This document shows positions 1 through 41,128 of a stretch of DNA of 41,128 bases, piece after piece. Positions within the stretch are counted from its first letter, which is position 1, and the number at the start of each line of letters is the position of its first letter. The DNA is from Acidisoma silvae (lineage in GTDB: Bacteria; Pseudomonadota; Alphaproteobacteria; Acetobacterales; Acetobacteraceae), in the NCBI RefSeq assembly GCF_020618775.1, contig NZ_JAESVB010000025.1:1-41128 (forward strand), given 5' to 3'. The position numbers and the translations under genes are program-made. The notes beneath the pieces were generated by a model that made no database searches, was not told the DNA's origin, and was given only the letters and a program-made list of their open reading frames with translations.

Positions 1-315
1 CGTCGGCTCCGCCTGGCGTCCTACGGCTAAACGGAGGACAGCGCGCAAATCCTGCGCCAGGGTCTCGAAACATCGCGCTGCCAACCACCGGTGGGCCTGC
101 TGGTGGACCGCATGCCAAGGCGGGAGGTCGTTCGGCATGGCACGCCAAGCTATACCGTAACGGATCACATACCGCAGGGCGTTGAACAGTTCGCGCAGCG
201 GATACTCCCGCTGCGGCGCATCTTCCTTCATCAAGGTCAGATACCCGACCACAAGCGACCACTCTTCGTCACTGACATCAGATGGATATGGCTTGCGGGT
301 GCGGGCATTTCTCAT
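1..315 (-). mobile_element. IS5-family transposase, N-terminal part, cut by the window edge
   Basis: Reading the minus strand from the ATG at 315 gives an open frame of 105 codons to the window edge with no stop. It begins MRNARTRKPYPSDVSDEEW and continues through YPLRELFNALRYVIRYG, IAWRAMPNDLPPWHAVHQQ and RWLAARCFETLAQDLR. The PYPSDVSDEEW opening, the 'aW+xmPxdlPPw' block and the spacing between them are hallmarks of the N-terminal domain (DUF4096 type) of IS5-family DDE transposases. The catalytic domain would lie to the left of the window. The element's right end should be just beyond 315, perhaps near 370-390, but without the other end I cannot fix the terminal repeat. Family assignment is confident; whether the copy is intact is unknown. 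Confidence 0.85.
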
Positions 316-393
316 GCCCTACATTTACGACATGGCCAACGAAAAGTACATAACACGCTCAAGAATGTAGTCCGACCGGGTCTCAGCTGCTTT

Positions 394-422
394 CTTTATA
401 AAAAATATTATTTTTTATAAAG
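394..422. repeat. Perfect AT-rich palindrome, 13-bp arms with 3-nt loop
   Basis: Bases 394-406 (CTTTATAAAAAAT) are the exact reverse complement of 410-422, separated by ATT. The arms are nearly pure A/T, so as RNA the hairpin would be weak. It lies just outside the IS5-type transposase gene, at the step from IS-like GC content to a long AT-rich stretch. It could be a preferred insertion target, a protein-binding site or a weak bidirectional terminator. The symmetry is directly visible; the function is not known. Confidence 0.6.
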
Positions 423-1568
423 AATTCTCAATCGCTACGATCTCATAATGATATGAGATAGCTAGACTTTCTTCACTCTAAATATGAAATTTAACGCTCT
501 TAGATTAGATAAATTATAAAAAATTGACTTAGCAAAGTTAAGCGGAGTTTGATTGGACCACGTTTACAGATATAGTTCGACTAACGTAGCACACTCGCAT
601 CGAAATATTAATCTACTTATACGCAATTGAAAATTATATACATTCGACGATTGCATTAGGGCATATAGAGAGAAAACAGGATGACCTATCCGTCAGTTAA
701 TACGATGGGCGTCGCCACCAGCCGGTGTAAGTATTACAGACAGTACGATTAAGAAAAATTTAACGCAACGTGAATATAGACTGACCGGCAGTATTATCGA
801 AAGTGAAAAGTTTGTTAGCTCACAATATCGGTGACTGTTTCCAAAGGGCAGTAGAAAAAAATCAAAGAATCAGCATGATTGAGTGCCGCAGCGGCGCAAA
901 TTTGCTATCGCATTGTCTTTTTATTTCGTAACAGAAAGTGGGAACCACAACCTTCTCCGTTGTGCTCGGGAATAAGCCGTTCAAGAAAAGGCTTCTTTTC
1001 AGCATAACAGTGCCCTTTTGGCCGTGCCGCATAGCGGAGGATAAGTATATATGGCATAAAATGCGAGATATTAACCAGTCGTCTTGCCCACGACATTTTG
1101 TCTATTTGTAATATAAAACCAATCAAAATGAGGTTTGAAGTTTAGATTATGCTGATTGCAGCGCGAATTAATAGTTATCCGCCGTTGTAGTCCTGGTCGC
1201 GCGGCGCCTCGAAAATCCGGGTCAGCGTCAGGCAGCCACGCGCCGATTGCCTGCGTTGGCCGCGAGGAGCAGGCCCAGATTGTTGCGCAGGGAACCGACC
1301 TTAGGTTGTGGTTGTTTCTCCTCCCTGTAACAAAACTCTCTTGCCTCTGATAGAATAACCTTCCAACCCACCTTGCGCGATAGGTTCAGCTTCAGGCAGA
1401 TCACCGTGATCGGCTTCTACTGAGCAAAATAGGCAGGCGGATCGTTGCGATCGATTCTAGCTCCAGCATCCTCTCCCCGTCTTCCATGAACCCCATGGAA
1501 GTCAGTCTGAACTGGTGTACCGATTGGACGTCAATAACCCCAACATGGGGGGCGTGTTCCACTGTTAT
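423..1568. other. Intergenic stretch without a supported gene
   Basis: From 423 to about 1150 the DNA is strongly AT-rich. The only frame of note (905-1126, minus, 73 codons) resembles nothing I know and has no clear ribosome binding site. From 1156 to about 1430 composition becomes GC-rich again. Short coding-like tracts occur there, for instance a minus-strand tract ending EAPRDQDYNGG and a plus-strand tract ending RFSFRQITVIGFY, each followed by a stop. They look like ends of decayed or transposed genes, but I cannot name them. At 1481-1501 there is a perfect 8-bp inverted repeat with a 5-nt loop downstream of the minus-strand operon; it has no T-run, so calling it a terminator is not justified. 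Confidence 0.5.
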
Positions 1569-3296
1569 TCACATTGTCCAATCGGCGCTGCCGTCGGCCA
1601 CGAATTGGCAGATGCGATCAATGAAATGCTGGCGGGCTGCATAGTCCAGCAGCGCATGGTCTGCCCGGGGGATCAACTCGACCGAGAGGTGCGGAAATTG
1701 CTCGCGGGAATATGACCGTGATCCTACAGCGCGGGAGAGTTCGGAGAGTCCAGGATCCTCTTCGCTATAGAGGAAATTGATCCGTACGCCGCGTCTTCCA
1801 AGTCCAGAGAGCCAGCGTCTCACCTGGCCAGCTCGCGTTTGAAATCCAGTTGTGCGTTCGAATAGGAGCGAGGCCCAATGATAGATGTTTAAGAAAAGTC
1901 TTCGCACGAGCGCTGCACTGATGGAGCCAACTGCAACATTGCCTCTGAGCAGACGCTCCCAGGCTTCCTTTCGCATAACCGCCTTCAAATAGAAGGTGAG
2001 GGGACGCCGCTGTTTTTTGTTCTCGACTTTCAACGGTGCGTTTTTTAGCCAAATAAATTTTTGCAGATTTGCAAGGATCAACTGATTAACGCGCGTTTCT
2101 CGTAGGCTGGCGTGGAACGCGACATGGGCGCCCGAGCATATGGCAACGAGGATAAACTGGTTGAGTCCACGAATGGCGAGAGCTTCAACAGCTGCGACCA
2201 CGTCGTCTATGAGCTCCGGCGCATAAGGATGAAGCGTATGGTTGTTTCGCGCAGCACTTTCACCAAAACCGCCCCCGTCAATGCGGAGCGAAGGGATTCC
2301 CATATTAGCTAGTCGTCTTGCCAAAGTGACGTAAACACGCCCATCGCCGGTGCGTCGACCGAAGCCGGTGTTGAGCATAATCACGGTAGGCGCCGCCGTC
2401 GCGCAATGCTGTGATGGCGAGCAAAGAACGCCGTACAGGCCGTTCTCCGGCCCGAATTGAAAACCTTCCTCTATTGCCGTCGGCAAATGTAGCGCACGGG
2501 ATGATGGAGGGAGCAAAGACATGAGCTGCCCATTCGTCCGCGGTAAGCTCTCGCACCAAGCGACGACCTTAGTGAACGTGCGATCAGGGATTGTGACAGA
2601 GAAAGCATCCTGCAGGAACGTCGCCGCTCCAGGAAAGTCTTCGTGCGTCACGCGCGCACCGAGTTTGCGCAAATGCGTGGCTAGACTGTCGATCGATGGC
2701 GTGCCGCACGCCTCCACTAACATGACGTCAGTGGCAGTCACGGCAATTGCACGCAGGTCGATCGCTGAAATTGCCTGCAACGTCTCCTCGCTTAGCCGGT
2801 CGCCGACTATATCGCGATAGCCAGCACCTGCCTGCTGTTGGGGTAGCAGGTTTGCTTCGCGCCAACCATTGGCTAGCAAATTTAATTCGCGGGCATAGCT
2901 TCTGCCTGAAACGACGGGTGCCAGACAGCAGACCGCGATGATTGAATTGTCTTGCGCGACAGCTTGGAGCGCAAGTGCCGCTCCCAGACGAACACCGATC
3001 AGCAGGATGGCCTCAACGCCAGCTGCGCGGCGCAAGAACGTCACTGCCGAAGAGACACTTAGCTGCCAGGTTTCTAAACGCGACGGGTCGGTTTCGCTTC
3101 CGGCTGAGTCACCGGTTCCGGGATAGTCGAAACGCAGTACACTGAAGCCGCGTGCGTGCAGTCGTTCAGCCAGGATCTTGCATCCGCGGTAGGTCAGCAT
3201 CGCTTCCTGCCCGAATGGCGGGCAAATCACGATGCCGGTTCCGTTCGAGCCGATGTCCAACCACCCGGCGCATCCATCGAACGTTACGGGCATCAT
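1569..3296 (-). CDS. Duplicated alpha/beta hydrolase-fold protein, altered nucleophiles
   Basis: This 575-aa protein contains two consecutive alpha/beta hydrolase-like halves. The first (about 1-250) has the oxyanion-strand sequence VICPPFGQEAM, the RFDYPGTGDSAG turn and an elbow GVRLG at 101-105, where arginine replaces the nucleophilic serine. The second (about 270-575) has VIMLNTGFGRRTGDGR, LRIDGGGFGES, an elbow AICSGA at 385-390 with cysteine at the nucleophile position, and a late RADHALL with the candidate histidine. The two elbow variants resemble those of hydrolases associated with exosortase/polysaccharide loci (GLRLGA and GICSGA types). The ATG overlaps the upstream GH2 stop by 4 bp, so translation is probably coupled and this is the last gene of the unit. 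The likely role is acyl or thioester hydrolysis or transfer by the second half, with the first half non-catalytic. The substrate is unknown. Confidence 0.8.
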   Translation of the reverse strand: MMPVTFDGCAGWLDIGSNGTGIVICPPFGQEAMLTYRGCKILAERLHARGFSVLRFDYPGTGDSAGSETDPSRLETWQLSVSSAVTFLRRAAGVEAILLIGVRLGAALALQAVAQDNSIIAVCCLAPVVSGRSYARELNLLANGWREANLLPQQQAGAGYRDIVGDRLSEETLQAISAIDLRAIAVTATDVMLVEACGTPSIDSLATHLRKLGARVTHEDFPGAATFLQDAFSVTIPDRTFTKVVAWCESLPRTNGQLMSLLPPSSRALHLPTAIEEGFQFGPENGLYGVLCSPSQHCATAAPTVIMLNTGFGRRTGDGRVYVTLARRLANMGIPSLRIDGGGFGESAARNNHTLHPYAPELIDDVVAAVEALAIRGLNQFILVAICSGAHVAFHASLRETRVNQLILANLQKFIWLKNAPLKVENKKQRRPLTFYLKAVMRKEAWERLLRGNVAVGSISAALVRRLFLNIYHWASLLFERTTGFQTRAGQVRRWLSGLGRRGVRINFLYSEEDPGLSELSRAVGSRSYSREQFPHLSVELIPRADHALLDYAARQHFIDRICQFVADGSADWTM

Positions 3297-5794
3297 GCGA
3301 GCGCGGCCGTCTTAGTTCGCGTTGCCGTGCCCGTCTCGCGGGGAGCGCGGAACGACACCGTGGTCGTGCCATTGATTGCTATCACGAGGCCGCTTGGCGG
3401 TTCGTGCCAGCCGCGCTTTTCCCGCAAACGGATGCGACGCGGTCTGGCAGGAGGCAGATGAAACCAGTCCTCGTCCGCCTGATAGCCGTCCGCGACGATA
3501 TGTACTGCCTGGGCAAACCGTGCAGCGATGATGTCAATGAACCAGCAGGAATCAATCCCGACGATGGTGGCCTGCATACCCAGATCGTCCGGCGGCAATG
3601 CGCGGCCGACCGGAAAATGAAACGCCTCTGACAGAATGTTTCCGGATTTGGCGCATCGGAGTGTGGCGATGGTGACATTGTGCTCCGGTGCGCCAAAATG
3701 ATACGCTCTGGTGATGTCGAAGAAAGAGTCGAGTATCGCTTGACTAGAAAACGAGGCAGAACTTCGTGGTTCGATTTCGACTGGCTGTTGGGCCGACACA
3801 ACGGAGACCGCGCCGCGTCTCAGACAGTCGAGTGATAGGACGGCGGAAACCGCATCGGGACTTTCATTCAAAACATGCAGAGCGATTCCGTCCATTCCCT
3901 CGTCTGACAGCAGCAGTTGGATCGGGGCCAGGACACGGCGCAAGCCGTGCCAAGCGGCTTTCTTGTGGCCATGACTGTCAATGACGCCCCAGCCGCTTCC
4001 GGACGCCAGATCTTGGAGCTGCCAGACGAGGCCGCCTGAACAGGGTGAGCCCGGCCGCCGCCATTCGGAGAAGACAGATTCCATTAAGTCCGCAGTCACG
4101 GCGCGGGACAGTTCCAGATACCGCGCGTGATCCTCCAGGCGCAGCTTCACAGGCTCATATCCATATAGGGTGCCGAGATAATGGTCGCGGATATCGGCAA
4201 AATCCCAGGAAACCCCATGATCGCGCGGAGCCTTGTCACTTTTAAGGGCGGCCGGGGACACACTGCTTGGCGGGTTGGCGAAAGCGAGGCATTCGCTGGC
4301 GAAACGCACCTTGGCACGCCGCGCGTCCTCCAGCGGTCGGCGATAGGCGCCCACGCCGTAGTAGTGCGCAACCCCCGCACTGACAGTGATCGGCAACGCC
4401 CCGCCCCATGGAGAGTGTGGTATGTAGTGCAGATCGGGGCTGAGGTGCCGGATAAGTCTGGGCAGGACCGTCTCGAAGAAAGGCATCTGGCGGCGTTCGG
4501 CGGTTAGACCAACCATCGTCGCCTGCTGCGCTATTTCCGAGCCGCCACATAGGACGACAAAAGACGGGCTGCCTCCGAGACGGCTCAGTAATTGTTCGAC
4601 TTCCGCGATCACTTGCTGGCGCAAAGGCTCGCTATCAAGCGGATAATCGAGATTGGCGAACATTAAATCTTGCCAGACCATAATTCCAAGTTCATCACAA
4701 AGATCGTGGAAGGCTTGGCTTTCGTAGAGCATGGTGCCGCCGACGCGAACCATGTTCATGCCAGAATCCCGCAGGGCGATAAGCCAAGGTGCGTAGGCCT
4801 CGCGGTCGCCGGCAAGGCCGAGCAAATCCGCGCTGGTCCAGCAGGCGCCACGGCAGAAAACGGAAACACCGTTCATTTCCAAAGCGAAGTCGGTCTCGTC
4901 TTCCCCACGCCTGATCGTGGCTTCACGAAAACCAACTTGGCCAAGTGCGAGTTCAGTAGTGCCGTCGCTCAAGGAGACCATATGCAAAATCGCCTCGCCG
5001 TGCGTGTGCGGCCACCAGCGCGCGACGTCGGGCAGTGTTACCTCCGCCGCAATGCTACCGTCTCGAACATCCTCCAAAGCAAAAACGACTGTACCGACAC
5101 TTAGGGTGAGCGCGCGAAACCGGGCTGCCGACCCACTAAATGTGAGATTGACTGACAAAATCCCGTCATTGCCTCGCATATGGGTTGCAAACCGCCATGA
5201 CTGCAGGATTCCAGGGCGATCGACAAGTTCGACTGGACGGAACGGGCCGATGGCATGGAAGGAAGGGCACCAGCCGGGCATATGGCCAAGCAAGGTCTGT
5301 CTGTAGAGGCGCAAGGCATTCGTCGTCACCAGCCGCGTGCGCCAACGGGGTCGCTCCGAGGTGGCCGCCATCGCGGCAAAAAGGGACCGGAAGCAGATCG
5401 ACAGCCGCACCGTCCCGCCGGTCGCGAGATCAATGGCCAGGGGGAGGAACATGCTCGTCGAAACGGCGACGCACTCGCCATCGATCCAGACCTCGGCAAG
5501 CCCTGCAAGTCCCAGGAAGCGTAGCTTCTGGCCTGGGCAGGCTTCGAAGGCTGTCTCATACCAGACATCGTCTTCATGGAGAGGCATCGGCGTGACCGCC
5601 GTCCACGCGGCAGACCCCTGCAGAGCCTGGAGCGCCGTCCCCGGAACCCTGGCGTCTAGCCACAGCGTGTCGGCTGAAAGTGCGGCAGGGTCTGGGGCAG
5701 CGCCGCGAGCCGTGCGCGTGGCCCGCCATGATGCCTTTAAAGGTTGGGCAATGCCAAGCGCCACCGTATCGGACAATATAGCTGGGTTCGTCAT
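3293..5794 (-). CDS. Glycoside hydrolase family 2, beta-mannosidase-like
   Basis: The protein has 833 aa, a usual length for GH2 beta-mannosidases. The N-terminal sugar-binding jelly roll is recognisable (VPGTALQAL, DDVWYETAFE, FLGLAGLAEVWIDG), followed by an Ig-like domain and a TIM barrel (GACWTSADL, GMNMVRVGG, DELGIMVWQDLMFAN). The candidate acid/base is E420 in CGGSEI and the candidate nucleophile is E501 in ASECLAF. Both glutamates are present, although the context around the first (CGGSE instead of the usual GNNE) is unusual. There is no signal peptide, so it probably acts in the cytoplasm. It sits 40 bp after the DUF1839 gene and overlaps the alpha/beta hydrolase gene. Its place in an amino acid:carrier-protein unit suggests it modifies a glycosylated intermediate rather than serving in catabolism (inference). 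A related specificity cannot be excluded. Confidence 0.85.
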   Translation of the reverse strand: MTNPAILSDTVALGIAQPLKASWRATRTARGAAPDPAALSADTLWLDARVPGTALQALQGSAAWTAVTPMPLHEDDVWYETAFEACPGQKLRFLGLAGLAEVWIDGECVAVSTSMFLPLAIDLATGGTVRLSICFRSLFAAMAATSERPRWRTRLVTTNALRLYRQTLLGHMPGWCPSFHAIGPFRPVELVDRPGILQSWRFATHMRGNDGILSVNLTFSGSAARFRALTLSVGTVVFALEDVRDGSIAAEVTLPDVARWWPHTHGEAILHMVSLSDGTTELALGQVGFREATIRRGEDETDFALEMNGVSVFCRGACWTSADLLGLAGDREAYAPWLIALRDSGMNMVRVGGTMLYESQAFHDLCDELGIMVWQDLMFANLDYPLDSEPLRQQVIAEVEQLLSRLGGSPSFVVLCGGSEIAQQATMVGLTAERRQMPFFETVLPRLIRHLSPDLHYIPHSPWGGALPITVSAGVAHYYGVGAYRRPLEDARRAKVRFASECLAFANPPSSVSPAALKSDKAPRDHGVSWDFADIRDHYLGTLYGYEPVKLRLEDHARYLELSRAVTADLMESVFSEWRRPGSPCSGGLVWQLQDLASGSGWGVIDSHGHKKAAWHGLRRVLAPIQLLLSDEGMDGIALHVLNESPDAVSAVLSLDCLRRGAVSVVSAQQPVEIEPRSSASFSSQAILDSFFDITRAYHFGAPEHNVTIATLRCAKSGNILSEAFHFPVGRALPPDDLGMQATIVGIDSCWFIDIIAARFAQAVHIVADGYQADEDWFHLPPARPRRIRLREKRGWHEPPSGLVIAINGTTTVSFRAPRETGTATRTKTAALA

Positions 5795-5834
5795 GGGTCG
5801 CTCGGCAGGTCAGCTTTGTGCCAGTGATGGCAGC

Positions 5835-6812
5835 TCATGATGTGAACCACCTGAGATCCTGCACAATCTCGGCATATGCGGCCTCGAGCGTGTCAAAGCA
5901 TTCCAGGCAAAGATCTGGATAATTGCGTGCTATGCTACGGGCAAGACGAAATTGAAGGATTTTTGTAGTGTGTGCGATCCTGGCGCAAGCCTTTTGCACG
6001 CTCAGGAGTTGGTCTGGCGCGAGCCAAGCCGCGTGACTGCCGAACAGCTCGAAATTTGCCCCAATGGCGCGCGGGAAATGAAACGCATAATCGTGAAATG
6101 TTTCTGGTCTAGCGCTCAGCCTTGCAAGATCATTTGGAAATGCATCGCGCCAGGCGGAAAAGGGGCTGATCGTTGGCCGGTCGGATAGGTGTCTCCGCAG
6201 TAGATCGACCGCTGTCGCATGCAAAGCAGCCGGGTCGAGCGGCGCTGCGCCTCGCTTGACGATTTCAACATAGGGAGAAAGGAGGTCGGGCTGTTCAGAG
6301 AATTCCGGCCGCAGACGAAACGCACCATAATAATCTTCATCCTGGAGCACGCTGCGTGCAGCATTATGGAAGTATTCGCTTCGCTTCGTAGCAAGATCGA
6401 TGTAGTCGACTGCGATCGTTGTTTTGACATGCTGGCGTCGATAGGTCGTGGTCAGAGTGTCGGGCAGATAGAAGGCGTCGACTTCCAAGAGCACCACTCG
6501 GCCTCTTCCGACATGCTGGGCGATGTGCTGATCCAAAGTATGGTAGATCGATATTTCCTGCACGGTCAGCCCGTACAAGCGGCGCAGATCCTCGGATGGA
6601 ATTTTACAGAATGTAAACTGGTCACCCTCATATGCCTGTGCAATGCCAAAACCGAACGCAGCTTCGGGAATTTCGCCAAGCTTGGCGAGAACCTCAATCC
6701 ACAAATCAGTATAGCAGTTTGTTTCGGGCCAAGATTGCCCGCCGCCGTGGAGGGCGTGCGGCGTAAACCGGGCCGTTTGCCTCGGCTCGGTATGCAGACT
6801 CAGTTCGGCCAC
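5835..6812 (-). CDS. DUF1839 family protein
   Basis: The protein is about 325 aa and of unknown function. It carries the blocks I associate with DUF1839: HALHGGGQSWPETNCYTDLW, AYEGDQFTFCKIPSEDLRRL, RGRVVLLEVDAFYLPDT, HVKTTIAVDYID and EYFHNAARSVL. The conserved H, C, D and E residues give it the look of an enzyme, and the HG...ETNCY block is cysteine-protease- or transglutaminase-like in flavour (inference). The frame is open upstream to an ATG at 6908, but that would overlap the ligase gene by more than 100 bp. The GTG at 6812 overlaps the ligase stop by only 13 bp and still contains every family block, so I chose it. In other alphaproteobacteria DUF1839 genes are known to sit next to amino acid:[carrier protein] ligases, as here. 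Confidence 0.82.
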   Translation of the reverse strand: MAELSLHTEPRQTARFTPHALHGGGQSWPETNCYTDLWIEVLAKLGEIPEAAFGFGIAQAYEGDQFTFCKIPSEDLRRLYGLTVQEISIYHTLDQHIAQHVGRGRVVLLEVDAFYLPDTLTTTYRRQHVKTTIAVDYIDLATKRSEYFHNAARSVLQDEDYYGAFRLRPEFSEQPDLLSPYVEIVKRGAAPLDPAALHATAVDLLRRHLSDRPTISPFSAWRDAFPNDLARLSARPETFHDYAFHFPRAIGANFELFGSHAAWLAPDQLLSVQKACARIAHTTKILQFRLARSIARNYPDLCLECFDTLEAAYAEIVQDLRWFTS

Positions 6813-7711
6813 AGTGCCGCCCGGACATGCGCCGGCCACCCTGCACGATTGAGGCCGTGATGGCGAAACAAGGCCAGCGCCAGTCGTTCGAATCCGAAGC
6901 CGACGCATGCCGTATGAGCAAGACGACCGTCCTGCATTTTAAGATCCCAGATGCTGCTGAAATGGTCTATGTGATAATTAAAACTGAGGCATGCGGTTGG
7001 CGTTTCTGCGCTATTGACAGGCACCAACAGTTCAAATTTCAGCGCCTGGTCACGTTGGCTGTCGGCCATAATTTTACCGCCACGACCAAAAAAAGGATCG
7101 TTAGCAAGGTCGACGGCTACCGGCAACCCGAGCGCGCTGACAATTGCATGCCCACGTTCCACCCATCGGTCGCGAAATGCCTTGGTAATTTCGGGAGTCG
7201 CAATACACACAAATTCGCGCATACGAAACATCTGCATGCGCGTTGGTTCGAGAGATGGCTCATGGCGGAAGCAATACGAAGACACGTCGATGATATGGCC
7301 ATCCATCTTGACCGGACCGCGAGACGCAATCATTGGATAGACCGGATAACAGGCTGCCGGCGTCAGGGCTAGGTCAACGGATTTCTGTTGCCCTGTCCAG
7401 TCTTCTTTATCATCGAGGCACTGCAATAGCTTCTTATGAGCTTGGTCGTCACCGCAGAAGCAATGCACCGTGCCAGCGAGATGCGGAAACCCCTTGAGAT
7501 ATCCGCTCGTTTCTATGACTGATCGCGGCATAGCAGGCGGAAAGCGCACCACCTCCGCTCCCGGCATAGCGCCGTCACGGGAGATCAGCCCGTCTATTCC
7601 ATCGACCACAGCTTCAAAGTCACCGCTGCGGCCGTAAATGCCGTCGACGCCGCTCGCGACCAGCAGACCAGCTTCAAAAAGAGTATCGCGAAACGAGACC
7701 TTCTCTAGCAT
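6800..7711 (-). CDS. Amino acid:[carrier protein] ligase, class II aaRS-like
   Basis: This 303-aa protein is a stand-alone class II aminoacyl-tRNA synthetase-like catalytic domain with no tRNA-binding domain. It is related to atypical SerRS and to the Bradyrhizobium aa:CP ligases, which activate glycine or alanine with ATP and load them on the phosphopantetheine of a carrier protein. Motif 2 is FRHEPSLEPTRMQMFRMREF (148-167) and motif 3 is GFGFERLAL (271-279). The three zinc ligands expected for this family can be placed at C121, E166 and C269, each shifted by exactly ten from the positions I recall for the Bradyrhizobium enzyme (131, 176, 279). The gene starts 3 bp after the acyl-CoA dehydrogenase-like gene ends, and the cognate carrier protein opens the operon. 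I am confident of the family; the amino acid loaded cannot be read from sequence. Confidence 0.9.
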   Translation of the reverse strand: MLEKVSFRDTLFEAGLLVASGVDGIYGRSGDFEAVVDGIDGLISRDGAMPGAEVVRFPPAMPRSVIETSGYLKGFPHLAGTVHCFCGDDQAHKKLLQCLDDKEDWTGQQKSVDLALTPAACYPVYPMIASRGPVKMDGHIIDVSSYCFRHEPSLEPTRMQMFRMREFVCIATPEITKAFRDRWVERGHAIVSALGLPVAVDLANDPFFGRGGKIMADSQRDQALKFELLVPVNSAETPTACLSFNYHIDHFSSIWDLKMQDGRLAHTACVGFGFERLALALFRHHGLNRAGWPAHVRAALWPN

Positions 7712-7714
7712 GTT

Positions 7715-8878
7715 CTATTCCTTCATCAAGGACGCGCGCTGAGCAACAAGCAGCGCTGCAGTATTAGCCGCGATTCGGTCGTTGTTGACCATCAGCGGCG
7801 CAGAATGAAGATCGCGCATATGGCGGCCGAGACTAAAAGGCGTTCCATATTTGTAGCCCGCGATGCCACAAATAAGCATCGCATGATGTACTGCCGCAAG
7901 AGCCGCCTCAGACATCGCAATTTTTAGCCCGTTGACCTCGGCCAGAAAACCTAGCGGCAATGCCTCGCGATCGCTGATCTGAATATTAAGATATTCGTTA
8001 ACTGCGCTATCCAATCGCGCGCGCATCGAGGACAGCATTGACACCGCTTTCTCCAGGCGAACCGCACCGGGTGGTAGTGCATCCGCGTTGTGGTGCGCCT
8101 CATTGCGAAGAAATGCGCGCGCTTTCTCTGTGGCGTCCGTCGCAATACCAAGCCATACCGAGCCCCACAGAATATGGGATGTGGGAAGCATCGTGTGCTG
8201 TGCAATATCATCGAACGGGACAGAAATAATCTGTGCGGCATTGGCAGAAAAGGAAATATCGAACCCTTTGCTGTCCGTACCACGCATACCCAGTGCATTC
8301 CAACGGCTGGTTTCGACCAGCGCGCTGTCGGTTCGTTCAGCCACAATGAGAATTTGATCTGACGACGGCGCCTCGTTGCTGCGTCGGGCCGTTACAAGAA
8401 ACGCATCTGCGTGCTCGCCATATGAGATCGCGGGGGACCGCTTGCGCAACGTAAGCCGATTCCCCTCGTATTCAGGCGCGCAGAGGCTGGAACGAATATT
8501 TCCACCTGTCCCCACTTCAGAGGTAACCGACGCCAGCAACAATTGATCGGCGTTAGCGCGTCTCAGGAACGCCTCTTGCCATGCGGCGCCACGCGCTGTT
8601 GCAACCAGGCAGGCGACCTGAATTTGATGCATGGCATAGATCAAAGCGCTCGACCCGCAGGCTTGCCCTAGGATGCGGCACACCAATGCCACATCCCTTA
8701 GGGTCGCACCGGGTCCCCCGAAGCGTTCCGGAATGAGAAGACCGAGAAGGCGATTTTGTTTTAGTCCCTCAAGAGATTCGTGAGGAAAGCATGACTCAAT
8801 GTCAACGCTGTCGGCATGGGCAGCTGCGATGATGGCTGCCGTTCTCGCGCGATCGATCAGCGTGCCGAAGTCTTTCAA
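7715..8878 (-). CDS. Acyl-CoA dehydrogenase-like flavoprotein
   Basis: The protein has 387 aa with the three-domain acyl-CoA dehydrogenase layout. The N-terminal helical part includes GLLIPERFGGPGATLRDV. The central beta domain has ASVTSEVGTGGNIRSS and a GMRGTDSKGFDISF block. The C-terminal helical domain ends with LHSAPLMVNNDRIAANTAAL. In classical dehydrogenases the last block carries the catalytic glutamate (YEGT-like); here that region reads MVNNDRI, with no glutamate. It may therefore work on something other than an acyl-CoA alpha,beta bond, for example an aminoacyl group held on the carrier protein, or act as a flavin-dependent oxidase or oxygenase (inference). Its start overlaps the carrier-protein stop (ATGA), implying translational coupling and supporting a carrier-bound substrate. 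Confidence 0.88.
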   Translation of the reverse strand: MKDFGTLIDRARTAAIIAAAHADSVDIESCFPHESLEGLKQNRLLGLLIPERFGGPGATLRDVALVCRILGQACGSSALIYAMHQIQVACLVATARGAAWQEAFLRRANADQLLLASVTSEVGTGGNIRSSLCAPEYEGNRLTLRKRSPAISYGEHADAFLVTARRSNEAPSSDQILIVAERTDSALVETSRWNALGMRGTDSKGFDISFSANAAQIISVPFDDIAQHTMLPTSHILWGSVWLGIATDATEKARAFLRNEAHHNADALPPGAVRLEKAVSMLSSMRARLDSAVNEYLNIQISDREALPLGFLAEVNGLKIAMSEAALAAVHHAMLICGIAGYKYGTPFSLGRHMRDLHSAPLMVNNDRIAANTAALLVAQRASLMKE

Positions 8879-9192
8879 AACGTCAAAGCTCCCGACTTCA
8901 GGCTAGCAATGACTGCCGCAAGAGAGGAAATGCTCTCAAAGGACCTGCGGGTGAGAAGATGGTCAAGAAACTCTACAGAGAACACCTCTTCGATAGCGAG
9001 CATCACGTTGACGGTCGCCAGTGAACTCAACCCGGCATCATATAGGTTATCCTCATCGTTGAGAGCTTCGACTGGCACGCTCAAGCGAGCGCAACGGGAA
9101 AGGATTTCACGGATACGATCTTCCATAGCGGTTTCCACAAGTTTGTTTATGTTCGGAGAGGTAATAGGACGCTGATCAGTCAAGTTAGTCAT
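8875..9192 (-). CDS. Acyl/aminoacyl carrier protein
   Basis: This small four-helix carrier protein has the phosphopantetheine attachment motif DAGLSSLATV, with S57 as the modified serine when numbered from the ATG at 9192. The first 22 residues are not typical of the family. An in-frame ATG at 9125 would start at MEDRIREILS, where family members usually begin, giving an 83-aa protein; neither start has a strong ribosome binding site. It is the first gene of the minus-strand unit and overlaps the flavoprotein gene by 4 bp. The adjacent aaRS-like ligase suggests it carries an amino acid thioester rather than a fatty acyl chain, and its V-N-V-M-L-A-I-E helix fits carrier proteins of such loci. 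A holo-ACP synthase is not encoded nearby. Confidence 0.9.
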   Translation of the reverse strand: MTNLTDQRPITSPNINKLVETAMEDRIREILSRCARLSVPVEALNDEDNLYDAGLSSLATVNVMLAIEEVFSVEFLDHLLTRRSFESISSLAAVIASLKSGALTF

Positions 9193-10170
9193 TCTTCGTA
9201 AACCTTAGACTGAGGTCTGCCAGACAATTTTGCTTCGTGCTGCAAAATGAGGAGAAAAGAAAATAGACGACGCCACATCCATACGCGGAACCCTTCAAGC
9301 CATTATTTTCATCCGTGCCAGATATGGTTCTCGAAATGGCCATGTCGGCAGCCTGCCATTATAGAGATTGCAATAATCGCAAGAGCTTTACGAACTGCAA
9401 GTCGGTACAGACGCGTCCTCATCTCCTGTGATGAATTGTATTTATCTGTTGTACGTCAGTCGTATTTCAAAACGCTTCGTAGAACAACTAGCCCTTTTGA
9501 TCGCGGTTTAGTCTGGACCAATCCCATTGGGCGAGAGCCTATTAATTTTCCTCAACCTGTTCAGGGGTATCCTAGGTCATTGAGTTCTAGCAGAGTTTGG
9601 CGCTGATCAATGATATCAGGCTTAGGCTCTGGCGTTGTCACGTTAGCGATGCGGAAGGGGCGGGGGGTGGGACATGAACGCGCCTTGAGGCTCCCGTCTT
9701 GACTTCGGGTCCCCGGCTGAGATTGTCTCATACGCCGTCGGATTTTGTTAGGTTCTCAGTCTCGATAATGTGGCATCTCGCGATGGCATGCCGGTCCGAC
9801 GGTGAGCGCCAATTAAGGGTGTATGGAGCTGGCGCGTCTGCTTCGGCGGGCAGTTCGCAGCGACGGTGGCTAGGGTGATTGCCGGGAACTACCTGCCGCC
9901 ATGCGGCAGCTTAACTTGGCCGGCTGGTAGAGGCTAGTCGGCGACTAGCGACATCTGAAAAAGGCACGAGCACTGTAAGTGCTATGACGCCGTTAACCGG
10001 TGGTTTGAAGCATTGCTTGGCTCGCTTCTTCCATAGGCCGCCTATGAGGCGCTTAAAGGAGTATTTTGTTTAGGTCTTACGCAAATCGACGAAGTAGAGT
10101 CTTCTTTCGATTTGGAATGCGCAGATCTCGGGGCGCTTGAAACATTAATCCGCATCGCAAGGCCCAAGGG
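9193..10170. other. Intergenic stretch with decayed coding fragments
   Basis: No intact gene is supported here. The part next to 9193 should hold the promoter of the carrier-protein operon, but I see no convincing -35/-10 pair. An open frame at 9247-9606 (plus, 119 codons) is rich in R, S and P and has no family signature. Between about 9958 and 10173 one plus-strand frame looks coding: it includes YDAVNRWFEALLGSLLP, then an in-frame TAG, then AAYEALKG and DLGALETLIRIARPKG before a stop. This suggests the 3' end of a decayed gene of unknown identity. Confidence 0.4.
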
Positions 10171-11931
10171 CTAGTAGGTATTTGGTGCGCTGACCTCGAC
10201 ACCGGTTGCGTAGACGCAGAGCCCGGAAAAGCTGAACATAGCCGCTGGTTGCGTGCAAGTTTCTACTAGATACGAGATATGGTGCTTGCGGGCGTAGGCC
10301 ATGCGTTCTTCCGGACCTTGCAACGCCAAGACGGGCCAGATCCGGCTATTCCACTCACGATAGTAGGATGGTGTCCACATGGCGGCCGCGCCGCGGATGA
10401 AATCTACCCAAACTTGTCTGTGAGACACAAATTCAAAAACCGCGGTATCACCGGCGAAGGATTTTGGCGGCGCAGCGCCAGGTCGAATGTCTTTCGTCGG
10501 GAGAAGGAAGACGGAATCGGGAGCAGTGTGGTCGCCCGCCCATTGAGCGATGGCAATCCAGTTCTGGAGCTGCTGGCGGCTTTCGCGGATGGTCGTGGCT
10601 TCCTGCTTCCCGTACACGGCCCATGCACCGAGCATAATAGCTCCCACTGACAAGGAAACTACCGCTAGGGATGATGGTCTCCGCTCTACAATGCGCAATA
10701 AAGTCCGGCGCATTGATGTCGAAAGTGAGAGCAAAATTGGCAGAATAGCCAGCGGAATGAAGGCGCGGACCGAGCAAAACGCAAGCAGCAAAAGCGGAGC
10801 GCAAAAGCGGCGCTCGATCACGTCGTTATGAAAGAACCATCGTGTCGTCAGAGCTGCGGCTATGAGACTCGTCATGATATGTAGAAAAGTGCTGGACCGA
10901 AGGAGGTGTAAATTGAGGATCGTAGGGTTGTGCGTCAGTAGTGGCACGATGATGCCCACAAGATACACGAGAATATAGCCGAGTGACGCAAGAGCAATGA
11001 ACGGATTCCGGAGATGCAGAGCACGGAGGCTTCCTGCTCCAAGCGCAATAACAATGCCGAGGCCCGTAATCGCACCTATAGAGTTCTTCCAAAAAAGGAA
11101 ATGAAGTGGCCAGTATTGATCTAGAAAAGTTTCGTAATCTACCGGCATAGGACGACCATAATCAGGATTTGTCGCGACATTGATTAAAACCGGAGCGGCA
11201 ATGGCGAGCGCCGGAACAATAGCAATTGCAATATCGCGCAGTGCTTTCTTGTGGCTAATCTGTCCGGCCCAAATCCAGTAACCCCCGATCATGAGAAGTG
11301 GTGCCAAATTCCATATCGCAACAAAAGCATTTGTAAAAAATACTAGTGCGTTGAACAGCACGGCTAGGAGAAGATTACGACGGCCTAGAAAATAGAGCAT
11401 TATCAATGTGAGGCCATTTGCGATCTCAGAATGAGTGAATTCTGCGATGAAGAGGCCACCGCCGCCAGCCAGCGATAGGCCACGCATGACGCTGCAGGTG
11501 GCGATGATAGAGGCAAAAACGAGCCGTTCTGGTGTCGATACCAGACCGATCAAGGAAGCGCAGAGCAGAAAGCCCAAAATGGAGAGGAAGCGTGATAGAA
11601 ATAGTAAAAGAAAAAATAAGTCGCTGACGCTGAGCGTTTTATCCTTGCCCGAAAATAGTAGCCATGGGCCTGCGGAGTAATGTCTCAAGGACTGAATAAA
11701 AACGTCATGCTTATATTGTGGAAGATCATAAAGAGCTCCGACTATGCCCAGATGGAATAGGTTATTTCCGGTGCCAAAAATATATCCGGTCGACATCAGT
11801 GACAAGATCGTTCCGAGAAGAGAGGCTGAAAAAAGGCCAAGATATTGCTCTGACACTTTCGTCGCTGGCCAATGGATTATCGGTCCCGAGATAAACAATA
11901 CTGCCGCTCCATGTTCGACACATAGGGTCAA
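10171..11931 (-). CDS. Polytopic membrane protein, possible GT-C-type glycosyltransferase
   Basis: The protein has 586 aa. About ten hydrophobic segments cover residues 1-440, for example FSASLLGTILSLMSTGYIFG, FFLLLFLSRFLSILGFLLCA and LVYLVGIIVPLL. A soluble C-terminal domain of roughly 140 aa follows, with AGDHTAPDSVFLLPTKD and KHHISYLVETC. This layout, with many helices and then an extracytoplasmic tail bearing a 'tPxdavFLlP' motif, is common in uncharacterised membrane proteins of polysaccharide and lipid-linked sugar metabolism and in GT-C enzymes. No catalytic motif is clear, so the function is unassigned. It is transcribed divergently from prs, with about 205 bp between them, and is isolated from the main locus by IS remnants. 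Confidence 0.7.
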   Translation of the reverse strand: MTLCVEHGAAVLFISGPIIHWPATKVSEQYLGLFSASLLGTILSLMSTGYIFGTGNNLFHLGIVGALYDLPQYKHDVFIQSLRHYSAGPWLLFSGKDKTLSVSDLFFLLLFLSRFLSILGFLLCASLIGLVSTPERLVFASIIATCSVMRGLSLAGGGGLFIAEFTHSEIANGLTLIMLYFLGRRNLLLAVLFNALVFFTNAFVAIWNLAPLLMIGGYWIWAGQISHKKALRDIAIAIVPALAIAAPVLINVATNPDYGRPMPVDYETFLDQYWPLHFLFWKNSIGAITGLGIVIALGAGSLRALHLRNPFIALASLGYILVYLVGIIVPLLTHNPTILNLHLLRSSTFLHIMTSLIAAALTTRWFFHNDVIERRFCAPLLLLAFCSVRAFIPLAILPILLSLSTSMRRTLLRIVERRPSSLAVVSLSVGAIMLGAWAVYGKQEATTIRESRQQLQNWIAIAQWAGDHTAPDSVFLLPTKDIRPGAAPPKSFAGDTAVFEFVSHRQVWVDFIRGAAAMWTPSYYREWNSRIWPVLALQGPEERMAYARKHHISYLVETCTQPAAMFSFSGLCVYATGVEVSAPNTY

Positions 11932-12061
11932 ACTCTCTAAGCTAAATCGCGGCTATTCGGAAAGGGGCATTTGGATTAGCTTGCAGATTAGTCCCCTAGT
12001 TCCTTGTGGCTAGTGGCAGAATAGAGTGTTTGATCTAATAAATATGCGAAGAAAATTAAAA

Positions 12062-12090
12062 TGGTTGCATTAATAGGATGATTTTATAAT
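12062..12090 (+). promoter_or_regulatory. Possible sigma70-type promoter of prs
   Basis: A perfect TATAAT at 12085-12090 is preceded, after a 17-nt spacer, by TGGTTG at 12062-12067 as a poor -35 element. It lies 47 nt before the prs ATG in an AT-rich gap. The -10 match is exact, but the -35 is weak, so this is only a candidate. Confidence 0.35.
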
Positions 12091-12136
12091 TTTTTGGGCA
12101 GCTTCTCTAACCAAAGCTAGTGACAGGGTTCGCTGC

Positions 12137-13069
12137 ATGAAAATTGTTGCCTGCAACAGTAACCGTCCGCTCGCAGAGGCGGTAGCTGCCGCACTGAGCC
12201 TGCCACTTACTAAGGCCTCCGTTCGGCGTTTCGCGGATATGGAGATTTTCGTCGAGATTCATGAAAATGTCCGTGGAGAAGATGTTTTCGTGATTCAGTC
12301 GACGGCCTATCCTGCGAACGATCATCTGATGGAACTGCTCATCACTTTGGACGCGCTACGGCGCGGTTCTGCTAAGCGCGTTACTGCCGTTATTCCATAC
12401 TTTGGCTATGCACGACAGGACCGCAAGTCAGGCCCTCGAACGCCGATCAGTGCCAAGCTGGTCGCAAACCTGATTACCCAGGCAGGTGCCCACCGCGTGC
12501 TGACGATGGATCTGCATGCCGGCCAGATTCAGGGTTTTTTTGACATTCCTGTCGACAACCTCAATGCGGCACCCCTCTTCGCTCGCGACATTCAGGAGCG
12601 CTACGCAGGCCGCAATCTGATGATCGTCTCACCCGATGTCGGCGGCGTAGTACGCGCTCGCGCTCTAGCCAAGCGGTTGGACGTCGATTTGGCTATTATC
12701 GACAAACGACGAGAGCGGGCAGGCGTGAGCGAAGTTATGAACGTTATCGGCGATGTGGCCGGACGCGACTGTATCCTGATCGACGATATTGTCGATTCTG
12801 GCAGCACGCTTTGCAACGCCGCTAGGGCGCTAATCAAGGAAAGCGCATGTTCTGCCAATGTTTATGCGACGCATGGTGTGTTGTCAGGTAGCGCGGTCGA
12901 CCGCATTGCGTCTTCTCCGGTTGAGATGATGACGATTACGGACAGTATCTTGGCGACAGAGGTTGCGCGGCTGTCGCCGAATGTTCGCCAGGTGACAATC
13001 GCGCCACTGCTGGCGGAGGCCATCCGTCGTATCTCCGAGGAAAGCTCGGTCAGTTCGCTCTTCGACTGA
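12137..13069 (+). CDS. prs: Ribose-phosphate pyrophosphokinase (PRPP synthase)
   Basis: The enzyme transfers pyrophosphate from ATP to ribose 5-phosphate to give PRPP. The 310-aa length is normal for class I enzymes. Visible blocks are [20 protein letters not shown], the ATP-binding region [11 protein letters not shown], the metal-binding [34 protein letters not shown] and the PRPP loop [10 protein letters not shown] near residues 215-224. All expected residues appear present. It reads as a functional housekeeping enzyme, though it is embedded among IS remnants. PRPP feeds nucleotide, histidine and tryptophan synthesis, but it is also the donor for UbiA-type phosphoribosyltransferases, and one resembling that family is encoded 7 kb away. 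The C-terminus ([11 protein letters not shown]) is typical of alphaproteobacterial copies. Confidence 0.97.
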
Positions 13070-13296
13070 TGGTCATATGCTTCCTAGCGACCAGTATCGC
13101 CTGTTTCATTCTGGCGGCTCGGCTACGGTTTTAAGAAATTGGCCTATGCTAGTGAGCGCAAGTGTCCGCTCAGGCTGCCGGTGCTAGCTCGCCTGGCAAC
13201 AAGTTCCCGGCCGCAGGTATCGATCGCGAAGACAAAAGTAAGCGGCTGGTGATGGCCGCTTTGTTCGAATGAGCGGTTTTTGCTCAATTTTGTTAG

Positions 13297-13828
13297 ATGG
13301 ATAGCGAGAGAATCCCAACTACTGAAGCTACGACTGTGGTAGCCACAGAGGCCACTTCCGGGCCTCGGATCGAGATCGTCACTGAACGACGGCCAGCTTA
13401 CAGCGCGGCATGTGGTGCGCGGGTTGTGGCGGAGTCATCGGACCCAGAGGGCTGGGCTCCAGGCTTAGCCCGCCGCTATGGCATCCATGTCCGTTTGATC
13501 TATCGATAGCGGTGGATGGCGAAAGCAAAAATAAAGATCGCCGCCACCACGTGATGCAGACATCAGAAGCTGGACGTCATGTATGCCAATGCGGCGGGCG
13601 AGTTGCCGGTTACCTTCATCCCGTTTGGGATCGTCGGGCATCTAGAGTGTACGGGTCGGTCGCCCACTGAGGAAGGCGGCTACTGGATCCGAGACAAGGC
13701 TTACCAGGGCCGTCGCGTGCGGTATACGGTGACCCCGGGCGGTCGTTCCGCCGCGCGGCAGGGGGGATGAGCGACCGTCGATGACAGGGCGTTCCGTCGC
13801 GTGTTGGCGGTGCTGCGGAGCCTGTGAT
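13297..13828 (+). pseudogene. IS66 accessory gene tnpA (orfA), broken by stops and frameshifts
   Basis: The first frame (13297-13509) gives MDSERIPTTEATTVV, RIEIVTERRPAYSAACGARV and LARRYGIHVRLIYR, then hits a stop where intact proteins continue with a W-R-R segment. A later frame supplies ELPVTFIPFGIVGHLE. A third gives the characteristic C-terminus ATVDDRAFRRVLAVLRSL with its stop at 13826-13828. The family's HTH-like N-terminal region and its C-terminus are both recognisable, so this is a decayed IS66 orfA. The original start is uncertain. Confidence 0.7.
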
Positions 13829-14010
13829 CCGGTTGCCGCAGGAGCGCGGGCCTAACTGGCATGTCGTCCCGCCAGCATGCGCTATGGCTTCGATGGTCTC
13901 ACGGCGCAGGTGGCCCGATCCTTGGCGTCGATCCCGTCTCTGGACAAGTTTTCATTTTCTGCGGCAAGCGCGCCGACTATTTGAAGTTCCTATATTACGA
14001 TGGTTCGTAA
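13824..14010 (+). pseudogene. IS66 accessory gene tnpB (orfB), frameshifted fragment
   Basis: A GTG at 13824 overlaps the tnpA stop, as is usual in IS66 elements, and gives MIRLPQERGPNWHVVPPA. The frame then shifts. The next recognisable piece is MRYGFDGLTAQVA (about 13878-13916), followed in another frame by GQVFIFCGKRADYLKFLYYDG. Intact TnpB proteins contain DMRxGFDGL and a FVFRGRRxDxxKxLxWDGdG block, which these pieces match. The protein cannot be made in this state. Confidence 0.7.
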
Positions 14011-14073
14011 CTGATGCGAGGTGGCCACCTGGATTGTGCCTGGATCTAAGCCCAAGTTACGAAATCTGAGGGG

Positions 14074-14987
14074 GAGTTCAACGGATCGACGCAACGCATG
14101 CTTGGAAACGCTCGGCGGGTGTTTCATAGCCGAGCGTTTTGCGTGGGCGCTCATTGAGCTGGCGCGCGACAGCGCTCAACTTTGACTGACTGTATACCGA
14201 CAAATCCGTGCCCCTGGGAAAGTATTGGCGCAGGAGACGGTTAGTGTTTTCGTTTGTGCCACGCTGCCAGGGACTTTGCGGATCGCAGAAATGGACCTGG
14301 ACATCGGTAGCCACGGTGAAGCGTTTATGACCGGCCATCTCCGTCCCACGGTCCCATGTGAGGGATTGATACAGCTCACGCGGCAAGTTTTGGCATTGCT
14401 TTATGAGGGCAGTCATGACGCTGGCAGTATCCCTGTTGCTGACCTTCGCCAGCATGACGAAGCGCGACTGGCGCTCGACGAGCGTGGCGATGAAGCTGTT
14501 GACAGAGCCTTCTATCAGATCGCCTTCCCAGTGGCCTGGCACCGCGCGGTCCTCGCCCGCCGCCGACCTCTCACGGATCGAGATGGGGTCTTTGATCTGT
14601 CCAAGCCCATCGCCTTTCAGGCTGGCATGGCGAGAGCGGCGGATAGGGCGTTTGGCTCTCAGATATACCAGCAATTGCTTCTTCAGAACGCCACGAGCCT
14701 GAATAAACAGGCTTTTGTAGATCGTGTCGTAGGACAAGCGCAGGTGCGCTTCATCTGGATGCTCTCGCATGCGTCAGCCCGCAATCTGCTGTGGGGACCA
14801 CTTGCGATAAATCGACGAAGAATTGCGCTCAACCCCTCGACCGATCGAGCTCATCGACTCACCACCTTGCCAGCGGACCCAGGTCTCCGATTTCTGTTAT
14901 TCCGCGAAGAAAATCCGGCAGCGATACGTCACGGATCACACTCCTTCTTGTCTAAAGAATAAAGTGTTGCGTCGATCTGTTTAACTC
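14074..14987 (-). mobile_element. IS30-family element with both terminal inverted repeats, non-autonomous
   Basis: Bases 14074-14097 (starting GAGTTCAACGGATCGACGC) match the reverse complement of 14964-14987 (starting GAGTTAAACAGATCGACGC) at 21 of 24 positions, defining both ends. The element is about 0.9 kb, somewhat short for the family, in agreement with an internal deletion in its transposase gene. The transposase stop lies inside the left repeat, which is usual for these elements. With intact ends it could still be moved by a related transposase elsewhere in the genome. I did not find a clear target duplication. Confidence 0.85.
14078..14854 (-). pseudogene. IS30 transposase with internal deletion and premature stop
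   Basis: The C-terminal 230 codons from 14770 are open and contain the DDE integrase core: VPGHWEGDLIEGSVNSFIAT (first Asp in GDLI), LTWDRGTEMAGHKRF (second Asp), SPWQRGTNENTNRLLRQY (Glu) and ARQLNERPRKTLGYETPAE. Upstream, the same frame runs MSSIGRGVERNSSSIYR, KWSPQQIAG, then TGA at 14776-14774, then RMREHPDE. Intact relatives have a tryptophan (TGG) where the TGA lies and about 80 more residues between SSSIYR and KWSPQQ. The gene has therefore lost most of its DNA-binding domain and gained a nonsense codon. The catalytic half could only be made from an internal start. Confidence 0.85.
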
Positions 14988-14989
14988 AC

Positions 14990-15310
14990 CGTCAGTAAGC
15001 GATCGAACGATGAGGATCAACTTCTCCTTGCCCTGGTGACGGTAAGGACCAAGACGCTTAGGTATGCGAGACATCTGCTCGGCCAGACCACACCAAGCGC
15101 GTCGGCCACGACCATTACCGTGCGACGCCCCGGGGCGGCGGAGGCAACCGCCAGAAGGCCCTTTTGTCCGACCGATAGCAGGCGCCTCCTCGGTTACATC
15201 CCTTTCCATGGTTCTAAGCTCGAGGAGACGCTCGAACTTCCGCACGCGCTGTTCAAGATCACGGGGCTTAGTGGCATCAACTAAGGCAAGCTTCTCGTTT
15301 GCCCTATAGC
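14990..15310 (-). pseudogene. IS3-family transposase remnant (end of orfA, start of orfB)
   Basis: On the minus strand one frame reads LVDATKPRDLEQRVRKFERL and LLELRTMERDVTEEA, resembling the leucine-zipper C-terminus of IS3/IS2-type orfA (usually LERLLGRKTMEVEILKEAL). In a second frame VMVVADALGVVWPS resembles the start of orfB (VADTLGVARSNL). A further frame gives KRLGPYRHQGKEKLILIVRS LTD, like the GPYRKxEDxELLPLIRALVD segment. Similarity stops exactly where the IS30 inverted repeat begins, so the IS30 copy may have inserted into it, or the two share a deletion joint. The assignment is by motif memory only. Confidence 0.55.
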
Positions 15311-15453
15311 GACGGCGGCTTTTGCAGCCGACAATAAATATTCATGTAAAAATCCAGCAATAACAAAATAATTGATCGACGAAGCATAAATTTGATGATG
15401 ATCTGATAAAAATAGTTACGACTTCGGTGATATGGCGTATTTGTCGCAAATGT

Positions 15454-16209
15454 TCAAACCGGAGTGTGGCAGTCGGAATTGTTACGCAAATATGAAAGAG
15501 ATCTAAATGCGGCTTGCGTCCGGTTTGTAGCTCCAAGTTTCCTCATCACGTTCCGAACGTGAATTTTGGCTGTGGACGCACTAAGATTTAAAGTGTGGGC
15601 GATAAGTTTGTTCGGTTTTCCTTGTCTTATCAGAGACAATACTTCGAGCTCCCTCGGTGTAAGCAGCCGTCTTTCGACGGGTTCCTCCAAAGGGGCGGCT
15701 TTCACCGCACTACCAGATGCAAAAAAATCTCTGGGCATAAAGGTTCCTCCGGACGTGCCAAACGCAAGAGAGGATATCAGAATCTTTATTGATGTATCGC
15801 GGGAGTATAGAAATCCCGAGATGCTATGCTTAAGGATTTCGGCAACAACATCAGGTGACAAATCTGTTGCGTCAGAAAGGATTATAAGCGGAGTCGAGGC
15901 TGGGAGCGAAAGGGTCAGTGCGGTCAATTCAGCAAGATTGATCGTATGTGTTGCTTGGGAATGATAGACGACGAGATCAAAATTGCTCTGCTTTTCAGTA
16001 GGAAAATGCTGGGCTGAATCAAAAGTGGTTATGGAAAAGCGCGGATCAACATGCAGTATCAGTTCCGTTAGGCAGGTTCGTGTCAAGGAAACCGCCGCTA
16101 TCCAGCAAATGGATAGGCTTGCGGCATGATGTATGGGCTCTGCCGTCGGTATCTGAGGTGCATCGAATTCATCGCCGGCGATGCTGCTATCTAATTGGTT
16201 TATGTCCAT
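15454..16209 (-). CDS. LuxR-type regulator with degenerate receiver domain
   Basis: From the ATG at 16209 the protein is 251 aa. The frame extends to a TTG/ATG pair at 16302, but that extension has no receiver-like character, so the inner start is preferred. The C-terminal HTH is clear: LTPRELEVLSLIRQGKPN, KLIAHTLNLSASTAKIHVRN and VMRKLGATNRTQAAFRSL. The N-terminal half has receiver-like beta/alpha alternation (FDLVVYHSQ, PLIILSDATD, SISGFLYSRDT), but the phosphoacceptor Asp is replaced in VVYHS, the acidic pair after strand 1 is missing, and so is the late lysine. It is probably not a phosphorylation-driven response regulator. It is paralogous to the regulator at 40375 at the far side of the polysaccharide locus, which suggests locus-specific control (inference). 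Confidence 0.85.
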   Translation of the reverse strand: MDINQLDSSIAGDEFDAPQIPTAEPIHHAASLSICWIAAVSLTRTCLTELILHVDPRFSITTFDSAQHFPTEKQSNFDLVVYHSQATHTINLAELTALTLSLPASTPLIILSDATDLSPDVVAEILKHSISGFLYSRDTSIKILISSLAFGTSGGTFMPRDFFASGSAVKAAPLEEPVERRLLTPRELEVLSLIRQGKPNKLIAHTLNLSASTAKIHVRNVMRKLGATNRTQAAFRSLSYLRNNSDCHTPV

Positions 16210-16897
16210 CTTTGTTGTCCAGTGTAAAGGTTTTGATCGACGCGTTATCGGACATCTCAAAATCAATACGACTGTGGACACAAATTTGGCTCTTGTCATC
16301 AAAAAACAAATGTCATTGCGACTACGATCAATGGGCAGTTCATCGCGATATCGGTCTAAAAACCATCAATCGGGCTAGGCCGACCAGCAGTTATCCTGAA
16401 ACGAAGGATAAAGGGCTAATTATGTGTTCAAATTTGCCAGAAACGAACTGGGATCGTTTCTTTTATGTCAAATTATTTAGTCTATTTGGGTTGAAATGGG
16501 GATGGCCCATTCGTTTGCTGAATGCGCCCTCGATGAGGGGCGTAAGCACAACCCGTAACAAATTACGCCTTTTTGCCATCGCATCTACGGCATGCAGGGG
16601 CTAATTGATATATTAGAAAATTTCAATATTGTAGCGCGAGTTAGGTTTGATGGTATGTCCACTATCGGCGCCACATGTCATTGTCAGGCTGATCACCCCC
16701 CTGACAACGCATTGGGGCCGCAGGCGTCAGGCGCTTCCTTGCTGGCATGGATTGGAGAAAAGCCGATCCAACAATGGCCTGTGCGTTTAGGCGCCCCAAT
16801 TGGCGCGTGATCAAGTATGGAATGTTTTCCTACGGCACCAACTCATCCATTGGGTTGGCATGCTGGCAGCCACGCCCTAAACCTAAACAGACATGGG
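16210..16897. other. Intergenic stretch, no gene seen; contains inverted repeats
   Basis: There is no supported gene, and the middle part is AT-rich. Two symmetric sites stand out: TTGTCAGG at 16681-16688 repeated inverted at 16700-16707 with an 11-nt gap, and GCGCC at 16791-16795 inverted at 16802-16806. The promoter of the LuxR-type gene (start at 16209) should lie here. The first symmetric site has the size of a dimeric regulator operator but is more than 400 bp from that start. Confidence 0.4.
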
Positions 16898-18190
16898 TCA
16901 TCGCAATCTGTCAGCGGTTCTCGTTGCCAGGCTGAGTGTCACGAAAAGCACAATTCCACCGAGCAGCCAAATGGAGACTATGGCTTTTTCATAGAAGGCC
17001 GCCAGACCGTCGCTTCCAGGATGAAGAAGCAGAACGAGAGGAGTGGCAAGCATCAGCCCAGCCACCGAAATCCAAGGCAGCTTGCCACCTCGCGTCGCTT
17101 GGCCGATGACGAAGGCTGCTGGAAGAAGCAGCCAGCAATAATAATGTGTCCAAGACAATGGGCTGCTAATCAGGCAAAGAACGATCACCGCTAGATACTC
17201 ATAGTTTTGTCGCTCAATCGCCCTTGTCGGATCCTGCTCGCGTCTAGGAATGACATTGCACCAGAAAAAGAACGCCAACAGTGCCAGCGTCCCACTAAGG
17301 GCTAAATACCTCGCCTCTGGCAGCGGAACGTAGAGTTGCCAATCCGCGAGCGGCGGTGCGGGCTCTCGAAGGCGGACCAGAAAGCTCTGCAGAGATTGCA
17401 CATTGAAGGCAGCTAGCGCATGGCTATTGAACGTTCTTATGTCGTCCTCATACCATTGCACGTGCAGTCCCCAGCCGAAGATGCCAACCGAAACCACGAA
17501 AGCAGCTAGGATAAGGCCAAAGAAACCCATCGCAGCCAAATAATTTCGCCGCAGAAGAAAATACGCGCCAAATAGCAACAAGGGTAATTTTACTAGGGCG
17601 GCAATACCAAGCAGAACGCCCGCAAGCAAAACGAGCTTTCGACGCAGCAGCCACAATCCGCCGGCTAGCATCGCCAGCACAATATGGCTCGTATTTCCAA
17701 GCTTGAGGCTATAGATGAGAGGACCATTGACGCTCATGGCGAGCAGTAGCCAAGCGCGGCCAATCGACGTCAATCGAGCAAGATCGACCATCAGTAGATA
17801 GGCAATGGCCAAGGCGCAGATACCGGTGAATGTAAACAACAAAGCTGCGATTTTCGCCGATACAACGGCGAATGGCGCAAAGAGCCAAGCCATTGCGGGT
17901 AGATTGACAAAGCCCCATATGCCTTTGTGAATAAAGGGAGAGAGCGACGCACCGTGCAGAACGGCGGCGCCTGCTGGATAATAGGCGCTCCGAAAATCCC
18001 AGAAGAGGGTCTGGGGGTCGCTGACAGCAAATCCTATCAAGCCGAATGTGACCGCAGCCACAACCAATATTAGGGCCCCTGGCTTCGCCCGGGCCCGGCT
18101 GAGCCAACTTTGGGCGGTCCAGTTCTCCGGTCTCCCCCGGCCGGCGCGCCACGGCAAAAGATGACTGAATGACGTCATGGTTCTTGGCAT
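16898..18190 (-). CDS. GT87-type (DUF2029) polyprenyl-phosphate-sugar-dependent glycosyltransferase
   Basis: The integral membrane protein has 430 aa and about ten helices. The family signature after the first helix is DFRSAYYPAGAAVLHG, matching the 'DfxxyYxAgxalltG' loop of GT87/DUF2029 enzymes, with the acidic residue predicted to be catalytic on the periplasmic side. Other segments are VNLPAMAWLFAPFAVV, KLGNTSHIVLAMLAGGLWLL and LISSPLSWTHYYCWLLLPA. GT-C enzymes of this kind take mannose or a pentose from a polyprenyl phosphate. It is the last gene of a minus-strand set UbiA, EamA, GT87, GT87 and starts 36 bp after the previous one. The ATG has an alternative five codons downstream. Confidence 0.82.
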   Translation of the reverse strand: MPRTMTSFSHLLPWRAGRGRPENWTAQSWLSRARAKPGALILVVAAVTFGLIGFAVSDPQTLFWDFRSAYYPAGAAVLHGASLSPFIHKGIWGFVNLPAMAWLFAPFAVVSAKIAALLFTFTGICALAIAYLLMVDLARLTSIGRAWLLLAMSVNGPLIYSLKLGNTSHIVLAMLAGGLWLLRRKLVLLAGVLLGIAALVKLPLLLFGAYFLLRRNYLAAMGFFGLILAAFVVSVGIFGWGLHVQWYEDDIRTFNSHALAAFNVQSLQSFLVRLREPAPPLADWQLYVPLPEARYLALSGTLALLAFFFWCNVIPRREQDPTRAIERQNYEYLAVIVLCLISSPLSWTHYYCWLLLPAAFVIGQATRGGKLPWISVAGLMLATPLVLLLHPGSDGLAAFYEKAIVSIWLLGGIVLFVTLSLATRTADRLR

Positions 18191-18226
18191 CTTCCAATAA
18201 GCGACAAAGACGATATGCAGCTGGAG

Positions 18227-19669
18227 CTAGCCAATGCCCTCACCGCTGGAAATCGGACCTGAAAGGGGATCCGAAGACAATGCCTGTCCGGCCGGAAAAC
18301 GGCTGTCCTTGTCACCCTGCGCTAGTGATAGGGAGACCACAATTGAAATAGTGAGCAGAATTATGGCGCCGAACAGGAGATAGCTTTGGAGTGGGTTTGC
18401 CACCGACCCTGCGGTCATATTAAGCCAAGGCATGAAGTTGGCCATAAGGCACCAGGCGACCGCAGTTACTGCCAAAAGATAGCGGCGTCGAGGCGCAAGC
18501 GCTTTGGCCATGATCCGATAAAGCATTACGCAGAAAATAGGCAATGTGATGCCGTAGTGATGCTCCCAGGCAATGGGCGACGCCATGGTAAAACACAAAA
18601 GAGCCACGCAGAGGTCAGTTATGTCAGCGCCACGACGCAGCCGGAGCGGCATCACGAGTGCTATCAGTATTAGAGCAGTGCTTGTTATCAGCGTCGTGAG
18701 ATACACGACGCCATCAAAAGGGGCGAAGCTATGCGCTTGCCATATCAAGCTGTCTCCATTGTGGAGTAGGCGGCTGGCAAGGCCGTTAAAAGATTGATTT
18801 GGAAAATAAACTTCGCCGTGGGCGGAGATAAAAGACAGAACCTTAAGATAAGCTAACGTATTGTGTATGCCATACAGCGCTGTCGTTGCAATTTCGAGAG
18901 GCAGGAATACCGCAAGAAAACCGAGACATATTTTGTATTCTTGCCAAGCAAGCGCCCATAGCAGAAGAAGACCAAGCTGAGGTTTCAGGGTGCAGATGAA
19001 TCCGATTAACATACCGGCGACAAGTTTATTGCCCCGCCAAAAGAACAAGCAGATCCACACTACCAGACAATCTATCCAAATCTGAATCTGCCCAAGTTGA
19101 ATCGCGCGCGTGATGGGATAAAAAGTAGCAACCGCAAGAAGCGTGCTCATGAGTGGCCAGAAAAACCGATGTCGAGTCCTCTGGGTCCCCGTCATGGCCA
19201 GCTGAAGGCATGCGTGCCTTGACAGCTTCCACAGTCCGACCACGAGAACGGCCATGCAGATCGAGTTGATGGCGTTGAGAAGTCGAGCCGAGACGGGCAT
19301 CAACCGGCTGAGCAGATCAAGTGGCAGAAGGCTTGATAGTGGGTATTGAAACTTGAGTCCGCGCTCAAAAAATAGGCTTTCATAGATATTCGTCGAGCCT
19401 TCATGCAGCAATCCGAGCGCCGCGGTCATGGCGTTCCAAGAGTCACCATGATTAGTCCCGGCCGGCAAGATGAGGTGATAGGCGAAAGAGAGTGGGTTTG
19501 CCGGTGCCAACGGACGCGCTTCTGGCCAAATATGCGCAAGTAAAATAGTAATCGAATAAAATACCACAGAAGAAAAGACTAAAAACATCGTGAGATAGAA
19601 AAAAAACGGTCGATTGATTGGTTTTTGTGGAGGTTCATGAAAAAAACCTAACAAAGAAATGGTCTTCAT
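18227..19669 (-). CDS. GT87-type (DUF2029) membrane glycosyltransferase, second copy
   Basis: The protein has 480 aa from the ATG at 19669. The frame extends to 19708, but that start would overlap the preceding gene, whereas 19669 has GGGCGGG just upstream and leaves a 10-bp gap. Multiple membrane helices are present. The periplasmic loop reads GDSWNAMTAALGLLHEGS and NIYESLFFERGLKFQYPLSS, equivalent to the 'D...A...G..iY......FqYPP' loop of the family. Later loops include PQLGLLLLWALAWQ and ASPIAWEHHYGITLPIF, the latter similar to SSPLSWTHYYCWLLLPA in the neighbour. The two GT87 proteins are clearly related but divergent, suggesting two successive or alternative transfers from the same kind of lipid donor. 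Confidence 0.82.
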   Translation of the reverse strand: MKTISLLGFFHEPPQKPINRPFFFYLTMFLVFSSVVFYSITILLAHIWPEARPLAPANPLSFAYHLILPAGTNHGDSWNAMTAALGLLHEGSTNIYESLFFERGLKFQYPLSSLLPLDLLSRLMPVSARLLNAINSICMAVLVVGLWKLSRHACLQLAMTGTQRTRHRFFWPLMSTLLAVATFYPITRAIQLGQIQIWIDCLVVWICLFFWRGNKLVAGMLIGFICTLKPQLGLLLLWALAWQEYKICLGFLAVFLPLEIATTALYGIHNTLAYLKVLSFISAHGEVYFPNQSFNGLASRLLHNGDSLIWQAHSFAPFDGVVYLTTLITSTALILIALVMPLRLRRGADITDLCVALLCFTMASPIAWEHHYGITLPIFCVMLYRIMAKALAPRRRYLLAVTAVAWCLMANFMPWLNMTAGSVANPLQSYLLFGAIILLTISIVVSLSLAQGDKDSRFPAGQALSSDPLSGPISSGEGIG

Positions 19670-19679
19670 CCCGCCCGCA

Positions 19680-20051
19680 TCACGCCCAAGCCACGACAAC
19701 GATGCCACCGATCACCAACAGCATTCCGAGAATACGCTGCATACCAAGGGTTTCGCCGAATAATGCGTAGCCCAAAAATGTCGTTAGAGCGATGCCGAGG
19801 CCGATGAAGGGATAAGCCTGGGATACGTCGATACGCCGCAATACACCGAGCCAGATGATTGTTCCAATGCCATAGAGCGCAAGCCCACCGATAACGCCGG
19901 GCGTAAATAATGCCTGGCTTAGCGACGTCAGGAGTCCAGCTTTTCCCGATGCCGATACAGTCGCGCTGCCGACACCGAATTTGAATGAAACCTGTGCAAA
20001 GGCCGACAGACAAACACTAAGTAGAATAAGAAAAAGTGTATTAAGGGTCAT
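19680..20051 (-). CDS. Small EamA/SMR-type membrane carrier, ArnE-like
   Basis: The protein has 123 aa and four predicted helices. It opens with LFLILLSVCLSAFAQVSFKF and closes with FGETLGMQRILGMLLVIGG. The block LRRIDVSQAYPFIGLGIALT is characteristic of the half-size EamA proteins that flip lipid-linked sugars (ArnE/ArnF for undecaprenyl-phosphate aminoarabinose). The start codon shares one base with the UbiA stop (TGATG), so translation is probably coupled. Given its position between a lipid-phosphate transferase and two GT87 enzymes, the likely job is moving the polyprenyl-phosphate sugar across the inner membrane (inference). Such proteins usually act as dimers; only one copy is present. 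Confidence 0.85.
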   Translation of the reverse strand: MTLNTLFLILLSVCLSAFAQVSFKFGVGSATVSASGKAGLLTSLSQALFTPGVIGGLALYGIGTIIWLGVLRRIDVSQAYPFIGLGIALTTFLGYALFGETLGMQRILGMLLVIGGIVVVAWA

Positions 20052-21574
20052 CAGCGTGCAATCCCTATCATATCCAAAGGCAGGCCCAAAGCCGCACCAG
20101 CCACGACCACAAGAACAAGGGCGACGACAATCCAGGAGACCCAGTCGGTCGCTGCATAGACAATCGGATCATCATGCATGTGGCCGCGCGTGGTTGAAAG
20201 CCAGAGACGGCATTGCCAAAATAGTGTGAGCGGAACAACGAACCACAGAAGCTGTGGTGTTCCATAATGAAGCATAGCGTCATCGCTCCGAACAAAAAGG
20301 GCCAAGACGATACTTGACGTAAAGGATGAAGCACATCCGAAGCTCGTCAGCATAGGTAGATCATCTGACAGATAGCCGCGTCGCGCGGCCTTTCCGGCTC
20401 CGCCCGCGCGCAGCACACCATCCATTTCGCCGGCTCTCTTTACGAGCGCGAGTGAGAGAAACAGAAACCCGGAAAACGCGAGAAGCCAAAGGGACACGTC
20501 ATATCCCGTAGCCACACCGCCGCCCAGCATTCGGATTGTGTAGAGAGTCGCCAATAAAAAGACATCGAGTATCGGAAACTCTTTGAGGCCGAGCGAATAG
20601 GCAACCGAAATGGCCGCATAGACTAGAATGATGACCTGTCCACCGACTGAAAGAGCGAGTGAAAATCCGAGCACTCCGCATAGGACGGCCAGCATCAGTC
20701 CTATTGGCAAGCCGAGCCGGCCGCTCGCGAAAGGCCGACGACATTTGCGTGGGTGCCGACGATCGGCCGCCAAATCTGAGATGTCATTAAGCAAATAAAT
20801 GCAGGAGGCCATTGCACAGAAGGCCAGAAACATGGCAAAGGCGTGAAGCCAAGTGGTTCGATTTTCTACGGCATGTGCCATGATCATAGGAACGAAGACG
20901 AGTACGTTCTTGCACCATTGATGTGGTCTCAATGCTTTCAAAGCATAGCGAAAGACCGACGCGCGACTGGCAAAACGAAAGTCGACATCGTCGAGTTTCC
21001 TGACCTTGGACTGGACCTGACCTTTGGCATTAACAACGATGGCACGCCTTGCCTCGCTCCACACGACGAGATCGTTCCTATCGTTTCCGGCATAGTCAAA
21101 GGCGCCCTTCCCAAAGTAATCGACAAGAAGGCGCGCCTTTTTTTTGCCTTTTAGATTGGTCTTGCCATCGGAACTCAAAACCAGATCGAAAATGCCCAGG
21201 TGACTAGCGACGGCACGGGCAAGCGTCTCATCGGCAGCTGTGACCAGGATGAGCCTTCTGCCTATAGTCTTCTGCTCTATCAAATATGCGATAAGTTCCT
21301 CATTGTAGGGCAAGATCGTCACGTCGATATTGGCGAGCTCTGCTACGCGTTGTTTCAAGATCGCACGGTTCAGAGTGAGCAGGCTTGGTAGAGCATTAAC
21401 CGCGCGCCTGCTCGTGAATAGTGAGACAAGCCCTTCGACAAGCAAATCCGTCCTGACAAGTGTCCCATCGAGATCGACACAGAGGGGTGTCGCATCGCTA
21501 GCCACAGGCGAAGGATCATTCGTGATTTGATCAAACAGAGCCGCCTGTCGTGCAGCACTAGGCAAGTCCAACAT
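20051..21574 (-). CDS. HAD hydrolase-UbiA prenyltransferase fusion (phosphoribosyl-polyprenol type)
   Basis: The protein has 507 aa from the ATG at 21574, which has GGAGG upstream; the longer frame to 21658 adds unstructured sequence. Residues about 30-200 form a HAD domain: DLDGT at 34-38, VTAADETLARAVA, GNDRNDLVVW. Residues about 215-507 form a UbiA domain with eight or nine helices. The first Asp motif is NDISDLAADRRHPRK (263-277), and the second region reads YSLGLKEFPILDV. The NDxxDxxxDxxHPxKxxRP form and the YSxxLKxxPxxD form match decaprenyl-phosphate phosphoribosyltransferase of actinobacteria better than the quinone enzymes. It may attach phosphoribose from PRPP to a polyprenyl phosphate, with the HAD half removing the 5-phosphate (inference). 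It heads a four-gene set with the carrier and GT87 genes. Confidence 0.85.
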   Translation of the reverse strand: MLDLPSAARQAALFDQITNDPSPVASDATPLCVDLDGTLVRTDLLVEGLVSLFTSRRAVNALPSLLTLNRAILKQRVAELANIDVTILPYNEELIAYLIEQKTIGRRLILVTAADETLARAVASHLGIFDLVLSSDGKTNLKGKKKARLLVDYFGKGAFDYAGNDRNDLVVWSEARRAIVVNAKGQVQSKVRKLDDVDFRFASRASVFRYALKALRPHQWCKNVLVFVPMIMAHAVENRTTWLHAFAMFLAFCAMASCIYLLNDISDLAADRRHPRKCRRPFASGRLGLPIGLMLAVLCGVLGFSLALSVGGQVIILVYAAISVAYSLGLKEFPILDVFLLATLYTIRMLGGGVATGYDVSLWLLAFSGFLFLSLALVKRAGEMDGVLRAGGAGKAARRGYLSDDLPMLTSFGCASSFTSSIVLALFVRSDDAMLHYGTPQLLWFVVPLTLFWQCRLWLSTTRGHMHDDPIVYAATDWVSWIVVALVLVVVAGAALGLPLDMIGIAR

Positions 21575-21777
21575 TGCTTTGAACCTCCGGTTAGGCGGTC
21601 TGGTTGAATTGATCAATTCATAACGAGAACGTGGGGCTAAGATCCAAGGTTCCTTCACAAAAATATAGCCAGTTTAAAAATTCTGGCGCTATAGCCACTC
21701 TGGCTTGGCATTATAGCCGCTACAGAGCGCCGCCCGTGATCTGGCTAGTCCTAAGGGCATAAAGCGGAACGATTGAT

Positions 21778-23052
21778 TTAGCCGGTCCTTGGGTAATCGT
21801 TCCGAGTGGGCCGAGATATTTTACGTCTTTTGTCAGGCGCAGACGGCAAGCAAGCAGCCGGACGCACCTGATTGAAGATGGCCTCAAAGCGAGCCGCAAT
21901 CTCGCTGATGACAAAATGTCGTTCTGCATAATCACGCCCAGACCGCCCGAGCCTTTGGCTAAAGGAGCTATCTTCGTAGAGGCGCCGGGCTTGTGTGACG
22001 AACCCAAGCCGGTCGAGCGGAGGCACAGAAATTCCGCCTTCGCTTTCGGCCAATATCGAGACGGAAAGGTTGCTGGATGGCGCCGACAGCAATATCGGGC
22101 GACCAGCACAGAGATAGTTTAAAAGTTTAGACGGTACGGCAAACTCTCCTGCATCCTCTTCCAGAAGAGCGACGAGCACATCGGCTGTTGCCAGCGTATC
22201 GGCTAGTTCGACTGCAGGCTGCAGCGGTAGTAGCCGCAAATTAGCCCTTGGGGCCGATTCCTGCTCCTTAGCCAGGCGTTGGGCGTTAACACCGGCTGCC
22301 ACGACGACGATTTCGACATCCGGATCGTCAGCGAATGCATCGGACAGTGCGAGGAGTAGAGCAGGGTCATGCTTAAGGGCTAGAGTTCCCGTGTACATGA
22401 AGACGAATTTTTCACCCAAGCCGATCTTTCGACGCCAAGCATTGTCACGATCGCCAGGGCGGATGAGGTCCACAGATCCCCAGTTGCGCATGATATGAAC
22501 GGCATCTCTGGCCGCAAGGCCGGAAGGCAGATGGAGTGCAAAGGCCGGACTAATCAATATGATTGCATCGCTTTTTTTTAATGTATCAATCTCAACTTTG
22601 CGATACCATTTAGAGATCATATCGCCCGCGCCCATCCAACGTCGAGCGAGAAGCTTTTGCATGGCCAATCCATAAAAATCCTGTACCCAGAAAACGAATG
22701 TGCCGCCATGCCTATGTGTAGCGGCTCGCAATGCGCGTTGAACATCAAGAGGTGAATTGCCAGAAACAACAATGTCTGGTGCAAACTTAGCGATCCGCCT
22801 TGCCGCGTGAACGGCGTAAATCTGGTCGGCGGCAAATCTGCGAAGCATTCGATCTTTCGTATAGCCCAAAGGAATATGTATCGCCTCGATAGAAAAACCA
22901 GAAGGATCATCGAATCGCAGATTTCTATCTCCTTTTGGTCCGGGATCATCTCCAAAATAGAAATGCCTCACTTCGTGTCCCAGACGCGCAAGCGCTCGTG
23001 ACAGGTCGAACTGAAATGGGTGACCAGCGTAATCATGAATGGCAACACGCAT
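21778..23052 (-). CDS. Family 4 glycosyltransferase, WbuB-like
   Basis: The protein has 424 aa and two Rossmann-like halves. The N-terminal half has HPFQFDLSRALARLGHEV and APDIVVSGNSPLDVQ. The C-terminal half has KFVFMYTGTLALKHDPALLL, DVLVALLEEDAGEFAVPSK and LLNYLCAGRPILLSAP. The acidic residues before PSK..YL.AGRP are the donor-binding motif of GT4 enzymes, and the overall layout is like fucosamine or N-acetylfucosamine transferases of the WbuB group. It is cytoplasmic or membrane-associated and should add one sugar to a lipid-linked repeat unit. AAGG lies 12 bp before the ATG. It is divergent from the epimerase gene, with 382 bp between them. Confidence 0.88.
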   Translation of the reverse strand: MRVAIHDYAGHPFQFDLSRALARLGHEVRHFYFGDDPGPKGDRNLRFDDPSGFSIEAIHIPLGYTKDRMLRRFAADQIYAVHAARRIAKFAPDIVVSGNSPLDVQRALRAATHRHGGTFVFWVQDFYGLAMQKLLARRWMGAGDMISKWYRKVEIDTLKKSDAIILISPAFALHLPSGLAARDAVHIMRNWGSVDLIRPGDRDNAWRRKIGLGEKFVFMYTGTLALKHDPALLLALSDAFADDPDVEIVVVAAGVNAQRLAKEQESAPRANLRLLPLQPAVELADTLATADVLVALLEEDAGEFAVPSKLLNYLCAGRPILLSAPSSNLSVSILAESEGGISVPPLDRLGFVTQARRLYEDSSFSQRLGRSGRDYAERHFVISEIAARFEAIFNQVRPAACLPSAPDKRRKISRPTRNDYPRTG

Positions 23053-23434
23053 AATGATATACCTTGTGATTTGCGGGATTGCTCTGCTCTGCCGTTTTCA
23101 ACACGCGAGTCTAAATCTAATCAGAAATCGTCTAGCTCTATATGGCTACTCGTCAAATCGAAAGGAAGATTGTTACGATCCCTGGGTTTGAGGCTGGACA
23201 GGTCACAGCTCATTGTCAATAGAGACAACATTTATCGAAAGTGTAGCATTTGAAACTAGAAAGTTCGAATTAGGTCTGAAGAAATTTAACTTGATCGGGA
23301 TGTCGTGAGATGTCCTGCAAACCACATTCGTAGATTTTTGTTGTGTTTTCATCGTTTCAAGCTGACCAAGAAAGTGTTCCTAGGCGAATGCTCGGCCAAG
23401 CACTCAGCGCGAGACCAATCTGGAGAATGAGCGA
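23053..23434. promoter_or_regulatory. Divergent control region between the two arms of the polysaccharide locus
   Basis: This gap separates the minus-strand glycosyltransferase from the plus-strand epimerase, so it must hold promoters in both directions. It is AT-rich. At 23213-23228 lies TTGTC, six bases, then GACAA, a short symmetric site that recalls the longer TTGTCAGG inverted pair at 16681-16707. No consensus -35/-10 pair stands out. A GGAG at 23422-23425 is the ribosome binding site of the epimerase. Confidence 0.45.
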
Positions 23435-24424
23435 ATGACTAAGTCTGTCCTCGTATGTGGCGCAGGTGGGTTCATCGGCGGCCACTTGGTCCGGCGCTTG
23501 ATGGAAGAAGGTTGCTGGGTTCGTGGTGTCGATAATAAGCGCCACGAATATTCATCGGCTCATCCGACCGAGTTCATGCTGGGTGATCTCTGTGACCAGC
23601 AGTTCGTGGCAAAGGTCGTCGACCGTGACTACGACGAGGTGTACCAGCTCGCAGCCGATATGGGTGGCGCCGGCTATATCTTCTCAGGCGAGAATGATGC
23701 CGCGATCATGCAGAACTCGGCCACCATCAATCTCAATATGCTGAATGCCTGTCATCGCAGAAGCATCGGGCGTATTTTCTATTCATCCTCTGCCTGCATC
23801 TATCCGGCACATAACCAAACTGACCCGGACAATCCCAATTGCGCCGAGGACTCGGCCTATCCTGCCGCTCCCGACAGCGAATACGGATGGGAAAAGCTTT
23901 TCAGTGAGCGCCTCCACATGGCTTACCGCCACAACTATGGAATGGATGTTCACGTTGCACGATATCACAACATCTTTGGGCCAGAAGGCACTTGGGCGGG
24001 TGGACGCGAGAAGGCGCCTGCAGCGATCTGCCGGAAGATAGCTATGGCATCGGATGGTGACGCGATCGAGGTTTGGGGTGATGGCTGTCAGACACGATCC
24101 TTCCTCTATGTCGATGAATGTGTTGAAGGAACATTGCGGCTGATGCGTTCCGATATCCGAGGACCGCTCAATATTGGTTCGGAGGAAATGGTCACGATCA
24201 ACCAGATGGTCGATCTTGTCGCAGACATTGCAGGCAAAAAAATCATCAAACGTCATATTGCTGGACCGCTTGGCGTGCGCGGCCGCAATTCCGACAACCG
24301 GCTCATACAGGAACAGCTGAACTGGGCACCAAGCGAGTCCCTTCGCGCTGGCCTGGAAAAGACCTATGCCTGGATTGCCCTGCAGGTTGAACAGTCGATG
24401 GCGCAGGTTGCAAAAGTGGCGTGA
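23435..24424 (+). CDS. GDP-mannose 3,5-epimerase
   Basis: The enzyme is an extended short-chain dehydrogenase of 329 aa. The NAD site is GAGGFIGG (9-16), followed by ADMGGAGYIF, SSSACIYPAHNQ, GPEGTWAGGREKAPAA, GDGCQTRSFLYVDECVEG and GVRGRNSDN. Every catalytic residue known from the plant enzyme is found at a constant offset of 24: C121 (145), Y150 (174), K154 (178), K193 (217) and R282 (306). It should convert GDP-D-mannose to GDP-L-galactose, with GDP-L-gulose as a side product. In this locus the product is presumably a sugar donor for the polymer, not a precursor of vitamin C. A good ribosome binding site (TGGAGAA) precedes the ATG. It is the first gene of the plus arm. Confidence 0.93.
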   Translation: MTKSVLVCGAGGFIGGHLVRRLMEEGCWVRGVDNKRHEYSSAHPTEFMLGDLCDQQFVAKVVDRDYDEVYQLAADMGGAGYIFSGENDAAIMQNSATINLNMLNACHRRSIGRIFYSSSACIYPAHNQTDPDNPNCAEDSAYPAAPDSEYGWEKLFSERLHMAYRHNYGMDVHVARYHNIFGPEGTWAGGREKAPAAICRKIAMASDGDAIEVWGDGCQTRSFLYVDECVEGTLRLMRSDIRGPLNIGSEEMVTINQMVDLVADIAGKKIIKRHIAGPLGVRGRNSDNRLIQEQLNWAPSESLRAGLEKTYAWIALQVEQSMAQVAKVA

Positions 24425-24526
24425 ATCACGGCGTTATCTAATGAGATTGACGAGAAGTTTTTGACAGTTCTTCCTGCGGACAGCGTCCAGCAGGTCGGTT
24501 GACGCCGAGCAACTAAGGACAGACGG

Positions 24527-26665
24527 ATGGACCTGCGTACCATTCTTGAGATTGTTTTGCCGCGTAAACTGTCCATTTTATTTGGCGGTCTGTTATTTGC
24601 CATTTTCGCTTTTTTTCTCTCAGGAATGGCTCCGGTTCGCTACACCAGCACTGGTTACTTGATGTTTGATGCGCCCAAGGATCAGACAGCTGCGACTATG
24701 ACGCGGATTACGGATATCGACGTTCTGCTTTCGCCGACCTTGTTGACGGAAGTGGCGTCACTACCGGCAATCTACCAGCGCCCTGATCTTGTGCCATCCC
24801 TGAGGCTGCCTTCGTTTCGGGACATGGAACTCCCCAAAACCCTATTCGGTTACGCCATTCCGACCTGGCACAAAGCTGCGCATCCGACGAAGCAGCAGAA
24901 GGGGGCTTTGACGGACCATATTAATGGAATTGCAGCTTATTTGCACAGCAGCTTAAAAGTGACGGGAGACCCTGACAGCCGGGTTATTGCGATCGCCTTC
25001 TCCGCTGGCAATGCGAGTTTGGCGGCAACGGTCGTCAATGAGCTCATGGCTCGCTACATTGCCACAGATTATGAAGCGAGGCTTGCAACCGTTGTTGCCC
25101 CGAATGCTTGGCTCACCGCTCAGGTGACAGCCGCGGCAAAGGATGCAGCCGCAGCAGATGGAGCGATTGCTGCCTTTCAGCGCACGCATAATGTATCGTC
25201 GTCGTCGCAGGGATCCTATGCCGATATCAACCTTAGTAGGCAATGGGACCTTCTGTCGGCTGCCAAGCAGCAGCTTTCGGACGCTGAACTCTCGCAAAGC
25301 CTCGTCAAATCTGGATTTGATGATGCTTCAGCATCGTCTCCCCAAATCCAGATATTGCGTGAGCGACAGATCCAAATGTCACAGCAATTGGCCGCCGCGC
25401 AGGCATCATTGGGCCCGGCCAATCTTGGCCAACAGGAAATTCAAAATCAGCTAAACGCGATTCGCCGCCAGATGGCAGCGGCCAGTGGTAAGGCAGCTGG
25501 CTCTGTGGGCGAGCGGGTGGCGGTAGCCCAAGCGCGTGTCGACGCGCTACAGGGTCAGGTCGATCAAGCCGCTGCCGCGGCGGCGGTCGCATCAGAAAAC
25601 GAATTTGATCTGCATCAGCTTATGGCATCAGCGCAAAGCAAGCACAGCGTCTACGACAACCTGCTTGGGCGTTTACATGACTCCGAGCTCAGTGCGACGC
25701 AACTCACCCACGCACAAATCGTGTCGCAGGCGACCATTCCATCCCTTCCAGAATCCGCGCGCACGGTGCTCTACGTCATCCTCGGTTTTGTCGTCGGCTG
25801 TCTGCTCACCGTCAGTGTCCTTGTTCAACGGCATTTCTTCAACGCTCGGATTGGCTCGGTGAGTATCCTTTCCAGTTTCCTGCGTGTGCCCAATCTTGGC
25901 AGCCTTCCTATCATCGGTTCGCGGCGCGGCACGCTAGGCAGATTGGCGCTCGACCATCCTCACGGGGCGATCGCGGAGACCCTGCGCGGCATTCGGCTGC
26001 GGCTTCAGGAATACGCTCAAGGAACCGCTGGCGTAGTGGTGCTTGTCACCTCCGCAGAACGGGGTGAGGGGAAGACGAGTGTAGCTGCGGCTCTTGCTTT
26101 GCGCGCAGCAGGAGACGGTCTAAGCGTATTGTTGATCGAAGGTGACTTACACCGGCCGTCTCTCTCGGAAGATTTCAAGATGGCCAATGGTGGTCGCGGG
26201 CTTGAAGCAGCTGTCTCCGGCAAGCTGCAACGTGAGAAAGTTCTTGAGATCCACAGAGAGACCGGCCTGCATTGCCTTTTCGCGCGAGCGTCAGTGCCGA
26301 ATGCCGTCGCCTTCCTTGACAGCCATGGCTTTCGCAGACTCGTAGAGGAGGGACGATCAATCTATGACCTTGTCGTGATCGACGGGCCGCCGCTTCTCCG
26401 CGTGCCGGATCCGTTGGTGTTGTCCCGACTGGTGGATCGCATTATCTGGGTTATGCGGGCAGAACGCACCCCGCAGCGGGTCATTGCGGAAGCGCTGAAG
26501 CGTCTGCCGGCTGATCGTCGCGCCCTCGTTGCGACTGTCATCACTGGTGCGCCAAAACGAATGCTGACAGGTTTGGGCTTTTATGCAGGCTATAGCGGCC
26601 GGGGCCATTTTCCTGTCATCATGCATGAGCCTGCGGCGACTTGGCCTGAGGTTGACGAACGGTGA
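24527..26665 (+). CDS. Polysaccharide co-polymerase with tyrosine autokinase domain (Wzc-like)
   Basis: The inner-membrane protein has 712 aa. A first helix (LSILFGGLLFAIFAFFLSG) is followed by a Wzz-type periplasmic part with long alanine- and glutamine-rich coiled-coil stretches (about 200-400), a second helix (TVLYVILGFVVGCLLTVSVL) and a cytoplasmic BY-kinase domain. The kinase has Walker A SAERGEGKTSVAAA near residue 511, Walker A' VLLIEGDLHRPSL near 537 and Walker B YDLVVIDGPP near 615. In the A' motif the first acidic residue is Glu rather than Asp. The C-terminal tyrosine cluster is meagre (FYAGYSG), fewer than in enterobacterial Wzc. It should control chain length and export together with a Wza-type porin, which is not encoded here. 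AAGGA lies upstream of the ATG. Confidence 0.9.
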   Translation: MDLRTILEIVLPRKLSILFGGLLFAIFAFFLSGMAPVRYTSTGYLMFDAPKDQTAATMTRITDIDVLLSPTLLTEVASLPAIYQRPDLVPSLRLPSFRDMELPKTLFGYAIPTWHKAAHPTKQQKGALTDHINGIAAYLHSSLKVTGDPDSRVIAIAFSAGNASLAATVVNELMARYIATDYEARLATVVAPNAWLTAQVTAAAKDAAAADGAIAAFQRTHNVSSSSQGSYADINLSRQWDLLSAAKQQLSDAELSQSLVKSGFDDASASSPQIQILRERQIQMSQQLAAAQASLGPANLGQQEIQNQLNAIRRQMAAASGKAAGSVGERVAVAQARVDALQGQVDQAAAAAAVASENEFDLHQLMASAQSKHSVYDNLLGRLHDSELSATQLTHAQIVSQATIPSLPESARTVLYVILGFVVGCLLTVSVLVQRHFFNARIGSVSILSSFLRVPNLGSLPIIGSRRGTLGRLALDHPHGAIAETLRGIRLRLQEYAQGTAGVVVLVTSAERGEGKTSVAAALALRAAGDGLSVLLIEGDLHRPSLSEDFKMANGGRGLEAAVSGKLQREKVLEIHRETGLHCLFARASVPNAVAFLDSHGFRRLVEEGRSIYDLVVIDGPPLLRVPDPLVLSRLVDRIIWVMRAERTPQRVIAEALKRLPADRRALVATVITGAPKRMLTGLGFYAGYSGRGHFPVIMHEPAATWPEVDER

Positions 26666-26701
26666 CCGCGGCGAGACAGATCAAACGCGCGGCGGTTTGT
26701 C

Positions 26702-27889
26702 ATGCACCTGCGACCGCAAATCGGGTCGCCGCTGATGGACGGTGAACAAATAGAGTTTGGCAAAACGGTGTCCCTGAAGCCGACCCTCGGATCGGCGCGC
26801 GATCAGTCGTATATTTATGGTCTGGATTTTCTGCGCTTCTTGGCAGCTTCGCTCGTCGCGCTTTTTCACCTGACCTGGCTTGAGCCAACCACCGCTAAGC
26901 TCGCTTGGTTTGGGTGGATTGGGGTCCAGATCTTCTTCGTCATTTCGGGCTTCGTCATCTCACAATCGGCCCAGACGTCAAGTGTGTTAGCCTTCGCGAT
27001 CTCGCGCTTTCTTCGCCTCTACCCTGCGGCCTGGATATGTGCCCTCATTAGCTTGGTGGCTCTTCTTTGCAGAGGCAATATGATGGCTGCAGCACCATCA
27101 TTGCTGCTGCAATTTTTCCGCTCGCTCGTCCTTTATCCGACAGGCCCGTTCCTCGCCACGGCCTATTGGACATTGCCGGTTGAAATCACGTTCTATGGGC
27201 TAATCGCAATTGTGCTCTACAGACATGCGTTCCGCCATATCGAAGCCATCGCGCTCGTGATGGCCATTTTTAGCGGACTATATCTCGCTTTCCTGGGCCT
27301 ATATTATCTCGGTGCGGTCAATACATCCTGGATCGCGTTCGGCTATGGCTGGAAGAACGTGACGCTGTTGAGACACGGTGTCTATTTTTCAGGCGGCATC
27401 TTCTGCTGGCTCACATCAGAAAAAAAATTGACGTGGCAAGGTATCATAGGTCTAGCGATTGTCGCTATTGCAGCACCTATTGAAATAATCTGCCGCACGG
27501 CAGAACTTGTGCCATTGATGCCGGTTTCAATGAAACTTTCTTCGGTCAGTTGGGTGCCGCTCGTCATTTGGATCGCCGCGGTCGTATTTATTCTGGCGGC
27601 TGCGCGTTGGCGTGCCGAGGTGAATGCACTCCCGAGTTCGGTTTTGCGTGCCATCCGACTTCTGGGCCTGACGACCTATCCCTTTTATCTTGTCCACGAA
27701 GTGGTGGGGCACGCGGCACGTCACGTATTCCTGGCGCGAGGAGGCTCTACTTTGATCAGTGCGGTTGGTGGTGTGCTGGTCTCAGCGTTCGTCGCCTTCT
27801 TGATCGCTTATCAGGCCGAGCCCAGGCTGCGCCGCTTGCTGCGGGCGTGGATAAAGTCGCTTGAGCAAGGCAGGAAGCGCTTGGCTTGA
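26702..27889 (+). CDS. Acyltransferase 3 family membrane protein
   Basis: The protein has 395 aa and about ten helices. The N-terminal signature YGLDFLRFLAASLVALFHLT contains the conserved Arg and His of the acyltransferase 3 family, which O-acetylates or O-succinylates surface polysaccharides. The block FGWIGVQIFFVISGFVISQS and the segment RFLRLYPAAWICALISL are also typical. The family's catalytic His is in FHLT. It begins 36 bp after the Wzc-like gene. The ATG at 26702 and a second one at 26735 are both possible, since neither has a strong ribosome binding site. It probably decorates the repeat unit of the polymer with an acyl group. Confidence 0.92.
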   Translation: MHLRPQIGSPLMDGEQIEFGKTVSLKPTLGSARDQSYIYGLDFLRFLAASLVALFHLTWLEPTTAKLAWFGWIGVQIFFVISGFVISQSAQTSSVLAFAISRFLRLYPAAWICALISLVALLCRGNMMAAAPSLLLQFFRSLVLYPTGPFLATAYWTLPVEITFYGLIAIVLYRHAFRHIEAIALVMAIFSGLYLAFLGLYYLGAVNTSWIAFGYGWKNVTLLRHGVYFSGGIFCWLTSEKKLTWQGIIGLAIVAIAAPIEIICRTAELVPLMPVSMKLSSVSWVPLVIWIAAVVFILAAARWRAEVNALPSSVLRAIRLLGLTTYPFYLVHEVVGHAARHVFLARGGSTLISAVGGVLVSAFVAFLIAYQAEPRLRRLLRAWIKSLEQGRKRLA

Positions 27890-27932
27890 CCTAGCCTATT
27901 TAAAATTAGCGGTGAAATAGAAGGCAGTATAA

Positions 27933-30900
27933 ATGTCAGCGTCAGGGACTCCAGTAGCCACGCCCGACAGCGGGGCGGTGACTGAGGGCGGATTAATCAC
28001 TGTGACCGGCAATGTATTGACGAACGATACTGACCCGGCCGGCTTGCCGTTGGCTGTGGTGGATGTCGGCACAACCGCTGTTACCAATACGACGACTGTC
28101 ACCGGCACCTACGGTACTTTGGTCATTCAGCCCGACGGGACCTACACCTATACGCTTGCCAGCCAGCAGGCCAATGTATTGGCGCTCAGCAAAGGGCAGC
28201 AGGTTACCGACGTCTTTAACTATACGATCTCGGACGGGACTACTTACACGCAGACCGTCACCCAGCAACAGCAGAATCTAATCACGCAGTCGGAAGCGTT
28301 CGACAATGCGATCTGGACGAAATTTGCTACTTCGGGTGCCGGGCCGAGCGTCACGGCCAATGTGGACTCCGGGCCTTCCGGTGGGGCGGCAACGGCTGAC
28401 AAGGTCGCGTTTACGAATGCAGGGTCGGGGCTCTATACGACCACCGGAGTGAGCGGCCAATATACCTTCAGTGTCTACGTCAAGCTTGTTAGTGGCAGCG
28501 GCGCTTTCAGTTTCAACTATTGGGACGCCTCCACCAATGCCGATAATATGGTGGCAGCAACGGCTACCGCCGCTTGGACCCGATTGAGCTGGACATTTAC
28601 CGGTGACGGTAATGCCAATTCCAATGTTGCGCTGATGTTGTCGGCAGCCCAGGCAACGGGCGGTGTGCTGGAATTCTGGGGTGCTCAAATCAACGCGGGT
28701 GCAACCGCTACGACCTATGTCGCGACGACCGGCACGGCTGTAAATACCACTACGACGGTGACGATGCCGGTTGTCATCAGCTCTAATTTGACTGTGACAG
28801 TCACGGGGAACGGATCAAATACGCCGCCTACCGCCGTCGCTGACACCGCAGCGGTTGCCGAAGGGGGAACGGTCACTGCTGCGGGTAATGTTCTGACAAA
28901 TGATTCCGATCCCGCAGGCAAAACGCTGAGCGTCACGAGCGTCAATGGCACGACTGTCAGCGGAGCCACGACGATTGTCGGCACGTATGGCACTTTAACT
29001 ATTCAGCCAAACGGTAATTACACTTACACATTGGCCAGTGCGCAAGCTAACGTCATGGCGTTGGCGAGCGGCCAAACTGTGGCGGACGCTTTTTCATACG
29101 TGGTGTCTGATGGCACCAACTATACGGTGACGACCACGCAAACTCAACAGAATCTCATTATACAATCGGAGGCATTTGACAGCGCGATTTGGGTGAAATT
29201 TGTGACGTCTGGCGCAGGCCCAGTTGTGACGGCCAATATCGACACTGGGCCCACTGGCGGTGCGGCGACGGCCGACAGCGTGGCTTTGTCGACAGCAGGA
29301 TCCGGTCTCTATACCACGACCGGGGTAAGCGGCCAGTATACGTTTAGTGTCTATGTAAAGTCGGTCAGCGGCAGTACTGCTTTCAGTTTCAATTATTGGG
29401 CTGCCTCTACTAACACCGATCATCTAATGAACGGCAATGCGACCTCCAGCTGGACCCGCCTGAGTTGGACGTTCACTGGCGACGGCAACGCGAGTTCAAA
29501 TATCGCTCTGATGCTTGCGAATACGCAAACGGCGATGGCTACTCTAGAATTTTGGGGTGCACAACTCAATGCCGGCGCCACAGCGCTCACCTATGTCGCT
29601 ACAACCGGAACTGCCATCAATACGACGGCGACCGTCACGACGCCTGTCGTCGTTACCGCAAACCTTACGGTCAATGTCACCGGCAATGGAGCATATACGC
29701 CGCCAACCGCCGTCGCTGATACGACGGCCATAACCGAGGGTGCCACATCGGCGGTGACCGGCAATGTACTCACCAACGACACAGGAAAGACGCTGACGGT
29801 CACCAGCGTCAATGGCACGGCGATTAGTGGCACGACGACGATCATAGGCACTTACGGCACCTTGGTGATCCAGGCTAACGGGGCCTTTTCGTATACGCTC
29901 GGAAATAGCCAGCCGAATGTCCTGGCTTTGGTCAATGGGCAGACTGAGCTTGATGTCTTCTCTTACGCGATTTCGGACGGCACAACCTCCACCCAGACTG
30001 TGTCGGTGGTTCAGCAGAACCTGATCACGCAGTCGGAAGCCTTCGACAATGCGATCTGGACGAAAGTCACGGAGGTCGGCATTCCGCCGATGATCGTGCA
30101 AGCCAATGTCGGCGCCGGACCGAATGGCGGCACGGCTACCGCCGATCAGGTGAATATCGACGGGCCAGGTGCCATTCTCTCGGTTCTCGCTGCCGTGTCG
30201 GGTCAGTATACATTCAGCGTGTGGGTCAGGTTGGTCCAGGGGGCTGGCGATTTTTCCCTCACGTATTTCAGCGCGGCCGCGGGCAACTCGGTGACGACAG
30301 CCTTCCTCGCAAGTTCTCTTTGGCAACGTTTCTCTATCGTCTTTTCCGGTGATGGGAGTTCAGCATCCTATCTGGCCATCATGCATGCCCTCAACCAGAC
30401 AGATAGCGGCGTTTTTCAACTTTGGGGGGCGCAGCTCAACAGCGGATCAATACCGCTGACCTATGTCGCCACCACCGGGACAGCAGTCAATACCACAGCT
30501 TCGGTTAGTTCACCGATTAGCAACAGCCTGGCCGTGACGGTGATGGGTTCGACGCCGGTCGCTAATCAGGATACAGCTGCTGTTGCTGTCGGGGGCACGA
30601 CAACGGCCACCGGCAATCTGCTGTCGAATGATATCAGCCCAGCCGGCACAAGCCTCTCGGTCGCGAGTGTCAACGGTATTGCCATCACCGGGACCACAAC
30701 CGTCACCGGCCTCTATGGTACCTTGGTCGTCCAGGCTAACGGCAACTACACCTACACCATGAACGCCGGGCTTCCTTTGACCGCCGATCTGCTGGGCGGT
30801 GAAATAGAGCAAGATACCTTTGCTTACAGCGTCACCGACGGCATTTCCTATAATCAGCCTGGTCCAACGATCGATGAAAATCTCATTATCCAGTCGGAGG

Positions 30901-32552
30901 CCTTTAATGTCTCGCCTTGGACGAAGTTTGGAACATCGCCGACTGTCACGGCCAATGTTGCTGCCGGCCCATCAGGTGGAGCGGCGACAGCCGATCAGGT
31001 CAAAATCACGGCGGCAAATTCTGGACTGTACTATGCGACGAACGTATCCGGCGAATACACATTTAGTGTTTGGGTGAAGCTGATCAGCGGATCGGGTACA
31101 TTCAGTTTCAACTACTATGAGGGTTCGGCCAAGGTGGACTATTTACAGACGGCGACCGCTACATCGAGCTGGGTCCGCGTCAGTTTCACTTTTATGGGTG
31201 ATGGCAATGCGAATTCTAATGTCGCTTTGATGCATAGCAGCGCGCAAACGACGACGGGGACGTTTGACTTCTATGGCGCGCAGCTTAACCCCGGTGGCAC
31301 GGCCGACGACTATATTGCGACGAATGGCACGGCCGTCAGCGCCAATGACTATGCGACCGGGGCCGCCACCTTCGGTTCCACGCTCGCCGTCAGCGTTATG
31401 GGGACGGATGCTGGCAGGTCGGCTCCCTCTCTCAATTTGCAAAACAATTCGCAGGGCGTGGTGGTCAATCTTGCCACTGACCAATGGTCTCAGGCGCTAA
31501 CGGTCATGCCCTTTGGCGATTCAATCACCCATGGCTGGACGGCAAATGACTGGATGGTGCAGGGAAGCACGACTGACCAGGGATATCGCGGCCCATTGTG
31601 GCAGTCCTTCCTATCTACGGGGGCTCTTATAAACTTCGTGGGCGATCAGACGGATGGTCCATTGACCTTCCTCGATCCAGACAATGCCGGCTATCCGGGC
31701 GATACCACAGCGCAGCTCCTCGTTCGGCTGCCTAGTCTTCTTGCTCAGGAAAAGCCGCAGGCCATTTTGATTTTGGCAGGAACCAACGACCTGTTGCAGG
31801 GCGTCTCGCAGACAACGATCATCGCAAACCTCACCAAAATGATCACTCTAGCTAATGCGGCGAGTCCCTCCACCCATATCTACCTTTCCGAATTACCGCC
31901 GAACACCACTGTTAGCACGGTATCGGCGCTTAACACGGCGATCGACGCCTTGGTCAAGCAGGAGAGCGCTGCCGGGTATAACGTCAGTCTTGTCAGTCAA
32001 AGCAACTTTCCGTCCTCCGACCTGATCTATGACGGCACGCACCCGACTGATGCGGGATATGCGCTCATAGCCCAGAATTTTTATACGGCGATGCTGGCGG
32101 GGCAGCCGCTCTCTGGTGGAACGCCAGGTGGCACCATTGCCACCATCTCGCCGGCTACGCTGAATGCTGTCGGTGGGTCTGGAAATGACCTTCTTATCGG
32201 CAATAGTGGAAACAATATCCTGAGCGGTGGTGCCGGCAACGACGTTTTCATTGGCGGCGGCGGGAGCGATATTTTTGTCGGCGGTCCTGGGGCCGACGAG
32301 TTCGACATCAAACCCGTCGCTGGGGCCATTACGGTGGCCGACTTCACACCATCGCAAGGTGATCTGCTGGAATGGGACAATATTCCTGGACTCACGAGCC
32401 TTGCCATTCTTAATAGTCATCTCACGCAAACCAATGGCTCATCAGTCGTGGACCTTTCATCCTTTGGCGTGAGCCTGACGGTAACCCTTGCCGGCTATGC
32501 CGGATCGCTGAGCAATAGCGTGTTTCTGACAGGAACGACAGCCACGTCCTGA
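27933..32552 (+). CDS. Secreted SGNH/GDSL hydrolase with four VCBS-lectin repeats and RTX tail
   Basis: The protein has 1539 aa. Four repeats begin near residues 6, 297, 589 and 874. Each opens like a VCBS/cadherin-like domain (VTGNVLTND, GTYGTLVIQPDGTYTYTL, DVFNYTISDG). It then holds a jelly-roll-like module of about 165 aa (NLITQSEAFDNAIWTK, SGQYTFSVYVKLV, WTRLSWTFTGDGN, LEFWGAQ) and returns to the last VCBS strand (LTVTVTGNG). Next comes an SGNH hydrolase with S1197 in GDSITHG, N1285 in GTND, and D1367 and H1370 in DGTHPTDAGY. The C-terminus has glycine-rich calcium-binding RTX repeats (GGSGNDLLIG, GGAGNDVFIG, GGPGADEFDI). There is no N-terminal signal, and an RTX tail fits type I secretion. 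It is probably a secreted or surface esterase that binds the polymer and removes acyl groups (inference). AAGG precedes the ATG. Confidence 0.9.
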   Translation: MSASGTPVATPDSGAVTEGGLITVTGNVLTNDTDPAGLPLAVVDVGTTAVTNTTTVTGTYGTLVIQPDGTYTYTLASQQANVLALSKGQQVTDVFNYTISDGTTYTQTVTQQQQNLITQSEAFDNAIWTKFATSGAGPSVTANVDSGPSGGAATADKVAFTNAGSGLYTTTGVSGQYTFSVYVKLVSGSGAFSFNYWDASTNADNMVAATATAAWTRLSWTFTGDGNANSNVALMLSAAQATGGVLEFWGAQINAGATATTYVATTGTAVNTTTTVTMPVVISSNLTVTVTGNGSNTPPTAVADTAAVAEGGTVTAAGNVLTNDSDPAGKTLSVTSVNGTTVSGATTIVGTYGTLTIQPNGNYTYTLASAQANVMALASGQTVADAFSYVVSDGTNYTVTTTQTQQNLIIQSEAFDSAIWVKFVTSGAGPVVTANIDTGPTGGAATADSVALSTAGSGLYTTTGVSGQYTFSVYVKSVSGSTAFSFNYWAASTNTDHLMNGNATSSWTRLSWTFTGDGNASSNIALMLANTQTAMATLEFWGAQLNAGATALTYVATTGTAINTTATVTTPVVVTANLTVNVTGNGAYTPPTAVADTTAITEGATSAVTGNVLTNDTGKTLTVTSVNGTAISGTTTIIGTYGTLVIQANGAFSYTLGNSQPNVLALVNGQTELDVFSYAISDGTTSTQTVSVVQQNLITQSEAFDNAIWTKVTEVGIPPMIVQANVGAGPNGGTATADQVNIDGPGAILSVLAAVSGQYTFSVWVRLVQGAGDFSLTYFSAAAGNSVTTAFLASSLWQRFSIVFSGDGSSASYLAIMHALNQTDSGVFQLWGAQLNSGSIPLTYVATTGTAVNTTASVSSPISNSLAVTVMGSTPVANQDTAAVAVGGTTTATGNLLSNDISPAGTSLSVASVNGIAITGTTTVTGLYGTLVVQANGNYTYTMNAGLPLTADLLGGEIEQDTFAYSVTDGISYNQPGPTIDENLIIQSEAFNVSPWTKFGTSPTVTANVAAGPSGGAATADQVKITAANSGLYYATNVSGEYTFSVWVKLISGSGTFSFNYYEGSAKVDYLQTATATSSWVRVSFTFMGDGNANSNVALMHSSAQTTTGTFDFYGAQLNPGGTADDYIATNGTAVSANDYATGAATFGSTLAVSVMGTDAGRSAPSLNLQNNSQGVVVNLATDQWSQALTVMPFGDSITHGWTANDWMVQGSTTDQGYRGPLWQSFLSTGALINFVGDQTDGPLTFLDPDNAGYPGDTTAQLLVRLPSLLAQEKPQAILILAGTNDLLQGVSQTTIIANLTKMITLANAASPSTHIYLSELPPNTTVSTVSALNTAIDALVKQESAAGYNVSLVSQSNFPSSDLIYDGTHPTDAGYALIAQNFYTAMLAGQPLSGGTPGGTIATISPATLNAVGGSGNDLLIGNSGNNILSGGAGNDVFIGGGGSDIFVGGPGADEFDIKPVAGAITVADFTPSQGDLLEWDNIPGLTSLAILNSHLTQTNGSSVVDLSSFGVSLTVTLAGYAGSLSNSVFLTGTTATS

Positions 32553-32613
32553 GGTTGCTGGACATTCAGATATGACGTGCCGCGTTTTTTAAGTGGAGGT
32601 TGGAGCGATAACT

Positions 32614-33273
32614 ATGGATGCGGATGAAGCATTATCAGGTGTGTATTCTCACCAGTTATCGGATGAGAAAATGTTCTATCAAGATCTGTCGTCCTTTCGG
32701 CTTCCTCCTGGATTCAGAGGACGGTCGGCCGTCATGGTACAGATTTGGTGGATTGCGCAAGCAGTTCTTGTTCATATGTCTCCGCAAATTATGTACGGTT
32801 GGAGACGATTTGTGCTTCGGCTTTTTGGAGCCAAGATTGGCAATAACGTAAGAATCCGTCCTTCGGTGCATATCACCTTCCCTTGGAAAGTTGAGGTCGG
32901 CGATGGCAGCTGGATTGGCGATGGCGTCACTCTCTATTCGTTAGGCAAAATTTATATCGGACGGAATGCCGTCGTATCTCAGGGCAGTTATCTTTGCGGA
33001 GGAAGTCACGACTATAAGGCCTCAGATTTTGCGATCCATGCGCGCCCGATTGTCGTGGCTGATGAGGCTTGGATTGCCGCCCAATCCTTCTTGGCACCTG
33101 GAGTGACGATCGGGCGGGGGGCCGTGGTGGGTGCACGCTCACTTGTACTGAAAGATGTTCCACCCGGCATGGTAGCGATGGGCCATCCGGCGAAGCTCCA
33201 TGGGCCAAGACGCCGGATAGATGTGCCGTTTAATAGCGCTCTCGTTGTGGCGCGGCCGGAGTTCGCCAAATAG
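32614..33273 (+). CDS. Left-handed beta-helix acetyltransferase, WcaF-like
   Basis: The protein has 219 aa from the ATG at 32614, which has TTGGAG about 10 bp upstream; a GTG at 32593 would start inside that ribosome binding region. Hexapeptide repeats run from about residue 70 (IGNNVRIRPSVHI, VGDGSWIGDGVTLY, IYIGRNAVVSQGSYLCGG) to VADEAWIAAQSFLAPGVTIG and RGAVVGARSLVLKDVPPG. The block SHDYKASDF contains the catalytic histidine of the family. The N-terminal segment WIAQAVLVHMSPQIMYGWRR is typical of proteins called colanic acid biosynthesis acetyltransferase. It should transfer acetyl from acetyl-CoA to a sugar hydroxyl in the cytoplasm. It follows the SGNH hydrolase, pairing an acetylating with a possibly deacetylating enzyme. 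Confidence 0.92.
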   Translation: MDADEALSGVYSHQLSDEKMFYQDLSSFRLPPGFRGRSAVMVQIWWIAQAVLVHMSPQIMYGWRRFVLRLFGAKIGNNVRIRPSVHITFPWKVEVGDGSWIGDGVTLYSLGKIYIGRNAVVSQGSYLCGGSHDYKASDFAIHARPIVVADEAWIAAQSFLAPGVTIGRGAVVGARSLVLKDVPPGMVAMGHPAKLHGPRRRIDVPFNSALVVARPEFAK

Positions 33274-33294
33274 CCGCTTCCGGGCGGGGCTATT

Positions 33295-34347
33295 TCAGCG
33301 CTGTGAGCCGGATTTCGGCGCCAATGGCCGCAGTGAATCGCGCGTAATACGTTTGAGCGGGCCACTGGGGCGCATGACCCTGCGCCGCAGGCTAGCGACG
33401 CTCTGGTGGCGAAGTAATTCTGCCAGTCGCAGTGGCTCATACAGCATCGGATGGCGGTTGTAGGGAAGACTAGCGAAGCGATGCAGGGCGGCGGCCTGCG
33501 AGGGGCCGTCAATCGCGGCTTTGACAGTATCGCGGACGCTCGCCTTTTTCGTCTCCCACCACATATTCAGTTCCTGCTGCAAAGCAAGAAGTGCCGTCTT
33601 GTTGGCGTAGAGGTTATCAGCGAACTGCCTCGCCTGCTGCCAGTTGGCGAATGTAGGAATCGGATGATCGCCAAGCAGCGCTCGGTAGTAATTGTGCGTG
33701 GGCCGCCTTTCGATCAACGGGATGCAACCTAGCTCCAGGCTTTCATACAACCGCCAAGTTTCTAGGATAACGTTGCCCATCGGGCAAGGCGAAAATACCG
33801 TGTCTATCAGGATTGCGTCAAACTCCGTTTTGCTGAGTTTGTGGCCCCTGTCGTCACTAATGGACGAGGTCTTCGTGACAAGATTGCCGCCAAAGCTTGC
33901 CATCGCCGCCATCATATCGACCCGGGACGCCTTAACTTCTCCCGTGAAAGACCAGGTATAGCGACGTTCCAAAGCAGACTTTTTGTACGGACTGCGGGAC
34001 GTGCCGTTGGCGTAGCCGAATGGCAAGGTGATAATGCCGTCGCTTGTCGCAAGATAAGTGCGGAAATTCCTTAGCACCAAATCAAAGTGCCGATAGAGGG
34101 CGTTACCGTTTGAAAAATATTCGTCGCTCGCATGAAAAAGAACTAGCTTTTTGCAGCGTCTGCGACATTCGGCGAAATAGGTTTCATAGGTCGGAATCGG
34201 CTTCCAATTGCTGCTAATTACGTGGATGGTATTATCATCGAAGCAGGTGCATTCAAGGTCGGTCACCTCGCTGTCGATAAGGTTTCCGAGTATATCGCGA
34301 AGCCAGTCGACTTCGAGAAGATTGTCGGCGTGCCAAACGAGCTTCAT
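33295..34347 (-). CDS. Exostosin-like (GT47-type) glycosyltransferase
   Basis: The protein has 350 aa from the ATG at 34347, with GGAAGGA upstream; a longer frame to 34371 is less likely. The conserved C-terminal region TVFSPCPMGNVILETWRLYE and SLELGCIPLIE matches the exostosin/GT47 signature in which the arginine-glutamate pair binds the nucleotide donor. YTWSFTGEVKASRVDM corresponds to the family's 'fxGxxxxxR' block. It has no membrane segment. It is the only minus-strand gene inside the plus arm, so it is transcribed on its own, convergent with the acetyltransferase and divergent from the Wzx gene. The donor and linkage cannot be told. Confidence 0.8.
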   Translation of the reverse strand: MKLVWHADNLLEVDWLRDILGNLIDSEVTDLECTCFDDNTIHVISSNWKPIPTYETYFAECRRRCKKLVLFHASDEYFSNGNALYRHFDLVLRNFRTYLATSDGIITLPFGYANGTSRSPYKKSALERRYTWSFTGEVKASRVDMMAAMASFGGNLVTKTSSISDDRGHKLSKTEFDAILIDTVFSPCPMGNVILETWRLYESLELGCIPLIERRPTHNYYRALLGDHPIPTFANWQQARQFADNLYANKTALLALQQELNMWWETKKASVRDTVKAAIDGPSQAAALHRFASLPYNRHPMLYEPLRLAELLRHQSVASLRRRVMRPSGPLKRITRDSLRPLAPKSGSQR

Positions 34348-34626
34348 CTTGAGTTCCTTCCGACCAGCCACAAGGAGGTTCGGCGGCTAAGCTGCAATCA
34401 GGCAGATAAAGCGTCTATAGTTCCTTTGCGCGCCTGGCGCTTCCCAGAAGGGCTATGCCTGAACTGGCAGCAAAGGCTAGAAAATTGGGAAATTGTCGCC
34501 CTCAGAACTAAGCACAATGGCGGAATATTATTTCCATCTGTCATCGACTAAAAATTAGGAGACAGAGGATCAGGAAATTAAATATTTCCTCTCCGACAGC
34601 TTGCCACTCCATCTTTACGGCGGTGA

Positions 34627-36090
34627 ATGTTGAAGATTTTTTTGCAATTCTTCTCACTCACGGTCGGCACACAGATTTGTCTCGCCGTAAACCAATTGGT
34701 TCTTCTGCCACTACAGCTACGAGTCTGGGGGCAGACAGAAACGGCCTATTGGTTGGTGGCCCTGGCGATTGCAAATCTATGTAGCATTAGCGATGTCGGG
34801 CTCCGCAGCATCGGCCATGCACAGTTGCTGTCGAGCGTTCACTATGGTGATTCCAGTGATGCCCGGTATTTTAAGCAAATTTGGGCACTGACCCGTGGCG
34901 TGATGCTAGGTTTTACGATTGCTGTCATCGCGGGATCTGCTTTGGTTTGCCTCACACGAGCAGAACCATTTCAAATATGGCCACTCGTTTTGATTGTGAC
35001 TTTGTCACTTGATACGCTCCTTATCGTTCGTGGTTCTTGGCTTGATACGCTGGGAAATTTTCGCCCCGTTGAAGGTCTGTTTTTTGGAATGGTGGCGTTC
35101 CGCAATATCTTTTCGGTCCTCGCATTGCTTGTCTTCCACGCCGGGCCGGCGGTCTTGACTTATGTGATGCTTGGAACGGGCATTGGCGCTGTCGTAGCTC
35201 AAGCCAGCATATTGAAGGAGCCAAAGTCGCTTGGCCTTCTCGTGTCAGGTTGGCGTGCGGTCGGCTGGCACATCGGTGGCGTCATTCCCTTTGCCGTTAC
35301 GGATCCGGCCGCCGGTTGGATAAGGTTTAGCCTGCCGGTGATGATTTTGGCGACGATGGCAAGCCCTGTTAATCTCACCACTTTTGTGGCAATGCGGGCG
35401 TTGTTCAGCCTAGGTCGCCAAGTCATTGCACAGTTGAGCCGCTTTGCCTCCATTCGATACGCAGAGCAGATTTCCCATGACACCGATCAGGCGGAAGCCG
35501 TCATGGGTGGCTTTATTTTGCTCGCGACCCTAGCGGCGAGTGCCGTGGCCTGTGCTATTATTGGCGATCACGGTCGTTTGCTCGCATTGTGGCTTAATGG
35601 CGTAGATCCCGCGCTGGAACCTTGGATTGCTCTTTCCTTCGCGGTGGGGGCTGCCGGCAATTCGTTCCAGGTAATTTCGGCAACTCAAATGCGGACCGGA
35701 CAAATCGTGAGGGTTGCTCTTTGTCAATACATCTACATCGCCGCTAGCCTTGTCGCAGCTGCGATTGGTTATTGGTGCCGCTCAGTATTGTTGTATCTCG
35801 CTTTGCTGGCGGCGCAGGAAGTGTTGATTGGGATTGTTTTTATGTCATGCCTCCGTGGGCGCCTCTTATGGCTCAATGCTGGGGCTTTTCTGGTCGCACT
35901 TTCTGCCACGGTGCTGTTTTGGCTGGCGGCTAATTTTGGCCTCGGCGAGATTTTTCGGGAACGAACATTTGCTGCTGCGCTCGATTGCACAGTGCTTGGA
36001 GGCACCTGCATCCTCGTCGTCATCCTGGCGTATGTGGGGATTTACGATGTAGTATTTGGCCTGCCGCGGCTTCGGCATAGACGGCTGTAG
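34627..36090 (+). CDS. Wzx-like repeat-unit flippase
   Basis: The protein has 487 aa and about twelve to fourteen membrane helices distributed over the full length, starting with FFSLTVGTQICLAVNQLVLL. It has the look of the polysaccharide transporter branch of the MVF/MOP superfamily: an N-terminal pair of helices, then SISDVGLRSIGHAQLLSS, a polar loop after helix 2, and the later loop RALFSLGRQVIAQLSRF. It should flip the undecaprenyl-diphosphate-linked repeat unit to the periplasm for a Wzy polymerase, and a Wzy-like protein is encoded two genes downstream. Sequence conservation in this family is low, so the assignment rests mostly on topology and context. Confidence 0.8.
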   Translation: MLKIFLQFFSLTVGTQICLAVNQLVLLPLQLRVWGQTETAYWLVALAIANLCSISDVGLRSIGHAQLLSSVHYGDSSDARYFKQIWALTRGVMLGFTIAVIAGSALVCLTRAEPFQIWPLVLIVTLSLDTLLIVRGSWLDTLGNFRPVEGLFFGMVAFRNIFSVLALLVFHAGPAVLTYVMLGTGIGAVVAQASILKEPKSLGLLVSGWRAVGWHIGGVIPFAVTDPAAGWIRFSLPVMILATMASPVNLTTFVAMRALFSLGRQVIAQLSRFASIRYAEQISHDTDQAEAVMGGFILLATLAASAVACAIIGDHGRLLALWLNGVDPALEPWIALSFAVGAAGNSFQVISATQMRTGQIVRVALCQYIYIAASLVAAAIGYWCRSVLLYLALLAAQEVLIGIVFMSCLRGRLLWLNAGAFLVALSATVLFWLAANFGLGEIFRERTFAAALDCTVLGGTCILVVILAYVGIYDVVFGLPRLRHRRL

Positions 36091-36102
36091 AGGGTAGCGG
36101 AC

Positions 36103-36987
36103 GTGGCAATGACGCGAATGACCTCAACATTTTTTGCAATCACGCTGTGCGCCTTGCCGGCGATGGTCAGGGCTCAGCCAGCCGGCTATAATCTGGTCTT
36201 TCAAGATGAATTTGACAGGCTTTCGCTGCGGTCGGGCGGCCCGACGGTAGAAGGCTTTCACAAAGGGCAGGGCGTGTGGACGCCGGAAAACGAAGAGGGG
36301 TTCGGTTACGAGTGGTTCGTGACCGAAAATCCGGCGACATTTAGCCCGTTTTCAATTGACCGATCAGTTCTTACTATTAGTGCCGGGCCAATGCCTTCGG
36401 CCTCAGTCTCGGTCTATCCACAGGAAACGCGCGGTAAGCCGACGCATTTCGGCGGAGCGATTTCAACCTTCGACAGTTTCTCGATAGCACCCCCTTTTTA
36501 TGTGGAGGCGCGGATGAAGCTTTCGGATAATCCGGCGGCGTGGGCGGCGTTCTGGACACTTGGGATTGACAAGGGCATTGGGCCGCCAAGCAATCGCTAT
36601 GTGAAGCAGTGGGAAGACGACGTGATCGAAAGCTTCGGGAGCACCGAGACGTATTTCGCCTCTATTCACTGGAATAATCGCGAAAGTAGCCCGAGCTTTA
36701 CGGCACCGTATTTGCAGCGGACTGTGGGGATCGGGACGACGCTGGATCTTGCGCACAGCTTTAACCGTTACGGGTCCATGGTGACGAAGACAGAGACCAT
36801 TTGGTATTTTAATGATCGCGAAGTTGCAAGAATGGCGCACCCGTTAGGGTCTAACGCCAACCAACCTCAATTCATCATTCTCGATTTGGCTTATGGCTTT
36901 CCTTGGGAAAAGCAGGCGCATTATCCTGAGCGAACGGCATCGATCGCTATCGACTATGTGCGTGTTTATGCCCCGCCAAAGCAATGA
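36103..36987 (+). CDS. Secreted glycoside hydrolase family 16
   Basis: The protein has 294 aa and a signal peptide of about 24 residues (FFAITLCALPAMVRAQ, cleavage near AQ-PA). The mature part begins NLVFQDEFDRLSL, as in other GH16 enzymes. The catalytic motif ExDxxE appears as E171-D-D173-V-I-E176 in QWEDDVIESFG, with E171 as nucleophile and E176 as acid/base. The C-terminal strand is ASIAIDYVRVYAPP, again typical. The GTG at 36103 follows AGAGGG at a good distance; an ATG six bases later is equally possible. In exopolysaccharide loci such endo-beta-glycanases trim the polymer during export and set its length. It lies between the Wzx and Wzy genes. Confidence 0.92.
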   Translation: MAMTRMTSTFFAITLCALPAMVRAQPAGYNLVFQDEFDRLSLRSGGPTVEGFHKGQGVWTPENEEGFGYEWFVTENPATFSPFSIDRSVLTISAGPMPSASVSVYPQETRGKPTHFGGAISTFDSFSIAPPFYVEARMKLSDNPAAWAAFWTLGIDKGIGPPSNRYVKQWEDDVIESFGSTETYFASIHWNNRESSPSFTAPYLQRTVGIGTTLDLAHSFNRYGSMVTKTETIWYFNDREVARMAHPLGSNANQPQFIILDLAYGFPWEKQAHYPERTASIAIDYVRVYAPPKQ

Positions 36988-37032
36988 GCACCCCGCCAAT
37001 GAGCACCGCCTATCGTAAGGAGCCAGCCAGCG

Positions 37033-38319
37033 GTGAATAACTTAGACCTCTCTGCCGCGATCACTTCGGCTACCCGACGTAAGGGAAATGTGATGATTTC
37101 CTTTGGCATTATTGGTTTGTCTGCAATATATCTCCAGAAACTTGGCCTTACATCAAGTAACGGTAGCAATATCGGAATTGATGCATTCATCCTTCTGGGA
37201 GCCTTGTTATGGCTTTTTCTCAATGGGCGGGCGGTGATTCAACCGGCCCGCGCACTTCTACTTGTTGCGCTTCTCTTTAGCGTTGCCTTCGCCTTGGTGG
37301 GCGAAGCCTTTGCGGGGGCAGCGATCGGAAGCTTGCCAGCGGTCTTTATCTTTCTTCTGATCTATACCACTCTGATATTTCAGGTTGATGTGAGTCGTAA
37401 ACTCGCGTTGCGCTGCTTCAATATCTTTCAGCGGGGCATGCTAGCCATAGCGGTTGTTATCATCGCGCAGCAGGCCATGCAATTTTCCATCGGCAACCGA
37501 TATTGGCCAAATCTGGACAGCATTCTTCCGTCGGGACTGCTCATACATGGCTATGCATATTTGCGCCCCTATAGCTGGAATTCGCCTTTTCTTACACCTA
37601 ATGGCGTGTTTTTTCTGGAACCGTCCATCGCTTCCGAATATCTCGCCATTGCCTTCACCGCCGAACTCATCTGGTTCCGTAAGACATGGCGTCTGGCAAT
37701 TCTTGCTGGAGGGCTTGTCGCTGGTATGGCGGGCACGGGCCTTGCCGTGATCGCACTGGTTTCCCCCGTCCTTCTGTTCAAGCTCGATCGCAAACTGCTA
37801 AAATTGGCGAGCTGCATAGGACTGCCATTATTGGTTGTTGCTGGGTTGAACGGTGCCTTCTCGCATCTTTTGGATCGGTCGACAGAGCTATCATCGAGTA
37901 ATTCGAGCGGATATGCGCGACTTGTCATCCCATTCGACGAAACGTGGTCGCTGATCGCTAACCCGTCCTTTCTTCTGGTCGGTGATGGGCCTGGCACATC
38001 TCCCAAGGGCGACAACCAGGTACAGTGGCCAGCGAATAAATTGATCTATGAATATGGATTGGTGACGGCTGTCATCTTCCATATCTTTCTTCTTTGGTCT
38101 GTTCTCGGGTCTCCAGCCAGTCGCACAATGGCCTTAGTGGTCCTTATACCGCATTTATTTTTTGGAGGGGGCATCGTCGCGCATAGCAGCGTCATGACGC
38201 TGGTTTTGTTCGGCTCTCTCATTCGCATCGTGCCGTCACGATCAGACAAAGTGGCAGACGCGGCGCTGTGGGAGTGGCCAGAATCAAACGCGTCTCTGGA
38301 AGAAGCGGCTGTCCGCTAG
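37033..38319 (+). CDS. Wzy-like O-antigen/exopolysaccharide polymerase
   Basis: The protein has 428 aa and about eleven helices. The N-terminal half has LLWLFLNGRAVIQPARALLL and LPAVFIFLLIYTTLIFQ. A large periplasmic loop with RPYSWNSPFLTPNGVFFLEP and SIASEYLAIAF resembles the R/Y-rich loops of the Wzy family (the 'P.G.f.eps...' motif). A second loop holds LLVGDGPGTSPKGDN. The family is defined by topology more than sequence, and the placement after Wzx and GH16 supports the call. The GTG start has a clear AAGGAG 10 bp upstream. It should join flipped repeat units into the long chain at the outer face of the inner membrane. Confidence 0.82.
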   Translation: MNNLDLSAAITSATRRKGNVMISFGIIGLSAIYLQKLGLTSSNGSNIGIDAFILLGALLWLFLNGRAVIQPARALLLVALLFSVAFALVGEAFAGAAIGSLPAVFIFLLIYTTLIFQVDVSRKLALRCFNIFQRGMLAIAVVIIAQQAMQFSIGNRYWPNLDSILPSGLLIHGYAYLRPYSWNSPFLTPNGVFFLEPSIASEYLAIAFTAELIWFRKTWRLAILAGGLVAGMAGTGLAVIALVSPVLLFKLDRKLLKLASCIGLPLLVVAGLNGAFSHLLDRSTELSSSNSSGYARLVIPFDETWSLIANPSFLLVGDGPGTSPKGDNQVQWPANKLIYEYGLVTAVIFHIFLLWSVLGSPASRTMALVVLIPHLFFGGGIVAHSSVMTLVLFGSLIRIVPSRSDKVADAALWEWPESNASLEEAAVR

Positions 38320-38496
38320 TTTCAATCGCCAAGGTTCGCGATCGCGTAGTGCAAAGTGGCTAGAGACAAATTATCAGGCGCAAGGCAAGTTTTGGAAACC
38401 TTGTCCAGGAATAGGGCGTTCTGGCGTCCACAACGAATAAGCCGCGGGCACAGACGACTGTCCTTTGCTAGCGAAAATGTCTGAAAGTATTCAAAA

Positions 38497-39624
38497 ATGT
38501 TTATTCTATGGATTGGAAAAGCTCCAACCAGTGGCGACGGGGGAGACGAAGTCTTTGATCGGAAAACCATTACGGCTTTGCGCGATCTTGGCCATATCGT
38601 CAGCACGATTTTTCCAAAGCGCGCGCCGCGTTGGCTAGAACTATGGAATCTAGCCCGCGGTATCCCGAACTATCGCGCGGCTTTTGCCACTGAGGCCAAT
38701 CGGCGGCTGGTGCAAGAGTCGCAGTTAGGGCACGACCTTACTATTTGCTCGTGGGAACCTCTTGATGTCTTGGCTTTTGGCATGAAGGGACCGCTGGTTC
38801 TTGTCGCTCATAACATTACAAGCCAAGCGTTGCGAAAAATATTCCCACGCAATCCGCTTTTTTGGCTGCTAGCTTTCCAAGCCGGTTGGTGGGAAAAAAA
38901 GCTTTATAGTCTGCCTTATGTGACGGCGATCGCAACGCTTTCAAAAAATGACCGTGACTATTTAGTAAATCTGCCTAATGCCCGACCGGTGGTTTTGACT
39001 ATTCCCGGGATGCCTCCCGTGACACTGCTGAAGCCTGAGGCAAAAGTTGTTAATGAATTAGTTTTAGCAGGAACATACGAGTGGAGACCGAAGCGCCGAG
39101 ATGCTGTCAAATTCGCCAAGGATTACTTGCGCAGTAAAAGTCATTTTCCAATCTTGGGCGGAAACCTGCCAAGGCAAGCGACCGATATATTGCCCGTATC
39201 TTTGCTTCCATCTGAAGACGAATCGGCTGATGCTATACGGTTTGGCATCATCTCCGATCGTTTTGAATCCGGGCATAAGCTGAAAACCTTGGCCTATATT
39301 GCGCAAAATCAGATTGTCCTGTCTCTGTCAGAGGTGAACAATGATATAAGCGACGTCAAAGATCATTATTTCTTTGTCCGTCGCATCAAAGACGCTTCAG
39401 AGATTCTTGGACATGTCATGTCCATCAGTCGAATGGATCCCGGCATGCTTCGAGATCGTTTAGTCCGCTTTCAACTTGCCTGCGCGGAGCGCTATAATTG
39501 GGAGGCCGTTGCTATCACTCTGGTCCAAGCTGGACCGAGTGAAAAAGTTCACAAAGTGCAGATACCTGAACTAACCGATCAGAAGTCAGGACAAACGGCT
39601 TCAGGACATAAGCAATTGGCATGA
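38497..39624 (+). CDS. Glycosyltransferase, GT4-like
   Basis: The protein has 375 aa and resembles two-domain GT-B enzymes. The N-terminus has FILWIGKAPTSGDGGDEVFD, the glycine-rich acceptor-side loop, then VLVAHNITSQALRK and AIATLSKNDRDYL. The C-terminal half is weaker: LVLAGTYEWRPKRRDAVKFA marks the donor domain, but the usual E-x7-E motif is not obvious, and the segment KLKTLAYIAQNQIVLSLSEV stands where K.le.la.g.PvV is expected. It could still be active on an unusual donor. The ATG has only a weak ribosome binding site and follows a 177-bp gap, so the gene may have its own promoter. It is the last intact gene of the plus arm. Confidence 0.75.
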   Translation: MFILWIGKAPTSGDGGDEVFDRKTITALRDLGHIVSTIFPKRAPRWLELWNLARGIPNYRAAFATEANRRLVQESQLGHDLTICSWEPLDVLAFGMKGPLVLVAHNITSQALRKIFPRNPLFWLLAFQAGWWEKKLYSLPYVTAIATLSKNDRDYLVNLPNARPVVLTIPGMPPVTLLKPEAKVVNELVLAGTYEWRPKRRDAVKFAKDYLRSKSHFPILGGNLPRQATDILPVSLLPSEDESADAIRFGIISDRFESGHKLKTLAYIAQNQIVLSLSEVNNDISDVKDHYFFVRRIKDASEILGHVMSISRMDPGMLRDRLVRFQLACAERYNWEAVAITLVQAGPSEKVHKVQIPELTDQKSGQTASGHKQLA

Positions 39625-39740
39625 CCGATCATGTACAGAAAGCAGCCTCAGCTGATGACTTTTCTATAACAGCGCTCACAGCCGGAAAATTTCTCTAATG
39701 CAGTTTAAAATTATCAGCTTTGAAGTCAAACGATAAGATA

Positions 39741-40150
39741 TCAAGAAAAAGAAAATTCAGAACAGTTACACTGCCAAAGAAGAAAATTGGGGATGCGCTT
39801 TTCGCCACTCATTCGGATAAGAAGATCGCGATCTATCATGGTTCTGGTCCAAAGGAACGGTTTGACTCGGGCTTCATCAAGGTCATTCGGCTGAATAGTT
39901 CCAGCACGCACGGCTTCGGCCATTGCACGGGCAGCGGCAACAATTTTATCTCGGCCACGATAAGACAGAGAAATTGTCAAATTCAAGCGCCGATTTGTCT
40001 CGGCCAGCCGCTCAACATAGTCAAATTCAGCCTGCAAATTTGAGCAAAGCGGCTGCGATCACCGATGGCCCTTCGCAGATACACAATGCGCGCTGACCCA
40101 TGAGGTCGCTTGTGGGAACAGGATAGCAGTTGCAAAGATATTTCAAATGG
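39741..40150 (-). pseudogene. Undecaprenyl diphosphate synthase (uppS) remnant
   Basis: On the minus strand 39741-40037 encodes LAETNRRLNLTISLSYRGR, DKIVAAARAMAEAVRAG, DLLIRMSGEKRIPNFLLWQ and SEFSFS. These are the middle and C-terminal blocks of cis-isoprenyl synthases (in E. coli LTLNIAANYGGR and DLVIRTGGEHRISNFLLWQ). Immediately upstream in another frame is RRAIGDRSRF, the IGDxSRF block that precedes them, so a frameshift lies near 40040. The 5' half with the catalytic aspartate and the last residues after the SEFSFS position are missing. The fragment cannot make an active enzyme. Its upstream limit is approximate. Confidence 0.85.
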
Positions 40151-40374
40151 ATGAGTGGATTTGCAGTGAATGATTATATCGAGCAATATTTCCATGTATA
40201 TTGGTATTTGGCGTTATTCCGCGACATAGATAGTGTGGAAATATAGCCAATTGACGTTGTCCCTATTATTTACATTTGATTGGAGACCGGCGGCCTTATC
40301 ATCGCAACATTATATGTTAGAAGTTAGGGAGTTCATGACCCTAGCTGTGGCTTTCTTGAGGATATAGAACAATT

Positions 40375-41109
40375 GTGAATGAACAGGTAGCAAGGAGTCT
40401 AGCAATTGAGGAGAAAGCAAAAAAAAACCTTAGAAGGGAACAGCATCCAATGGCAGAGTCGATGGACGAGTATGGCGTCCATAATATAGCAATTGCCTGG
40501 ATTGATGACTCAAAATTAAGTCAAGAAATTTATTCAATCACCGTCAAAGAGATGGATTCTGCCTACGAGATCGAAGCATTCGACTCCGTCGAAACCTGCG
40601 TCGCTCATCAGGATAGAACGTTCGACATCGTAGTATTTTACTCGCATGAGGTCGTGTTCAAAAGCTTTCAAGACATTATGAGCCTTCGAAAGTCGCTCCC
40701 AACGTCCTATCTTGTCATTGTGTCTGACGAACTAGACGTCGACTCCAAGACGATTGATGCAGCACTCACATGCGGTGTGTCAGCCTATATTTCGTCTTGC
40801 AGCAGTGACATGAAAATATTCTCAAAGACTCTTGCTTTAGTTGGAGTAGGAGGAGTGGCCGTCCCACGTGGTTATTCTGGACCGGAAGCAGTATCGGGTG
40901 ATCTAACAAAAAATGAGAAAAATTTATCGGTATTTACCCGGGATTATTTACTGACAAAGCGAGAAGCAGAAATATTGGGATATCTTTGGGTAGGGGAAAC
41001 CGAGCGATATGTTGCTGAGAAATTGCGAATAAATATCATGACAGTCAAAATGCACATACGAAATGTCATGAGGAAGGCCGGGGATAAAAATCCTGACAAG
41101 GGCAATTAA
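40375..41109 (+). CDS. LuxR-type regulator with degenerate receiver domain, paralogue of the one at 15454
   Basis: The protein has 244 aa from a GTG at 40375; an ATG at 40450 (MAESMDEYG) with AGGGA upstream is an alternative that keeps all domains. The N-terminal half is receiver-like: IAIAWIDDSKL keeps an acidic pair, but the phosphoacceptor strand reads FDIVVFYSHEV with no Asp. Then come SYLVIVSDELD and VSAYISSCSSD. The HTH is LTKREAEILGYLWVGETE, RYVAEKLRINIMTVKMHIRN, VMRKAGDKN. The C-terminus stops about ten residues earlier than in the paralogue, which continues NRTQAAFRSL. The shared VV[YF][HY]S substitution and order of blocks show common descent. It probably regulates genes at this end of the polysaccharide locus. 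Confidence 0.85.
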   Translation: MNEQVARSLAIEEKAKKNLRREQHPMAESMDEYGVHNIAIAWIDDSKLSQEIYSITVKEMDSAYEIEAFDSVETCVAHQDRTFDIVVFYSHEVVFKSFQDIMSLRKSLPTSYLVIVSDELDVDSKTIDAALTCGVSAYISSCSSDMKIFSKTLALVGVGGVAVPRGYSGPEAVSGDLTKNEKNLSVFTRDYLLTKREAEILGYLWVGETERYVAEKLRINIMTVKMHIRNVMRKAGDKNPDKGN

Positions 41110-41128
41110 AAGGGGCAATGACTGTGTG

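What the first reader, a model, noticed from the sequence alone, without database searches (positions are those of the whole stretch)
1569..9192. Six-gene amino acid:carrier-protein pathway that includes a GH2 enzyme and a double hydrolase
Carrier protein, aaRS-like amino acid:CP ligase, acyl-CoA dehydrogenase-like flavoprotein and DUF1839 are linked by overlaps of a few bases, and a GH2 beta-mannosidase-like protein and a duplicated alpha/beta hydrolase-fold protein complete the unit. Aminoacylation of carrier proteins by such ligases is known biochemically, but the final product is not established to my knowledge. The gene content suggests loading of glycine or alanine, oxidation on the carrier, and transfer to or release from a glycoside.
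Basis: partly seen in the sequence, partly recalled or inferred. Interest (0 to 1): 0.75.

Follow-up and report, generated by a model that had tools for sequence, protein, structure and literature searches.

The report
Polysaccharide-linked amino-acid transfer gene unit
Six neighbouring bacterial genes that recur together in many proteobacteria appear to load a small amino acid onto a carrier protein, alter it and pass it to a sugar-containing acceptor, often beside genes for slime or biofilm polysaccharide; the end product is still unknown.

Summary
The six-gene unit is real and conserved. Of 68 full-length ligase loci (from the best 80 scan hits), 66 keep carrier protein, flavoprotein, ligase, DUF1839 and GH2 together; 42 of these 66 also have the double hydrolase within about 10 kb. 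In more even samples the full six are rarer, and smaller sets occur.

The only confident PDB matches of the DUF1839 model are AziU2/U3, CcbD and CtaG; CcbD joins a carrier-bound amino acid to an amino sugar, so DUF1839 is probably the transferase. And exopolysaccharide markers lie nearby in 45 of 68 loci against 2 of 40 control windows, though in 0 of 6 Azospirillum loci. In Burkholderia the unit apparently belongs to the Bep/bec biofilm locus, where a mutant in becG (by gene order probably this flavoprotein) is mildly biofilm-impaired (PMC5507470).

The flavoprotein lacks both usual catalytic glutamates; GH2 keeps both; the hydrolase has a dead N half and a Cys-nucleophile C half. Best reading: amino-acid-type decoration of a surface glycan, or a glycoside made with it. 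Substrate, acceptor and product are not shown.

The parts
8875..9192 (-). Aminoacyl carrier protein; Ser57 in GLSS is the expected phosphopantetheine site
   Evidence: PRK07081 E 2e-29; PP-binding; similar to Atu2571 2jq4 and the carrier chain of 4h2w; Ser57 in 84 of 84 aligned
7715..8878 (-). Acyl-CoA-dehydrogenase-fold flavoprotein without the canonical Glu bases
   Evidence: Pfam Acyl-CoA_dh_N; AF2 pLDDT 92.9; Foldseek to dehydrogenases and to DszC/TdsC/KijD3; position 364 is Ile/Val and 235 is His in 83 of 83
6800..7711 (-). Amino acid--[carrier protein] ligase, class-II aaRS-like
   Evidence: PRK07080 E 2e-146; 4h2w/3mey Bll0957 E 5e-91 and 3e-88; C121, R149, E166, C269, R276 in 87 of 87
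5835..6812 (-). DUF1839, papain-fold; proposed carrier-protein-dependent acyl/aminoacyl transferase
   Evidence: PF08893 E 2.7e-106; AF2 pLDDT 92.3; Foldseek E<1e-3 only to AziU2/U3, CcbD, CtaG; C33 in 79 and H149 in 83 of 83 sequences
3293..5794 (-). GH2 beta-mannosidase-like protein with both expected catalytic Glu; no signal peptide seen by eye
   Evidence: PF22666; 5n6u E 6e-37; E420 and E501 in 73 of 73
1569..3296 (-). Double alpha/beta hydrolase: N half hydr2-like without a usual nucleophile, C half hydr1-like with Cys387
   Evidence: TIGR03101 and TIGR03100 halves, below cut-off; residue 103 is Arg 26 / Gly 24, Cys387 50 of 50, His547 49 of 50
21778..39624 (.). Exopolysaccharide-type genes in the same window (WcaI-like glycosyltransferase, sugar epimerase, chain-length/tyrosine kinase, WcaF-like acetyltransferase and others); context, not part of the unit
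   Evidence: NCBIfam and Pfam hits; several ORFs in the stretch had no hit

Best explanation
A carrier-protein-based amino-acid tailoring and transfer module that serves a surface polysaccharide. (1) The aaRS-like ligase activates a small amino acid and loads it on the carrier protein; shown biochemically for the family (recalled), inferred here from identity and intact residues. (2) The ACAD-fold flavoprotein changes the carrier-bound acyl group, probably at the alpha carbon or nitrogen and not by ordinary alpha,beta-dehydrogenation; inferred. (3) DUF1839 takes the acyl group onto Cys33 and passes it to an amine, as CcbD does from carrier-bound proline to an amino sugar; inferred from the structure match. 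(4) GH2, a retaining-glycosidase fold with both Glu, trims or transfers the sugar part of that conjugate; inferred. (5) The Cys-type C half of the double hydrolase makes a second acyl transfer, or clears wrong acyl groups, close to polysaccharide export; inferred. Some reduced relatives have only carrier, ligase and hydrolase, so loading plus hydrolase may be an older core with ACAD, DUF1839 and GH2 added; this last point is speculation, the tree root being unsure.
For: 66 of 68 loci keep CP-ACAD-LIG-DUF1839-GH2 and 42 of them also the hydrolase. DUF1839 found in 4 of 289 class genomes, all 4 with an over-cut-off ligase. DUF1839 model matches only AziU2/U3, CcbD and CtaG at E<1e-3; CcbD uses carrier-bound proline plus an amino sugar by a Cys-His-Glu ping-pong (PMC12945683 passages). 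EPS markers in 45 of 68 loci against 2 of 40 control windows. Hydrolase joined to a Polysacc_synt_3 flippase domain in Rhizobium L058. Sphingomonas L078 has a flippase, CP-ACAD-LIG-HYD and a Bac_transf sugar transferase. L167 of the window's family has a DltB-like MBOAT (below the DltB cut-off), CP-LIG-HYD and an Acyl_transf_3 protein. In B. pseudomallei the becG mutant (annotated acyl-CoA dehydrogenase) has biofilm OD 0.84 against 1.25 and smooth colonies (PMC5507470 passages).
Against: No substrate, acceptor or product is shown. Bep of B. cenocepacia was solved as Gal-Glc-Gal-Man without amino sugar (PMC7084887 passages), so an amide-linked aminoacyl group there lacks an acceptor; alkaline extraction would have removed esters, so that result does not decide. 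Azospirillum (0 of 6 loci) and 11 of 25 genus-level groups show none of the EPS markers, and 23 of 68 loci have none. The hydrolase is absent within about 10 kb in 25 of 68 loci, and two that count as present are weak hits at locus ends (L089, L093). becG is the mildest of the seven bec mutants tabulated (the others 0.43-0.66). Foldseek TM-scores for DUF1839 are only 0.50-0.60. Foldseek cannot tell dehydrogenase from oxygenase for ACAD.
Confidence: 0.42

Rival explanations
1. The unit makes a free small molecule, such as an aminoacylated glycoside or signal, that is co-regulated with but not part of the polysaccharide.
For: It stands outside EPS-marker neighbourhoods in Azospirillum, 0 of 6, and beside unrelated genes on an A. 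brasilense replicon. CcbD, one of DUF1839's nearest folds, serves a small-molecule pathway; CtaG and AziU2/U3 likewise, by recall. Bep has no amino sugar.
Against: EPS markers in 14 of 25 genus-level groups and the hydrolase-flippase joining in Rhizobium L058. I recognised no dedicated exporter among the scanned recurrent neighbours, although an ABC-type family occurs in 16 loci and many recurrent families were not scanned.
Confidence: 0.3
2. A Dlt-like O-aminoacylation system: aminoacyl groups leave the carrier through membrane acyltransferases or the Cys-type hydrolase and are esterified to the polysaccharide; DUF1839 and GH2 have a side role.
For: Minimal CP-LIG-HYD versions with Acyl_transf_3 (L167, L168) and a DltB-like MBOAT (L167). 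Esters would have escaped detection in alkali-extracted Bep.
Against: The MBOAT and these Acyl_transf_3 proteins have no homologue at E<1e-5 in any of the 68 full-length loci by single-sequence search. It leaves the near-constant DUF1839-GH2 pair unexplained.
Confidence: 0.15
3. A turnover or proofreading unit: GH2 and the hydrolase break down stalled glycan intermediates and the carrier branch is a separate pathway in the same operon.
For: GH2 keeps both expected catalytic Glu and looks cytosolic by eye.
Against: DUF1839 and GH2 are both present (66) or both absent (2) in the 68 full-length loci; one class genome, L016, has DUF1839 without GH2.
Confidence: 0.08
4. Chance neighbours.
For: Reduced sets exist: L016, L018, L020, L021, L045/L164, L078, L105, L165-L171.
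Against: 66 of 68, across alpha- and betaproteobacteria, with short overlaps in the window.
Confidence: 0.01

Closest known systems
Bradyrhizobium amino acid:[carrier protein] ligase Bll0957 and its carrier (PDB 4h2w, 3mey)
   Same: Ligase aligned over residues 17-300 of 303 and carrier homologous; PRK07080 cut-off passed
   Different: The solved work stops at loading; the transferase, GH2 and hydrolase are not part of it as far as I recall. Distant ligase loci L020 and L021 sit beside Cys_Met_Meta_PP and HTS enzymes instead
Lincosamide condensation (CcbD/LmbD with carrier domains) and butirosin BtrH, closthioamide CtaG
   Same: Amino acid held on a carrier and moved by a papain-fold Cys enzyme to an amine (CcbD; CtaG and BtrH chemistry partly recalled); DUF1839 model matches CcbD and CtaG
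   Different: 11-15% identity; no sequence-profile match in PDB; loading here is by an aaRS-like ligase; setting is often an EPS locus. BtrH itself was not compared; its role is from PMC10318531 passages
Exosortase-A (XrtA) EPS clusters, hydrolases 1 and 2
   Same: Hydrolase halves match TIGR03101 and TIGR03100; carrier and ligase beside EPS genes (XrtA gene content recalled)
   Different: Both matches are below the curated cut-offs; halves fused; an exosortase was not specifically sought
Burkholderia Bep/bec biofilm polysaccharide loci
   Same: In 11 Burkholderia/Paraburkholderia loci the unit lies between a Crp-type and a VpsR/sigma-54-type regulator, as berA and berB lie at BCAM1349 and BCAM1342
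   Different: That the six genes between them are this unit is inferred from gene order; 0 papers in the library name BCAM1343-1348
Dlt D-alanylation of teichoic acids
   Same: Amino acid, carrier, polymer (recalled); DltB-like MBOAT beside CP-LIG-HYD in one relative, L167
   Different: Different ligase fold (recalled for DltA); no homologue of that MBOAT in the 68 loci

Membership tests
Amino acid--[carrier protein] ligase (PRK07080) | Score above curated family cut-off | tested here: met
   487 bits against 357
Amino acid--[carrier protein] ligase (PRK07080) | Metal-binding and motif residues (C121, E166, C269; R149, R276; roles recalled) | tested here: met
   87 of 87 aligned
Amino acid--[carrier protein] ligase (PRK07080) | Loads amino acid on partner carrier | not testable with these tools
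   Needs an in vitro assay
Carrier-protein-dependent papain-fold amide synthase (CcbD/CtaG type) | Fold | tested here: met
   Foldseek 19 matches at E 4e-8 to 4e-4, all AziU2/U3, CcbD or CtaG, TM 0.50-0.60; next is phytochelatin synthase at E 0.085
Carrier-protein-dependent papain-fold amide synthase (CcbD/CtaG type) | Nucleophilic Cys and His | tested here: met
   C33 79 of 83, H149 83 of 83; the 4 without C33 have Cys at 132. Assignment of H149 as the catalytic His is by conservation and spacing only
Carrier-protein-dependent papain-fold amide synthase (CcbD/CtaG type) | Detectable sequence homology | tested here: not met
   Profile of 37 DUF1839 sequences finds no PDB chain at E<=1
Carrier-protein-dependent papain-fold amide synthase (CcbD/CtaG type) | Acyl transfer from carrier to amine | not testable with these tools
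   Needs an in vitro assay
Canonical acyl-CoA dehydrogenase | Catalytic Glu at the MCAD-376 or IVD-254 place (positions recalled) | tested here: not met
   Ile/Val364 and His235 in 83 of 83, register
ACAD-fold flavin monooxygenase | Closer to DszC/KijD3 than to dehydrogenases | tested here: inconclusive
   Both groups at like E-values
GH2 retaining glycosidase | Acid/base and nucleophile Glu | tested here: met
   E420 and E501 73 of 73; E501 aligned to SEFG of 5n6u; E420 read by me from CGGSE, with a gap in that alignment
Exosortase A hydrolase 1 / hydrolase 2 | Curated cut-off | tested here: not met
   104 against 168 and 90 against 203 bits
Dlt system | MBOAT exporter beside the carrier | tested here: not met
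   No homologue of the L167 MBOAT in 68 loci; the L167 protein itself is below the DltB cut-off, 186 against 375 bits

The most novel reading that the evidence does not exclude
An undescribed Gram-negative pathway in which an aaRS-derived ligase feeds a carrier protein, a flavoprotein reshapes the bound amino acid, and a CcbD-like enzyme plus a GH2 protein attach it to a glycan precursor, giving biofilm exopolysaccharides amino-acid-derived groups that standard alkaline analysis would partly miss.
Probability: 0.3. Interest if true: 0.8.

Novelty: new variant of a known kind. Interest (0 to 1): 0.6.

Why it matters
Carrier-protein aminoacylation by aaRS-like ligases has been known since about 2010 without, to my knowledge, a product (recalled). 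Naming a likely transferase and a frequent setting turns that into a testable question, gives DUF1839 a proposed chemistry, and predicts a substituent on some biofilm polysaccharides of rhizobia, Methylobacterium and Burkholderia that a structure taken in alkali may not show.

Tried and rejected
Chance neighbourhood: rejected. Ordinary acyl-CoA dehydrogenase chemistry for ACAD: disfavoured. A firm dehydrogenase/oxygenase call: not possible. EpmA and KamA-like genes beside the unit in Rhizobiaceae: taken as local chromosomal context because they recur there and not in the other groups' rows. MBOAT and Acyl_transf_3 as general partners: no homologue in 68 loci. Ligase tree: the DUF1839+GH2 state needs 9 changes, fewer than in shuffles (mean 16.8) but not one origin; long branches make the root and the window's place unsure. 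Literature: PMC searches on DUF1839 (1 paper), the ligase and carrier, CcbD/CtaG/BtrH and bec and Bep genes gave, in the listings and passages I saw, no description of the six-gene unit as such; one search listed 15 of 23 papers and only the top of very long lists. The bec paper (PMC5507470) includes what I infer to be these genes within a polysaccharide cluster. The library lacks most subscription papers, including the ligase originals, which I cite from recall only. Of the papers cited (PMC10318531, PMC9684580, PMC5507470, PMC5552954, PMC7084887, PMC12945683, and PMC3584217, in which the locus names sought were not found) I saw abstracts or passages, none whole.
Full report
What is there. 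The six genes lie on the minus strand from 9192 to 1569 in the order CP, ACAD, ligase, DUF1839, GH2, double hydrolase. The genome has one ligase over the family cut-off and one DUF1839. The host is probably in Acetobacteraceae: genome G351, placed in the window's family, holds a ligase identical to that of an Acidisphaera MAG (L164 and L045); inference.

Identity of the parts. CP matches PRK07081 and the solved carriers 2jq4 and 4h2w_C. The ligase matches PRK07080 at 487 bits against a cut-off of 357 and Bll0957 structures at E 5e-91; C121, R149, E151, E166, C269 and R276 are the same in 87 of 87 sequences, the window plus one from each of 86 loci. The roles of these residues are recalled from work on Bll0957. 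The CP Ser57 is present in 84 of 84, the window plus 83 of 86 loci with a CP hit.

Flavoprotein. The fold model is confident (pLDDT 92.9). Alignments to solved dehydrogenases put residue 364 next to the residue aligned with Tyr of the IYEGT motif, that is at its catalytic Glu, and residue 235 at the other known base position (motif and positions recalled). They are Ile/Val and His in 83 of 83. Foldseek ranks dehydrogenases together with DszC/TdsC and KijD3 oxygenases. So it is an ACAD-fold flavoprotein of unsettled chemistry; if the amino acid is glycine, alpha,beta-dehydrogenation is impossible anyway.

DUF1839. [quoted passage not shown] Here the model (pLDDT 92.3, pTM 0.89) has 19 PDB matches at E<1e-3, all AziU2/U3, CcbD or CtaG, with query TM-scores of 0.50-0.60, rmsd above 5 A and 11-15% identity; the next, phytochelatin synthase, is at E 0.085. 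A sequence profile finds none of them. CcbD joins carrier-bound proline to an amino sugar through a Cys-His-Glu ping-pong (PMC12945683, passages); that CtaG also works on carrier-bound acyl groups is recalled, and the role of AziU2/U3 was not checked. Across 83 sequences (the window plus 82 copies) C33 is present in 79 and H149 in 83. The four without C33 are the in-operon copies of Cupriavidus and Ralstonia (L033, L048, L066, L088); all four have Arg at 33 and Cys at 132, and each locus has a second copy with C33. That paired change argues that residues 33 and 132 share one active site. In the count only the best copy per locus was used, so these four had been dropped there.

GH2 and hydrolase. 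GH2 keeps E420 and E501 in 73 of 73 aligned (window plus 72 of 76 hits; 4 under 70% of the length dropped) and shows no signal peptide by eye. The hydrolase is a fusion of hydr2-like and hydr1-like halves, both under the curated cut-offs. The N half has Arg 26 or Gly 24 at the nucleophile place; the C half has Cys387 in 50 of 50 and His547 in 49 of 50 (window plus 49 of 51 hits). In Rhizobium L058 the hydrolase is joined to a Polysacc_synt_3 flippase domain; ORFs of about 1100 residues are seen in other Rhizobium loci but only L058 was scanned.

Conservation. The scan kept the best 80 of 498 confirmed places, so it favours close relatives. Of the 80, 68 are at least 20 kb: 42 have CP, ACAD, DUF1839, GH2 and hydrolase within about 10 kb of the ligase, 24 have all but the hydrolase, L078 has CP, ACAD and hydrolase, L105 has CP only. 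The hydrolase hits of L089 and L093 are weak and at locus ends, and the GH2 of L071 and L096 is in two pieces. The 12 shorter loci were left out of this count; one of them, L045, has about 10 kb after the ligase with no DUF1839, GH2 or hydrolase hit, a row against the rule. Among the 42 loci with both GH2 and hydrolase, 18 have the hydrolase next to GH2 on the same strand and 11 next to it on the other strand. In an even draw of 289 class genomes, 7 have an over-cut-off ligase: all six genes in 3 (window, L017, and L019 with the hydrolase turned round), four in L016, CP-LIG-HYD in L018, CP-ACAD-LIG in L020 and ACAD-LIG in L021. DUF1839 occurs in 4 of the 289, all with the ligase. In 150 genomes of the family, 9 have the ligase over cut-off, the window's own included. 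Of 9 loci taken from the other eight, L163 has all six, L165 CP-ACAD-LIG-HYD, L166 ACAD-LIG beside Wzc and WcaJ on a short contig, L167 and L168 CP-LIG-HYD; L164 (cut upstream), L169, L170 and L171 show the ligase alone by these queries.

Polysaccharide setting. The window itself has a WcaI-like glycosyltransferase, a GDP-fucose-synthase-like epimerase, a chain-length/tyrosine-kinase protein and a WcaF-like acetyltransferase from 21.8 kb on, some 12 kb beyond the unit. Of the 68 loci, 45 have at least one of WcaJ, Wzc, ManC or Wzx markers within about 10 kb, against 2 of 40 evenly spaced 20-kb windows of genomes G283 (0 of 20) and G131 (2 of 20). Caveats: the markers were picked because they recurred in these loci, four of the five queries came from test loci, the control covers two genomes, and 23 of 68 loci have none. 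By genus-level label it is 14 of 25, with Azospirillum 0 of 6 and Methylobacterium 5 of 9. As a second yardstick, Bac_transf genes number 19 in seven genomes of about 31 Mb, while the WcaJ marker is in 21 of 68 loci of about 21 kb.

Burkholderia link. In 11 Burkholderia or Paraburkholderia loci the unit lies between a Crp-type and a VpsR/sigma-54-type regulator, in most with ManC and WcaJ nearby. Published berB is BCAM1342, a sigma-54 regulator, and berA is BCAM1349, a CRP/FNR regulator (PMC9684580, passages), which leaves six genes between; becE, G and L of B. pseudomallei are annotated cyclic-nucleotide-binding, acyl-CoA dehydrogenase and sigma-54 regulator (PMC5507470, passages). I infer from gene order that becF-K and BCAM1343-1348 are this unit; I did not fetch those genomes, and in B. 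cenocepacia L070 no hydrolase hit was found, so the fit there is incomplete. The same paper instead names becD as the gene most like BCAM1349 (74.9%), which does not fit my reading of becE as the berA counterpart and is left open. The becG mutant has biofilm OD 0.84 against 1.25 and smooth colonies, the mildest of the seven bec mutants in the table; polar effects were not excluded in what I read. No paper in the library names BCAM1343-1348. Bep was solved as a Gal-Glc-Gal-Man repeat after extraction in 0.3 M NaOH and NMR in NaOD (PMC7084887, passages), conditions that would remove esters.

Judgement. Shown: six conserved genes, their families, their residues, and a frequent setting. Inferred with fair confidence: loading of the carrier (about 0.85) and DUF1839 as carrier-dependent transferase (about 0.7). 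Inferred with less: service to a surface polysaccharide (about 0.5), roles of GH2 and hydrolase (about 0.3 each), flavoprotein chemistry (open). The kind of logic is known from lincosamide and butirosin (recalled) pathways; the combination and setting were not found described in the searches listed, so I call it a new variant of a known kind.

Noticed in passing
L033, L048, L066, L088 (in-operon DUF1839 at about 10900-11890, or 10044-11030 in L088): Cupriavidus/Ralstonia carry two DUF1839 genes; the in-operon copy has Arg at 33 and Cys at 132 in 4 of 4, as if the catalytic Cys had moved.
   Followed up: partly
L058:14455-17796; long ORFs in other Rhizobium loci: Double hydrolase joined to a Wzx-type flippase domain in one long protein (only L058 scanned).
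   Followed up: partly
L020:9528-17313 and L021:7197-11689: Distant ligase-ACAD pairs sit beside a Cys_Met_Meta_PP enzyme and an HTS-family protein, hinting at a different pathway using the same loading pair.
   Followed up: partly
L167:4553-15479: DltB-like MBOAT, GDSL/FkbH protein, CP-LIG-HYD, Acyl_transf_3 and a glycosyltransferase in a row: possibly a Dlt-like polymer acylation system.
   Followed up: partly
window 14078-14770: Transposase-like ORF, by eye of the IS30 type, upstream of the unit.
   Followed up: no
window 27933-32552: 1539-residue repetitive protein with an SGNH-hydrolase-like stretch and RTX-like repeats by eye, inside the polysaccharide locus.
   Followed up: no
window 15454-16302 and 40375-41109: Two LuxR-type regulators at either side of the polysaccharide genes (the second by Pfam GerE; the first by eye).
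   Followed up: no
Rhizobiaceae loci such as L046, L057, L098: EpmA and a lysine-2,3-aminomutase-like gene lie just upstream of the unit; taken as chromosomal context.
   Followed up: partly
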